From assembly GCA_021802585.1 (NCBI GenBank), contig JAJZRQ010000019.1:1-40530 (forward strand): a stretch of 40,530 nt of DNA, written 5' to 3'. Positions within the stretch are counted from its first letter, which is position 1, and each line of letters opens with the position of its first letter. Below are positions 1 to 40,530 of the stretch, in pieces. Position numbers and translations under genes: made by a program. The notes beneath the pieces are model-generated. The model saw nothing but the letters and a program-made list of their open reading frames with translations, made no database searches and had not been told where the DNA came from. Source of the stretch: Chloroflexota bacterium. GTDB taxonomy: Bacteria; Chloroflexota; Limnocylindria; Limnocylindrales; CSP1-4.

Positions 1-533
1 AGGCCGGTGAGCGGGGCGAGCGGCCCGCCGCGCCCGAGGCGGTAGACGACGGCCACGGCCCCCAGGCCGCCGGCGAACGCGAGGACGTTGAGCAGCCCGA
101 GGTCGAGGACGGCGACCCGCACCGGGAGGAGGACCGCGATCGCGGCGCCGAGCGCGGCCCCGGACGCCGTGCCGAGCACGTACGGGTCCGCGAGCGGGTT
201 CCGGAGGAGTCCCTGGAACGTGGCGCCAGCGACGGCGAGGCCCGCCCCGACGACGACGGCCGAAAGGACCCGCGGGAGGCGGAGCTCGAGGACGATCGTC
301 TCGGCGGCGGCGCTCCACGTCCGTTCGACCGGGAGGCCGAGCGCCCGGAGGAGGATCCCGATCGTGTCGCCCGGGGCGACCGCCACGCTGCCGACCGCCA
401 CGCCGACGACGACGAGGACGGCGACCGCGGCGAGGCCGCCGGCGGCGAGGACGGCCGGGCGCAGCACCCCGTCGGGACGCCGGACCCGGATCCGGATCCG
501 GCCGAGGGAGAGCGCGCGGCCGCCGATCGTCAT
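1..533 (-). CDS. btuC: Vitamin B12 / iron-complex ABC transporter permease, FecCD/BtuC family (partial, C-terminus off the window)
   Basis: Inner-membrane permease of a binding-protein-dependent importer; the pore through which the substrate passes. About 177 residues are visible, read from ATG at 531-533 down to the window edge. A basic N-terminus (RIRIRVRRP) precedes a hydrophobic segment (about residues 27-52). The family hallmark GATFQGLLRNPLADPYVLG follows, with more hydrophobic sequence after it. FecCD permeases are usually about 330 residues, so roughly half is missing. The start lies 7 bp after the stop of the binding-protein gene, so the two are co-transcribed, and an ATPase gene would be expected next, outside the window. 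The family alone does not separate B12 from siderophore import; the upstream cobalamin riboswitch favours B12. Confidence 0.9.
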   Translation of the reverse strand, partial: MTIGGRALSLGRIRIRVRRPDGVLRPAVLAAGGLAAVAVLVVVGVAVGSVAVAPGDTIGILLRALGLPVERTWSAAAETIVLELRLPRVLSAVVVGAGLAVAGATFQGLLRNPLADPYVLGTASGAALGAAIAVLLPVRVAVLDLGLLNVLAFAGGLGAVAVVYRLGRGGPLAPLTG

Positions 534-540
534 CGCCCCC

Positions 541-1599
541 TCATCCGCCGGGGCTCGGCGCGGGCGCCGGCGGGAGCGGGGCGCCGGGGTCGATCGCCCG
601 GGCGAGCGCCCGGAGCCCCTCGACGAGGCGCGGCCCGGGCCGCGAGACGACGACGTCGTCGACCGGCCGGATCGCCCCGCCCTTCACCGCCGCCATCGCT
701 TCCCACCCGGGGCGCGCGGCGACCTGGGCGGCGGTCACGCCGTATGCGGCGTCGCCGAGGACGATGACCTGGGGGTCGGCGGCGACGAGCCTCTCGAGCG
801 GGATGGAGTAGACGGTCGTGCTCCCCGTCGTGATCGGGTCGCCCCCGGCGAGCGAGATCATCTCGGCGAGAAACGAGCGGTCGGCCGGGCCGTAGATCTC
901 CTTCGTCGCGTCGAGCTCGTAGAAGACCCGCGGGCGGGTGCCGCCCGCCGAGGCGATCCCCGCCGCGATGGCGTCGACCTGCGACCGCATCGAGGCCGCG
1001 AGGGCCGTCCCCGCGGGGCCCTCGCCGGCTGCCGTCGCGACGAGCTCGATGTCGTGGAGCACGCCGGCCACGTCGGGGGCGTAGACGACGAGGACCGGGA
1101 TCCCGAGGGCGCGGAGCCGCGCGAGGGCGGCGGGGCTGTTGAAGCCGGCCCCGCCGGCGACGACGAGGTCGGCGCCGAGTCCCACGATCTTCTCGACGTC
1201 GACGCCCTGGTACGACGCGACCGCGGGGATCGCCGCCGCCTGGGGCGGGTAGTCGTCGGACTCGGTCCGTCCGGCGACCCGCGAGCCGGCGCCGACGGCG
1301 AAGAGGATCTCGGTCGTGGCCGGGGTGAGGGACACGATCCGCTCCGGCCGGGCCGGCAGGACGACGCTCGTGCCCTCGTCGTCGACGAGCGTCACCGGGA
1401 AGGCGGTCGCGGGCGACGCCGCGAGTGGCGTGGCGGATGTCGCGGCCGCCGGCGTGGCGGTCGCCGTCGGGGCGATCGAACCGATGGGCGACGGGCCGGC
1501 CGGCGAGGCCGCGGCCCCGCAGGCCGCGACAAGGAGCGCGACGAGCGGGATGAGGGAGATGATGCCGGCGCGACCGCGCCGGGAACGGATGTGACGCAC
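541..1599 (-). CDS. btuF: Cobalamin ABC transporter substrate-binding lipoprotein (BtuF-like)
   Basis: Extracytoplasmic binding protein that hands corrinoid to the BtuC permease; 352 residues. It starts at GTG 1597-1599, preceded by GAGG at a suitable distance. The N-terminus is a lipoprotein signal: basic residues, a hydrophobic stretch (ISLIPLVALLVA) and lipobox LVAAC, with the acylated Cys at about residue 27. A Ala/Pro/Thr-rich linker follows, then the class III binding-protein fold beginning RIVSLTPATTEILFAVGAG, with a later D-Y-P-P motif, both typical of BtuF/FecB proteins. It is the first gene of the unit, 7 bp ahead of btuC, and its leader carries a cobalamin riboswitch, which supports the B12 assignment. 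A siderophore or other corrinoid ligand cannot be excluded from the protein sequence alone. Confidence 0.9.
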   Translation of the reverse strand: MRHIRSRRGRAGIISLIPLVALLVAACGAAASPAGPSPIGSIAPTATATPAAATSATPLAASPATAFPVTLVDDEGTSVVLPARPERIVSLTPATTEILFAVGAGSRVAGRTESDDYPPQAAAIPAVASYQGVDVEKIVGLGADLVVAGGAGFNSPAALARLRALGIPVLVVYAPDVAGVLHDIELVATAAGEGPAGTALAASMRSQVDAIAAGIASAGGTRPRVFYELDATKEIYGPADRSFLAEMISLAGGDPITTGSTTVYSIPLERLVAADPQVIVLGDAAYGVTAAQVAARPGWEAMAAVKGGAIRPVDDVVVSRPGPRLVEGLRALARAIDPGAPLPPAPAPSPGG

Positions 1600-1605
1600 G
1601 GGGGA

Positions 1606-1655
1606 CCTCGCAGCGGGTGGGTGGGGCGCGCCGGGCGCGCGAGAACGCTGCGGGG
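1606..1655 (-). promoter_or_regulatory. Shine-Dalgarno-sequestering hairpin of the btuF leader (expression platform)
   Basis: On the transcribed strand CCCCGCAGCG (1655-1646) can pair with CGCTGCGAGG (1615-1606), 9 of 10 positions. The second arm contains the GAGG that serves as ribosome-binding site for the GTG at 1599. A smaller GC-rich hairpin (CGCGCGCCCGGCGCGCC region) sits in the loop. Placed between the riboswitch aptamer and btuF, this looks like a translational OFF switch. The pairing is read directly; the regulatory role is inferred. Confidence 0.55.
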
Positions 1656-1699
1656 CCTACGTCGGGGTGCTCATGCCTGCCTGCCCCTTTCTCTCGAGG

Positions 1700-1813
1700 G
1701 TTCGAGCGGCTGCACCGCGGGGCCGGCGACCGGACTTCCGTCCCTGGGGACGGTCACCGTAGCGGGACTGTGCCGGACTCACACCGGCTTCGCGACCACG
1801 CGGCGGTCGTTGC
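1700..1813 (-). promoter_or_regulatory. Cobalamin (B12) riboswitch aptamer
   Basis: The minus strand shows the conserved cobalamin aptamer core in order. GAAGCCGGTGTGAGTCCGGC is at about 1791-1772. It is followed directly by ACAGTCCCGCTACGGTGA (about 1771-1754), then by a variable hairpin (CCGTCCCCAGGGACGG). The B12 box GGAAGTCCGGTCGCCGGCC is at 1739-1721. It lies in the leader of btuF, exactly where this riboswitch class is expected, so bound adenosyl- or hydroxocobalamin should lower expression of the importer. Outer boundaries are approximate because P1 was not folded computationally. Confidence 0.92.
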
Positions 1814-1819
1814 GCAGGG

Positions 1820-1825
1820 AGCGTA
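1820..1825 (-). promoter_or_regulatory. Candidate -10 element (TACGCT) for the riboswitch-btuFC transcript
   Basis: TACGCT on the minus strand would start transcription near 1812, just at the 5' end of the cobalamin aptamer. No good -35 hexamer is visible. A 9-bp direct repeat (GCGGCCGAT at 1835-1843 and 1846-1854, 11 bp apart) lies just upstream and could bind a regulator. Confidence 0.35.
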
Positions 1826-1951
1826 GCACGTCCGGCGGCCGATAAGCGGCCGATGAGTGCCGCCGGGCAGACTCTCCGGGTGGCGCTCCCCCGCCGTCGT
1901 CGCACCGCCCCGCCCCGCCCCCGGTCCCACCCGCCGGAGGAGGTCGCACCC

Positions 1952-2689
1952 ATGTCCCCCGGACGCTTCACCCGCCGCCTCGCCCTCGCGGCCCTCGCCG
2001 CCTCGCTCGCCGCCGTCGTCGCCGGGCCTGCGCGCGCGGCGTACCCGGCCACCGCGGATTCGAACACGACCGCCTTCTCGTTCAGCTGCATCAAGGTGAA
2101 CGACACGTTCCCGGCGAAGATGCTCGCGGCCGCCGTCAAGGGCTACGGGGCCCTGGGCTACGCGGTCGCCGGCTTCAGCGGCCTGAAGTTCACGAAGGCG
2201 CACGTCCTGGCCCGCACGGCCGCCGATTGGGCCTACTACGTCCACTCCCACGGGGACAACTTCTCGTTCGGCTCGGGCTTTCGGGACGACGCCGGGCGCT
2301 GCACGAACGCGGCGATCGTCTCCTCGAACGACATCCAGGCGGTCCGCCGCGGCCGCCAGTCGAACCTCGTCATCCTGTCGACCTGCCACCTCGGCGAATC
2401 GACGACGACGATGCCGGACGCGTTCGCGATCCCGAAGGTCAAGGCCGGCGTCGGCGCCTGGGCCGGCCCGACCTTCTACCTCGGGTATGTCGGCGAGGCG
2501 TGGGACAGCGACGAGTTCCTCTTCGAGGCGCGCTTCTGGAGCGCCCTCGGGCCCGGGCTGGGGGTCGGGCAGGCCTTCGACACCGCGAAGCTCGGCGCGT
2601 TCAATCCGGGGTTCGCCGCGAACTGGTACGGCAGCTATGCCTGGACCGGTCGCGCCGGCCCCCTCCCGACCTGCACCTCCTGCCTCTGA
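1952..2689 (+). CDS. Secreted caspase-like (clan CD) protein of unknown function
   Basis: I do not recognise a named family with certainty. The protein has 245 residues from ATG 1952, preceded by a strong GGAGGAGGT at 1936-1944. Residues 1-29 form a signal peptide (Arg-Arg, hydrophobic core, cleavage near ARA/AY). The mature part shows the two clan CD signatures: a hydrophobic strand ending in a His-Gly pair (YYVHSHGD, His100) and a hydrophobic strand ending in Cys (LVILSTCHLGE, Cys145). The 45-residue spacing is close to that of gingipains, caspases and CHAT domains. The following AWAGPTFYLGYVGEAWDSD and F(E)ARFW...G...GQAFDTA resemble the CHAT layout after the catalytic Cys. A hydrolase role is inferred, not shown. 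It ends in a Cys pair (CTSCL). Three bp downstream begins a propeptide-like protein gene, suggesting a functional pair. Confidence 0.7.
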   Translation: MSPGRFTRRLALAALAASLAAVVAGPARAAYPATADSNTTAFSFSCIKVNDTFPAKMLAAAVKGYGALGYAVAGFSGLKFTKAHVLARTAADWAYYVHSHGDNFSFGSGFRDDAGRCTNAAIVSSNDIQAVRRGRQSNLVILSTCHLGESTTTMPDAFAIPKVKAGVGAWAGPTFYLGYVGEAWDSDEFLFEARFWSALGPGLGVGQAFDTAKLGAFNPGFAANWYGSYAWTGRAGPLPTCTSCL

Positions 2690-2692
2690 GGG

Positions 2693-3634
2693 ATGACGAC
2701 GATGGACGCACGCACCCCCTTCTCGATCGCCGGGCGCCGCGCCCGCCTCGCGGCCGCGCTCGCCGTCGCCGCCGCCACGCTCGTCCTCGGGCTCCCCGGC
2801 GGGACGCCCGCCGGTGACGCCGCCGACCGCTACGTCGCCGGCGGGCCGGTCGAGGCGCGCGAGCCGGTCCTTCCCGACCGCGCGGCCGCCGTCCTCGCGA
2901 CGGCCGCCGGGCTCCGCGCCCGCCTCGGGCTCGCCGCGCCCGCGAGCTCCCGCGTCGAGCACGTCGCCGACCGCCTCGGGGGCGCGGAGTACGACGAGGT
3001 CCGCGGCCTCGACCGCGAGGGCCGCGCCATCCACCTCCAGCGCCTCGATGCCCGCGGGCGCCTCGTCGCCGCCGTCACGTTCGGCTGGCAGGTGAACGGC
3101 GGCCGGCCCCTCGCCGGCGGCGCTGCCGCCGCGGCCCGGGCGCGACGCGTCGCCGACGACCTCGCGTTCGCGGTCACCGGCGCCCCCGACGTCGTCGCGG
3201 CGCCGGACGACGGCGGCTGGACCGCTTCCTGGCCCCGTCTCGTCGACGGGATCCCGGTCGTCGGGGATGGGACCCGGATCGAGCTCTGGCCGGACGGCCG
3301 GGTCCACGCGGTCGTGCGCACGGAGCGCGAGCTCGCGGCCCGGCCCGCCACCCTCCTCGACGAGCGCGCGGCGCGGGCGCGAGCCACCACGACGCTCGCC
3401 GGTCTCTTCGGCTCCGCCGCCGCCGAGATCGCCGTCGCGCGCGTGACCCTCGCGTGGATCGCCCCGAACGACGCGTTCGACCCGACGGCCCCCGACGCCC
3501 CCGGGTCGACGCTCCGCCTCGCGTGGGTCGCGGAGGCGCGGACGACGGGCGCCCTCGCCGAGAGCCTCCGCGCGGTGAAGCTCTTCCTCGACGCCGGGAC
3601 GGGGACCCTCCTCGGGGGCGACGTCCTCCGGTGA
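2693..3634 (+). CDS. Exported YcdB/PepSY-like propeptide-domain protein
   Basis: 313 residues. A signal peptide (Arg-rich start, hydrophobic LAAALAVAAATLVLGLPGG, cleavage around residue 40) marks it for export. The body resembles protease propeptide (FTP/PepSY/YcdB) repeats: WTASWPRLVDGIPVVGDGTR followed by WPDGRVHAVVR around residues 178-208, and LRLAWVAEAR with a closing LFLDAGTGTLLGGDV near the C-terminus. In known families such modules chaperone or inhibit an attached or separate peptidase. Here no peptidase domain is attached, but the gene directly follows the caspase-like gene (3-bp gap) and overlaps the next gene by GTGA. An inhibitor or folding partner of that protein is a reasonable inference. 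An alternative start is ATG 2702, which is better spaced from the GAGG at 2688-2691. Confidence 0.65.
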   Translation: MTTMDARTPFSIAGRRARLAAALAVAAATLVLGLPGGTPAGDAADRYVAGGPVEAREPVLPDRAAAVLATAAGLRARLGLAAPASSRVEHVADRLGGAEYDEVRGLDREGRAIHLQRLDARGRLVAAVTFGWQVNGGRPLAGGAAAAARARRVADDLAFAVTGAPDVVAAPDDGGWTASWPRLVDGIPVVGDGTRIELWPDGRVHAVVRTERELAARPATLLDERAARARATTTLAGLFGSAAAEIAVARVTLAWIAPNDAFDPTAPDAPGSTLRLAWVAEARTTGALAESLRAVKLFLDAGTGTLLGGDVLR

Positions 3635-4752
3635 GTACCGTGCCGCCGAACGGTCCCATCGCGCCCCGCCCGGCCGCCGGCCGGGCGGGGCGCCGGCACG
3701 CACCGAGGATCACGGCCCGTGGACGGGCGGTGGGCGGCCTGCTCGCGGTGCTCATCGCGATCGTCCTCGCCGGTCGCTCCCCCGACGCCGGGCAGCCGAC
3801 GGCGCCCGCGGCCGCGACGCCGGTCCCGACGGCGAACGCCACGGTCGCGCCCTCGGCCGTCGCCCCGACCGAGGGGAACGCGCCGGCGCTCCTCTTCCTC
3901 GGCAACGTCGAGGGCCCCTGGCAGCTGAGCCTGCTGAGCCCCACGGGAGGCGTGGTGCCGCTTCCGCTTCCGGACTCCGCCACCGTTGCCGTCGCCCCCG
4001 TCGCGGGCGGCGGGCTCGTCGCGCTGACCGCCGACGGGCGAGCATACGGTGCCCCGGGCGGCGCAGCGGCGCTCGCCGCAGGTGGGTCCTGGGATCCGTT
4101 GCCGCTCGCAGCCGACGGCGCGCTGCCCCCCGCCAGCGTCATCTACCCTGGCGCGTCGGTCTCGCCAGGCGGGATGGCCGTGGCCGCTGCCGCGCTCCAG
4201 CCGGACGGAGGGGGCCATGGCGCGATCGTCGTCATCATGCTCCACGAGCAGCGAATGACGATCTACAGCCTCGAGCCCCAGGTCGCCGGCCTCCCGCCAG
4301 CCTGGCTCGACGACGAGCGCTTCGCGGTCCTCGGCCGCGACGTGATGGACCGAATCAACATCGGCGTCGTGCGGGCGGCTGACGGGAGGATCCTCGACCT
4401 ATTGCGACGTCGGGCGCCCTACCTCGTGACGTCCGGCGACGGCCAGACCGTGGCCGTGGCCGGCGCCGACGCCCTCGAGCCGGGGCGCATCCGCATTGGG
4501 ACGACCGCCCAGATGGTCAGGGAACGTGCGCTGCCGGACCGCGGGCCGTCGCTCCCGGCCGGCGCGTATCCCAGCGGCGGAATGGCTCTCGATGGCGATG
4601 GCCGTCGCCTCGCCGTTGTCGCCACCGGCGACCACCTCGACGCCCCGGCCCGCGTGTTCCTCTTCGAGCGCGCCGGCGAAGGCTGGCGGGAGGTGGCGAT
4701 GGTCGCGGCGCCGGCGGGCGCCTCCGGCGGGACGATCGCCTGGCTGCCGTGA
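3631..4752 (+). CDS. Membrane-anchored extracytoplasmic beta-propeller-like protein, function unknown
   Basis: 373 residues from GTG 3631, whose bases overlap the stop of the preceding gene (GTGA), so translation is probably coupled; GTG 3640 is an alternative. A basic N-terminus is followed by one hydrophobic segment (AVGGLLAVLIAIVLAG, about residues 31-46), then a Pro/Ala/Thr linker. The rest alternates short beta-rich stretches with turns, such as LSLLSPTGG, VALTADGRAYG, SPGGMAVAAAALQPDGG, LVTSGDGQTVAVAG and LDGDGRRLAVVATGD. This is the look of a six- to eight-bladed WD40/TolB-type propeller. No catalytic motif is seen. As third gene of the exported set it may bind or scaffold the other two; that is inference. 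Confidence 0.6.
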   Translation: MSTVPPNGPIAPRPAAGRAGRRHAPRITARGRAVGGLLAVLIAIVLAGRSPDAGQPTAPAAATPVPTANATVAPSAVAPTEGNAPALLFLGNVEGPWQLSLLSPTGGVVPLPLPDSATVAVAPVAGGGLVALTADGRAYGAPGGAAALAAGGSWDPLPLAADGALPPASVIYPGASVSPGGMAVAAAALQPDGGGHGAIVVIMLHEQRMTIYSLEPQVAGLPPAWLDDERFAVLGRDVMDRINIGVVRAADGRILDLLRRRAPYLVTSGDGQTVAVAGADALEPGRIRIGTTAQMVRERALPDRGPSLPAGAYPSGGMALDGDGRRLAVVATGDHLDAPARVFLFERAGEGWREVAMVAAPAGASGGTIAWLP

Positions 4753-4824
4753 CCCGCAAACGGCGGACCACGGCGCTCGGCCGGCCCGGTCGCGACGCCC
4801 CAGGCCGCGGCGCCGCGCCGCCCG

Positions 4825-5106
4825 TCAGTTCGCCGCGGCGGCCTCCTCGACCGCCGTGAAGATCGAGACCTGCGCCGCCTCGGGGAGCATCTCGCCGAGG
4901 ATCTTCTGCAGGGTCAGCTGGTGAACGCAGCTGTTCCAGCTCTCGAAGTAGTGGCACGTGCAGTGCCAGGCACCGGCGTCGAGACTCACGTGATGCGTGT
5001 CGTTGTCGCCGCGGAACGTGACGCCGAGGCGATCGAACGTCAGGCGGTCGCGCTCGCGCGCGTAGCGGTTCGCCTTCTCGACCTTGCCGATGAGAGAGCT
5101 GTGCAT
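4825..5106 (-). CDS. Small SWIM zinc-finger protein
   Basis: 93 residues from ATG 5104-5106, preceded by GGAGGG at a good distance. A basic helix-prone N-terminus (GKVEKANRYARERDRL) is followed by a beta-rich stretch (FDRLGVTFRGDNDTHHVSL). A full SWIM signature follows: Cys49-x-Cys51-x8-Cys60-x-His62 (WHCTCHYFESWNSCVHQ), then a helix. SWIM fingers bind zinc and DNA or protein partners and usually occur inside larger proteins (helicases, transposases, MEKK). Here the finger is nearly the whole protein. The role is unknown; a small DNA-binding or adaptor protein is plausible. It lies 244 bp after the phosphomannomutase gene on the same strand and converges with the beta-propeller-like gene. Confidence 0.75.
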   Translation of the reverse strand: MHSSLIGKVEKANRYARERDRLTFDRLGVTFRGDNDTHHVSLDAGAWHCTCHYFESWNSCVHQLTLQKILGEMLPEAAQVSIFTAVEEAAAAN

Positions 5107-5197
5107 CGCCGAGGTCCCTCCGTTGGTCCCATGGCCCTTCGCGAGATCGTCTCCCCGGCCGGGCGCCGATGACCGGGATGGGGCGGTCGCTGCCGAC

Positions 5198-5203
5198 ACT
5201 CTA
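5198..5203 (-). promoter_or_regulatory. Candidate -10 element (TAGAGT) for the SWIM protein gene
   Basis: TAGAGT on the minus strand lies about 90 bp upstream of the SWIM gene start, within the 244-bp stretch 5107-5350 that otherwise holds no recognisable gene. No convincing -35 is visible. Confidence 0.25.
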
Positions 5204-5350
5204 CTACCCCGCGCCGGCACGACGCCATGGGCGTTCCGGCCCTCCCGCGGCGGCCCCGCCACGGCCGGCCCGGGCCGTTCGACCCGCCGTCCGGGACGGG
5301 CGGGCGGTCCCGGTCCGCGATCCGCGGCGGGCGGCGGGGCCGAGCGGCGG

Positions 5351-6835
5351 TCAGCCGCGGACGAGGGCCTCGCCCGCGGCGAGGAACGCGTCGGCGACGG
5401 CGCCGGACGTGGCCTCGACGTAGACGCGGACGAGGGGCTCCGTGCCGCTGAAGCGGACGAGGAGCCAGGACCCATCGGCCACGTGGAACTTGAAGCCGTC
5501 GCCGGTCGCGAGCGCGTCCGTCCGCGTCACCGCGCGGCCGGCCAGCTCGGACGGGGCGTTGGCGACGAGGTCGACGAGGAGGCGCGCCTTCGTCGCCGGG
5601 TACGCGGCGCGGTCGACGTGGACGTCGATCCGCTGGTAGAACGACGGCCCGGCGATCTCGTGAAGGTGGGCGATCGCCCGGGAGACCGGCCAGCGGCCCG
5701 CGGCTCGCTCGCGGAGGAAGAGGTCGAGGAGGAGGAGGTCGGAGTAGATCCCGTCGCGCTCGGGGAGGTGCATCCCGAACCCGTAGCCGCCGGACTCCTC
5801 GCCCCCGAACATGGCGCCCGTCTCGATCATCTTCGGGCCGACGTACTTGAAGCCGACCGGCGTCTCGTGGACGGCGATCCCGTAGCGCGCGCCGAGGCGC
5901 TCGGCCATCGACGTCTCGTTCACGGTCTTCACGGCCGGCTGGCGCAGCCCCCGGTGCTCGGCGAGGTAGTAGAGGAGGAGGCCGTAGACCTCGAGCTGGT
6001 GGACGAACGCGCCGCGCTCGTCGATCGCGCCGGAGCGGTCGGCGTCGCCGTCGAGGAGGAGCCCGAGGTCGAAGGAGCCGCCGGCCACGAGCCCGAGCGC
6101 CTCGTCGACGTTCGGGCGGATCGGCTCGGGGTTCACGCCGCCGAAGAACGGGTTGCGCTCCCCGTGGATCTCCACGACCTCGATCCGGCCGCCCGCGAGG
6201 AGGCGGCCGATCCAGCCCGCCCCCGAACCCCAGAGCGGATCCACGAGGACCCGGACGTCGGCCGCCCGAAGGGCGTCGAGGTCGAGCGTCCGGCGGACGA
6301 ACCGCTCGTACCCGGGGAACGGGTCGAACGGCTCGAGGAGGCCGGCCGCCTCGGCGTCCGCGAGCGGGCGGCGCGGGATCGCGCGGCCGCCGTTCCCGGC
6401 GATCACCGCTTCGATCGCGGCGAGCATCTCCGGCCCGCCGGCGGCGCCCGACGGGGACTTCACCTTGAACCCGTTGTCGGTCCACGGGTTGTGGCTCGCG
6501 GTGATGACGATCCCGGCCGCGGCCCCGCGCATGACGACCTCGTAGCTCGCCATCTGGGTCGGGACCGCGCCGGCCGCGAGGGCGACCGCGACGTCGTACG
6601 CGAGGAGGACCTCGGCGGCCGCGGCGGCGAAGTGCTCGGACGCGAACCGCCGGTCGTAGGCGACGACGACGCCCTTCGCCTCCTCGCCACGGTCGACGAC
6701 GTAGCGGGCGACGCCCTCGGCGCAGCGGCGGACGTTCTCGAACGTGAAGTCGTCGGCGACCCTCGCCCGCCAGCCGTCCGTGCCGAACGCGATCGTCGCG
6801 GGGCCGGGGGCGGTCCCCGGGTCGGACGTCCTCAT
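5351..6835 (-). CDS. Phosphoglucomutase/phosphomannomutase (alpha-D-phosphohexomutase family)
   Basis: Interconverts hexose-1- and hexose-6-phosphates in the cytoplasm; 494 residues, normal for the family. IAFGTDGWRA near residues 15-24 is the substrate-loop start. ITASHNPWTDNGFK carries the phosphoserine (Ser114). LLLDGDADRSGAIDE is the metal-binding loop. ESGGYGFGMHLPERDG is the sugar-ring loop, and RFSGTEPLVRVYVEA is the phosphate-binding loop. The start ATG (6833-6835) overlaps the stop of the upstream nucleotidyltransferase gene by ATGA. Next to a mannose-1-phosphate guanylyltransferase, conversion of mannose-6-P to mannose-1-P for GDP-mannose synthesis is the likely job, although phosphoglucomutase activity is equally compatible with the motifs. 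Confidence 0.93.
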   Translation of the reverse strand: MRTSDPGTAPGPATIAFGTDGWRARVADDFTFENVRRCAEGVARYVVDRGEEAKGVVVAYDRRFASEHFAAAAAEVLLAYDVAVALAAGAVPTQMASYEVVMRGAAAGIVITASHNPWTDNGFKVKSPSGAAGGPEMLAAIEAVIAGNGGRAIPRRPLADAEAAGLLEPFDPFPGYERFVRRTLDLDALRAADVRVLVDPLWGSGAGWIGRLLAGGRIEVVEIHGERNPFFGGVNPEPIRPNVDEALGLVAGGSFDLGLLLDGDADRSGAIDERGAFVHQLEVYGLLLYYLAEHRGLRQPAVKTVNETSMAERLGARYGIAVHETPVGFKYVGPKMIETGAMFGGEESGGYGFGMHLPERDGIYSDLLLLDLFLRERAAGRWPVSRAIAHLHEIAGPSFYQRIDVHVDRAAYPATKARLLVDLVANAPSELAGRAVTRTDALATGDGFKFHVADGSWLLVRFSGTEPLVRVYVEATSGAVADAFLAAGEALVRG

Positions 6836-7908
6836 CCATCCTCCTCCAGGGCGCGGGCGAGCTCCTCGGCGATCGCCCGGACCTCCTGGGAGCGATCGGC
6901 CGCGCAGACGAGGAGCGCGTCCGGCGTGTCGACGACGATCGCATCGCGGAGGCCGAGGGTGACGACGAGCCGGCTCGCGGCGAGCACGAGCGTCCCCTCC
7001 GATCCGACGTCGCGCCGCGGACCGGCGCCCACCGTCCCCGTCGGCTCGCCGTCGGCCGCGGCCCGCGCGACGAGGGCGTCGCGGATGGCGACCCAGCTCC
7101 CGAGGTCGCTCCAGCCGACGTCGGCCCGGACCATCGCGACCCGCCCGAGGAGCGACGCCGGCTCGAGGACCGCGTAGTCGATCGACGTCGCCCGGACCGT
7201 CGCGTACGCCGCCTCGAGGGCGGCCGGTCCGCCCGCGACCCCGCCGCGAACCGCGGCGGCGATGTCCGGGGCCGTCGCGTCGAGGGCGGCGAGGATCGCG
7301 TCGCGCCGCCAGGCGAAGATTCCCGCGTTCCAGGCGACCGGGTCCGGCCCGGCGAGGAGCGCCCGGGCGGCGTCGAGCGGCGGCTTCTCCACGAAGCGCC
7401 GGACGGCGTGCGCGCCCGCCTCGGGCCGGAGCTCGCCGGCTACGACGTACCCGTACCCCGTCTCGGGGCCGGTCGGGGCGATCCCGAGGGTCACGAGCGG
7501 CCGGTCGGGAGCCGCGGCGACCGTCGCCGCGGCGCCGAGGACGGCGCGGAACGCCCGCTCGTCCGCCACGAGGTGGTCGGCCGGCAGGACGACCATGACA
7601 TCGCCCGCGGCCCGCGGCAGGGCCACGGCCGCGAGGGCGATCGCCGCCGCGGTGTTCCGGCCGGCCGGCTCGGCGAGGACGTTCTCCGCGGGAAGCTCCG
7701 GCAGCTCGTCCCGGACGAGCGCGGCGTGGCGCCGGTCGACGACGACCGCGACGTCCCCGGGCCCCGCGACGGCGGGGAGGACGCGCTCGAACGTCGCCCG
7801 CAGGAGGGTCTGCTCGCCGAGGAGCGGGAGGAACGGCTTGGGCCGGTCGGGGCGCGAGAGCGGCCAGAGGCGCGTGCCTCCACCCCCGGCGAGGATCACG
7901 GCGTACAT
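6832..7908 (-). CDS. manC: Mannose-1-phosphate guanylyltransferase
   Basis: Makes GDP-mannose from mannose-1-phosphate and GTP, for cell-surface glycan. 358 residues from ATG 7906-7908. The N-terminus YAVILAGGGGTRLWPLSR with PKPF shortly after is the nucleotide-binding signature of the family. AEPAGRNTAAAIALA, VLPADHLVADE, GYGYV, FVEKPP and WNAGIFAW follow in the expected order, and VGWSDLGSW is typical of GMP-type guanylyltransferases. The length matches single-domain enzymes without the C-terminal isomerase domain of bifunctional ManC. It overlaps the phosphohexomutase gene by 4 bp. There is no Shine-Dalgarno sequence; a TAGAAT box 7 nt before the ATG suggests a leaderless message. Confidence 0.92.
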   Translation of the reverse strand: MYAVILAGGGGTRLWPLSRPDRPKPFLPLLGEQTLLRATFERVLPAVAGPGDVAVVVDRRHAALVRDELPELPAENVLAEPAGRNTAAAIALAAVALPRAAGDVMVVLPADHLVADERAFRAVLGAAATVAAAPDRPLVTLGIAPTGPETGYGYVVAGELRPEAGAHAVRRFVEKPPLDAARALLAGPDPVAWNAGIFAWRRDAILAALDATAPDIAAAVRGGVAGGPAALEAAYATVRATSIDYAVLEPASLLGRVAMVRADVGWSDLGSWVAIRDALVARAAADGEPTGTVGAGPRRDVGSEGTLVLAASRLVVTLGLRDAIVVDTPDALLVCAADRSQEVRAIAEELARALEEDG

Positions 7909-7915
7909 CGCCGCG

Positions 7916-7921
7916 ATTCTA
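7916..7921 (-). promoter_or_regulatory. Leaderless-type -10 element (TAGAAT) of manC
   Basis: TAGAAT (TANNNT class) ends exactly 7 nt before the manC ATG and no ribosome-binding site lies between. Transcription would begin at or next to the A of the start codon, as described for leaderless genes in Deinococcus and actinobacteria. No clear -35 is seen. Confidence 0.5.
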
Positions 7922-7954
7922 CGGGCCGCGACGGCCGCCGGAGCCGCCGAACGC

Positions 7955-7988
7955 GCGGGGCGCGGCCGGGCCGCGGGGCGCGGCCGGG
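7955..7988. repeat. Tandem 16-bp repeat in the metK-manC intergenic region
   Basis: GCGGGGCGCGGCCGGG occurs at 7955-7970 and 7973-7988 (18-bp period), inside the 116-bp gap downstream of metK. Each unit contains CGGCCG and can fold; it may act as an mRNA 3' structure for metK or may just reflect local GC bias. Confidence 0.5.
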
Positions 7989-8024
7989 AGCGCGCGGGCC
8001 CCGCCGGAGCCGCGCGCCGGATGA

Positions 8025-9215
8025 TCAGGCCCCGGGGTGCGGCGGGGGCTCCGGGAGGCCGCACTCCTCGGCGAGGATCGCGGCCTTGTCCGTCCGCTCC
8101 CAGGGCAGGTCGAGGTCGGGCCGGCCGAAGTGGCCGTAGGCGGCCGTCTGCCGGTAGATCGGCGTGAGGAGGTCGAGGGCGGAGATGATCGCCGCGGGCC
8201 GGAGATCGAAGTGGCGGTCGATCGCGGCCCGGATCTGCTCGTCCGGGACGTGCCCGGTCCCGAACGTCTCGATCGAGATCGAGAGCGGGTGGGAGATCCC
8301 GATCCCGTACGCGAGCTCGAGCTCGAAGCGGTCGGCGAGGCCCGCCGCGACGACGTTCTTCGCCACCCAGCGGGCCGCGTACGCGGCGGAGCGGTCGACC
8401 TTCGTGGGGTCCTTGCCGGAGAAGGCGCCGCCGCCGTGGCGGGCCATCCCCCCGTAGGTGTCGACGATGATCTTCCGGCCCGTGAGCCCGGCGTCGCCCA
8501 TCGGCCCGCCGATGACGAAGCGGCCGGTCGGGTTGACGTGCATGACGGGGTCGACGGGGCGGAGCTCGTGGGGGATGACGGGGAGGATGACCGCCTCGAC
8601 GAGGTCGTCGCGGAGCTGCTCCGGGGCGTCCGGGTCGTGCTGCGCGGCGATGACGACCGTCGCGACGCGCGCGGGGCGGCCGTGCTGGTACTCGACGGTG
8701 ACCTGCGTCTTCCCGTCCGGCCGCAGGTACGGCAGCTGGCCCGACTTCCGCGCCTCCGCGAGACGGCGCGCCAGGCGGTGGGCGAGGGCGATCGGGAGCG
8801 GCATGAGCTCCGGCGTCTCGCGGCAGGCGAAGCCGAACATCATCCCCTGGTCGCCGGCCCCGAGCTCGGCGGCGTCGACGCCGCGGGCGATGTCGGGCGA
8901 CTGCTCCTTGATGCTCACGAGGGCGCCGCAGGTCTGGTAGTCGAACCCGTACTCGGCCTTCGTGTAGCCGATCTCGCGGACCGTCTCGCGGATGACGGTC
9001 TGGAAGTCGACGTACGTCGTCGTCGTGATCTCGCCGAGGACGGCCACGAGGCCGGTCGTCGTCGCCGCCTCGCACGCGACGCGCGCCCCCGTGTCCTCGC
9101 GGAGGATCGCGTCGAGGATCGCGTCCGAGATCTGGTCGCACATCTTGTCCGGGTGGCCCTCGGTGACCGACTCGGACGTGAACAGGTAGCTGGGGGCGTC
9201 GACGATGCTGGTCAT
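8025..9215 (-). CDS. metK: S-adenosylmethionine synthetase
   Basis: Makes S-adenosylmethionine from methionine and ATP. 396 residues from ATG 9213-9215, the usual length. [20 protein letters not shown] is the N-terminal ATP/methionine signature. [12 protein letters not shown] is the family hexapeptide region, followed by [30 protein letters not shown] with [19 protein letters not shown], and GISHPLSI near the C-terminus. An in-frame extension of 14 residues is possible but lacks a start signal. There is no Shine-Dalgarno sequence; TACCCT ends 7 nt before the ATG, suggesting leaderless expression. It lies on the same strand as ahcY, mtnA and apt, which handle the by-products of SAM use. Confidence 0.97.
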
Positions 9216-9222
9216 CGGGGCG

Positions 9223-9228
9223 AGGGTA
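9223..9228 (-). promoter_or_regulatory. Leaderless-type -10 element (TACCCT) of metK
   Basis: TACCCT ends 7 nt before the metK ATG, the same geometry as at manC, with only C/G and no ribosome-binding site between. This would place the transcription start at the start codon. Confidence 0.45.
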
Positions 9229-9273
9229 GCACGGGGCGGCGCGAGGTCGCCGCCCACGCCGGAGGGACGGGCG

Positions 9274-11244
9274 TCACGGGCGCGCGCCGCGCCACGGGAG
9301 CGGCGGGAGGTCGTCGGCGGGGGCGAACCCGAAGACGGCTCCGTAGAAGGCGAGCTCCGCCTGGGCGGAGCGGACGATGCTCGCGGCCTGCCGGAAGCCG
9401 TGGTCCTCGCCCTCGAAGGCGAGGTAGACGTGGGGGATCCCCTTCGCGGCGAGGGCCGCCACGATCCGCTCCGCCTCCGTCGGCGGGACGACGCGGTCGT
9501 CGAGGCCCTGGAGGACGAGGACGGGGCAGGAGAACCCGTCGGCGTGGAAGATCGGCGAACGGGCCCGGTAGCGCTCCGCCTCCGCCGGGTACGGCCCGAC
9601 GAGCCGCTCGAGGTACCGCGACTCGAACTTGTGGGTCTCGGCGACGAACGTCTCGAGGTTCCCGATCCCGAAGTAGCTCACCCCGGCCCGGAACTCGTCG
9701 CGGAAGGCGAGCGCGCAGAGCGTCGTGTACCCGGAGGCGCTCCCGCCCTCGATCGCGAGGCGCGCCGGGTCGGCGAGACCGCGAGCGACCATCGCCCGCG
9801 CGCCGGCGACGCAGTCGTCGACGTCGGTCAGGCCCCACGTCCCCTCGAGGCGCTTCCGGTACGCCTTCCCGTAGCCGGTGCTGCCCCCGTAGTCGACGTC
9901 GAGGACGGCGATCCCGCGGCTCGTGAGGAGCTGGACCGGGAGGTGGAGACCCGTGTACGCCGCGGAGGTCGGGCCGCCGTGGCTCGTGACGACGAGCGGC
10001 GGCAGCTCCCCGGCGGGGCCGGTGTGCGTGGGGCTCGTCGGGCGGTAGAGGATCCCGTGGGCCGTCCGGTCGCCGCTCGTCGGGAACGCGACGGGCTCGC
10101 CGGCCGCGACGACCGGCGGGTCGAGCTCCACCTCGGACGAGCGGCGGAGGACCGTCCAGGCGCCGGTCCGGAGGTCGATCCGGACGACGGCCCGGAACAT
10201 CGTCGGGGCGGCGCCGATCGCGATCGCCTCCGTCCCGCGGACGGCGAGCCAGCCGAGCTCCGTGAACGGCAGGTCGAGCGTCTCGGGAGCGCGAGCGCCC
10301 GACGGGTCGATGCGCCAGAGGCGGTCCCGGCCGCCGGACCGGCCGATCGCCGCGATCGTGCCGTCGGCGCTGAACCCGAACGCCGCGTGGCCGAAGTTCC
10401 AGGCGGGCTCCGCGAACTCCGCGGCCACGCCGGCGGTGAGCGGAGCGAGCCGCGCGCCATCCCAGCGGTGGAGGCCGATCCACGCGCCCGGCTCCGACGC
10501 GACGACGAGGCTGCCGTCCGGCGCCCAGCGCGGCTGGGCCGTCCACGTGGCGGGGTTGCCCGCAATGACCCGCGGCGCGACGGGCCGGCCGGCCGCGTCG
10601 AGGTCCGCGACGAGGCACTCGGCCCCGTCCCACGGCAGGTTCGGGTGGTCCCAGCGGAGCCAGGCGAGGCGCGCCCCGTCGGGCGCGAGGCGCGGCGACG
10701 AGACGAAGTCGCTCCCCGCGACGAGGACGTCGATCGCGGACGCGTCGGCGACGGCGCGGCCGTCGAGCGGCACGGCGACGATCGTGTTCACGGCCTCGCC
10801 GGGCCCCGAATGGTCCTCCCGGACGGCGAGGAGGCGGCCCCGCGCCGCGTCGAGCTCGAGGTCGGCGAAGCGGAACGGACCCTCGGGCGTGATCGGCGTG
10901 GCCGTCCGGTCCGCCCCGACCCGCAGGAGGCGGCCGGTCGCGAAGTCGGAGACGACGACGACGTCGCCGCGGGCGGCGTACGCCCCGCCGCCGTACTCGT
11001 GGACCCGCGTCCGCACGTTCACCCCGGCGGGGCTCACGTCCGCGGGCGGCGCGCCGGGCCGGAGGCGGACGAGGGTGAACCGGCCACCGTCCGCCGGCCG
11101 CGACTCGAGCCACGTGACGTCGTCGCCGTCGAGCCGCGACTCGGCGAGGCGGACGACGCCCGCGACGAGTGCCCCCGGCGCGATCGGCGAGGGCCAGCTG
11201 CCGTGGGGAGCGACCCGCCGCTCCCGCGCTCCGTTCGTCGTCAC
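9274..11244 (-). CDS. S9 family (prolyl oligopeptidase-type) serine peptidase
   Basis: Alpha/beta-hydrolase peptidase with an N-terminal beta-propeller; cleaves short peptides or acyl-peptides. 656 residues from GTG 11242-11244, with GAGG about 10 nt upstream. No signal peptide or membrane segment, so probably cytoplasmic. The N-terminal about 390 residues are propeller-like ([29 protein letters not shown]). The C-terminal domain has [10 protein letters not shown] (oxyanion region) and [18 protein letters not shown]. The nucleophile is in [11 protein letters not shown] (Ser502), the Asp in LDDRVVPP (about 582/583), and the His in EDHGF (His615). The nucleophile motif is G-x-S-x-S rather than the usual G-x-S-x-G. 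The substrate is unknown, and it has no obvious link to its methionine-cycle neighbours. Confidence 0.92.
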
Positions 11245-11328
11245 TTCTGTTCGTCCTCGCTTACTCGCAGCGGTCGCCCGCCGCCCGGCGCCGGCCGCCT
11301 GACGTCCGCCCGCGCGGTCGCCTCGCGG

Positions 11329-12603
11329 CTACGTGCCGCTCTGCCAGGAGGCGACGTACGCCTTCTGCTCGGCGGTCATGTCGTCGATCCGGATCCCGAG
11401 CGCCTCGAGCTTGAGGCGGGCGACCTCGCGATCGATCGCCTCGGGGACGACGTAGACCGTCGGCCCGAGCTCGCCGTGGCGGGCGACGACGTACTCCGCG
11501 GAGAGGGCCTGGTTCGCGAACGACATGTCCATGACCGCCGCGGGGTGCCCCTCCGCCGCCCCGAGGTTCACGAGCCGGCCCTCCGCGACGAGGTGGAGCT
11601 TCTTCGGCCCGAGGTCGTACTCGGCGACGTTCTCCCGGACCTCGCGGACGTGGCCCTCGGCGAGCGCGCGGAGGGCGACGAGGTCGAGCTCGGCGTCGAA
11701 GTGGCCGCTGTTCGCCATGATCGCGCCGTCGGGCATCGCCACGAAGTGCTCCCGCCGGAAGACGTTGACGTTGCCCGTCGCGGTGATGAACAGCTCGCCC
11801 CACGGCGCCGCCTCGTCGACCGTCCGTACCTCGAAGCCGTCCATGAGCGCCTCGAGGGCGCGGACCGGGTTCACCTCGACGACGGCGACGTGGGCGCCCA
11901 TCCCGCGGAGCCGCGAGGCGATCCCCTTCCCCACCCAGCCATACCCGGCGACGACCGCCCGGCGGCCGGCGAGGAGGATGTTCGTCGCCCGGAGGATCCC
12001 GTCGACCGTGCTCTGGCCGGTCCCGTAGCGATTGTCGAAGAGGTGCTTCGTCTCCGCCTCGTTCACCGCGACGACGGGGAAGCGGAGGGCGCCGTCGGCG
12101 GCCATCGCCCGGAGGCGGATGACGCCGGTCGTCGTCTCCTCGGTGCCGGCGAGGACGCCGGGGAGCAGCTCCGTCCGGGCGCTGTGGAGGAGGCTCACGA
12201 GGTCGCAGCCGTCGTCCATCGTGACCTGGGGCCGCGTGTCCGCGATCGCGTTGAGATGAGCGTAGTAGGTGTCGCGGTCCTCGCCGCGCCGCGCGTAGAC
12301 GCCGATCCCGTAGTGCGCCGTGAGCGCCGCCGCGACGTCGTCCTTCGTGGAGAGGGGGTTGCTCGCCGCGAGGACGACCTCCGCGCCGCCGGCCGCGAGC
12401 GTCCGGACGAGGTTCGCGGTCTCGGTCGTGACGTGGAGGCAGGCCGCGACCCGGACCCCGGCGAGCGGTCGCTCGCGCGCGAATCGCTCGCGGATGAGCC
12501 GCAGGACGGGCATCTCGCGCTCGGCCCATTCGATGCGTCGGACGCCCTCGGCGGCGAGGCCGAGGTCGGTGACGTCGTGGGGGGGCAGCGTCGGGGTCGT
12601 CAT
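11329..12603 (-). CDS. ahcY: Adenosylhomocysteinase (S-adenosyl-L-homocysteine hydrolase)
   Basis: Splits S-adenosylhomocysteine, the product of SAM-dependent methylation, into homocysteine and adenosine with bound NAD. 424 residues, typical of the short bacterial/archaeal form. The N-terminus has [12 protein letters not shown] and [12 protein letters not shown]. TGTxE-type substrate residues appear as [30 protein letters not shown] is the substrate/NAD segment. [13 protein letters not shown] is the Rossmann loop, ITATGNVNV and ANSGHFDAE follow, and [17 protein letters not shown] closes the C-terminus. The starting ATG is 12601-12603, with GGAG further upstream. It follows the acetyltransferase gene by 52 bp. 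Confidence 0.97.
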
Positions 12604-12655
12604 GGGGGGCGGATCTCCGGGAGCGTCCGGCGGCAGGCGGCCGGGGGCGACGCGA

Positions 12656-13543
12656 TTATGACCGAGGGTCGTCGGCGGAGTCGCGGCCGAGGAGGCGCCG
12701 GACCGGGGCCGCCAGCGCCCGGAGGAGGCCGCGGCTCTCCGCCACCCGGTGGACGAGCCGCTCCTCGAAGCGGACGTGCTCCCGGTACCCGAGGCGGCGG
12801 TACGCCTGGAGGGCTGGCGGATTGTCGGCCCGCACGTTGAGGACGACCTCGTCGCAGGACCGGAGGAGCTCGGCGGTCACGGCGCCGGTGACGGCGGTCG
12901 CGTAGCCGCGGCCGCGGAAGTCGGCGTGGGTCATGACGTTCCCGACGACCCCGAGGCGCGCCTCCGGCGACACCACGTGCGTCCCCGCGGCAGACACGAG
13001 GCGCCCGGCGACGCGGATTCCGTAGTAGACGCCGTCGGCGATCGCCGACGGCGGGAGCCACGCCGTGAACCCGAGCTGGTAGAGGCGGTTGAGGTCGCCG
13101 ATCTCGACCGGGAGGAGCCGCGCCACGTCCGCCGGGAAGGGCCGGAACGAGGCCCGGTCGACCCACATCCGGACCATCTGGGGGCCGGGTTCGACACGGT
13201 AGTGCGCCTCGACCGCCGGGAGGCTCGCCGTGAGCATCGCGGCGTACGCGGCCCGCGGCCGCACGACGTCGCGCAGGATCGCCGTGATCCCGGCGTTCTC
13301 GCCCATGACGAAGACCGGCTGCGGCGCGTAGCCGGCGTACTCGAGGGCGACGGCGATCGGCTCCCCGGCCGCGAGCGCGACGCCCCATCGCGTCCGGGCG
13401 AACTCGCGCGGGTCGAGGTCGCAGAGGGCGTACGCCGCGAAGAGGCGGTCGCGTTCGAGGAAGGCCCGGAGGATGGCGCGGTCGGTCGTCGCCCGGGCGG
13501 CGATCGACCGGACGGCGATCGACGGCGCGGCCGAGGTCGCCAT
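12656..13543 (-). CDS. GNAT family N-acetyltransferase
   Basis: 295 residues, longer than a single GNAT domain. The N-terminal half (through [17 protein letters not shown]) looks like a degenerate GNAT-like or regulatory half. The C-terminal half carries the acetyl-CoA signature: [20 protein letters not shown] (R-x-x-G-x-G/A loop), then [21 protein letters not shown], the standard end of the fold. The acceptor is unknown; it is close in layout to FR47-like acetyltransferases. The start overlaps the stop of mtnA (TGATG), so the two are translationally coupled. A role connected with methylthioribose or adenine salvage is possible but unsupported by sequence. Confidence 0.85.
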
Positions 13544-15018
13544 CAGGCGGTCGCCGGCGGCGCGGGGGGCGGCTCGGCCGGGGCGGGCGAGGCCGGCTCG
13601 ACGGGGCCGTCGGGCGCCGGATCGGGCGCCGGCCTCCGGGCCTCGCGCCAGGCGATCGCGGCCTCGATCGCCGGCCCGTACGGGGGCCGGAGCACGCCGG
13701 CCTCGGTGACGATCGCGGTGATGAGCTCTGCGGGGGTGATGTCGAACGAGGGGTTGAGCGCGTCGGTGCCGGCAGGCGCGACGCGCCGGCCGGCGCAGGC
13801 CGTGACCTCCGCGGGGCTCCGCATCTCGACGGGGATCGCCGCCCCGTCGAGCGCCTCGTCGTCGATCGTCGCGGTCGGGGCGACGAAGTAGAACGGGACC
13901 CCGTGGCGGGCGGCGAGGACGGCGAGGGGGTACGTGCCGATCTTGTTCGCGGTGTCGCCGTTCGCGGCGATCCGGTCGGCGCCGACGAGGATCGCGTCGA
14001 CCTCGCCCCGGGCGAGGAGCCAGCCGGCCGCGGCGTCGGCGAGGATCGTGTGGGGGATCCCGGCCTGGCCGAGCTCCCAGGCCGTGAGGCGGGCGCCCTG
14101 GAGCCACGGCCGGGTCTCGTCGACGTAGACGTGGACCTCGCGGCCGTCGGCGGCGAGCGCCTGGACGACGCCGAGGGCGGTCCCCACCTGGCCGCAGGCG
14201 AGCGGCCCGGTGTTGCAGTGGGTGAGGAGCCGGAGTGGCCGCCCGTCCGGCACCGGAAGGAGCCCGGCCCCGAGGCCCGCCATCATCGCGTGGTCGGCGG
14301 TCGCCTCGGCGATGATCGCCTCGGCCTCCGCGCGGAGGGCGGCCGCCACCGCCGGGCCGTCGTCGAGGAGCTCGCCGACCTCGGCGTAGCGGGCGAGCAT
14401 CCGGCTCGTCGCCCAGCGCACGGAGACCGCGGTGGGCCGCGCGTTCACGAGGGCGTTCGCCGAGCCGCGGAGAATCGCGCGGCGGGCGTACGGCCGGGCG
14501 GCGATCGCCCGGCGGGCCGCGAGGGCGAGGCCGGCCGCCGCCACCTGCCCGAGGGCCGGCGCCCCCCGGACGACCATCTCGCGGATCGCCTGGGCGACGT
14601 CGCCGGCGGACTCGCAGACGACGTCGACGAGCTCGTCCGGGAGGCGCCGCTGGTCGACGAGGACGAGCCGCTCGGCCTCGAGGCGGAACGGGCTCCGGAA
14701 GCCGCCCGGAGCGTCGGGCGGGGGCGGTGCCGCGCCGGCGGCCGGGTTCGCGGCGGCGCCGACGCCCCCGCCGACGCCCCCGTCCGCGAGGACGCTGCTC
14801 GCCATCTCCTCGGTGGTCTGGCGGAGGGCCCCGGCCGCGCCGGCAAGGGTCGCGGCCGCCCGCACGGCGTCGCTCGCCATCTCGCGGAAGAAGCGTCGCC
14901 GGGCGAGCCGCAGCGCCTCGTCGGCGTCGGGGACGGGACCGCCGGCCGGCTCGGAGGGCGACCGGTCCCCGGGCGCGCCGGCGCCACCCGATACCGCGCG
15001 GCTCCGGGGCTCGCTCAC
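13543..15018 (-). CDS. mtnA: S-methyl-5-thioribose-1-phosphate isomerase with an unusual N-terminal extension
   Basis: Isomerises methylthioribose-1-phosphate to methylthioribulose-1-phosphate in the methionine salvage pathway. 491 residues against about 340-370 usual. The enzyme proper begins near residue 107 (LVLVDQRRLPDELVDVV). It includes MVVRGAPALGQVAA, LLTHCNTGPLACGQVGTALG (catalytic Cys268), VYVDETRPWLQGARLTAWEL and VGADRIAANGDTANKIGTY (catalytic Asp348). Residues 1-105 are extra: an acidic/Pro-rich start, an amphipathic helix rich in Arg and Ala (RLARRRFFREMASDAVRAAA), then a Gly/Ala/Pro linker. Some aIF2B-like ribose-1,5-bisphosphate isomerases share the fold, but the motifs favour MtnA. 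Start GTG 15016-15018 lacks a clear ribosome-binding site; the next gene overlaps its stop. Confidence 0.88.
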   Translation of the reverse strand: MSEPRSRAVSGGAGAPGDRSPSEPAGGPVPDADEALRLARRRFFREMASDAVRAAATLAGAAGALRQTTEEMASSVLADGGVGGGVGAAANPAAGAAPPPPDAPGGFRSPFRLEAERLVLVDQRRLPDELVDVVCESAGDVAQAIREMVVRGAPALGQVAAAGLALAARRAIAARPYARRAILRGSANALVNARPTAVSVRWATSRMLARYAEVGELLDDGPAVAAALRAEAEAIIAEATADHAMMAGLGAGLLPVPDGRPLRLLTHCNTGPLACGQVGTALGVVQALAADGREVHVYVDETRPWLQGARLTAWELGQAGIPHTILADAAAGWLLARGEVDAILVGADRIAANGDTANKIGTYPLAVLAARHGVPFYFVAPTATIDDEALDGAAIPVEMRSPAEVTACAGRRVAPAGTDALNPSFDITPAELITAIVTEAGVLRPPYGPAIEAAIAWREARRPAPDPAPDGPVEPASPAPAEPPPAPPATA

Positions 15019-15058
15019 GGGTCGTCAGGGAGGACGCGCCGCTCGCGGAGGGCGGCCG

Positions 15059-15580
15059 TCAGTACTGGATGACCGACGTGATCACCTGGCCCGCCAGCCG
15101 CTCGCGCCCCTTGAGGAACGTGAGCTCGACGAGGAAGGCAAGCCCGGCGATCTCCCCCTGGAGGCGCTGCACGAGGTCGACGGTGCCGCGGACCGTCCCG
15201 CCGGTGGCGAGCAGGTCGTCGACGATGAGGACGCGCTGGCCGGGCTGGATCGCGTCACGGTGGATCTCGAGCGTGTTCGTCCCGTACTCGAGGGCGTACT
15301 CGACGCTGATCGTCTCCGCGGGGAGCTTCCCGAGCTTGCGGACCGGCACGAGGCCGGCTCCGAGCTGGTAGGCGAGCGGCGCGGAGAAGATGAAGCCCCG
15401 CGATTCCATCCCGACGACGATGTCGATCCGCTCGGCGGCGTACGGAGCGAGCATCGCGTCGATCGAGGCCCGATACGCCGCCGGGTCCTTCAGGAGGGTC
15501 GTGATGTCGTAGAAGAGGATCCCCGGCTTCGGGAAGTCCGGGATCTCGCGGATCTTCGCGCGCAGCTCGTCCGGGGTCAT
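15059..15580 (-). CDS. apt: Adenine phosphoribosyltransferase
   Basis: Converts adenine plus PRPP to AMP; recovers the adenine released during SAM turnover. 173 residues from ATG 15578-15580, the family length, with GGAGG about 11 nt upstream. An in-frame ATG at 15622 would add 14 residues without a better ribosome-binding site. [20 protein letters not shown] is the N-terminal signature. [20 protein letters not shown] and RKLGKLP follow, and the PRPP loop is [13 protein letters not shown]. It lies 40 bp ahead of mtnA on the same strand, so adenine and methylthioribose salvage are probably co-transcribed. Confidence 0.96.
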
Positions 15581-15659
15581 CGCGGCGGGAACCTCCAGGG
15601 CGCCGGGCCGGCGCCGGGACATGCGGGCTCGTCCGGGCGGCGATGCGCCGTCCGCCCGC

Positions 15660-15665
15660 AGTCTA
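15660..15665 (-). promoter_or_regulatory. Candidate -10 element (TAGACT) for the apt-mtnA-GNAT transcript
   Basis: TAGACT on the minus strand lies in the 167-bp gap between plsY and apt and would start transcription about 73 nt before the apt ATG. The -35 region is not recognisable. Confidence 0.35.
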
Positions 15666-15747
15666 CCGCAGCGACGCAGGTCCCCAGCGGCGACGGGCCC
15701 CTCGGCGAGCCCCCTCCGGCGCCCTGACGCGCCCGCGGGGGAGGCGA

Positions 15748-16365
15748 TCAGCGGGCGCCGAACTTCCGCTCCTCACCCCGCAGGAGCCGCCCGATGTTGT
15801 CGAGGTGGAAGAGCCAGATGAGGAGCGGCGCCCCGATCGCGAACCCGAGGAGCGCCGGGGGCAGCCCCGTGGCGACGACCTGGACCGCGAAGGCGATCCC
15901 CCCGGCCGCCGAGCCGAGGAGCGACGCGAGGGACGTGTAGCGCCAGATCGCGAGGACGGCGACGAAGACCGCGAGCGTCACGACGGCCGCCGGCGGCCCG
16001 AGGACGAGCGCCGCCCCGTACGCCGCGGAGACGCCCCGGCCGCCGGAGAACCCGAGGAACGGGGACCGGCTGTGGCCGACGACCGCGGCGAGCCCGGCGA
16101 GGACCTCGACCTCGACGCCGGCCCCCAGGGCCCGGGCGAGGAGGACCGCGACGGTCCCCTTCAGCATGTCGAGGATCCCCGAGAGGAGGGCGAGCCGCGG
16201 GCCGAGGGCCCGCATGACGTTCGCGCCCCCCGTCCGGCCGCTGCCGATCGTCCGCGGGTCCGGTCCCCCGGCAATGCGCGCGACGATGACACCCCAGGGG
16301 ATCCCGCCGATGACATAGGCAGCCGCGACGAGCGCGATCGCGCGGCCGACGACGAGGGGATCCAT
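15748..16365 (-). CDS. plsY: Glycerol-3-phosphate acyltransferase PlsY
   Basis: Membrane enzyme that transfers acyl from acyl-phosphate to sn-1 of glycerol-3-phosphate, the first step of phospholipid synthesis. 205 residues with five hydrophobic segments. The three conserved loops are present: [14 protein letters not shown], then [16 protein letters not shown] (substrate loop 1); [17 protein letters not shown] (G-H-x-F and G-G-K/R-G type motif, loop 2); and [19 protein letters not shown] (loop 3, usually R-H..N..R). It starts 21 bp after the HPr-EI stop, at the end of the glycerol operon, so glycerol uptake feeds lipid synthesis directly. Confidence 0.95.
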
Positions 16366-16386
16366 GCGCCGGGAGTATAGGGGTCG

Positions 16387-18537
16387 TCAGCCGCCCCGGC
16401 GGTCCCCCGCGAGCGGCGCGCCGACCCGGGCGAGGAGCGCCCCGGCGGCCGCGCGCACCTCCCCGGCGTCCCGCGCGTCGAGGGCGCGCCGGGCGAGGGC
16501 GCGGAGCTCGTCGAGCGTCGCCGCCGCGAGGGCCCCCCGCACGTCGTCGAGGGAGCCCGCGTCGGCCGACAGCTCGTCGACGCCGAGGCCAACGAGGACG
16601 AGGGCGCCGGCCGGGTCGCCGGCGAGCTCCCCGCAGACGGCGACCGGGATCCCGGCCTCGTCGGCGCCGGCGACGACCCCGGCGACCGCCCGCAGGACGG
16701 CCGGGTGGAGGGCGTCCTGGAGCCGCCCGAGCGTGGCGTTCCCGCGGTCGGCGGCCATGACGTACTGGGTCAGGTCGTTCGTGCCGATGCTGAAGAAGGC
16801 GACCCGGCGGGCGAGCTCGCGCGCGAGGAGCGCCGCGGCCGGTACCTCGACCATGATCCCCGTGACGATCCCCTCGGCGCACGGCCGGCCGGCCGCGAGG
16901 ACTGCCGACCGCGCCTCGTCGCGGAGCTCGTCGAGGAGGTCGACGTCGTCGAGCGTCGCGACCATCGGCGCCATGACGTGGGGCCGGACGCCGGCGAGGC
17001 CCCCGGCGCGCCAGATCGCCCGGAGCTGGGTGCCGAGGAGCTCGCGGTCACCGTAGGCGAGGCGGATCGCGCGGACGCCGAGGAACGGGTTCGCCTCGGC
17101 CGGCAGCCCGAGGTACGGGATCCCCTTGTCCCCGCCGATGTCGGCGAGGCGGATGACGACCGGACGGGCGGGCCCGAACGCCTCGAGGGCCCGGCGGTAC
17201 GCCGCGACCTGCTCGTCCTCCGTCGGCGGCGTCTGGCGCCGCATGAACAGGAACTCGGTCCGGAACAGCCCGACGCCCTCCGCCCCGGCCTCGAGGGCCC
17301 GCGGCGCGTCGTCGGGATGGCCGATGTTCGCGACGAGGACGACCCGCACGCCGTCGGCCGTGGCGGCCGGTCGTCCGCGGGCCGCCGCCGCCCGGGCTCG
17401 CCGCGCGGCGAGGGCCGCGGCCCGGGCGGCGAACGCCGCCCGGGCCGCGACGTCGGGATCGACGAGGACCTCGCCGGACTCGCCGTCGACGGCGACCTCG
17501 ACGGTCGCCCCGCCCGCGGCTGCCCCGTCGACCGCCTCGAGGAGGCCGGCGCACCCGACGACGCAGGGAATCCCGAGCCCTCGGGCGAGGATGACGGCGT
17601 GGGCCGTCCGGGACCCGCCGGCGAGGGCGATCCCGCGGAGGAGGGCCGCCGGGATCTCCGCCGTCACCGAGGGCGGCAGGTCGTCGGCCACGGCGACGAC
17701 GGGGGCATCGGGGAGCGCGAGCGTCTCGCCGCGGAGGGCCCGCGCGATCCGCGCCCCGACGTCGCGGACGTCGGCCGCCCGGGCCGCGAGGAGCTCGTCG
17801 CCGAGGCCGGCAACCATGCGGGCGGCCTCGTCCGCGGCATCGACGACCGCGGCGGCGGGGTCGGACCCGGCGGCGACGCGGGCGAGCGCCCCGTCGACGA
17901 TCGTCGGATCCGCGGCGAGGACGGCCTGGGCCTCGAAGATCCCGGCGTCGTCGGGTCGGCCGGCGGCCCGGATCCGCGTGGCGAGGGCCTCGAGCTGGGA
18001 TTCGGCGGCGGCGGCGGCGGCGCGGATCGCGGCCCCCGGGTCGCCGGCGACCGGGACGCCCCCGGCCGCCCCGGGCTCCCGGTAGCGCCACGCGGGGGCG
18101 ATCGCGATCCCGGCGACGGCGCCGAGTCCCGCGAGGCGCCCCGCGCCGGCGGGCGGCGGCGCGGCAGCGGGTGCGGGTCCGGCCGCGGGCGCCGCGGGCA
18201 CGGCCGCGGGTACGGGCACGGGTGAGGGGGTCGCCCCGGCGCCAGCGGGCGGCGGCGCCGGGACCTCCTCGCCCAGGCCCGCCTCGATCGCGGCCCGGAT
18301 CGCCTCGATCGCCTCCGCCTCGTCCTCGCCCGCGGCGGTGATCCGGACGAGATGGCCCATCCGGACACCGAGCGGCTGGACCCGGAGCATCTGCTTCGCG
18401 TTCGCCGGACCGGCCCCGGTCGTGAGGTTCCGGATCGTCACCTCGGACCGGCTGCGGGCGCAGACCCGCACGAACTGCGCGAGGGGGCGCAGGTGGAGCC
18501 CGTTCGGGTTGCGGATCTCGATCTCGAGCGTCTGCAC
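16387..18537 (-). CDS. ptsI: HPr-Enzyme I fusion, phosphoenolpyruvate-protein phosphotransferase
   Basis: Takes phosphate from PEP and passes it, through its own HPr domain, to DhaM. 716 residues. Residues 1-90 are HPr with the phospho-acceptor in NPNGLHLRPLAQF (His15). The regulatory Ser46 region reads AKQML, with Gln49 in place of the serine that HPr kinase modifies. Residues about 91-135 are an Ala/Pro linker. The remainder is Enzyme I: GGSRTAHAVILARGLGIPCVVG (His313), GVGLFRTEFLFM, RLADIGGDKGIPYL, FFSIGTNDLTQYVMAADR and VAVCGELAGDP (Cys635). Fusions of DhaM-HPr-EI are known; here the DhaM part is a separate gene in the same operon. No sugar-specific PTS permease is in the window. Confidence 0.94.
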   Translation of the reverse strand: MQTLEIEIRNPNGLHLRPLAQFVRVCARSRSEVTIRNLTTGAGPANAKQMLRVQPLGVRMGHLVRITAAGEDEAEAIEAIRAAIEAGLGEEVPAPPPAGAGATPSPVPVPAAVPAAPAAGPAPAAAPPPAGAGRLAGLGAVAGIAIAPAWRYREPGAAGGVPVAGDPGAAIRAAAAAAESQLEALATRIRAAGRPDDAGIFEAQAVLAADPTIVDGALARVAAGSDPAAAVVDAADEAARMVAGLGDELLAARAADVRDVGARIARALRGETLALPDAPVVAVADDLPPSVTAEIPAALLRGIALAGGSRTAHAVILARGLGIPCVVGCAGLLEAVDGAAAGGATVEVAVDGESGEVLVDPDVAARAAFAARAAALAARRARAAAARGRPAATADGVRVVLVANIGHPDDAPRALEAGAEGVGLFRTEFLFMRRQTPPTEDEQVAAYRRALEAFGPARPVVIRLADIGGDKGIPYLGLPAEANPFLGVRAIRLAYGDRELLGTQLRAIWRAGGLAGVRPHVMAPMVATLDDVDLLDELRDEARSAVLAAGRPCAEGIVTGIMVEVPAAALLARELARRVAFFSIGTNDLTQYVMAADRGNATLGRLQDALHPAVLRAVAGVVAGADEAGIPVAVCGELAGDPAGALVLVGLGVDELSADAGSLDDVRGALAAATLDELRALARRALDARDAGEVRAAAGALLARVGAPLAGDRRGG

Positions 18538-18558
18538 GGCGGGGCCTCCCGGGGCGCG

Positions 18559-19671
18559 TCAGGATGCGGGGCGGGCGGGGCCGCCGCCCGGCCCGGCGGT
18601 CGGCGCGGCGCCGCGCTCGGCGACGAGCTCGACGATCCGCGCGGGCCGGGCCGCGAGGTCGGCGGCGAGGCGGGGATCGACCGTCGCCGCGGCGACGAGG
18701 TCGGCGAGGGCAGCGTTCACCGGCGTCGGCACGCCGCAGCCCGCCCCGGCCCGCGCCACGGCGCCGTTGAGCCAGGCGACCTCTGAGGGTCCCGCCACCC
18801 CGCCCCGAACGTGGAGGCGGAGCGAGGGCCACTTCCCGCCGCGGGCCCCGCCGGCGACCCGCCGTAGGATCGCCCGCGAGAGTGGGGCCGGGAGGCGGAT
18901 CCCGAGGATGAGGAGCGGGACGTTCGCCCCTGGCAGCGCGACGAGCCCGATCCCCCGGGCCCGCATGACCGCGACCGCCTCGAGGAGCTGCCGGCGCTCG
19001 AGGTCGAAGAGCGCAGGATCCGCGTAGACCTCGGCCGGGTCGCGGTCGGCGAGCGCCGAGAGGGCGTTCCCGACGAGGTTCGCGACGAGCTTCGACCACT
19101 TCATCGAGCGGGCGTCGGCGAGGCGCCGGGCGGGAAGGCCGACGGCCGTGAACGAGGCGACGAGCGCGTCGACGAGCGCGTCGACGGGCCCGCCCACGAG
19201 CGCGAGCCCGATCCCGCCCCGGCCGCGCCAGCGCACCTCCCCGGGCCCCGGCCGCTCGACCGGGGCGGTGAGGGACCCGGCGACGTGGCCGACCCCCGGG
19301 CGGGCGGCCGCCACGAGGTCCTCCGCCCCGACCCCGTTCTGGATCGTGAGGACGGCGGCGGACGGCCACGCCCGCAGCTCGTCGAGGGCGCCGGCGAGGT
19401 CGAACGTCTTCACGGCGAGGACGACGAGCTCCGGCTCGTCCCGGACCGCGGCCACCGACGCCGCGCGCCCCACGCGGACGACGCGTCGACGGTCGCCCGG
19501 CTCGTGGAGGACGACCTCCGTGCCGTCGTCCGCGACGCGCGGGTCGACGAGGACGACCTCCGCGCCGGCCGCCGCGAGGAGCCCGCCGAGGAGCGTGCCG
19601 ACTGCCCCCGCGCCGAGCACGACGACGCGCCGCGGCGCGCCGGGCGGGCCGGCCGCGGCGGGCCCGCTCAC
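18559..19671 (-). CDS. 2-dehydropantoate 2-reductase family protein
   Basis: NADPH-dependent ketopantoate reductase fold (PanE/ApbA), which makes pantoate for coenzyme A. 370 residues from GTG 19669-19671, overlapping the dhaM stop by GTGA. The N-terminus is a Rossmann motif (VVVLGAGAVGTLLGGLLAAAGAEV). LVVLAVKTFDLAGAL and TIQNGVGAEDLV follow. The catalytic Lys/Asn region is MKWSKLVANLVGNALSALAD. The C-terminal domain includes PSEVAWLNGAVARAG with TPVN(A)AL, both family hallmarks. It sits between dhaM and the HPr-EI gene inside the glycerol operon, an unexpected place for pantothenate synthesis. It may instead reduce another 2-oxo compound; this is inference, so no gene symbol is given. Confidence 0.88.
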   Translation of the reverse strand: MSGPAAAGPPGAPRRVVVLGAGAVGTLLGGLLAAAGAEVVLVDPRVADDGTEVVLHEPGDRRRVVRVGRAASVAAVRDEPELVVLAVKTFDLAGALDELRAWPSAAVLTIQNGVGAEDLVAAARPGVGHVAGSLTAPVERPGPGEVRWRGRGGIGLALVGGPVDALVDALVASFTAVGLPARRLADARSMKWSKLVANLVGNALSALADRDPAEVYADPALFDLERRQLLEAVAVMRARGIGLVALPGANVPLLILGIRLPAPLSRAILRRVAGGARGGKWPSLRLHVRGGVAGPSEVAWLNGAVARAGAGCGVPTPVNAALADLVAAATVDPRLAADLAARPARIVELVAERGAAPTAGPGGGPARPAS

Positions 19672-20072
19672 TCGGGGATCTTCGGCAGGCTCGCGGCCTC
19701 CTCCGCCGCGGCGAGGACCGCGGCGAGGTCGTCGCCCACGCTCGCCTGCACCGCGGCGACGACGGCGCCCTCGACGAGCGGGCCGCGGGAGAGGCGCACC
19801 CGCGACGCCGCGTCGCCCATGAGCTCGAAGGCGGTCTGGGTCGCGAGGACCGCGCTCCCGAGGTCGACGAGGACGACGACGCCGGCCCCAGCGTCGGCCG
19901 CGACGATCGCCTCCATGATCGACGCGGCGTCCGTGCCGAGCGACCCGTCGGGAAGACCCCCGGCCGCCTCGATCCGGACGTCGTCGCCGACCATCTGGCG
20001 GGCCAGCTCGACCGTCCCGGCGGCGATCTGCGCGGAGTGGCTCACGATGACAAGGCCGACGAGCTGCTCCAT
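19668..20072 (-). CDS. dhaM: PTS-dependent dihydroxyacetone kinase phosphotransferase subunit DhaM (EIIA domain, first copy)
   Basis: Mannose-type EIIA domain that accepts phosphate from HPr and rephosphorylates the ADP held on DhaL. 134 residues: only the EIIA part, without the HPr and EI-like parts of E. coli DhaM. The acceptor is in LVIVSHSAQIAAG (His12). GTDAASIMEAI and VVVLVDLGSAVLATQTA are typical, and SRGPLVEGAVVAA closes the domain. Starts 9 bp after the sdhD-like stop; its own stop overlaps the next gene. The HPr-EI fusion needed to charge it is two genes downstream. Confidence 0.93.
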   Translation of the reverse strand: MEQLVGLVIVSHSAQIAAGTVELARQMVGDDVRIEAAGGLPDGSLGTDAASIMEAIVAADAGAGVVVLVDLGSAVLATQTAFELMGDAASRVRLSRGPLVEGAVVAAVQASVGDDLAAVLAAAEEAASLPKIPE

Positions 20073-20081
20073 GCCGGAATC

Positions 20082-20465
20082 CTACGCGGCGTCGAGGATC
20101 GCGGCGACGAGCGCGACGCCGTAGGCGACCGTGGCGATCCCGACGACCGCGAGGAAGCCGGTGATCCGGTGCTCGGTCCGCTCGGAGAACCCGAAGTCGA
20201 AGAGGATCGCCCGCACGCCGAGGAGGGCGTGGTACGTGACGACGACGAGGAATGCCACCTCGAGGACGATCACGACGGGGTTCCGCAGCCAGTCGACGAC
20301 GGCGGCGAAGTCGCGGAGCCCGCTCGGGACGACGAAGTGCTGGGCGATCATGTGGAGGCCGAGGAGCACGAGCAGGGCGGCCCCGCTCAGCACCTGGCCG
20401 ACGAATCCCGGGACCATGCGGGGCCCGGCCTCGGGTCGGGCGGCCGCCGGCTGGTCGCTGGTCAT
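20082..20465 (-). CDS. Succinate dehydrogenase-like membrane anchor subunit (SdhD type)
   Basis: 127 residues with three transmembrane segments (about 22-47, 64-88, 101-124). Candidate haem-b ligands are His38 and His43 (GLHMIAQHF) and His79 (YHALLGVRAILFDFG). The last motif, H-A-x-x-G-x-R...D, is the conserved SdhD/FrdD helix. It anchors an iron-sulfur subunit and passes electrons to quinone. It lies 13 bp after the SdhC-like gene. No sdhA is present; the flavoprotein gene in this operon is glpA, so this anchor may serve glycerol-3-phosphate oxidation. Confidence 0.85.
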   Translation of the reverse strand: MTSDQPAAARPEAGPRMVPGFVGQVLSGAALLVLLGLHMIAQHFVVPSGLRDFAAVVDWLRNPVVIVLEVAFLVVVTYHALLGVRAILFDFGFSERTEHRITGFLAVVGIATVAYGVALVAAILDAA

Positions 20466-20478
20466 CTCGGGCTCCCTC

Positions 20479-20898
20479 CTACCCGGCCGTGAAGATCCGC
20501 AGCCCGCCGGCGAGGGCGACGAGCGCGGCGATTGCCATGAGCGCGACGAAGAGCGCCCGCTGGCGGCTCGCCACGAGCCCCAGGCCGACGAGGCCGACGC
20601 GGATCCCGTTGAGGCCGTGGATGAGGATCCCCGCGAGGAGGATGACGTCGAGGGCGAGGAAGGGCGGGCTCAGGGCGACCTCGATGAACGTGTCCCACGC
20701 GGTCGGCCCCTGGGCGAGGAGCGCCAGGATCACGAGGTGGAGGTAGAGGTAGACGACGAGGCCGATCCCCGTGATCCGGTTGACGAGGAAGGCGATGCCC
20801 CCGAGGCGCCGGCCGCGGGGATCGAACCAGCCGACGAAGCCGGGGCGGCGGGCGGGGCCGACGGCGGGTCGTCGCGGCTCCGCGGTCGTGGACGCCAT
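20479..20898 (-). CDS. Succinate dehydrogenase-like cytochrome b subunit (SdhC type)
   Basis: 139 residues from ATG 20896-20898, which overlaps the stop of the iron-sulfur subunit gene (TGATG). Three transmembrane segments at about 33-62, 81-107 and 114-136. Residues FLVNRITGIGLVVYLYLHL correspond to the SdhC signature usually written (S)-H-R-x-T-G; here the first His is Asn40, with Arg41 kept. His54 and His94 (ILIHGLNGIRVG) are candidate haem ligands, the latter being the strongest family motif. With the SdhD-like protein it forms the quinone-reactive membrane part of a Complex II-type enzyme. Confidence 0.87.
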   Translation of the reverse strand: MASTTAEPRRPAVGPARRPGFVGWFDPRGRRLGGIAFLVNRITGIGLVVYLYLHLVILALLAQGPTAWDTFIEVALSPPFLALDVILLAGILIHGLNGIRVGLVGLGLVASRQRALFVALMAIAALVALAGGLRIFTAG

Positions 20899-21644
20899 CA
20901 GCGGGTTCCTCCGAACGAGAAGAGGCGCCGGGCCCGGGCGGACGCCGCCGACCGGCGGATCCGCATGATCGCCGTCGCCGGATCGACGCCGGACGGGCAT
21001 GCCTCGCTGCACTCCCAGGCGAGGTGGCAGCGCCACGCCGCCTGCTCGTCGTCCATGAGCCGGACGACCGGGCCGGGGTCGCGCCCGCGCGGCTCCTCCA
21101 CGACGCGCCAGGCGGCGGCGAGGGCCGCCGGGCCGACGTAGCGGGGGTCGCTGCCGGCCACCGGGCAGGCGGACAGGCAGATCCCGCATTCGATGCAGTC
21201 CTCGTAGCGCTCGAGCTCCTCGATCCCCTCGGCGGGCGTGCTCCCGGGGACGCTCTCGGACGCCCGGACGAGCGGCCGACCCGCCTCGTCGAAGGCCTCG
21301 TAGAAGACCTCCATGTCGACGACGAGGTCGGACACGACGGGGAGGTTCGCGAGCGGCTCGACGACGACCTCGGCGCCGGACGGGACCGGGGTGACGCAGG
21401 CGAGCCCCTCGCGGCCGTCGACGCGCATCCCGCACGTCCCGCACGACGCGTGGAAGCACGAGTGGCGGAACGTCAGGCCAGGGTCGAGGTGGCGCCGGAT
21501 CGCCACGAGCGCGTCGAGGATCGTCGTCCGCGGTCCGACGGCCACGTCGTACGTGTCGTAGCGCAGCGCGCCCGGGTCGTCGCCCTCCTTGCGGCGCGAG
21601 ACGACGAAGCGGGTCGTGCGGAGCGCGGGTGCGGTCTCGGTCAT
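20898..21644 (-). CDS. Succinate dehydrogenase/fumarate reductase-type iron-sulfur subunit (SdhB)
   Basis: 248 residues carrying all three clusters of a Complex II iron-sulfur subunit. [2Fe-2S] in a ferredoxin-like N-terminal domain: Cys63, 68, 71, 83 (CFHASCGTC...C). [4Fe-4S]: Cys150, 153, 156, 160 (CIECGICLSACP). [3Fe-4S]: Cys206, 212, 216 (CHLAWECSEACP). This layout is SdhB/FrdB and not GlpC, which has CCG domains and no plant-type ferredoxin. It carries electrons from a flavoprotein to the membrane subunits. It begins 10 bp after the glpA stop, and its own stop overlaps the SdhC-like start. The absence of sdhA suggests GlpA is its flavoprotein partner (inference). Confidence 0.93.
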   Translation of the reverse strand: MTETAPALRTTRFVVSRRKEGDDPGALRYDTYDVAVGPRTTILDALVAIRRHLDPGLTFRHSCFHASCGTCGMRVDGREGLACVTPVPSGAEVVVEPLANLPVVSDLVVDMEVFYEAFDEAGRPLVRASESVPGSTPAEGIEELERYEDCIECGICLSACPVAGSDPRYVGPAALAAAWRVVEEPRGRDPGPVVRLMDDEQAAWRCHLAWECSEACPSGVDPATAIMRIRRSAASARARRLFSFGGTR

Positions 21645-21654
21645 GGCACCGCTC

Positions 21655-22842
21655 CTACGCTGCGTAGTACGCGGTGTGCGGGAGGGTCACGACCTCCCGG
21701 GTCTGGCAGGGGGCGTCGACCCCCATCTTCCGGCAGATGACGTCGGCGGTCGTCTCCGCCATTGCGCGGAGCGTCGTCCCCTTGCCGCCGGAGATCGTGA
21801 CGAAGCCCTCGACCCCGTCGGTCTCGCGGTGGTCGAAGCACTTGAACGTCCGGCTCAGCTCGCGCCCCGAATCGGCGTCGCGGGACCCGATGAGCGGCCG
21901 CGCGGCCGACCAGGCGGCCCGCCGCTCCGCGTGGCGGATCGCGGGGATCATCTTCGCCCCCTCGACGTACATCCGCTCGACGTGGTCCTCCGGCACGCCG
22001 AGGTCGTCGGGGTCCTCGACGACCCACGAGCTCGTCCCGACGACGGAGAGCCCCCGCTGGGGAACGATGATGTCCCCGTCACCGGAGGCGTGGAGGTGGT
22101 TGATCACCATGTTGCACCAGCGGCCGCGGACGGCGAGGATGACGCCCGGCGACGGCCGGATCGGCACGTCGCAGCCGGCCATGACGGCGACCTGCCCGGC
22201 CCACGGCCCGGTCGCGTTCACGACGAGGTCGGCGCGGATCTCCTCCTCGACGCCGTTCGCCAGGTCGCGGACGCGCGCGCCGCCCACGACGCGGTCGGTC
22301 ACGAGGAGCTCGGTGACCGCGGTCCAGGGGCGGATCACCGCCCCGCCCGCCTTCGCCGTGGCGAAGAACCGGAGGGGCATCCGCATCGCGTCCATCGTCG
22401 CGTCGGGGACCTGGACCGCCATCTTCAGCTCGGGGTTCAGGTTCGGCTCGAGGCGGAGGGCCTCGGCCCGCGAGACGCGCCGCGCGGGGATCCCGCTCGC
22501 GAGGCAGGACTCGAAGAAGAGCGGCTCGTAGGCGACGTCCTCGTCGGTGATCGCGACGAAGAGCCCGTCGTTCTCCTCGAACGTGCCGGGGCAGACCCGG
22601 CCGAGGATCCGGCGCTCCTCGATGCACTCGACCGCGGACTCGCGGTCCTTCACCGCGTAGCGGGCGCCGGAGTGGAGGAGGCCGTGGTGGCGGCCCGTCG
22701 TGCCGGAGGTCACCTCGCCGCGCTCGACGAGGGTGACGCGGAAGCCGCGGAGGACGAGGTCATGGGCAAGGGCACCGCCGGTGCCGCCGCCGCCCACGAC
22801 GAGGACGTGATACGGCTGCCGGGGAAGTCGCGTGATCGTCAT
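21655..22842 (-). CDS. glpA: FAD-dependent glycerol-3-phosphate dehydrogenase (GlpA-type, lacking the C-terminal [2Fe-2S] domain)
   Basis: Oxidises glycerol-3-phosphate to dihydroxyacetone phosphate at a bound FAD. 395 residues from ATG 22840-22842. The FAD dinucleotide motif is VLVVGGGGTGGALAHDLVLR (residues 13-32), followed by VERGEVTSGTTGRHHGLLHS. Substrate and flavin residues are in LVVNATGPWAGQVA and SGGKGTTLRAMAETTADVIC, which matches GlpA more than GlpD. E. coli GlpA has about 540 residues with a Cys-rich C-terminal domain; here the chain ends at that point (...TREVVTLPHTAYYAA). Neither glpB nor glpC is present. Complex II-like iron-sulfur and anchor genes follow at once, suggesting that they take over electron transfer. 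Confidence 0.93.
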   Translation of the reverse strand: MTITRLPRQPYHVLVVGGGGTGGALAHDLVLRGFRVTLVERGEVTSGTTGRHHGLLHSGARYAVKDRESAVECIEERRILGRVCPGTFEENDGLFVAITDEDVAYEPLFFESCLASGIPARRVSRAEALRLEPNLNPELKMAVQVPDATMDAMRMPLRFFATAKAGGAVIRPWTAVTELLVTDRVVGGARVRDLANGVEEEIRADLVVNATGPWAGQVAVMAGCDVPIRPSPGVILAVRGRWCNMVINHLHASGDGDIIVPQRGLSVVGTSSWVVEDPDDLGVPEDHVERMYVEGAKMIPAIRHAERRAAWSAARPLIGSRDADSGRELSRTFKCFDHRETDGVEGFVTISGGKGTTLRAMAETTADVICRKMGVDAPCQTREVVTLPHTAYYAA

Positions 22843-22867
22843 CTCGTGCGTTCCGGGCCCGCATGGG

Positions 22868-22902
22868 GACGCCCGGGCCCCGCGACGCGGGGCCCGGGCG
22901 TC
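22868..22902. terminator. 35-bp near-perfect palindrome between glpK and glpA
   Basis: GACGCCCGGGCCCCGCG and its complement flank a single central base (17-bp arms). On the minus strand this forms a very stable hairpin 10 bp after the glpK stop and 25 bp before glpA. There is no T tract, so partial attenuation or protection of the upstream mRNA is more likely than full termination. Confidence 0.7.
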
Positions 22903-22912
22903 GGGACGGGTC

Positions 22913-24409
22913 CTACTCGACCCAGCCGAACGTGCGCGTGACGGCCTTCTTCCACTGCGCGTACTCGGCGTCGACCTTCGCGGCATCCATCGTCGGATGC
23001 CACTCGTGGTCCTTCGCCCAGTTCGCGCGGAGGTCCTCGACCGCGCCCCAGTACCCGACGGCGAGGCCGGCCGCGTAGGCCGCCCCGAGCGCCGTCGTCT
23101 CGGCGACCTTCGGCCGGATGACCGGGACCTTCAGGACGTCGGACTGGAACTGCATGAGGAGGTTGTTGTAGACCATGCCGCCGTCGACCTTGAGGGCCGT
23201 GAGCGGAACGCCGGAGTCGGCGTTCATCGCGTCCAGGACCTCGCGGGTCTGCCAGGCGGTCGCCTCGAGGACGGCCCGCGCGATGTGGCCCTTCGTGACG
23301 TACCGGGTGAGGCCCGCGATCACGCCGCGGGCGTCGTTCTTCCAGTACGGCGCGAAGAGGCCGCTGAACGCCGGGACGAAGTAGACGCCGCCGTTGTCCT
23401 CGACGCTGGCCGCGAGGGCCTCGATGTCGGGGGACTGCTGGATGAGCCCGATGTTGTCGCGGATCCACTGCACGAGGGCGCCGGTGATGGCGATCGAGCC
23501 CTCGAGCGCGTACACGGCCGGCTGGTCGCCGATCTTGTACGCGAGCGTCGTGAGGAGGCCGCTCTTGCTGGGGACCGCCTTCGTGCCCGTGTTGAGGAGC
23601 ATGAAGCAGCCCGTGCCGTACGTGTTCTTCGCCTCGCCGGGCGAGTAGCACGTCTGGCCGAACAGGGCGGCCTGCTGGTCGCCGAGGTCGCCGGCGACGG
23701 GGACGCCGGCGAGGTCGCCGGTCGCCTTGCCGTAGACCTCGGACGAGGCCTTGACGTGGGGCAGCATCCCCCGCGGGACGCCGAGGAGCCCGAGGATCTC
23801 GGAATCCCAGTCGAGGGTCGTGTAGTTGAACATGAGCGTCCGGCTCGCGTTCGAGACGTCCGTGACGTGGACGCCGCCCGACGGGCCGCCGGTCAGGTTC
23901 CAGATGCACCAGGTGTCGATGTTGCCGAAGAGCAGGTTCCCGGCCTCGGCCTCGGCGCGCGCGCCGGGGACGTTGTCGAGGATCCACTTGGCCTTCGGGC
24001 CGGAGAAGTAGGTGGCGAGGGGGAGCCCGGTCTTCGGGCGGAGGCGATCGGGGCCGCCGTCCTTCTCGAGGGCGTCGCAGATGTCCTTCGTCCGGGTGTC
24101 CTGCCAGACGATCGCGTTGTAGACCGGCTTGCCGGTCCGGCGATCCCAGACGACCGTCGTCTCGCGCTGGTTCGTGACGCCGACCGCGGCGAGGTCCGCG
24201 GCGGTGATGCCGGCCTTGGCGAGGGCGCCCCGGATGACCTCGACGCTCCGCGTCCAGATCTCCATCGCGTCGTGCTCGACCCACCCCGGCTTCGGGTAGA
24301 TCTGCTCGTGCTCCTTCTGATCGATCCCCACGACCTGGCCGGCGTGGTCGAAGATCATGAAGCGGGTGCTCGTGGTCCCCTGGTCGAGGGCCCCCACGTA
24401 CTTCGTCAT
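22913..24409 (-). CDS. glpK: Glycerol kinase
   Basis: Phosphorylates glycerol to glycerol-3-phosphate with ATP in the cytoplasm. 498 residues from ATG 24407-24409, with GGGAG upstream. [18 protein letters not shown] is the phosphate-1 motif. [20 protein letters not shown] and IVWQDTRT bind glycerol (Arg-Glu pair). [13 protein letters not shown] is the FGGY metal/adenosine segment. [15 protein letters not shown] is followed by [13 protein letters not shown] and [19 protein letters not shown]. The C-terminus is of the usual length. Codon choice is slightly less GC-extreme (Lys AAG and Asn frequent) than its neighbours, as expected for a highly expressed gene. Confidence 0.98.
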
Positions 24410-24449
24410 GTGCGTCTCCCGATGGACGGTTGACCCGACAGTGCCGGGA

Positions 24450-25082
24450 CTAGCGCCCGGCCCAGACTTCCGCGGCGGACCGCAGAAGGAGATGCGAGGA
24501 CGTCGCGCCGGGATCCTGGTGACCGGCCGACCGCTCGCCGAGGTAGCTCGCCCGGCCCTTGCGGGCGACGAGCGGCACCGTGGCGAGCATCCCCTGCTCC
24601 GCCCCGTCGGCCATCCGGGTGATCGCGTCGCTGACGGACGCGCCGTCGGCGATCGCGGCCCGGAGGGCGTCGCGGGCGGGGATGAGGGCATCGACCATCG
24701 TCTTGTCCCCGGGCTCGGCCTTCCCGATCCGGAGGACCCCGCCGAGGCCCGTCTCGAAGGCCGTGGCGAACTCCTCCAGGGTGAGGGCCTCCTTCCCGGT
24801 GACGGCGCCTCCCATCTGCATGAAGAACATCCCGTAGAGCGGGCCGCTGGCCCCGCCGACCGTCGACACGAGGGTCGTGCCGACGGTCTTGAGGGCGGCG
24901 CCGATGTCGGGGCTCGCGAGACCGTCGAGCTTGCCGACCACGGCCGTGAAGCCGCGATCCATGTTGATCCCGTGATCGGCGTCGCCGATCGCCGAGTCGA
25001 GCTCGGTGAGGTACGCCTTGTTCGCCGTCACGGCGGCGGCGAAGCGGCGGACCCAGGCAAGGATGTCGTCGTACGAGATCAT
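24450..25082 (-). CDS. dhaL: Dihydroxyacetone kinase subunit DhaL (first copy)
   Basis: ADP-binding subunit that transfers phosphate from its bound nucleotide to dihydroxyacetone on DhaK. 210 residues from ATG 25080-25082, with GGAG six nt upstream; a TTG 12 nt earlier is possible but worse. Mg-ADP ligands are in [18 protein letters not shown] (Asp34, Asp36, His37). [20 protein letters not shown] is the nucleotide-capping loop. [13 protein letters not shown] and [20 protein letters not shown] follow. It sits 48 bp downstream of dhaK and is the copy expected to work with it. Confidence 0.95.
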
Positions 25083-25130
25083 CGGCGGCTCCAATCCCGC
25101 GCTACGGGCAGTGGCGGGGCGACGCCCAGC

Positions 25131-26129
25131 TCAGCGTCCCCAGCGGAGCCCCGGCGTGTGGACCGGCGCATCCCAGTGCTTCGTGAGCTCGTCGTCGAGG
25201 CGCAGGAGCGTGATCGAGCAACCAGCCATCTCGAGCGACGTGATGTAGTTGCCGATGAGGTTCCGGGCGATCGTGATCCCCCGGGCGTCGAGGATCTTCT
25301 TCAGCTCGTTGAAGATCACGTACAGCTCGATGAGGGGCGTCCCGCCCATCCCGTTGACGAAGGCGAGGACCTTGTCGCCCGCCTTGAACGGGAGGTCGTC
25401 GAGGATCGGCGTGGCGAGCATGGCCGTGATCTCGGCGGCCGAAGCGAGCTTCATCCGGGTCCGTCCCGGCTCGCCGTGGATGCCGATCCCGATCTCCATC
25501 TCGTCGTCGCCGAGCTCGAACGTCGGCTTGCCGGCGGCCGGGACCGTGCAGCTCGTCAGGGCCATCCCCATGGAGCGGACGTTGTCCTGGACCTTCTGGC
25601 AGAGCGCCGTCACCGTCGCGAGATCGGCGCCCGCCTCGGCGGCGGCTCCCACGATCTTCTCGGCGAGGACGGTCCCTCCGACGCCGCGGCGGCCCGCGGT
25701 GTACAGCGAGTCCTTGACCGCGACGTCGTCCGCGATGACGACGCTCGTGACCTCGATCCCCTCGGCCCGCGCCATCTCGGCGGCGAGCTCGAAGTTCATG
25801 ATGTCGCCGGTGTAGTTCTTGACGATGTGCAGGACGCCGGCGCCGCCGTCGACCGCCTTGGTCGCGGCGAGCATCTGGTCCGGCACCGGCGAGGTGAAGA
25901 CGGCGCCGGGGCAGGCGGCGTCGAGCATGCCCATGCCGACGAAACCGCCGTGCATCGGCTCGTGGCCGCTGCCGCCACCCGAGATGACGCCGACCTTCCC
26001 CTTCTTCGGGGCGTCGGCCCGCACGACGACGTTCGGCTCGATGACGCGGACGAGGTCCGCGTGCGCCGCCGCGACGCCGGCGAGCTCGTCGTCGACAACC
26101 GACTCGGGGGCGTTGATGAGCTTCTTCAT
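25131..26129 (-). CDS. dhaK: Dihydroxyacetone kinase subunit DhaK
   Basis: Binds dihydroxyacetone covalently and presents it to DhaL for phosphorylation. 332 residues from ATG 26127-26129, preceded by GGAGGAACGG. The covalent hemiaminal His is in [13 protein letters not shown] (His218, the same number as in E. coli). Catalytic His56 (GGGSGHEP) and Asp109 (YTGD) are also kept. The protein has the typical PTS-type length without an attached DhaL domain, so the kinase is PEP-dependent and needs DhaM and HPr-EI. In E. coli DhaK also represses the regulator DhaR; no dhaR is present here. Confidence 0.97.
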
Positions 26130-26185
26130 CCGTTCCTCCAGTGGCGCGCTATCGCCGGGTGCTCGGGAACGTGCCGGGGTGAGGT

Positions 26186-26222
26186 GCGCGCCGGCGGCGA
26201 GGCCGTCGGGCCGCCGGCGCGC
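26186..26222. terminator. Perfect 13-bp-stem hairpin between glpF and dhaK
   Basis: GCGCGCCGGCGGC (26186-26198) and GCCGCCGGCGCGC (26210-26222) are exact complements around an 11-nt loop, inside the 112-bp glpF-dhaK gap. No T tract follows on the minus strand. Like the palindrome after glpK, it may stabilise or partly attenuate the operon message so that GlpF exceeds the downstream enzymes. Confidence 0.65.
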
Positions 26223-26241
26223 GGTGCGTGCGATCCTTGGG

Positions 26242-27009
26242 TTACCCCAGGATCTTGGCGACGTAGTTGGTGATCAGGTAGTTGAAGGCGACCCAGCCGA
26301 GGGCGCCGCCGACGAGCGGACCGACGACCGGGATCCAGGCGTACTCCCAGTCCGAGCCGCCCTTGCCGGGGATCGGCAGGATCGCGTGCATGATCCGCGG
26401 CCCGAGGTCGCGGGCCGGGTTGATCGCGTACCCGGTCGTGGGGCCGAGCGAGAGGCCGATCACGAGGACGAGGAAGGCCCAGGCCAGGGCGCCGCCGATG
26501 GCGGGAGCGCCGCCGGCGAGGCTGAAGCCGATGAAGACCAGGGCGAACGTGCCGACGATCTCCGACACCAGGTTCCACAGAGGATTGCGGATCGCCGGAG
26601 CCGTGCAGAAGACCGCGAGCTTGAGGCCCTTGTCCTCCGTCTCCACCCAGTGCGGGTAGTAGTGGAGGAAGACGAGGAACGCGCCGATCATGGCGCCGAC
26701 GAACTGGCCGGCCCAATAGACGAGGAGGGAATCGACGCCGAACTTCCCGCCGTTCACCGCGCTGTCGAGGAAGACAGCGAGCGACACCGCGGGGTTGATG
26801 TGGGCTCCGCTGAACTGGCCGGCAACCGCGATGCCCGAGAACACCGCGAAGGCCCACGCAAAGGTGATGACGATCCAGCCGTTTGAGCCGCCGACCCCGG
26901 TGGTCATGTTCGCCTTGGTCTTGGCGAGCAGGACGCCAGCGACCACGCCGTCGCCGAGGAGGATCAGGATCATCGTCCCGAGGACCTCGGAGAGGAATTT
27001 CTCAGCCAT
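26242..27009 (-). CDS. glpF: Glycerol uptake facilitator (aquaglyceroporin GlpF)
   Basis: Channel for passive glycerol entry across the cytoplasmic membrane. 255 residues from ATG 27007-27009, with GGGAGAGAGC before it. Six transmembrane segments and two half-helices. The two selectivity motifs are [13 protein letters not shown] and [13 protein letters not shown]; the Asp after the second NPAR is the mark of glycerol channels rather than water channels. It has the long loop ([20 protein letters not shown]) between segments 3 and 4 seen in GlpF. First gene of the glycerol operon. Confidence 0.96.
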
Positions 27010-27331
27010 GCTCTCTCCCTCTGGATTGAAGGAAGCGCGCCGTTCGCGCAGGGGCAACGCCACGTAACCGATCGAACCGAGAATCCGGCGAGCGAGCACC
27101 CGGCACGGGCTCGCCGGGCAGGGCACAGCGCGATCTGCTCGGGTGCGTCCCTCCCGTCGTGTCGCGGCCACGGCCTCTGGCCGCGCGACCGTCTGGGCGC
27201 GGTCGGCGCACGGTGCCCGCCGGCACCGTTGCGGATGAGGGTACGTCCGGTGACGGGACGGAAACGTCAAGACATTGTCGAGATTCGCCCCCCGCCCCCG
27301 GATGCCGGCCGCGGCGCCCGGCCAGCCGCGG
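27010..27331 (-). promoter_or_regulatory. Structured leader and promoter region of the glycerol operon
   Basis: This 322-bp stretch between the second dhaL and glpF holds no recognisable gene. On the minus strand a TTGACG (27270-27265) is a possible -35, with a weak TACCCT (27243-27238) at a poor 21-bp spacing. Between it and glpF lie three inverted repeats with perfect arms: ACGGTGCC/GGCACCGT (27210-27229), CGCGGCCA/TGGCCGCG (27163-27185) and CCGGCGAGC/GCTCGCCGG (27085-27117). A transcript from this promoter would have a leader of about 220 nt with three hairpins. No known riboswitch core was recognised. Confidence 0.45.
27263..27276. promoter_or_regulatory. Candidate operator over the glpF -35 box
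   Basis: AACGTCAAGACATT is a 14-bp palindrome with one mismatch that covers the TTGACG hexamer. It directly abuts a perfect 9-bp palindrome GACATTGTC (27271-27279). Its position would let a dimeric regulator, for example the response regulator encoded nearby, control the glycerol operon. Site identified by eye; binding is inference. Confidence 0.35.
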
Positions 27332-28015
27332 TCAGCCGGCCGCGGCGTCGGCGAGGGCGCGGACGAGGAGGGCGCTCGAGGCCGCACCGGGGTCGAGGTG
27401 CCCGATCGAGCGCTCCCCGAGGTAGCTCGCCCGGCCCTTCGTGGCAAGGAGGGGGATCGTCGCGAGGGCGCCGGCCTCCGCCGCGGCCGCGGCGGAGGCG
27501 CAGGCGACGGCGAGCGGGGCGCCGGCGGCCACCGCGGCGCCGAGCGCGTCGCGCGCCGGGACGAGCGCGTCGAGCATCGTCTTCTGCCCCGGGGCCGCGC
27601 GCCCGAGGGCCGTGATCGCCGCGACGGCCGCCGCGAACGCCGCGGCCGTCCGTTCCTCGCGAGATGGTCTGGCGGTTCGCGCGCCCCCCGGCTCGCCCGG
27701 CACCACCTGCCCTCCCCCGTCGAGGGCGGCGAGGACCGCGCCCGCCCGCTGGAGCCCCCGGCCGTAGAGCGCCCCGCTCGCCCCGCCGACGGTGCCGATG
27801 AGCGCGCGGCCCGCGCCGTCGAGCGCGAGCGCCGGGGGCTCGACGGGACACGCGCCCGCGTCGAGGCGCCGGAGGAGCTCCCGGAAGCCCCGGTCGAGGT
27901 TGATCCCGTGGTCCCCGTCGCCGATCGCGGCGTCGAGATCGGTGAGGCGCTCCCGTTCGGCGGCGACGCGCGCGGCGGCGAGGCGCAGCCAGCGCTCGAC
28001 GAGCTCGTCCGTCAC
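27332..28015 (-). CDS. dhaL: Dihydroxyacetone kinase subunit DhaL (second copy)
   Basis: 227 residues from GTG 28013-28015, overlapping the stop of the adjoining dhaM by GTGA. The Mg-nucleotide motif is complete: LDAAIGDGDHGINLDRGF. TVGGASGALYGRGL and the C-terminal [17 protein letters not shown] are kept. The usual GDKT reads GQKTMLDALVPA. It also has a Gly/Arg-rich insertion (GGGQVVPGEPGGARTARP) absent from the first copy. It has no own DhaK, so it either shares the operon's DhaK or acts on another ketose or as a regulator. Overall Ala/Arg richness is higher than in the first copy, suggesting relaxed constraint. Confidence 0.9.
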   Translation of the reverse strand: MTDELVERWLRLAAARVAAERERLTDLDAAIGDGDHGINLDRGFRELLRRLDAGACPVEPPALALDGAGRALIGTVGGASGALYGRGLQRAGAVLAALDGGGQVVPGEPGGARTARPSREERTAAAFAAAVAAITALGRAAPGQKTMLDALVPARDALGAAVAAGAPLAVACASAAAAAEAGALATIPLLATKGRASYLGERSIGHLDPGAASSALLVRALADAAAG

Positions 28016-28440
28016 GCGGCGCCGCCGGCGAGCCAGTCGGGCGGGAGCTTCGGCGCCGTCCGCTCGGCGTCGGCGGCGGCGCGCACCGCCTCGCGGGACG
28101 CCCCGCCGGCCGCCTCCACCGCCGCCCGCACCGCCCCCTCGACGAGCGGGCCCTCGCTCACGACGACGAAGGCGCGCTCCGCACGGTCCAGCTCCTCGAG
28201 CGCGATCTCGAGGGCCATCGCCGCGCTCCCCAGGTCGAGGAGGACGACGATGCCGTCGCCGCCGGCCGCGGCGAGGCCGGCCCGGAGCGCGTCGCGGATG
28301 CCGGGCGCGCTCGTGCCGAGGCCCCCGACGAGCGTCCCGCCAGCGGTCGCCACGCGAACCGCGGGCGCGGCCTGGCCGACCATCTCGCGGAGGGCACGGA
28401 GGAGCGCGGGGCTGTGACCGACGAGCACCAGCGCAACCAT
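28012..28440 (-). CDS. dhaM: DhaM EIIA domain protein (second copy)
   Basis: 142 residues from ATG 28438-28440. The phospho-acceptor is in VALVLVGHSPALL (His9). Family features IVVLLDLGSAAMALEIALEEL and VVSEGPLVEGAVRAA are present. GTSAPGIRDAL replaces the more usual GTDA. It overlaps the second dhaL and diverges from the third dhaL-like gene across 72 bp. Phosphate would come from the single HPr-EI fusion encoded about 10 kb downstream on the same strand. Confidence 0.88.
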   Translation of the reverse strand: MVALVLVGHSPALLRALREMVGQAAPAVRVATAGGTLVGGLGTSAPGIRDALRAGLAAAGGDGIVVLLDLGSAAMALEIALEELDRAERAFVVVSEGPLVEGAVRAAVEAAGGASREAVRAAADAERTAPKLPPDWLAGGAA

Positions 28441-28496
28441 GGCGTCCGCTCCCGCGACCCGAGCCGAGACGGCCCACGGGGCCGTCGCCGCCGCCG

Positions 28497-28502
28497 TAGA
28501 CT
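28497..28502 (+). promoter_or_regulatory. Candidate -10 element (TAGACT) for the dhaL-like/kinase/regulator operon
   Basis: TAGACT ends 10 nt before the ATG at 28513, giving a leader of only a few nucleotides and no room for a ribosome-binding site. An 8-bp hairpin GACGGCCC/GGGCCGTC (28468-28486) sits just upstream in the divergent intergenic region. No good -35 is seen. Confidence 0.4.
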
Positions 28503-28512
28503 CTGGCGGCCG

Positions 28513-29226
28513 ATGCAGAGGATAGGGTCCCCGGCGTCCCGTCCGCGCGTCGCCGCGGCGAGTCCCGACGCGGCGGCGCTCGCCGCGCCCCACGTCGTGG
28601 CGTTCGTCGAGCGCGCCGCGCTCGTCCTCCGGCGCCACGAGGCGCTCCTCGACCGCCTCGACGCGGCCCTCGGCGACGGCGACCACGGCACGAACATGGC
28701 GATCGGGTTCGCCGCCGCCGTCCCGGTCGCGCGGCACGGGATCGCGGAGCGGCCGGACGACGTCGGAGAGCTCCTCCGCGCCCTCGGCCACAGCCTCGTC
28801 GCGAACGTGGGGGGGGCGAGCGGCCCGCTCTACGGGACCGCCTTCATCGAGGCCGGGTTCGCGCTCGTCGGGCGTCCGAGCGCGGGGCCCGCGGAGCTCG
28901 CCGCCGCCCTCGAGGCCGGGCGTGACGGCCTCGCCCGACGCGGCCGCTGCGCGGTCGGCGACAAGACGATCCTCGACGCGCTCGACCCGGCCTGCCGGGC
29001 CCTTCGCGCCGGTGCCGAGGCCCGCCTCCCCCTCCTCGACTGCGTCGCCGCGGCCGCGGTCGCCGCAGGGGTCGGGATGCGGGGCACGATTCCGCTCGTG
29101 GCGCGGCGCGGCCTCGCCCTCCGCCTCGGCGAGCGATCGCGCGGCCACCGCGACCCCGGCGCGGTGTCGTGCTTCCTCCTCCTCGGGGCGATGGCCCGGG
29201 CCGTCGCCGGCGAGACCGTCGGGTGA
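28513..29226 (+). CDS. DhaL-like protein (third copy), co-translated with a histidine kinase
   Basis: 237 residues from ATG 28513. It has the full nucleotide-binding set: [45 protein letters not shown] and LGERSRGHRDPGA. It begins with an extra 25-residue segment not found in the other copies. In the DhaL family the bound ADP/ATP state signals kinase activity, and in E. coli DhaL-ADP activates DhaR. Here the stop codon overlaps the start of a histidine kinase (GTGA), so the two are made together. A sensing role in a two-component system is inferred from context; a catalytic role as a third kinase subunit remains possible. Confidence 0.85.
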   Translation: MQRIGSPASRPRVAAASPDAAALAAPHVVAFVERAALVLRRHEALLDRLDAALGDGDHGTNMAIGFAAAVPVARHGIAERPDDVGELLRALGHSLVANVGGASGPLYGTAFIEAGFALVGRPSAGPAELAAALEAGRDGLARRGRCAVGDKTILDALDPACRALRAGAEARLPLLDCVAAAAVAAGVGMRGTIPLVARRGLALRLGERSRGHRDPGAVSCFLLLGAMARAVAGETVG

Positions 29227-30980
29227 GCGCCACCCGGCCCCCCCGGCAGGCCCCGGCCGCCGCGTGGCCCGGCACGACGCGCGCCGGCGCGGCCCCGCGC
29301 GCGGCGGAGCTCGAGGCCCGGGTCCGCGACCTCGAGGCCGAGCGGCGGCGGATCTTCGAGGATGCCCAGCGCGAGGCGGACGCGATGTTCGCCCAGTACC
29401 AGCTGAGCCAGCTCCTCGCGGCGGGCGGGAGCGTCGACGAGCTCGCTGCGGCCGTCCTCGCCGAGGTCGCCCGGGCCGTGGGCGCCGGGCGGGCGGCACT
29501 CTGGCTCGCGGATCCCGGCGCGGCCGCGCTCGACCTCGTGGCGACGTTCCCCGGCGGGGCGGCCGGGCCCGTCGGCCGCGGCCCGGCGACCGTCCCCCGG
29601 CGGCTCCCCGACGCCGCGGCCGCCCGGACGTGGGCCGACGCCGGCGGGTGGGCCGGCACGACGCTCCCCAACGATCGCCCCGTCGGCGGCGAGGTCGCCG
29701 CGCCCCGACCGGCCGGCGCCGTCGGTTACCTCGCCGTCCGCGGCGACGCCGTCCCGCTCGAGCCCGGCCACGCCCGCTACCTCGCCTCGGTCCGCCTTGA
29801 GCTCGCGGTCACCCTTCGGGCGGCCCAGCTCCGCGCGTCGCTCGCCCACGAGCAGGCGACCCTCGCGGCAATCCTCGAGGGCGCGACCGACGCGATCGTC
29901 GCCGTCGACGCCGGCCGCCGCGTCGTCCGCCTCAACGTCGCCGCGGCGACGCTCGTCGGCGCGTCCGCGGCGGTCGGCACCGGGATGCGCTGCGCCGACT
30001 ACCTCGGCTGCGCCCGGCCTCCCGACGACCGGAGCGGGTCGCCCGCCGCGATGCGCGAGGCGCCGGCCGAGCTCCTCTGCGGGGCCCGCTGCCCGTTCGC
30101 CGAGGTCCTCGATTCGGGCCGCCCGATCGCCGGCCGGGAGATCGCCGTCCGCCACCGGGACGGCGTCGTCGTCCCCGTCGTCGCGACCGTCTCACGGATG
30201 CCCGTGCCGGACGGCGGCGCGGTCGCGGTCCTCCGCGACCTGCGCTCGGCGCGCTCGCTCGACGAGGCGAAGGCGAGCTTCGTCGCCGCCGTCTCCCACG
30301 AGCTCCGGACGCCGCTCGCCCTCATCGACGGCTACACCCAGAGCCTCCTCCACCTCGACCTCGACGCGGCGACCGCGCGCCGCCACCTCGAGCGGATCGC
30401 GGCGGCCGCCCAGCGCCTCGCCGGCCTCGTCGACGACATCATCGACGTCGGGCAGCTCGAGAGCGACGCCCTCGTCCTCCGCCGCACGCCCGTCGCGATC
30501 GACGGCCTCCTCCGGGCGTTCCTCGCCGAGCGGGCCGAGGGAGCCGACGCGCCCCGCATCGCCCTCGTCGTCCCCCGCGGCCTCCCCCGGGTCGACGTGG
30601 ACGCCACCCGGATCCGGCAGGTCCTCGAGAACCTCGTGGGGAACGCCGAGAAGCACGCCGGGCGCGCCGCCCCGATCGACGTGCGGGCCCGACGGCAGGA
30701 CGAGGCCACCGTCGTCGTGACCGTCGCCGACGGGGGGCGCGGGATCGCGGCGGAGGATCGCGACCACGTCTTCGAGCGGTTCTTCCGCGGCCTCAGCGTC
30801 CGCGAGTCGCGGGTGCCGGGGAGCGGCCTCGGGCTCTACCTGTGCCGGCGGATCGTCGAGGCCCACGGCGGCTGGATCCGCCTCGACGCCACGACGAAGG
30901 GCACCTCGATCTCGATGGGCCTTCCCGTGGCGGCGGTCGCCGGGGGCGCCCCGGCCCGACCGCCGGGACAGCCGCGGTGA
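29223..30980 (+). CDS. Soluble GAF-PAS sensor histidine kinase
   Basis: 585 residues from GTG 29223. No transmembrane segment or signal peptide, so cytoplasmic. Order: coiled coil (about 25-60), GAF-like domain (about 60-210), PAS domain (about 215-350), HisKA with phospho-acceptor His359 (VSHELRTPLALIDGYTQSLL), and HATPase with N box NLVGNAEKHA, DGGRGIAAEDRDHVFERFF and GSGLGLYLCRRIVEAHGG. The PAS domain holds four cysteines (Cys257, Cys263, Cys286, Cys290; MRCADYLGC and LLCGARCPF), a possible metal or redox site. It overlaps both the upstream DhaL-like gene and the downstream response regulator gene, so all three are translationally coupled. Confidence 0.93.
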   Translation: MSATRPPRQAPAAAWPGTTRAGAAPRAAELEARVRDLEAERRRIFEDAQREADAMFAQYQLSQLLAAGGSVDELAAAVLAEVARAVGAGRAALWLADPGAAALDLVATFPGGAAGPVGRGPATVPRRLPDAAAARTWADAGGWAGTTLPNDRPVGGEVAAPRPAGAVGYLAVRGDAVPLEPGHARYLASVRLELAVTLRAAQLRASLAHEQATLAAILEGATDAIVAVDAGRRVVRLNVAAATLVGASAAVGTGMRCADYLGCARPPDDRSGSPAAMREAPAELLCGARCPFAEVLDSGRPIAGREIAVRHRDGVVVPVVATVSRMPVPDGGAVAVLRDLRSARSLDEAKASFVAAVSHELRTPLALIDGYTQSLLHLDLDAATARRHLERIAAAAQRLAGLVDDIIDVGQLESDALVLRRTPVAIDGLLRAFLAERAEGADAPRIALVVPRGLPRVDVDATRIRQVLENLVGNAEKHAGRAAPIDVRARRQDEATVVVTVADGGRGIAAEDRDHVFERFFRGLSVRESRVPGSGLGLYLCRRIVEAHGGWIRLDATTKGTSISMGLPVAAVAGGAPARPPGQPR

Positions 30981-31741
30981 GCGTGCGCGCTCCGGGCCCG
31001 ATCGCGGGCAACGGCGAGCGGATCCTCGTCGTCGAGGACGAGCCGGCGTTCGCCGAGCTCATCGCCCTGTGGCTCGAGCGGCACGGGTGGCAGCCACGGA
31101 TCGCGCCCGACGGCGCCCACGCCCTCCGCGCGGTCGAGGAGGACCCGCCCGACCTCATCGTCCTCGACCTGAGCCTCCCCCGCGTCGACGGCTGGCACGT
31201 CATGGAGCGGGTCCGCTCCCACAGCCTCGTCCCGATCATCGTCGTCACCGCGCGCGGCTCCGAGGCCGACAAGGTGCGGGGCCTCGCGACGGGCGCCGAC
31301 GACTACGTCACGAAGCCCCTCAGCTTCCCCGAGCTCGTCGCCCGGGTGGCGGCCGCGCTCCGCCGGGCGCGGGGCGGGCCGGTCGCGAACGGCGACGCGG
31401 CGACGATCGACCTGCCCGGGATCCGGATCGACGGCCAGGGCCACCGCGTGGAGGTCGACGGGCTCGCCGTCCACCTCACGCCGACCGAGTACCGCCTCCT
31501 CCGCCACCTCGCGGCCCGCCCCGGGGCGCTCGTCGCCCGCGGCGAGCTCCTCGTCGCAGTCTGGGGCAGCGGCTACCGCGAGGACCATCACCTCCTGCGG
31601 GTCGCGATCCGCAATCTCCGGGCGAAGCTTGCGGCGACGGCCCCCGGCCGCCGCTTCATCGAGACCGAGTACGGCCTCGGCTACCGGTTCGCGGCGGGGG
31701 GCGAGCCGGGCGAGGCGGACGGGGCCGCGTCCGACGGCTGA
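30977..31741 (+). CDS. OmpR/PhoB-family response regulator
   Basis: 254 residues from GTG 30977, overlapping the kinase stop by GTGA. The receiver domain has the acidic pair Glu20-Asp21 (VVEDEPAF), phospho-acceptor Asp64 (LIVLDLSLPRVDG), Thr91 and Lys113 (DDYVTKPL). The C-terminal winged helix contains LTPTEYRLLRHLAARPG and recognition region VRVAIRNLRAKL-type sequence, with FIETEYGLGYRF at the end, close to KdpE in layout. It should bind tandem or inverted DNA repeats. Likely targets are the divergent dhaM-dhaL pair and the glycerol operon (inference). Its last 61 bp overlap the 3' end of mfd on the other strand. Confidence 0.95.
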   Translation: MSVRAPGPIAGNGERILVVEDEPAFAELIALWLERHGWQPRIAPDGAHALRAVEEDPPDLIVLDLSLPRVDGWHVMERVRSHSLVPIIVVTARGSEADKVRGLATGADDYVTKPLSFPELVARVAAALRRARGGPVANGDAATIDLPGIRIDGQGHRVEVDGLAVHLTPTEYRLLRHLAARPGALVARGELLVAVWGSGYREDHHLLRVAIRNLRAKLAATAPGRRFIETEYGLGYRFAAGGEPGEADGAASDG

Positions 31742-34700
31742 GCGGCGTCGCGGGCGGCGGCGACCCGCGCGACGAGCGCCTGGCTGAGGGCCCACGCGCG
31801 GGCGGGATCGCGCGGGGCGCGGATCCGGACCTGGCTCGCGGCGAACGTGACGTCGCCCGGCCGGACTCCGGGGAGCGGGGCGCCGGCGACGAGCCGCATC
31901 GCCTCGCCGCGCGAGAGGCCGCTCCCGAAGCGGACGACGAGGAGGCCCTCCTCGCGGGCGAGGGACGCGATCCCCGCCACCTCCGCGGCGAGGCGGAGCT
32001 CGGCGACCTCGACGAGGCGGAGCACGGGTCCCGGGAGCGGCCCGAAGCGATCCGCGACCTCCTGGCGGAACGCCGCGAGGTCGCCGGGGGTCGCGGCGCG
32101 GGCGAGGCGGCGGTAGAGCTCGAGCTTCTGGGCCTCGTCGGGGACGTAGGCGTCGGGGAGATGGGCGTCCACCGGGAGGTCGACGGTGGACCCCGGGGCG
32201 GCCCGGGCCGGCTCGCGGCCCTCGTGGACCGCCCGGCGCTCCTCGACCGCCTCGGCGAGGAGCCGCGTGTAGAGGTCGAAGCCGACGTCGGCCATGTGCC
32301 CCGACTGCTCGCCGCCGAGGATGTTGCCGGCGCCGCGAATCTCGAGGTCGGCGAGCGCGATCTGGAAGCCGGCGCCGAGCTCCGAGGCGTTGAAGATCGC
32401 CTGGAGGCGGCGCCGCGCCTCGTCGGAGAGGCGGTCCCGGCGGCGGTAGAGGAGGTACGCGTACGCCCGCCGGCTGCTCCGCCCGACGCGCCCGCGGAGC
32501 TGGTAGAGCTGGGCGAGGCCGAGGGCGTCGGCGCGGTCGACGATGATCGTGTTCGCGTTCGGGATGTCGAGGCCCGACTCGATGATCGTCGTGCAGACGA
32601 GGACGTCGGCCTCGCCGGCGGCGAAGGCCCGCATCACCGATTCGAGGGCCCCCTCGCCCATCTGGCCATGGCCCACGACGATCCGCGCCGCCGGCAGGAG
32701 CCGGCGGAGCTGCTCCGCCTGCGCCTCGATCGTCTCGACCCGGTTGTGGACGAAGAAGGCCTGGCCGCCGCGGTCGAGCTCGCGGAGGATCGCGTCCTTC
32801 ACGAGCCCCGCCGACGCTTCCGCGACCCGGGTCTGGATCGGCAGGCGGTCCTCGGGCGGCGTCTCGATGACCGAGAGGTCGCGGACGCCGACGAGGGCGA
32901 GGTTGAGGGTCCGCGGGATCGGCGTCGCCGAGAGGGTGAGGACGTCGACCTCCGTCCGGAGCTGCTTCAGGCGCTCCTTCGCGGCGACGCCGAAGCGCTG
33001 CTCCTCGTCGACGACGAGGAGCCCGAGGTCGCGGAACCGGACGTCGCGCGAGAGGAGGCGGTGGGTCCCCACGACGAGGTCGACGGACCCCGCGGCGAGG
33101 CCGGCGAGCGTCGCCGCCTGCTCGCGCGGGGGGACGGCCCGGGAGAGGAGCCGGACCGTCATCGGGAACGCGGCGTAGCGCTGGTCGAACGTGCGGACGT
33201 GCTGGTCGGCGAGAACGGTCGTCGGGACGAGGACGGCGACCTGCCGCCCGTCCTGGATCGCCTTGAACGCCGCCCGGAGGGCGACCTCCGTCTTGCCGTA
33301 GCCGACGTCGCCGACGACGATCCGGTCCATCGGGCGGGCCGTCTCCATGTCGCCCTTCACCTCGTCGATCGCCCGGAGCTGGTCGGTCGTCTCCTCGTAC
33401 GGGAACGAGGCCTCGAGCTCCTGCTGCCAGGGCGTGTCGGCGGCGAACGGATGCCCCTCCGCGGCGGCGCGCGCCGCGTAGAGGCGGAGGAGCTCGTCGG
33501 CGAGGTCGGCGACCGCGCGGCGAACGCGGGCCTTCGTCCGGGCCCACTCGCCGCCGCCGAGGCGGGAGAGGGCCGGGCGCTCGGAGCCCGCGTAGCGGGT
33601 GACGCGGGTGATCTGCTCGACGGGGACGAAGATGCGGTCGCCGGCCGCGAACGAGAGCTCGAGGTAGTCCCGCTCCTCGCCCGCGCCGCCGCGCCGGAGC
33701 ATCCGCTCGTAGCGGGCGATCCCATGGTCGACGTGGACGACGAGGTCGCCGGGCGTGAGCCGCTCGAGGACGTCGCGCGGCACGACCCGCCGGAGCGCCT
33801 TCGGCCGGCGGACGCGGACGACCCCGAAGAGCTCGCGGTCGGTGACGACGACGAGCCCGTCGGGCCCGCCGGCGAACCCGGCGTTGAGGCTCCGCCCGAC
33901 GAGCGCGACGGCGCCGGCCGGCGGCGCCCCGGGGCGCATCGTGACGCCGACCGGGACCCCGGCGTCGCCGAGGAGCTCGGCGAGGCGGCTCGCCTGGTCC
34001 GAGGCGAGGACGATCCGGGGCGGGGCCTCCTCGGCCCGCCAGCGCTCGAGCGCCCGGACGAGGCCCGTGCCGCGTCCCGGCGGGAGGGCCGGCTCCCGCC
34101 AGCCGAAGGCGTCCTCGAGGGCCGGCGCCCCGCCGATCGCCGTCGCCGGCCCCGGCTCCCAGGTCATCTCGAGGGTCCGCGACCCGCCGAGCCGCCCCTT
34201 CCAGGCCCGTGGGCCGAGGTACGCGTCCGGCCAGTCCCGCGGCAGCTCGCCGGCAGCGACGAGGTCGCGGCGGCGCTCGGCGGCCTGCTCCCAGAGGAGC
34301 TCGGCCGCCGCGGCGACCTCGCCCGGCTCGTCGAGGACGAGGAGGGTCCCCGGGGCGACGTGGTCCAGGCCGCTCGCCGGGCAGACGACCGCGGCCCACA
34401 CCTCCGCGGCGTCGCCCACGTCGAGGGCGCGCGCCGCGCCCGGACCCCTGTCCGCGGGGCGCGCCGTGGCGCCGCCGCCGGCCGCCACGGTCGTCCCGGC
34501 CGCCGCCCCCGCCTCGAGCCCCTCGAGGCGCTCTAGGTCGCCCGCGAGTCGCTCGGGGAGGCGCTCGGCGAGCCCCCCGAGGCGCGCCCGGAGCTCGCCC
34601 CGCCCGGCGGCCGGCACGAGGAACTCCGTCGCCGGGAGGAGCTCGACGGCGTCCGCCGCGCGGATCGTCCGCTGGTCGGTCGGGTCGAAGACGCGGATCC

Positions 34701-35424
34701 CGTCGATCTCGTCGCCGAACAGCTCGATCCGGCGGGGGAGCTCGGCCCCGGCCGGGAAGACGTCGACGATCCCACCCCGGCGGGCCATCTCGCCGCGACC
34801 GGCGACCTCGAGGACCGGCTCGTGACCGAGGGCGAGGAGCTCGGCGAGGAGCTCCGCCTGCCGGATCCGGTCCCCGGGACGGAGGACCCGCGGCCGCGCC
34901 GGCAGGTCGGCGGGGAGGATCGTCGGCTGGAGGAGCGCCTGGACCGAGGCGACGAGGACCCGGACGCCGCCCGACTGCCAGCGGGCCAGGGTCGCGACCC
35001 GGGCCGCCGACTCGTCGCGGATCAGCTCGCTCCGCTCGTACGGGAGGGCCGTCCGGGGCTCGAGGACCGCGACCGCCGCCGGGTCGCCGAGCCAGGCGAC
35101 GAGCTCGTCGGCCACCCGGTCGCCGATCTCCGCGTCGCGGGCGATCCAGCAGACCCGCTCGCCGGCCGCGAGGGCGAGGGCCGCGACGAGGAACGATTTC
35201 GCCCCGTGCGGCACCCCCGCGAGCGCGGCGTGCCGGCCGCGCGTCCCGGGGGCGCCGCCGAGCGCGGCGGCGAGCGTCGCGAACGGCGCCGTGCCGTGGA
35301 GGAGCGGGGGGAGAGCCGCGAGGTCGGGGATCCGGCGGGCCGCGTGGGCGCCGGCCTCGCCCGCCGCTCCGTCCCTGCTCGCCGCGCCGGAACGGCCGGC
35401 CGTCCGGCGCGGGCGGGCGCTCAT
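31681..35424 (-). CDS. mfd: Transcription-repair coupling factor
   Basis: DNA translocase that removes RNA polymerase stalled at lesions and recruits UvrA. 1247 residues. The N-terminal UvrB-like part has VPHGAKSFLVAAL and GRGEMARRGGIVDVFPAGAE. The RNA-polymerase-interacting domain has GDLVVHVDHGIARYERM. The RecG-like motor has GDVGYGKTEVALRAAFKAI (Lys711), VDEEQRFGVAAKERLK, LSATPIPRTLNLAL and later CTTIIESGLDIPNANTII. The C-terminal domain ends in a Pro/Ala tail. ATG 35422-35424 overlaps the pth stop (ATGA). The pth-mfd order is common in Gram-positive-like genomes. Converges with and overlaps the response regulator gene by 61 bp. Confidence 0.97.
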   Translation of the reverse strand: MSARPRRTAGRSGAASRDGAAGEAGAHAARRIPDLAALPPLLHGTAPFATLAAALGGAPGTRGRHAALAGVPHGAKSFLVAALALAAGERVCWIARDAEIGDRVADELVAWLGDPAAVAVLEPRTALPYERSELIRDESAARVATLARWQSGGVRVLVASVQALLQPTILPADLPARPRVLRPGDRIRQAELLAELLALGHEPVLEVAGRGEMARRGGIVDVFPAGAELPRRIELFGDEIDGIRVFDPTDQRTIRAADAVELLPATEFLVPAAGRGELRARLGGLAERLPERLAGDLERLEGLEAGAAAGTTVAAGGGATARPADRGPGAARALDVGDAAEVWAAVVCPASGLDHVAPGTLLVLDEPGEVAAAAELLWEQAAERRRDLVAAGELPRDWPDAYLGPRAWKGRLGGSRTLEMTWEPGPATAIGGAPALEDAFGWREPALPPGRGTGLVRALERWRAEEAPPRIVLASDQASRLAELLGDAGVPVGVTMRPGAPPAGAVALVGRSLNAGFAGGPDGLVVVTDRELFGVVRVRRPKALRRVVPRDVLERLTPGDLVVHVDHGIARYERMLRRGGAGEERDYLELSFAAGDRIFVPVEQITRVTRYAGSERPALSRLGGGEWARTKARVRRAVADLADELLRLYAARAAAEGHPFAADTPWQQELEASFPYEETTDQLRAIDEVKGDMETARPMDRIVVGDVGYGKTEVALRAAFKAIQDGRQVAVLVPTTVLADQHVRTFDQRYAAFPMTVRLLSRAVPPREQAATLAGLAAGSVDLVVGTHRLLSRDVRFRDLGLLVVDEEQRFGVAAKERLKQLRTEVDVLTLSATPIPRTLNLALVGVRDLSVIETPPEDRLPIQTRVAEASAGLVKDAILRELDRGGQAFFVHNRVETIEAQAEQLRRLLPAARIVVGHGQMGEGALESVMRAFAAGEADVLVCTTIIESGLDIPNANTIIVDRADALGLAQLYQLRGRVGRSSRRAYAYLLYRRRDRLSDEARRRLQAIFNASELGAGFQIALADLEIRGAGNILGGEQSGHMADVGFDLYTRLLAEAVEERRAVHEGREPARAAPGSTVDLPVDAHLPDAYVPDEAQKLELYRRLARAATPGDLAAFRQEVADRFGPLPGPVLRLVEVAELRLAAEVAGIASLAREEGLLVVRFGSGLSRGEAMRLVAGAPLPGVRPGDVTFAASQVRIRAPRDPARAWALSQALVARVAAARDAAQPSDAAPSASPGSPPAANR

Positions 35425-36107
35425 CCGTCCCCCGCGTCCGGGCGGATCCGGCGCCAGCCGGTGCGCGTCCGGCGCACGCCGTCCGGGCCCGGCGGGCCGT
35501 CCACCGCGCCGGCGGGCGCAGTCCGGGCGTCGTCCGCCGGCCGGAGCTGGAAGGCGTTGAACCGGTTCGCCGCCTTCGACACGCCCTCCCGCGCCCACGC
35601 CTCGACGGCGTCGGCCGCCGCGTCGAGGAGCTCGTCGAGGCGCTGCCGCTCGGCCGGGTGGAACGTCGACAGGACGTGGTCCACCGCATCGCGACCGGGC
35701 TCCCCGATCCCCACCCGGAGCCGGGGGAAGGCCTCGGTGTGGAGCTCGTCGATGATCGAGCGGAGCCCGTTGTGGCCGCCGTGGCTGCCCCCTTCGCGGA
35801 AGCGCATCTTCCCGAACGGGAGGCTGAAGTCGTCGGTGACGACGAGGACCTCGTGGAGCGGCGCCCGCTCGCGGGCGATGAGCTTCCGCACGGCGATCCC
35901 GGAGTCGTTCATGTACGTGAGCGGCCTGGCGAGGACGAGGTCGAGGCCCCGGTACCGCCCCTGGACGACGGCGCTGGCGTCGCGCGTCCGCCCGCGGCCC
36001 GCCCAGCCCGCGCGGTCGGCGAGGCGGTCGAGGACCATCCAGCCGACGTTGTGGCGGGTCTTCGCGTACTGCTCTCCGGGGTTCCCGAGTCCGACGACGA
36101 CCTTCAC
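35421..36107 (-). CDS. pth: Peptidyl-tRNA hydrolase
   Basis: Frees tRNA from peptidyl-tRNA dropped by ribosomes. 228 residues from GTG 36105-36107, with GGGGAGGT just upstream. VVVGLGNPGEQYAKTRHNVGW gives the catalytic His and N-terminal signature. ARPLTYMNDSG and GGSHGGHNGLRSI are typical, and VLVVTDDFSLPFGKMR carries the catalytic Asp. Residues after about 190 form a Pro/Arg-rich tail (DGPPGPDGVRRTRTGWRR) not needed in most homologues, possibly an RNA-binding or disordered extension. Its stop overlaps mfd. A possible -10 (TACCAT, 36189-36184) lies 77 bp upstream. Confidence 0.95.
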   Translation of the reverse strand: MKVVVGLGNPGEQYAKTRHNVGWMVLDRLADRAGWAGRGRTRDASAVVQGRYRGLDLVLARPLTYMNDSGIAVRKLIARERAPLHEVLVVTDDFSLPFGKMRFREGGSHGGHNGLRSIIDELHTEAFPRLRVGIGEPGRDAVDHVLSTFHPAERQRLDELLDAAADAVEAWAREGVSKAANRFNAFQLRPADDARTAPAGAVDGPPGPDGVRRTRTGWRRIRPDAGDG

Positions 36108-36238
36108 GCGACCTCCCCTGCCACGGCGCACCGTCCGGCACGCCGAACGGCCCGGATCCGACGCGGACCGGGCCTGGCGGCCCGATGGTACCGCCGGCGG
36201 GCCCCGCGCGGCTCGCGGCGCGGCGCGGCGGGCGGCGA

Positions 36239-36258
36239 GGGCCCCGCCGGTGGGGCCC
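36239..36258 (-). terminator. Terminator-like hairpin downstream of ybeY
   Basis: GGGCCCC and GGGGCCC form a perfect 7-bp stem around a 6-nt loop, 27 bp after the ybeY stop. No T run follows. It lies in the 178-bp ybeY-pth gap, which otherwise holds only the pth ribosome-binding site, a weak -10 and an imperfect repeat near 36150-36172. Confidence 0.45.
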
Positions 36259-36285
36259 CGCAGGAAGGATGGCCGACCCGCGACC

Positions 36286-36921
36286 TCAGCCGGCGGTGGC
36301 GGCGAGGATCCGCCGCTCGAGGGCCCGCATCGCCGCCTCCTCGACCGGTTCCGCGTGGTCCCAGCCGCAGAGGTGGAGCGCGCCGTGGACGACGAGGAGC
36401 CGGAGCTCGTCGGCAGCCGACCAGCGGACGTCGCCCGTCTGGCCGCCACTTCCCGCCGCGGCCTGGGCCGCGGCCCGCTCCACGGAGACGACGACGTCGC
36501 CGAGGTGGAGGCGGGTTCCCGGCGGCAGGAGGAACGCGCGGTCCGCGTCGGCGCCGCGTCCGCCGGCGGAGACGGGCGCGCGGGCGGGCCCTCCCTCGTG
36601 CGGCGGGAACGCCGCCGGCGGGAGGAGCGGGAACGAGAGGACGTCCGTCGGCCCGCGCTTCCCCATGTGGGCGAGGTTGAGGCGCGCGAGCTCGGCGTCG
36701 TCGGCCAGGACGAGGCCCAGGGACGCGGGCTCCGGGGCCCCGGCGGCAAGGAGCGCGGCGCGGAGGGCGCGGGCGAGGGCGGCGGCGGACATGGGCCGCG
36801 GGACGCCGGGGCGCGCCTCGAGGTCGATCCGGAACGGCGGCAGGTAGAGCGGGCGGGGGCCGGGTGCCGGTGCGGCGCCGGCACGCCGGTCCGCCCCCGG
36901 GCGCCGGCCGGGATCGGTCAT
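36286..36921 (-). CDS. ybeY: Endoribonuclease YbeY (16S rRNA maturation factor)
   Basis: Zinc-dependent single-strand endoribonuclease for 16S rRNA 3' processing and ribosome quality control. 211 residues from ATG 36919-36921; a TTG at 36945 would overlap the upstream gene. The metal site is VVHGALHLCGWDHAEPVEE (three His, family H-G-x-L-H-L-x-G-x-D-H). LADDAELARLNLAHMGKRGPTDVLSFP precedes it as in other YbeY proteins. An insertion of about 40 residues (PPAAFPPHEGGPARAPVSAG region) between that motif and LHLGDVVVSVERA makes it longer than the usual 150-160 residues, and the N-terminus is extended by about 30. Confidence 0.93.
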   Translation of the reverse strand: MTDPGRRPGADRRAGAAPAPGPRPLYLPPFRIDLEARPGVPRPMSAAALARALRAALLAAGAPEPASLGLVLADDAELARLNLAHMGKRGPTDVLSFPLLPPAAFPPHEGGPARAPVSAGGRGADADRAFLLPPGTRLHLGDVVVSVERAAAQAAAGSGGQTGDVRWSAADELRLLVVHGALHLCGWDHAEPVEEAAMRALERRILAATAG

Positions 36922-36928
36922 CGCCGCG

Positions 36929-39076
36929 TCAGGCCCCCGGGCCAACGGCGTTCCGGCGCGCCTCCAGCTCGACGACCTTGTTCTGCGGGTAGGCGATCCG
37001 CTGGTGGTACATCCCGAGGAGCTGGACGACGAAGGCCTCCCGGACCCGCTCCACGTCGCGGAGCGTCAGGTCGCACTCGTCGAACTGGCCGTCCTCGAGG
37101 CGCTCCTCGATGATCTGCGCGACCATCGCCCGGATCGTCGCCTCGTCCTGGCTGGCAAGCGACCGGACCGCCGCCTCGACCCCGTCCGCGAGCATGAGGA
37201 TCGCCGCCTCCCGCGACTGCGGCCGCGGCCCATTGTGGCGGAACCGCCGATCGTCGATCGCGTCCGCGGCAGCCCGGCCCGCCGCCGTCTCGAGGCCGCC
37301 GAAGGGGGCGGCCGCCTGCTCGCGGGCCTTCGCCCAGAAGAACGAGATCCGGGCCGTCCCGTGGTGCTGCGGGATGAAGGCGATGAGGGGCCGTGGCAAC
37401 CGCGCCCGGTAGGCGATGTCGATCCCGTCGACGACGTGGGCCTTGAGGACCTGGGCGCTCACCTCGGGCGGCAGCTCGTCGTGGGGATTGCCGGCGTTCG
37501 CCTGGTTCTCGATGAAGGCACCGGGGTTCGCCAGCTTCCCGATGTCGTGGTAGTACGCGGCGACGCGGGCGAGGAGCGGGTCCGCCCCGATCGCCTCGGC
37601 GGCGCGCTCGGCGAGATTCCCGACCATGAGCGAGTGGTGGTACGTGCCGGGCGTCTCGAGGAGGAGCCGGCGGAGGAGCGCCTGTGACGGGTTCGCCAGC
37701 TCGAGGAGCTGGAAGACGGTGAGGATCCCGAAGAGGTTGCCGACGACCTGGAACGTCCCGACGGCGGAGATCGCCGAGCCGACGCCGGCGCCGAGGGAGG
37801 CGCCCCATAGCTGGAGCATCCCCGTGAGGTCGCGCGCCCCGAGGAGCGAGAAGATCGAGACGACGACGACGTTCGCGACGACGATCGCGAGGCCGGCCTG
37901 CAGGAAGATCGCGATCCGGTCGCCGCGCCGCACGGCGACGATCCCGCTGAGCCCGCCGAGGAACACGTACGCGGCGACCTCGAGCGAGAGCCCGTTCGTG
38001 GCCCCCGCGAGGATCGCGAGCATCGCCGTGATCATCGTCGCGGGGCCCGCCCCGAGGAGGATCGCGACGAGCATCGAGGCGCCGGCGCCGGGCACGAAGA
38101 ACGGCAGGATCGAGCGGCCGGCGGTGAGCTTGTAGACGAGCGCCACGAGGAGGAGGACGAGGCCGAGGAGGGCGAGCGCCCGGGCGCGGTGCCAGAGCTC
38201 CTGCCGGTAGCGCCAGGTCCAGGCAAGGAGGAGGACGACGACGAGGGCGGCGAGGAGGAACCAGCCGGCGAGCCGGGCGACGTCGAGGCGGGCCTCGGTG
38301 AGGCCGAAGGCCTGGAGCTTCTCGATCTCGAGCGGGGTCACCTGCTTGCCCGCCTCGACGATGACCTCGCCCTGCCGGATCGTGTACGAGACGGGGGCGA
38401 TCGCGGCGGCGGCGGCGTCGCGGGCGTCGACGGTGAGCGCCTCGCTGTACGTCGCGTTCGGGACGAGGAGCGGGGCGACGATCTCCGTGGCGAGCGCCCG
38501 CTCGCCGTCCGTGAGGGCGGCCGAGAAGCGCTCCCCGAGGTCGCGGCGCACCGGCTCCAGCTCGGCGTCGCGAAGCTCTGCCCGCTGGACGAGGCCGAGG
38601 ACGCGGGCCGCCTCGGCGCTCACGAGGGCCCAGCGCTCGGGGGCGAGCGCGACGAGCGTCTTCCGGCCGTCCGGCGCGAGCACGGGGAGAACGGCGGCGA
38701 GGGCCGTCGCGCGCTCCTCGGGGGTCGGGAGGGCGAATGCGGCGTCGACCGGCTTGAGCTCGAGGGCGAGGGCGTCGAGCTGGCGGCGCGTGAGGGCCGC
38801 GGCCGTTTCCGCCCTGAAGTCGTACTGCGGCGGGACGGCGTCGCGCGCCGCCTGGCGCGCCGCCGCGGTCTCGCTCGCGCTCGCGAACACGATCGTCCGC
38901 GGCGCGCGCACCTCGGCGGAGGCGAGGTCGCCGGGCTGGAGGTCGACCGCGCGGGGCAGGTCGTCGATCGAGAGGACCGCCCCGAGGCCCGTGACGAGGA
39001 GCGCCGCGGCGACGACGAGGCGCACGGCGTCCCGCCGGGTGAAGGCGGCGACGCGGTCAAGGCGCCGGGAGAGCAT
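36929..39076 (-). CDS. 7TM-HD family phosphohydrolase (PgpH-like, cyclic-di-AMP phosphodiesterase)
   Basis: 715 residues. One N-terminal transmembrane segment (about 18-38) and an extracytoplasmic 7TMR-HDED domain (about 45-265; IRQGEVIVEAGKQVT at its end) come first. Seven membrane segments follow (about 270-465), then a cytoplasmic HD domain. The HD metal ligands are His480/His481 (TYHHSLMVGNLAERA), His510-Asp511 (AAYYHDIGKLANPGAF), and later FIPQHHGTARISFF and ILMLADGVEAAVRSL. This is the arrangement of Listeria PgpH, which hydrolyses c-di-AMP. Substrate specificity cannot be proven from sequence. The gene lies between yqeY and ybeY, its usual place in Firmicutes and Chloroflexota. Confidence 0.93.
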   Translation of the reverse strand: MLSRRLDRVAAFTRRDAVRLVVAAALLVTGLGAVLSIDDLPRAVDLQPGDLASAEVRAPRTIVFASASETAAARQAARDAVPPQYDFRAETAAALTRRQLDALALELKPVDAAFALPTPEERATALAAVLPVLAPDGRKTLVALAPERWALVSAEAARVLGLVQRAELRDAELEPVRRDLGERFSAALTDGERALATEIVAPLLVPNATYSEALTVDARDAAAAAIAPVSYTIRQGEVIVEAGKQVTPLEIEKLQAFGLTEARLDVARLAGWFLLAALVVVLLLAWTWRYRQELWHRARALALLGLVLLLVALVYKLTAGRSILPFFVPGAGASMLVAILLGAGPATMITAMLAILAGATNGLSLEVAAYVFLGGLSGIVAVRRGDRIAIFLQAGLAIVVANVVVVSIFSLLGARDLTGMLQLWGASLGAGVGSAISAVGTFQVVGNLFGILTVFQLLELANPSQALLRRLLLETPGTYHHSLMVGNLAERAAEAIGADPLLARVAAYYHDIGKLANPGAFIENQANAGNPHDELPPEVSAQVLKAHVVDGIDIAYRARLPRPLIAFIPQHHGTARISFFWAKAREQAAAPFGGLETAAGRAAADAIDDRRFRHNGPRPQSREAAILMLADGVEAAVRSLASQDEATIRAMVAQIIEERLEDGQFDECDLTLRDVERVREAFVVQLLGMYHQRIAYPQNKVVELEARRNAVGPGA

Positions 39077-39098
39077 CGGTGCGCTCGTCGGCCGGGCG

Positions 39099-39614
39099 TC
39101 AGCCCGGTCCGCCTCCCCGTGCCGGAGCGCCGGGGGCGTGGCCGGCGTCGTCGTGAGCGGCGAGATCGGCCCGGGCGAGGGCGGCGGCGACCATCCCCGA
39201 GACGACCCTCCCGTCGGCCCGGCCGCGGGTCCGGGGGCTCAGCCACCCCATGACCCGACCGAGGTCGCGGGCCGAGGTCGCGCCGGTGGCGGCGACCGCC
39301 TCGGCGACGAGAGCCGCGAGCTCGACCTCGTCGAGGGGCCGGGGCAGGAAGCCGGCAACGACCGCGATCTCGGCCTCCTCCTTCGCCGCGAGGTCGTCGC
39401 GGCCGCCCTTCCGGTAGGCCTCGACCGACTCGCGGCGGGTCCTGACCTCGCGGGCGAGGACCGCGAGCACGTCATCGTCGCCGAGGATCGCGCGGTCGCG
39501 CTTCTCGACGCCGTAGATCGCGTTCCACACCATCCGGAGGGTGTCGCGGCGCAGCGCGTCACCGGACCGCGTCGCGGCGGTCATCTCATCGTGGATGCGG
39601 TCACGAAGGGACAC
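39099..39614 (-). CDS. GatB/YqeY domain-containing protein
   Basis: 171 residues from GTG 39612-39614, with GGAGGAG upstream. Homologous to the C-terminal tRNA-binding tail of GatB, the amidotransferase subunit. SLRDRIHDEMTAATRSGD, RRDTLRMVWNAI, REVRTRRESVEAYRKGGRDDLA and EIAVVAGFLPRPLDEVEL are characteristic. The C-terminus has DLGRVMGWLSPRTRGRADG followed by VSGMVAAAL, then a disordered Gly/Pro/Ala tail. Precise role unknown; usually next to rpsU, as here. Confidence 0.93.
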   Translation of the reverse strand: MSLRDRIHDEMTAATRSGDALRRDTLRMVWNAIYGVEKRDRAILGDDDVLAVLAREVRTRRESVEAYRKGGRDDLAAKEEAEIAVVAGFLPRPLDEVELAALVAEAVAATGATSARDLGRVMGWLSPRTRGRADGRVVSGMVAAALARADLAAHDDAGHAPGAPARGGGPG

Positions 39615-39750
39615 CGGGGTGGCTCCTCCGCCGGGGCGCGCCGACGGCGCGCCGGATGCGATGGGCCTCCGGGGCCCGGGATCGGGCCAGGGAAGCAGGT
39701 GGACCGGCGGGGACGCTGGGGGCGGTCCTCGTGACGGACCGTGCCCCGCG

Positions 39751-39768
39751 GCCGCCGGCCCCGGCGGC
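39751..39768 (-). terminator. Hairpin directly after rpsU
   Basis: GCCGCCGG and CCGGCGGC flank two bases immediately after the rpsU stop codon. No T run follows, and yqeY is 153 bp downstream on the same strand, so partial termination that keeps S21 more abundant than YqeY is likely. A second GGCGCGCC-rich repeat (39633-39652) lies in the same gap. Confidence 0.45.
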
Positions 39769-39950
39769 TAACCCTGCTGGCGGGCGGCCTTCTTGCGCTT
39801 GGCCTCCTTGCGCTTCCGCTTCACGCTCGGCTTCTCGTAGTGCTCGCGACGGCGAGCCTCGGCGAGGATGCCGGACTGCTGGATCTTCTTGTTGAAGCGA
39901 CGGAGGGCGCTCTCGAAGGTCTCGTTCTCACCAACGCGGATCTCTGCCAA
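39768..39950 (-). CDS. rpsU: 30S ribosomal protein S21
   Basis: 60 residues, family length. [21 protein letters not shown] is the N-terminal signature; the C-terminus is strongly basic ([20 protein letters not shown]). The start is TTG 39948-39950, because the family begins (M)AEIRVGENE and a very strong ribosome-binding site sits just upstream. A GTG at 39962 lies inside that site and is less likely. S21 helps the 30S subunit select mRNA by aiding anti-Shine-Dalgarno pairing, which makes its own extreme Shine-Dalgarno sequence interesting. S21 is generally missing from actinobacteria, which argues against that phylum. Confidence 0.93.
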
Positions 39951-39955
39951 TGCCG

Positions 39956-39967
39956 GGATCACCTCCT
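39956..39967 (-). promoter_or_regulatory. Full-length Shine-Dalgarno sequence of rpsU
   Basis: AGGAGGTGATCC is complementary to all 12 bases of the bacterial 16S 3' end consensus GGATCACCTCCT. It lies 5 nt before the TTG start (GGAGG core 11 nt before). Such complete matches are rare and decide the start. Confidence 0.8.
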
Positions 39968-40066
39968 CCGCCCTGGATTCCTGCCCCGGCGCCGCCGCCG
40001 GGCGAAGTCGGCAGGCGCGAGCGCCCACCGACGCGCGGTTCCGTCGCGCGCCGGCGAGCCCGGCGG

Positions 40067-40095
40067 AGCATAGACCGCCGCCCCGGTGCGGTCAA
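40067..40095 (-). promoter_or_regulatory. Sigma-70-type promoter of rpsU
   Basis: On the minus strand TTGACC (40095-40090), a 17-bp spacer, and TATGCT (40072-40067) form the best housekeeping promoter in the window. Transcription would begin near 40060, giving a GC-rich leader of about 110 nt before rpsU. Confidence 0.75.
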
Positions 40096-40126
40096 ACCGG
40101 CCGACGGCCGCCGCGCGCCTCGAGCC

Positions 40127-40453
40127 TCAGCGGCCGGCCGGCAGGAGGTAGAGGGCCATCCGCAGCGGCGTGCGCGCCCGGATCGAGTGGGCCATCCCGG
40201 CCGGCATGCGGAACCACGTCCCCGGGGCGAGCGGATGGGCCTCGCCCCCGACGACCGCCTCGCCTTCGCCGTCGAGGACGTGGACGATCGCGGGGCGGGC
40301 CGCGGTGTGCTCCGAGAGTTCCTCGCCCGGGGCGAAGGTGAAGAGCACGAGCCGCAGGTCGAGCCCGTCGTAGAGCGTCTGGCTGTGGATCCCGCGGGCG
40401 ACGTGCGGGGCCTCGGCGGCGAGGTCGGCGAAGAACGCGACGGGCTCGGGCAT
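40127..40453 (-). CDS. Small cupin-domain protein
   Basis: 108 residues from ATG 40451-40453, with GGAGGTG upstream. Single-domain cupin: motif 1 is roughly FAPGEELSEHTAARPAIVHVL with G-E-G-E-A-V-V after it, and motif 2 is PLAPGTWFRMPAGMAHSI. Metal-site His residues appear in SEHTAA and MAHSI, but motif 1 has only one clear His, so metal binding may be incomplete. Cupins of this size include oxygenases, isomerases and binding proteins; the function cannot be assigned. Stands alone upstream of the rpsU promoter. Confidence 0.85.
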   Translation of the reverse strand: MPEPVAFFADLAAEAPHVARGIHSQTLYDGLDLRLVLFTFAPGEELSEHTAARPAIVHVLDGEGEAVVGGEAHPLAPGTWFRMPAGMAHSIRARTPLRMALYLLPAGR

Positions 40454-40474
40454 CGGGACGGCACCTCCGCCGTC

Positions 40475-40480
40475 ACACTA
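40475..40480 (-). promoter_or_regulatory. Candidate -10 element (TAGTGT) of the cupin gene
   Basis: TAGTGT on the minus strand would start transcription about 15-20 nt before the ATG, leaving just room for the GGAGGTG ribosome-binding site. The region 40481-40530 holds nothing else recognisable. Confidence 0.35.
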
Positions 40481-40530
40481 CGCCGATTGCGCCGGCCGAT
40501 CCCGACAGCCGGTCAGGGCTGGCTCGGCGG

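Follow-up and report, generated by a model that had tools for sequence, protein, structure and literature searches.

The glycerol operon analysed here very probably encodes a membrane-bound glycerol-3-phosphate (G3P):quinone oxidoreductase in which the flavoprotein GlpA takes the position that SdhA holds in Complex II. The computed support for this consists of the gene order, the intact ligand sets, the exclusive pairing of this form of GlpA, its exchange with glpABC and the docking of GlpA with SdhB.

The glpA-sdhBCD genes lie within a glycerol and dihydroxyacetone operon

The window (the whole stretch of DNA that was analysed, 40,530 nucleotides) carries the four genes on the minus strand, with the placement and spacing described in an earlier interpretation made from the letters alone (the sequence-only reading). 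The first gene, glpA (22842-21655; ATG to TAG, 395 aa), encodes an FAD-dependent G3P dehydrogenase of the DAO fold without the C-terminal BFD [2Fe-2S] domain. It is separated by a gap of 10 bp, containing a GGAG motif, from sdhB (21644-20898; 248 aa), the gene for the iron-sulfur subunit. The TGA of sdhB and the ATG of sdhC (20898-20479; 139 aa) have one base in common, and sdhD (20465-20082; 127 aa) follows; the products of both are membrane anchors that match Sdh_cyt (E=7.2e-11 for SdhC and E=2.4e-12 for SdhD).

The surrounding genes, also on the minus strand, give the operon order dhaK-dhaL-glpK-[glpA-sdhBCD]-dhaM-panE-ptsHI. Those for the dihydroxyacetone (DHA) kinase subunits DhaK (25131-26129; TIGR02363) and DhaL (24450-25094; TIGR02365) were identified by matches above cut-off, as was that for DhaM (19668-20072; TIGR02364), the EIIA-type phosphoryl donor of DHA kinase, and glpK (22913-24409) encodes a G3P-forming glycerol kinase, which scored 739 bits with TIGR01311 (cut-off, 590). 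The start of dhaM lies 9 bp downstream of sdhD, and dhaM overlaps by 4 nt a gene for a panE/apbA-like ketopantoate reductase (18559-19671). Like the latter, the last gene (16387-18537) was assigned from profile matches; it encodes an HPr-enzyme I fusion (ptsHI), which combines general components of the PTS and is the phosphoryl source for DhaM. Searches of the window with tblastn found no sdhA, glpB or glpC, in agreement with the sequence-only reading. The glpA-sdhB arrangement was present again in about 100 loci, and is therefore not due to chance.

A short GlpA that retains the GlpD-type residues

GlpA was previously said to stop where the usual C-terminal Cys-rich domain would begin, and the profile searches confirmed this. 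The protein matched the DAO profile (E=3.8e-44), but covered only positions 1-375 of the 530 in the GlpA profile TIGR03377, and it scored under the cut-off of that profile because the C-terminal third is missing. Fer2_BFD was absent from the window GlpA by profile search; it was found in E. coli GlpA and in two of the three long GlpAs tested from relatives. In a tree of GlpA sequences the short, SdhB-linked proteins were split from the canonical ones by a branch with support of 100; the two 'long' rows inside the short clade were a natural GlpA-SdhB fusion (see below) and a frameshifted ORF.

The low profile score and the missing third of the protein could be taken to mean that the flavoprotein acts on a substrate other than G3P, but this seems extremely improbable. 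The positions that align with R54, Y55, R317, R332 and K354 of E. coli GlpD are conserved in the window protein and retained in nearly all of the 62 short GlpAs, the best fold matches were GlpD and GlpO, the glpK and dhaKLM genes are adjacent, and canonical glpABC swaps into the same operon slot. The operon context and the conserved GlpD-type residues thus point to G3P as the probable substrate.

SdhB and the anchors carry the Complex II ligand positions

The window SdhB matched Fer2_3 (E=3.9e-26), Fer4 models and TIGR00384. Its [2Fe-2S], [4Fe-4S] and [3Fe-4S] cysteine sets had been described as intact, and comparison with E. coli FrdB bore this out, with cysteine at each of the 11 pattern positions; among 63 GlpA-linked SdhBs there was not one substitution at the 11 cluster cysteines. 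The SdhB tree placed the GlpA-linked proteins, including that of the window, in a clade apart from all sdhA-linked SdhBs (support of the separating branch, 98), and SdhBs that are unlinked, from genomes with a lone short GlpA, nested within the GlpA-linked clade.

The candidate haem ligands noted earlier in the SdhC-like and SdhD-like anchors were upheld by the Sdh_cyt matches and by alignment. SdhC R41, H54 and H94 and SdhD H38, H43 and H79 were invariant in the GlpA-linked set; H94 aligns with H84 of E. coli SdhC, R41 with R31 at the quinone site of the E. coli protein, and H79 with H71 of E. coli SdhD. The anchors therefore carry putative haem-ligand histidines and a putative quinone site. 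By analogy with SdhC-H84/SdhD-H71 of E. coli one haem is predicted, and the extra invariant histidines of helix I would permit a second.

Genome accounting leaves no SdhA for the window SdhBCD

As SdhB, SdhC and SdhD are true homologues of Complex II subunits, they might form a third, alternative module that takes electrons from an SdhA whose gene lies at another site, and merely travel with glpA. The sequence-only reading had called for a genome search for sdhA and further sdhBCD genes, and an SDH lacking B, C and D would have favoured this explanation. The source genome proved to have 2 SdhA, 3 SdhB and 6 Sdh_cyt proteins, and the two other SDHs were both complete, with a separate set of A, B, C and D subunits for each; the idea that the window genes complete an incomplete SDH was consequently rejected. 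Similarly, several near-complete genomes (G360, which is on one contig, G500, G367, G269, G202 and others) had a single SdhA with its own adjoining SdhB, and exactly one additional SdhB, which adjoins GlpA. Gracilinema (G523) has an SdhB adjoining GlpA but no protein of PF02910, the SdhA family, and no Sdh_cyt protein. Together with the failure of GlpA-linked SdhBs ever to cluster with sdhA-linked ones, and with the fusion of SdhB to GlpA described below, these results make a distant SdhA partner very unlikely.

The source genome has one GlpA, with no second copy, and searches of it found no glpB, glpC or GlpD. Its only CCG protein, encoded on contig C101, was assessed as a candidate GlpC and dismissed: it combines Fe-S and CCG parts in a single membrane fusion protein, and no glp genes were seen beside it.

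Short GlpA pairs exclusively with SdhB

In the collected loci a short GlpA was followed by SdhB in 88 cases and a long GlpA by GlpB in 29, with no crossed pairs; 18 further cases were assigned to neither class. The survey of relatives proposed in the sequence-only reading found the order glpA-sdhB-sdhC-sdhD to be conserved in many loci. Two genomes of the same genus (G032 and G033) and other relatives carried glpABC, or glpA, downstream of glpK in the corresponding operon slot, and two genomes (G008 and G013) contained the SdhB-type and the canonical versions in tandem. Distances between GlpAs correlated with those between their SdhBs (r=0.77; none of 2000 permutations was as high), and the partial correlation, with the SdhB of the SDH in the same 16 genomes controlled for, was 0.75.

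These data also bear on the idea that GlpA works alone or with some other acceptor, in the manner of GlpD, GlpO or the archaeal GlpA anchored by CoxG, with SdhBCD serving the glycerol operon in another role. A CoxG-anchored GlpA is known in Sulfolobus (PMC11962113), and three Thermoflexales genomes have a short GlpA without a neighbouring sdhB. The same three genomes, though, encode a GlpA-type SdhB at another site, and the 88-to-0 pairing, the covarying distances, the fusion and the docking are all hard to reconcile with a solitary GlpA, so that we give this idea very little credence.

A natural fusion and its predicted structure

In one actinobacterial MAG (locus L133) GlpA and SdhB are fused in one ORF, which is followed by sdhC and sdhD. 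This is a single MAG contig, and loss of the stop codon through an assembly error is possible. A long reading frame that seemed to join GlpA and SdhB at another locus (L064) contains a frameshift and an unresolved base within glpA, and was not counted as a second fusion. The proposed interaction of GlpA with SdhB, which the sequence-only reading had suggested modelling, was examined with AlphaFold on the L133 fusion, using alignment rows in which GlpA and SdhB were read through the GlpA stop at loci with both genes in frame. The GlpA and SdhB halves were confidently predicted to dock (pLDDT 86.9, pTM 0.87), notwithstanding a disordered linker of 57 residues, whereas the one control, DhaL-GlpK (adjacent non-partners at the same alignment depth, 726 aa), gave a pLDDT of 87.6 and a pTM of 0.68; pTM is an indirect measure of docking.

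The replacement of SdhA by GlpA on an SdhBCD scaffold, as the sequence-only reading had proposed, is thus supported by the genome accounting, the slot exchange, the SdhB clade, the covarying distances, the fusion and the docking with its control. In the enzyme so envisaged, GlpK would make G3P, which would be oxidised to DHAP at the FAD of GlpA. SdhB, with its [2Fe-2S], [4Fe-4S] and [3Fe-4S] clusters, would take the electrons from the FAD in place of GlpB, GlpC and the BFD domain, and hand them on to quinone in the membrane at the junction of SdhB, SdhC and SdhD.

Anchorless pairs and the electron acceptor

Carriers of the GlpA-SdhB pair were found in Chloroflexota, Spirochaetota, Desulfobacterota and actinobacterial MAGs. 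The pair occurs without SdhC and SdhD in Spirochaetota, in Desulfobacterota and in genus g12 of the same family as the source genome (carriers are Breznakiella, Gracilinema, Desulfovibrio and g12), so that the reduction of quinone at anchors of the Sdh type cannot be a general property of the pair. Such pairs would fit a genuine complex that passes electrons to a soluble carrier rather than to quinone, or one that works in reverse as a DHAP reductase. For the window enzyme this is unlikely: SdhC and SdhD were present in the window and in all Chloroflexota loci outside g12 in which both anchors were readable, the arginine of the putative quinone site and the haem-type histidines are invariant there, and glpK in the operon favours G3P oxidation. 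Oxidation of G3P with quinone as acceptor is accordingly the direction that we infer; PF01040 proved too broad to serve as a marker of quinone synthesis (MenA). More generally, the SdhB(CD) part of Complex II is probably an exchangeable electron-transfer module stably joined to GlpA across several bacterial phyla, and the pairs of Spirochaetota, of Desulfobacterota and of the one genus of Chloroflexota would work as GlpA-SdhB enzymes without Sdh-type anchors.

Relationship to known systems

The sequence-only reading was aware of no published enzyme built in this way, but a GlpA-SdhBCD system was predicted in 2025, from gene order only, for Thermofilum pendens and relatives in the Archaea (PMC11962113, Fig. 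9b). By its published description, glpA is there directly followed by counterparts of sdhB, sdhC and sdhD, and Thermofilum GlpA, like the window type, branches as a subcluster of its own, apart from the canonical proteins; the membrane/electron-transfer role proposed for the archaeal set is the same (PMC11962113). That system is archaeal, whereas the present loci are from bacterial phyla and include a fusion, slot exchange and anchorless pairs. A literature search limited to non-subscription papers found no prior report of a bacterial GlpA-SdhBCD. What is new here is the wide bacterial occurrence, the exchange with glpABC, the GlpA-SdhB fusion and the anchorless pairs. The statement that bacterial glpA goes consistently with glpB and glpC (PMC11962113) is corrected by these loci.

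GlpABC of E. coli has a homologous FAD subunit, a counterpart after glpK in relatives and presumably the same reaction; the window system differs in lacking GlpB, GlpC and the BFD domain and in drawing its Fe-S chain and anchor from Complex II. With Complex II (SdhABCD/FrdABCD) it shares the three cluster ligand sets of SdhB and the aligned anchor histidines, but its flavoprotein is a DAO-family GlpA instead of SdhA and its SdhB falls in a clade of its own. In Sulfolobus acidocaldarius, GlpA-CoxG likewise joins a GlpA homologue to a partner other than the usual GlpBC, in that case a CoxG-like anchor without Fe-S clusters and without SdhBCD (PMC11962113). Aerobic GlpD is also a DAO-fold G3P dehydrogenase that delivers electrons to quinone, although as a single subunit with its own C-terminal domain. 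A plasmid-wide tblastn search gave GlpA matches only at the canonical level (about 40% identity).

If the proposed enzyme is correct, the oxidation of glycerol and lipid backbones in many environmental Chloroflexota would be connected to the respiratory chain by a Complex II scaffold, and many genes now labelled as those of an extra succinate dehydrogenase would belong to a glycerol enzyme. The Fe-S and anchor subunits of Complex II would then be able to take a flavoprotein from another family, which bears on the modular assembly of respiratory complexes. Part of this is directly testable, as Nitratidesulfovibrio oxamicus and Breznakiella homolactica are cultured carriers of the anchorless pair.

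The operon and its GlpA

The window's genome is a 2.65-Mb draft, about 96% complete. On the minus strand of the window, dhaK, dhaL, glpK, glpA, sdhB, sdhC, sdhD, dhaM, a panE-like gene and HPr-EI form a compact operon, with 10 bp between glpA and sdhB, one base common to sdhB and sdhC, 13 bp between sdhC and sdhD, 9 bp between sdhD and dhaM, and a 4-nt overlap of dhaM with the panE-like gene. GlpA has 395 aa, its match to TIGR03377 being confined to profile positions 1-375 of 530, and a domain scan found no BFD [2Fe-2S] domain in it (a 'short' GlpA). Of three canonical 'long' GlpAs of relatives tested, two have this domain, as does E. coli GlpA; the third, from a locus of the same genus (L070), gave no BFD match in the portion scanned, which was the tblastn-aligned stretch only.

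Short GlpA is paired with SdhB and exchanged with glpABC

Class-wide (177 genomes), the GlpA matches formed two groups, one short (50-81% identity to the window protein) and one long (about 40%). In the class-wide neighbourhoods read, short GlpAs were followed by SdhB and long GlpAs by GlpB and GlpC, both within a shared operon frame (dhaK-dhaL-glpK before; dhaM, panE and HPr-EI after). Within the window's own genus, one genome (G029) has the SdhBCD form, another (G032, L070) has glpABC after glpK and a third (G033) a long GlpA in that place. The hybrid was also present in many other Chloroflexota families (phylum-wide search of 400 genomes). Genome G008 (L054) carries the glpABC and short glpA-sdhB versions in tandem, and G013 (L049) has glpB, glpC and a short GlpA with SdhB on a single short contig; these are apparent intermediates in the exchange of one glycerol-3-phosphate (G3P) dehydrogenase for the other. 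Among the non-redundant GlpAs collected, 88 short proteins stood beside SdhB and 29 long ones beside GlpB, none was crossed and 18 lay at contig ends or were unlinked; these counts do not represent prevalence, because the GlpAs were collected for their resemblance to that of the window.

In the GlpA tree the SdhB-linked and canonical proteins were separated with support of 100, two 'long' rows within the short group being a frameshifted ORF and a fusion (L133). Likewise, GlpA-linked and sdhA-linked proteins were separated in the SdhB tree (support 98), with E. coli FrdB on the sdhA-linked side. Both trees were unrooted quick searches with SH-aLRT support only. The GlpA and SdhB distance matrices of 58 pairs were correlated (r=0.77; 0 of 2000 permutations as high), and in 16 genomes the partial r was 0.75 after controlling for the distances between the SdhBs of their SDHs.

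Partners elsewhere in the genome

A hybrid in which GlpA takes the place of SdhA on SdhBCD is supported by the gene content of the window's genome: there are two SdhA genes, each with its own complete SdhB, SdhC and SdhD, in a total of 2 SdhA, 3 SdhB and 6 Sdh_cyt genes. In this draft, where a gene could still lie in the missing part, neither a GlpA paralogue (at E 0.001) nor a GlpC was found, and GlpD is also argued against, because GlpD structures are within reach of a GlpA query (E 1e-12 to 1e-25). The sole CCG protein, on contig C101 (about 7700-9460, L009), was rejected as GlpC; it is a membrane fusion protein whose single chain combines N-terminal transmembrane (TM) helices, an Fe-S part and a pair of CCG motifs, and in our reading resembles ETF:quinone partner proteins.

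Ten other genomes (G360, which is one contig, G500, G367, G269, G202, G419, G491, G304, G065 and G064) have one SdhA with an adjoining SdhB; the single other full SdhB match in each lies beside GlpA. In three Thermoflexales genomes (L203, L204 and L205, family f26) the short glpA is solitary and lies next to a divergent LacI-type regulator gene; each of them also encodes a spare, solitary SdhB, unlinked to glpA, that the tree placed in the GlpA-linked clade. In one of them (G481, L205) the genome's two Sdh_cyt genes lie on contig C7 (165747-166524), some 7 kb from the unlinked SdhB, and its SdhA and the other SdhB are on C1.

A natural fusion and its predicted structure

In L133 (JAJYCD010000011.1, MAG Actinomycetes bacterium BP9.bin26), a single reading frame encodes both GlpA and SdhB, with an Ala/Ser/Thr-rich linker between them, and is immediately followed by sdhC and sdhD. 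By itself one fusion is a lead, because chance open frames are many in GC-rich DNA; combined with the remaining evidence it is strong. AlphaFold, with 42 aligned rows, modelled the fusion at pLDDT 86.9 and pTM 0.87, residues 397-453 being disordered; were the two halves unplaced, a pTM of about 0.57, near the larger half's share, would be expected. As a control we used DhaL-GlpK (726 aa, read through the stop, equal row number), adjacent genes of the same operon whose products are not expected to bind, which gave pLDDT 87.6 and a pTM of 0.68, the share of GlpK alone. The pTM values (0.87 versus 0.68) speak indirectly for docking of GlpA with SdhB. In Foldseek the flavoprotein half grouped with GlpD and GlpO.

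Conserved residues and proposed mechanism

Residues aligned with R54, Y55, R317, R332 and K354 of E. coli GlpD, which bind substrate in GlpD structures, are conserved in GlpA, and its FAD would most likely oxidise G3P. The window SdhB has all cysteines of the FrdB pattern; none is substituted in 63 GlpA-linked SdhBs, where the alignment shows just one or two gaps, close to truncated C-termini. In the GlpA-linked anchors (47-48 sequences), R41, H54 and H94 of SdhC and H38, H43 and H79 of SdhD were invariant save gaps. SdhC H94 and SdhD H79 align with the haem ligands SdhC-H84 and SdhD-H71 of E. coli SDH, and SdhC R41 with its quinone-site R31; these roles, established in E. coli, would presumably apply here too, and the histidines suggest that SdhCD may hold haem, possibly two. 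Electrons would most likely pass from the FAD through the SdhB clusters to quinone at SdhB/C/D. The DHAP would enter glycolysis, and the dhaKLM/PTS genes would handle dihydroxyacetone.

Pairs without anchors and other phyla

A scan of named genomes (80 loci) found short GlpA with SdhB also in Spirochaetota, in Desulfobacterota (Nitratidesulfovibrio oxamicus and Desulfovibrio sp. A2), in one Desulfobacteraceae MAG and in two actinobacterial MAGs. The loci examined in Spirochaetota and Desulfobacterota had no SdhC or SdhD beside the pair. The complete genome of Breznakiella homolactica has no Sdh_cyt and a single SdhB, which adjoins GlpA; the SdhA superfamily is represented there by just one distant member, in a different operon. 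A genome profile search of Gracilinema caldarium found SdhB and neither PF02910 nor Sdh_cyt. Anchors are likewise missing in g12, a genus of the window's own family: in nine genomes of this kind the Sdh_cyt count is exactly two, as required for one SDH, and it is four in G036, which combines an anchored with an anchorless system. The constant unit is therefore GlpA plus SdhB, with SdhCD added or lost.

Among 198 evenly drawn Spirochaetota genomes there were 5 GlpA matches of 44-100% identity and under 500 aa, and 29 in the long group. In L050, L057, L061 and other g12 loci, the anchorless pair is followed by a panE-like gene and a six-TM protein that by eye looks PlsY-like. In a deltaproteobacterial MAG (L160), an alcohol-dehydrogenase-like gene separates canonical glpA and glpB from the short glpA-sdhB that follows, and a GlpC-like gene lies on the opposite strand.

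The sequence-only reading knew of no described enzyme of this design. The design is not unprecedented, because a GlpA-SdhBCD complex had been drawn, without experiments on it, for Thermofilum-related archaea in which putative sdhB, C and D genes come after glpA (PMC11962113, a 2025 Sulfolobus paper). The same paper states that glpB and glpC consistently accompany glpA in Bacteria, and we found no earlier bacterial report of GlpA-SdhBCD in the open-access literature. The additions made here are the bacterial spread, the GlpA-SdhB fusion, the exchange with glpABC and the anchorless pair.

Other genes of the window

Two more DhaL (Dak2) proteins adjoin the operon, making three copies in the window; their ORFs (27335-28477, minus strand; 28414-29223, plus strand) overlap on opposite strands, and the former contains a DhaM-like sequence at 28042-28251. 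A PgpH-like 7TMR-HD membrane protein with an intracellular HD hydrolase domain is encoded at 36932-39076 (minus strand). A long ORF at 6835-9141 (minus strand) has a mannose-1-phosphate guanylyltransferase-like domain in its C-terminal half, and its true start is probably internal.
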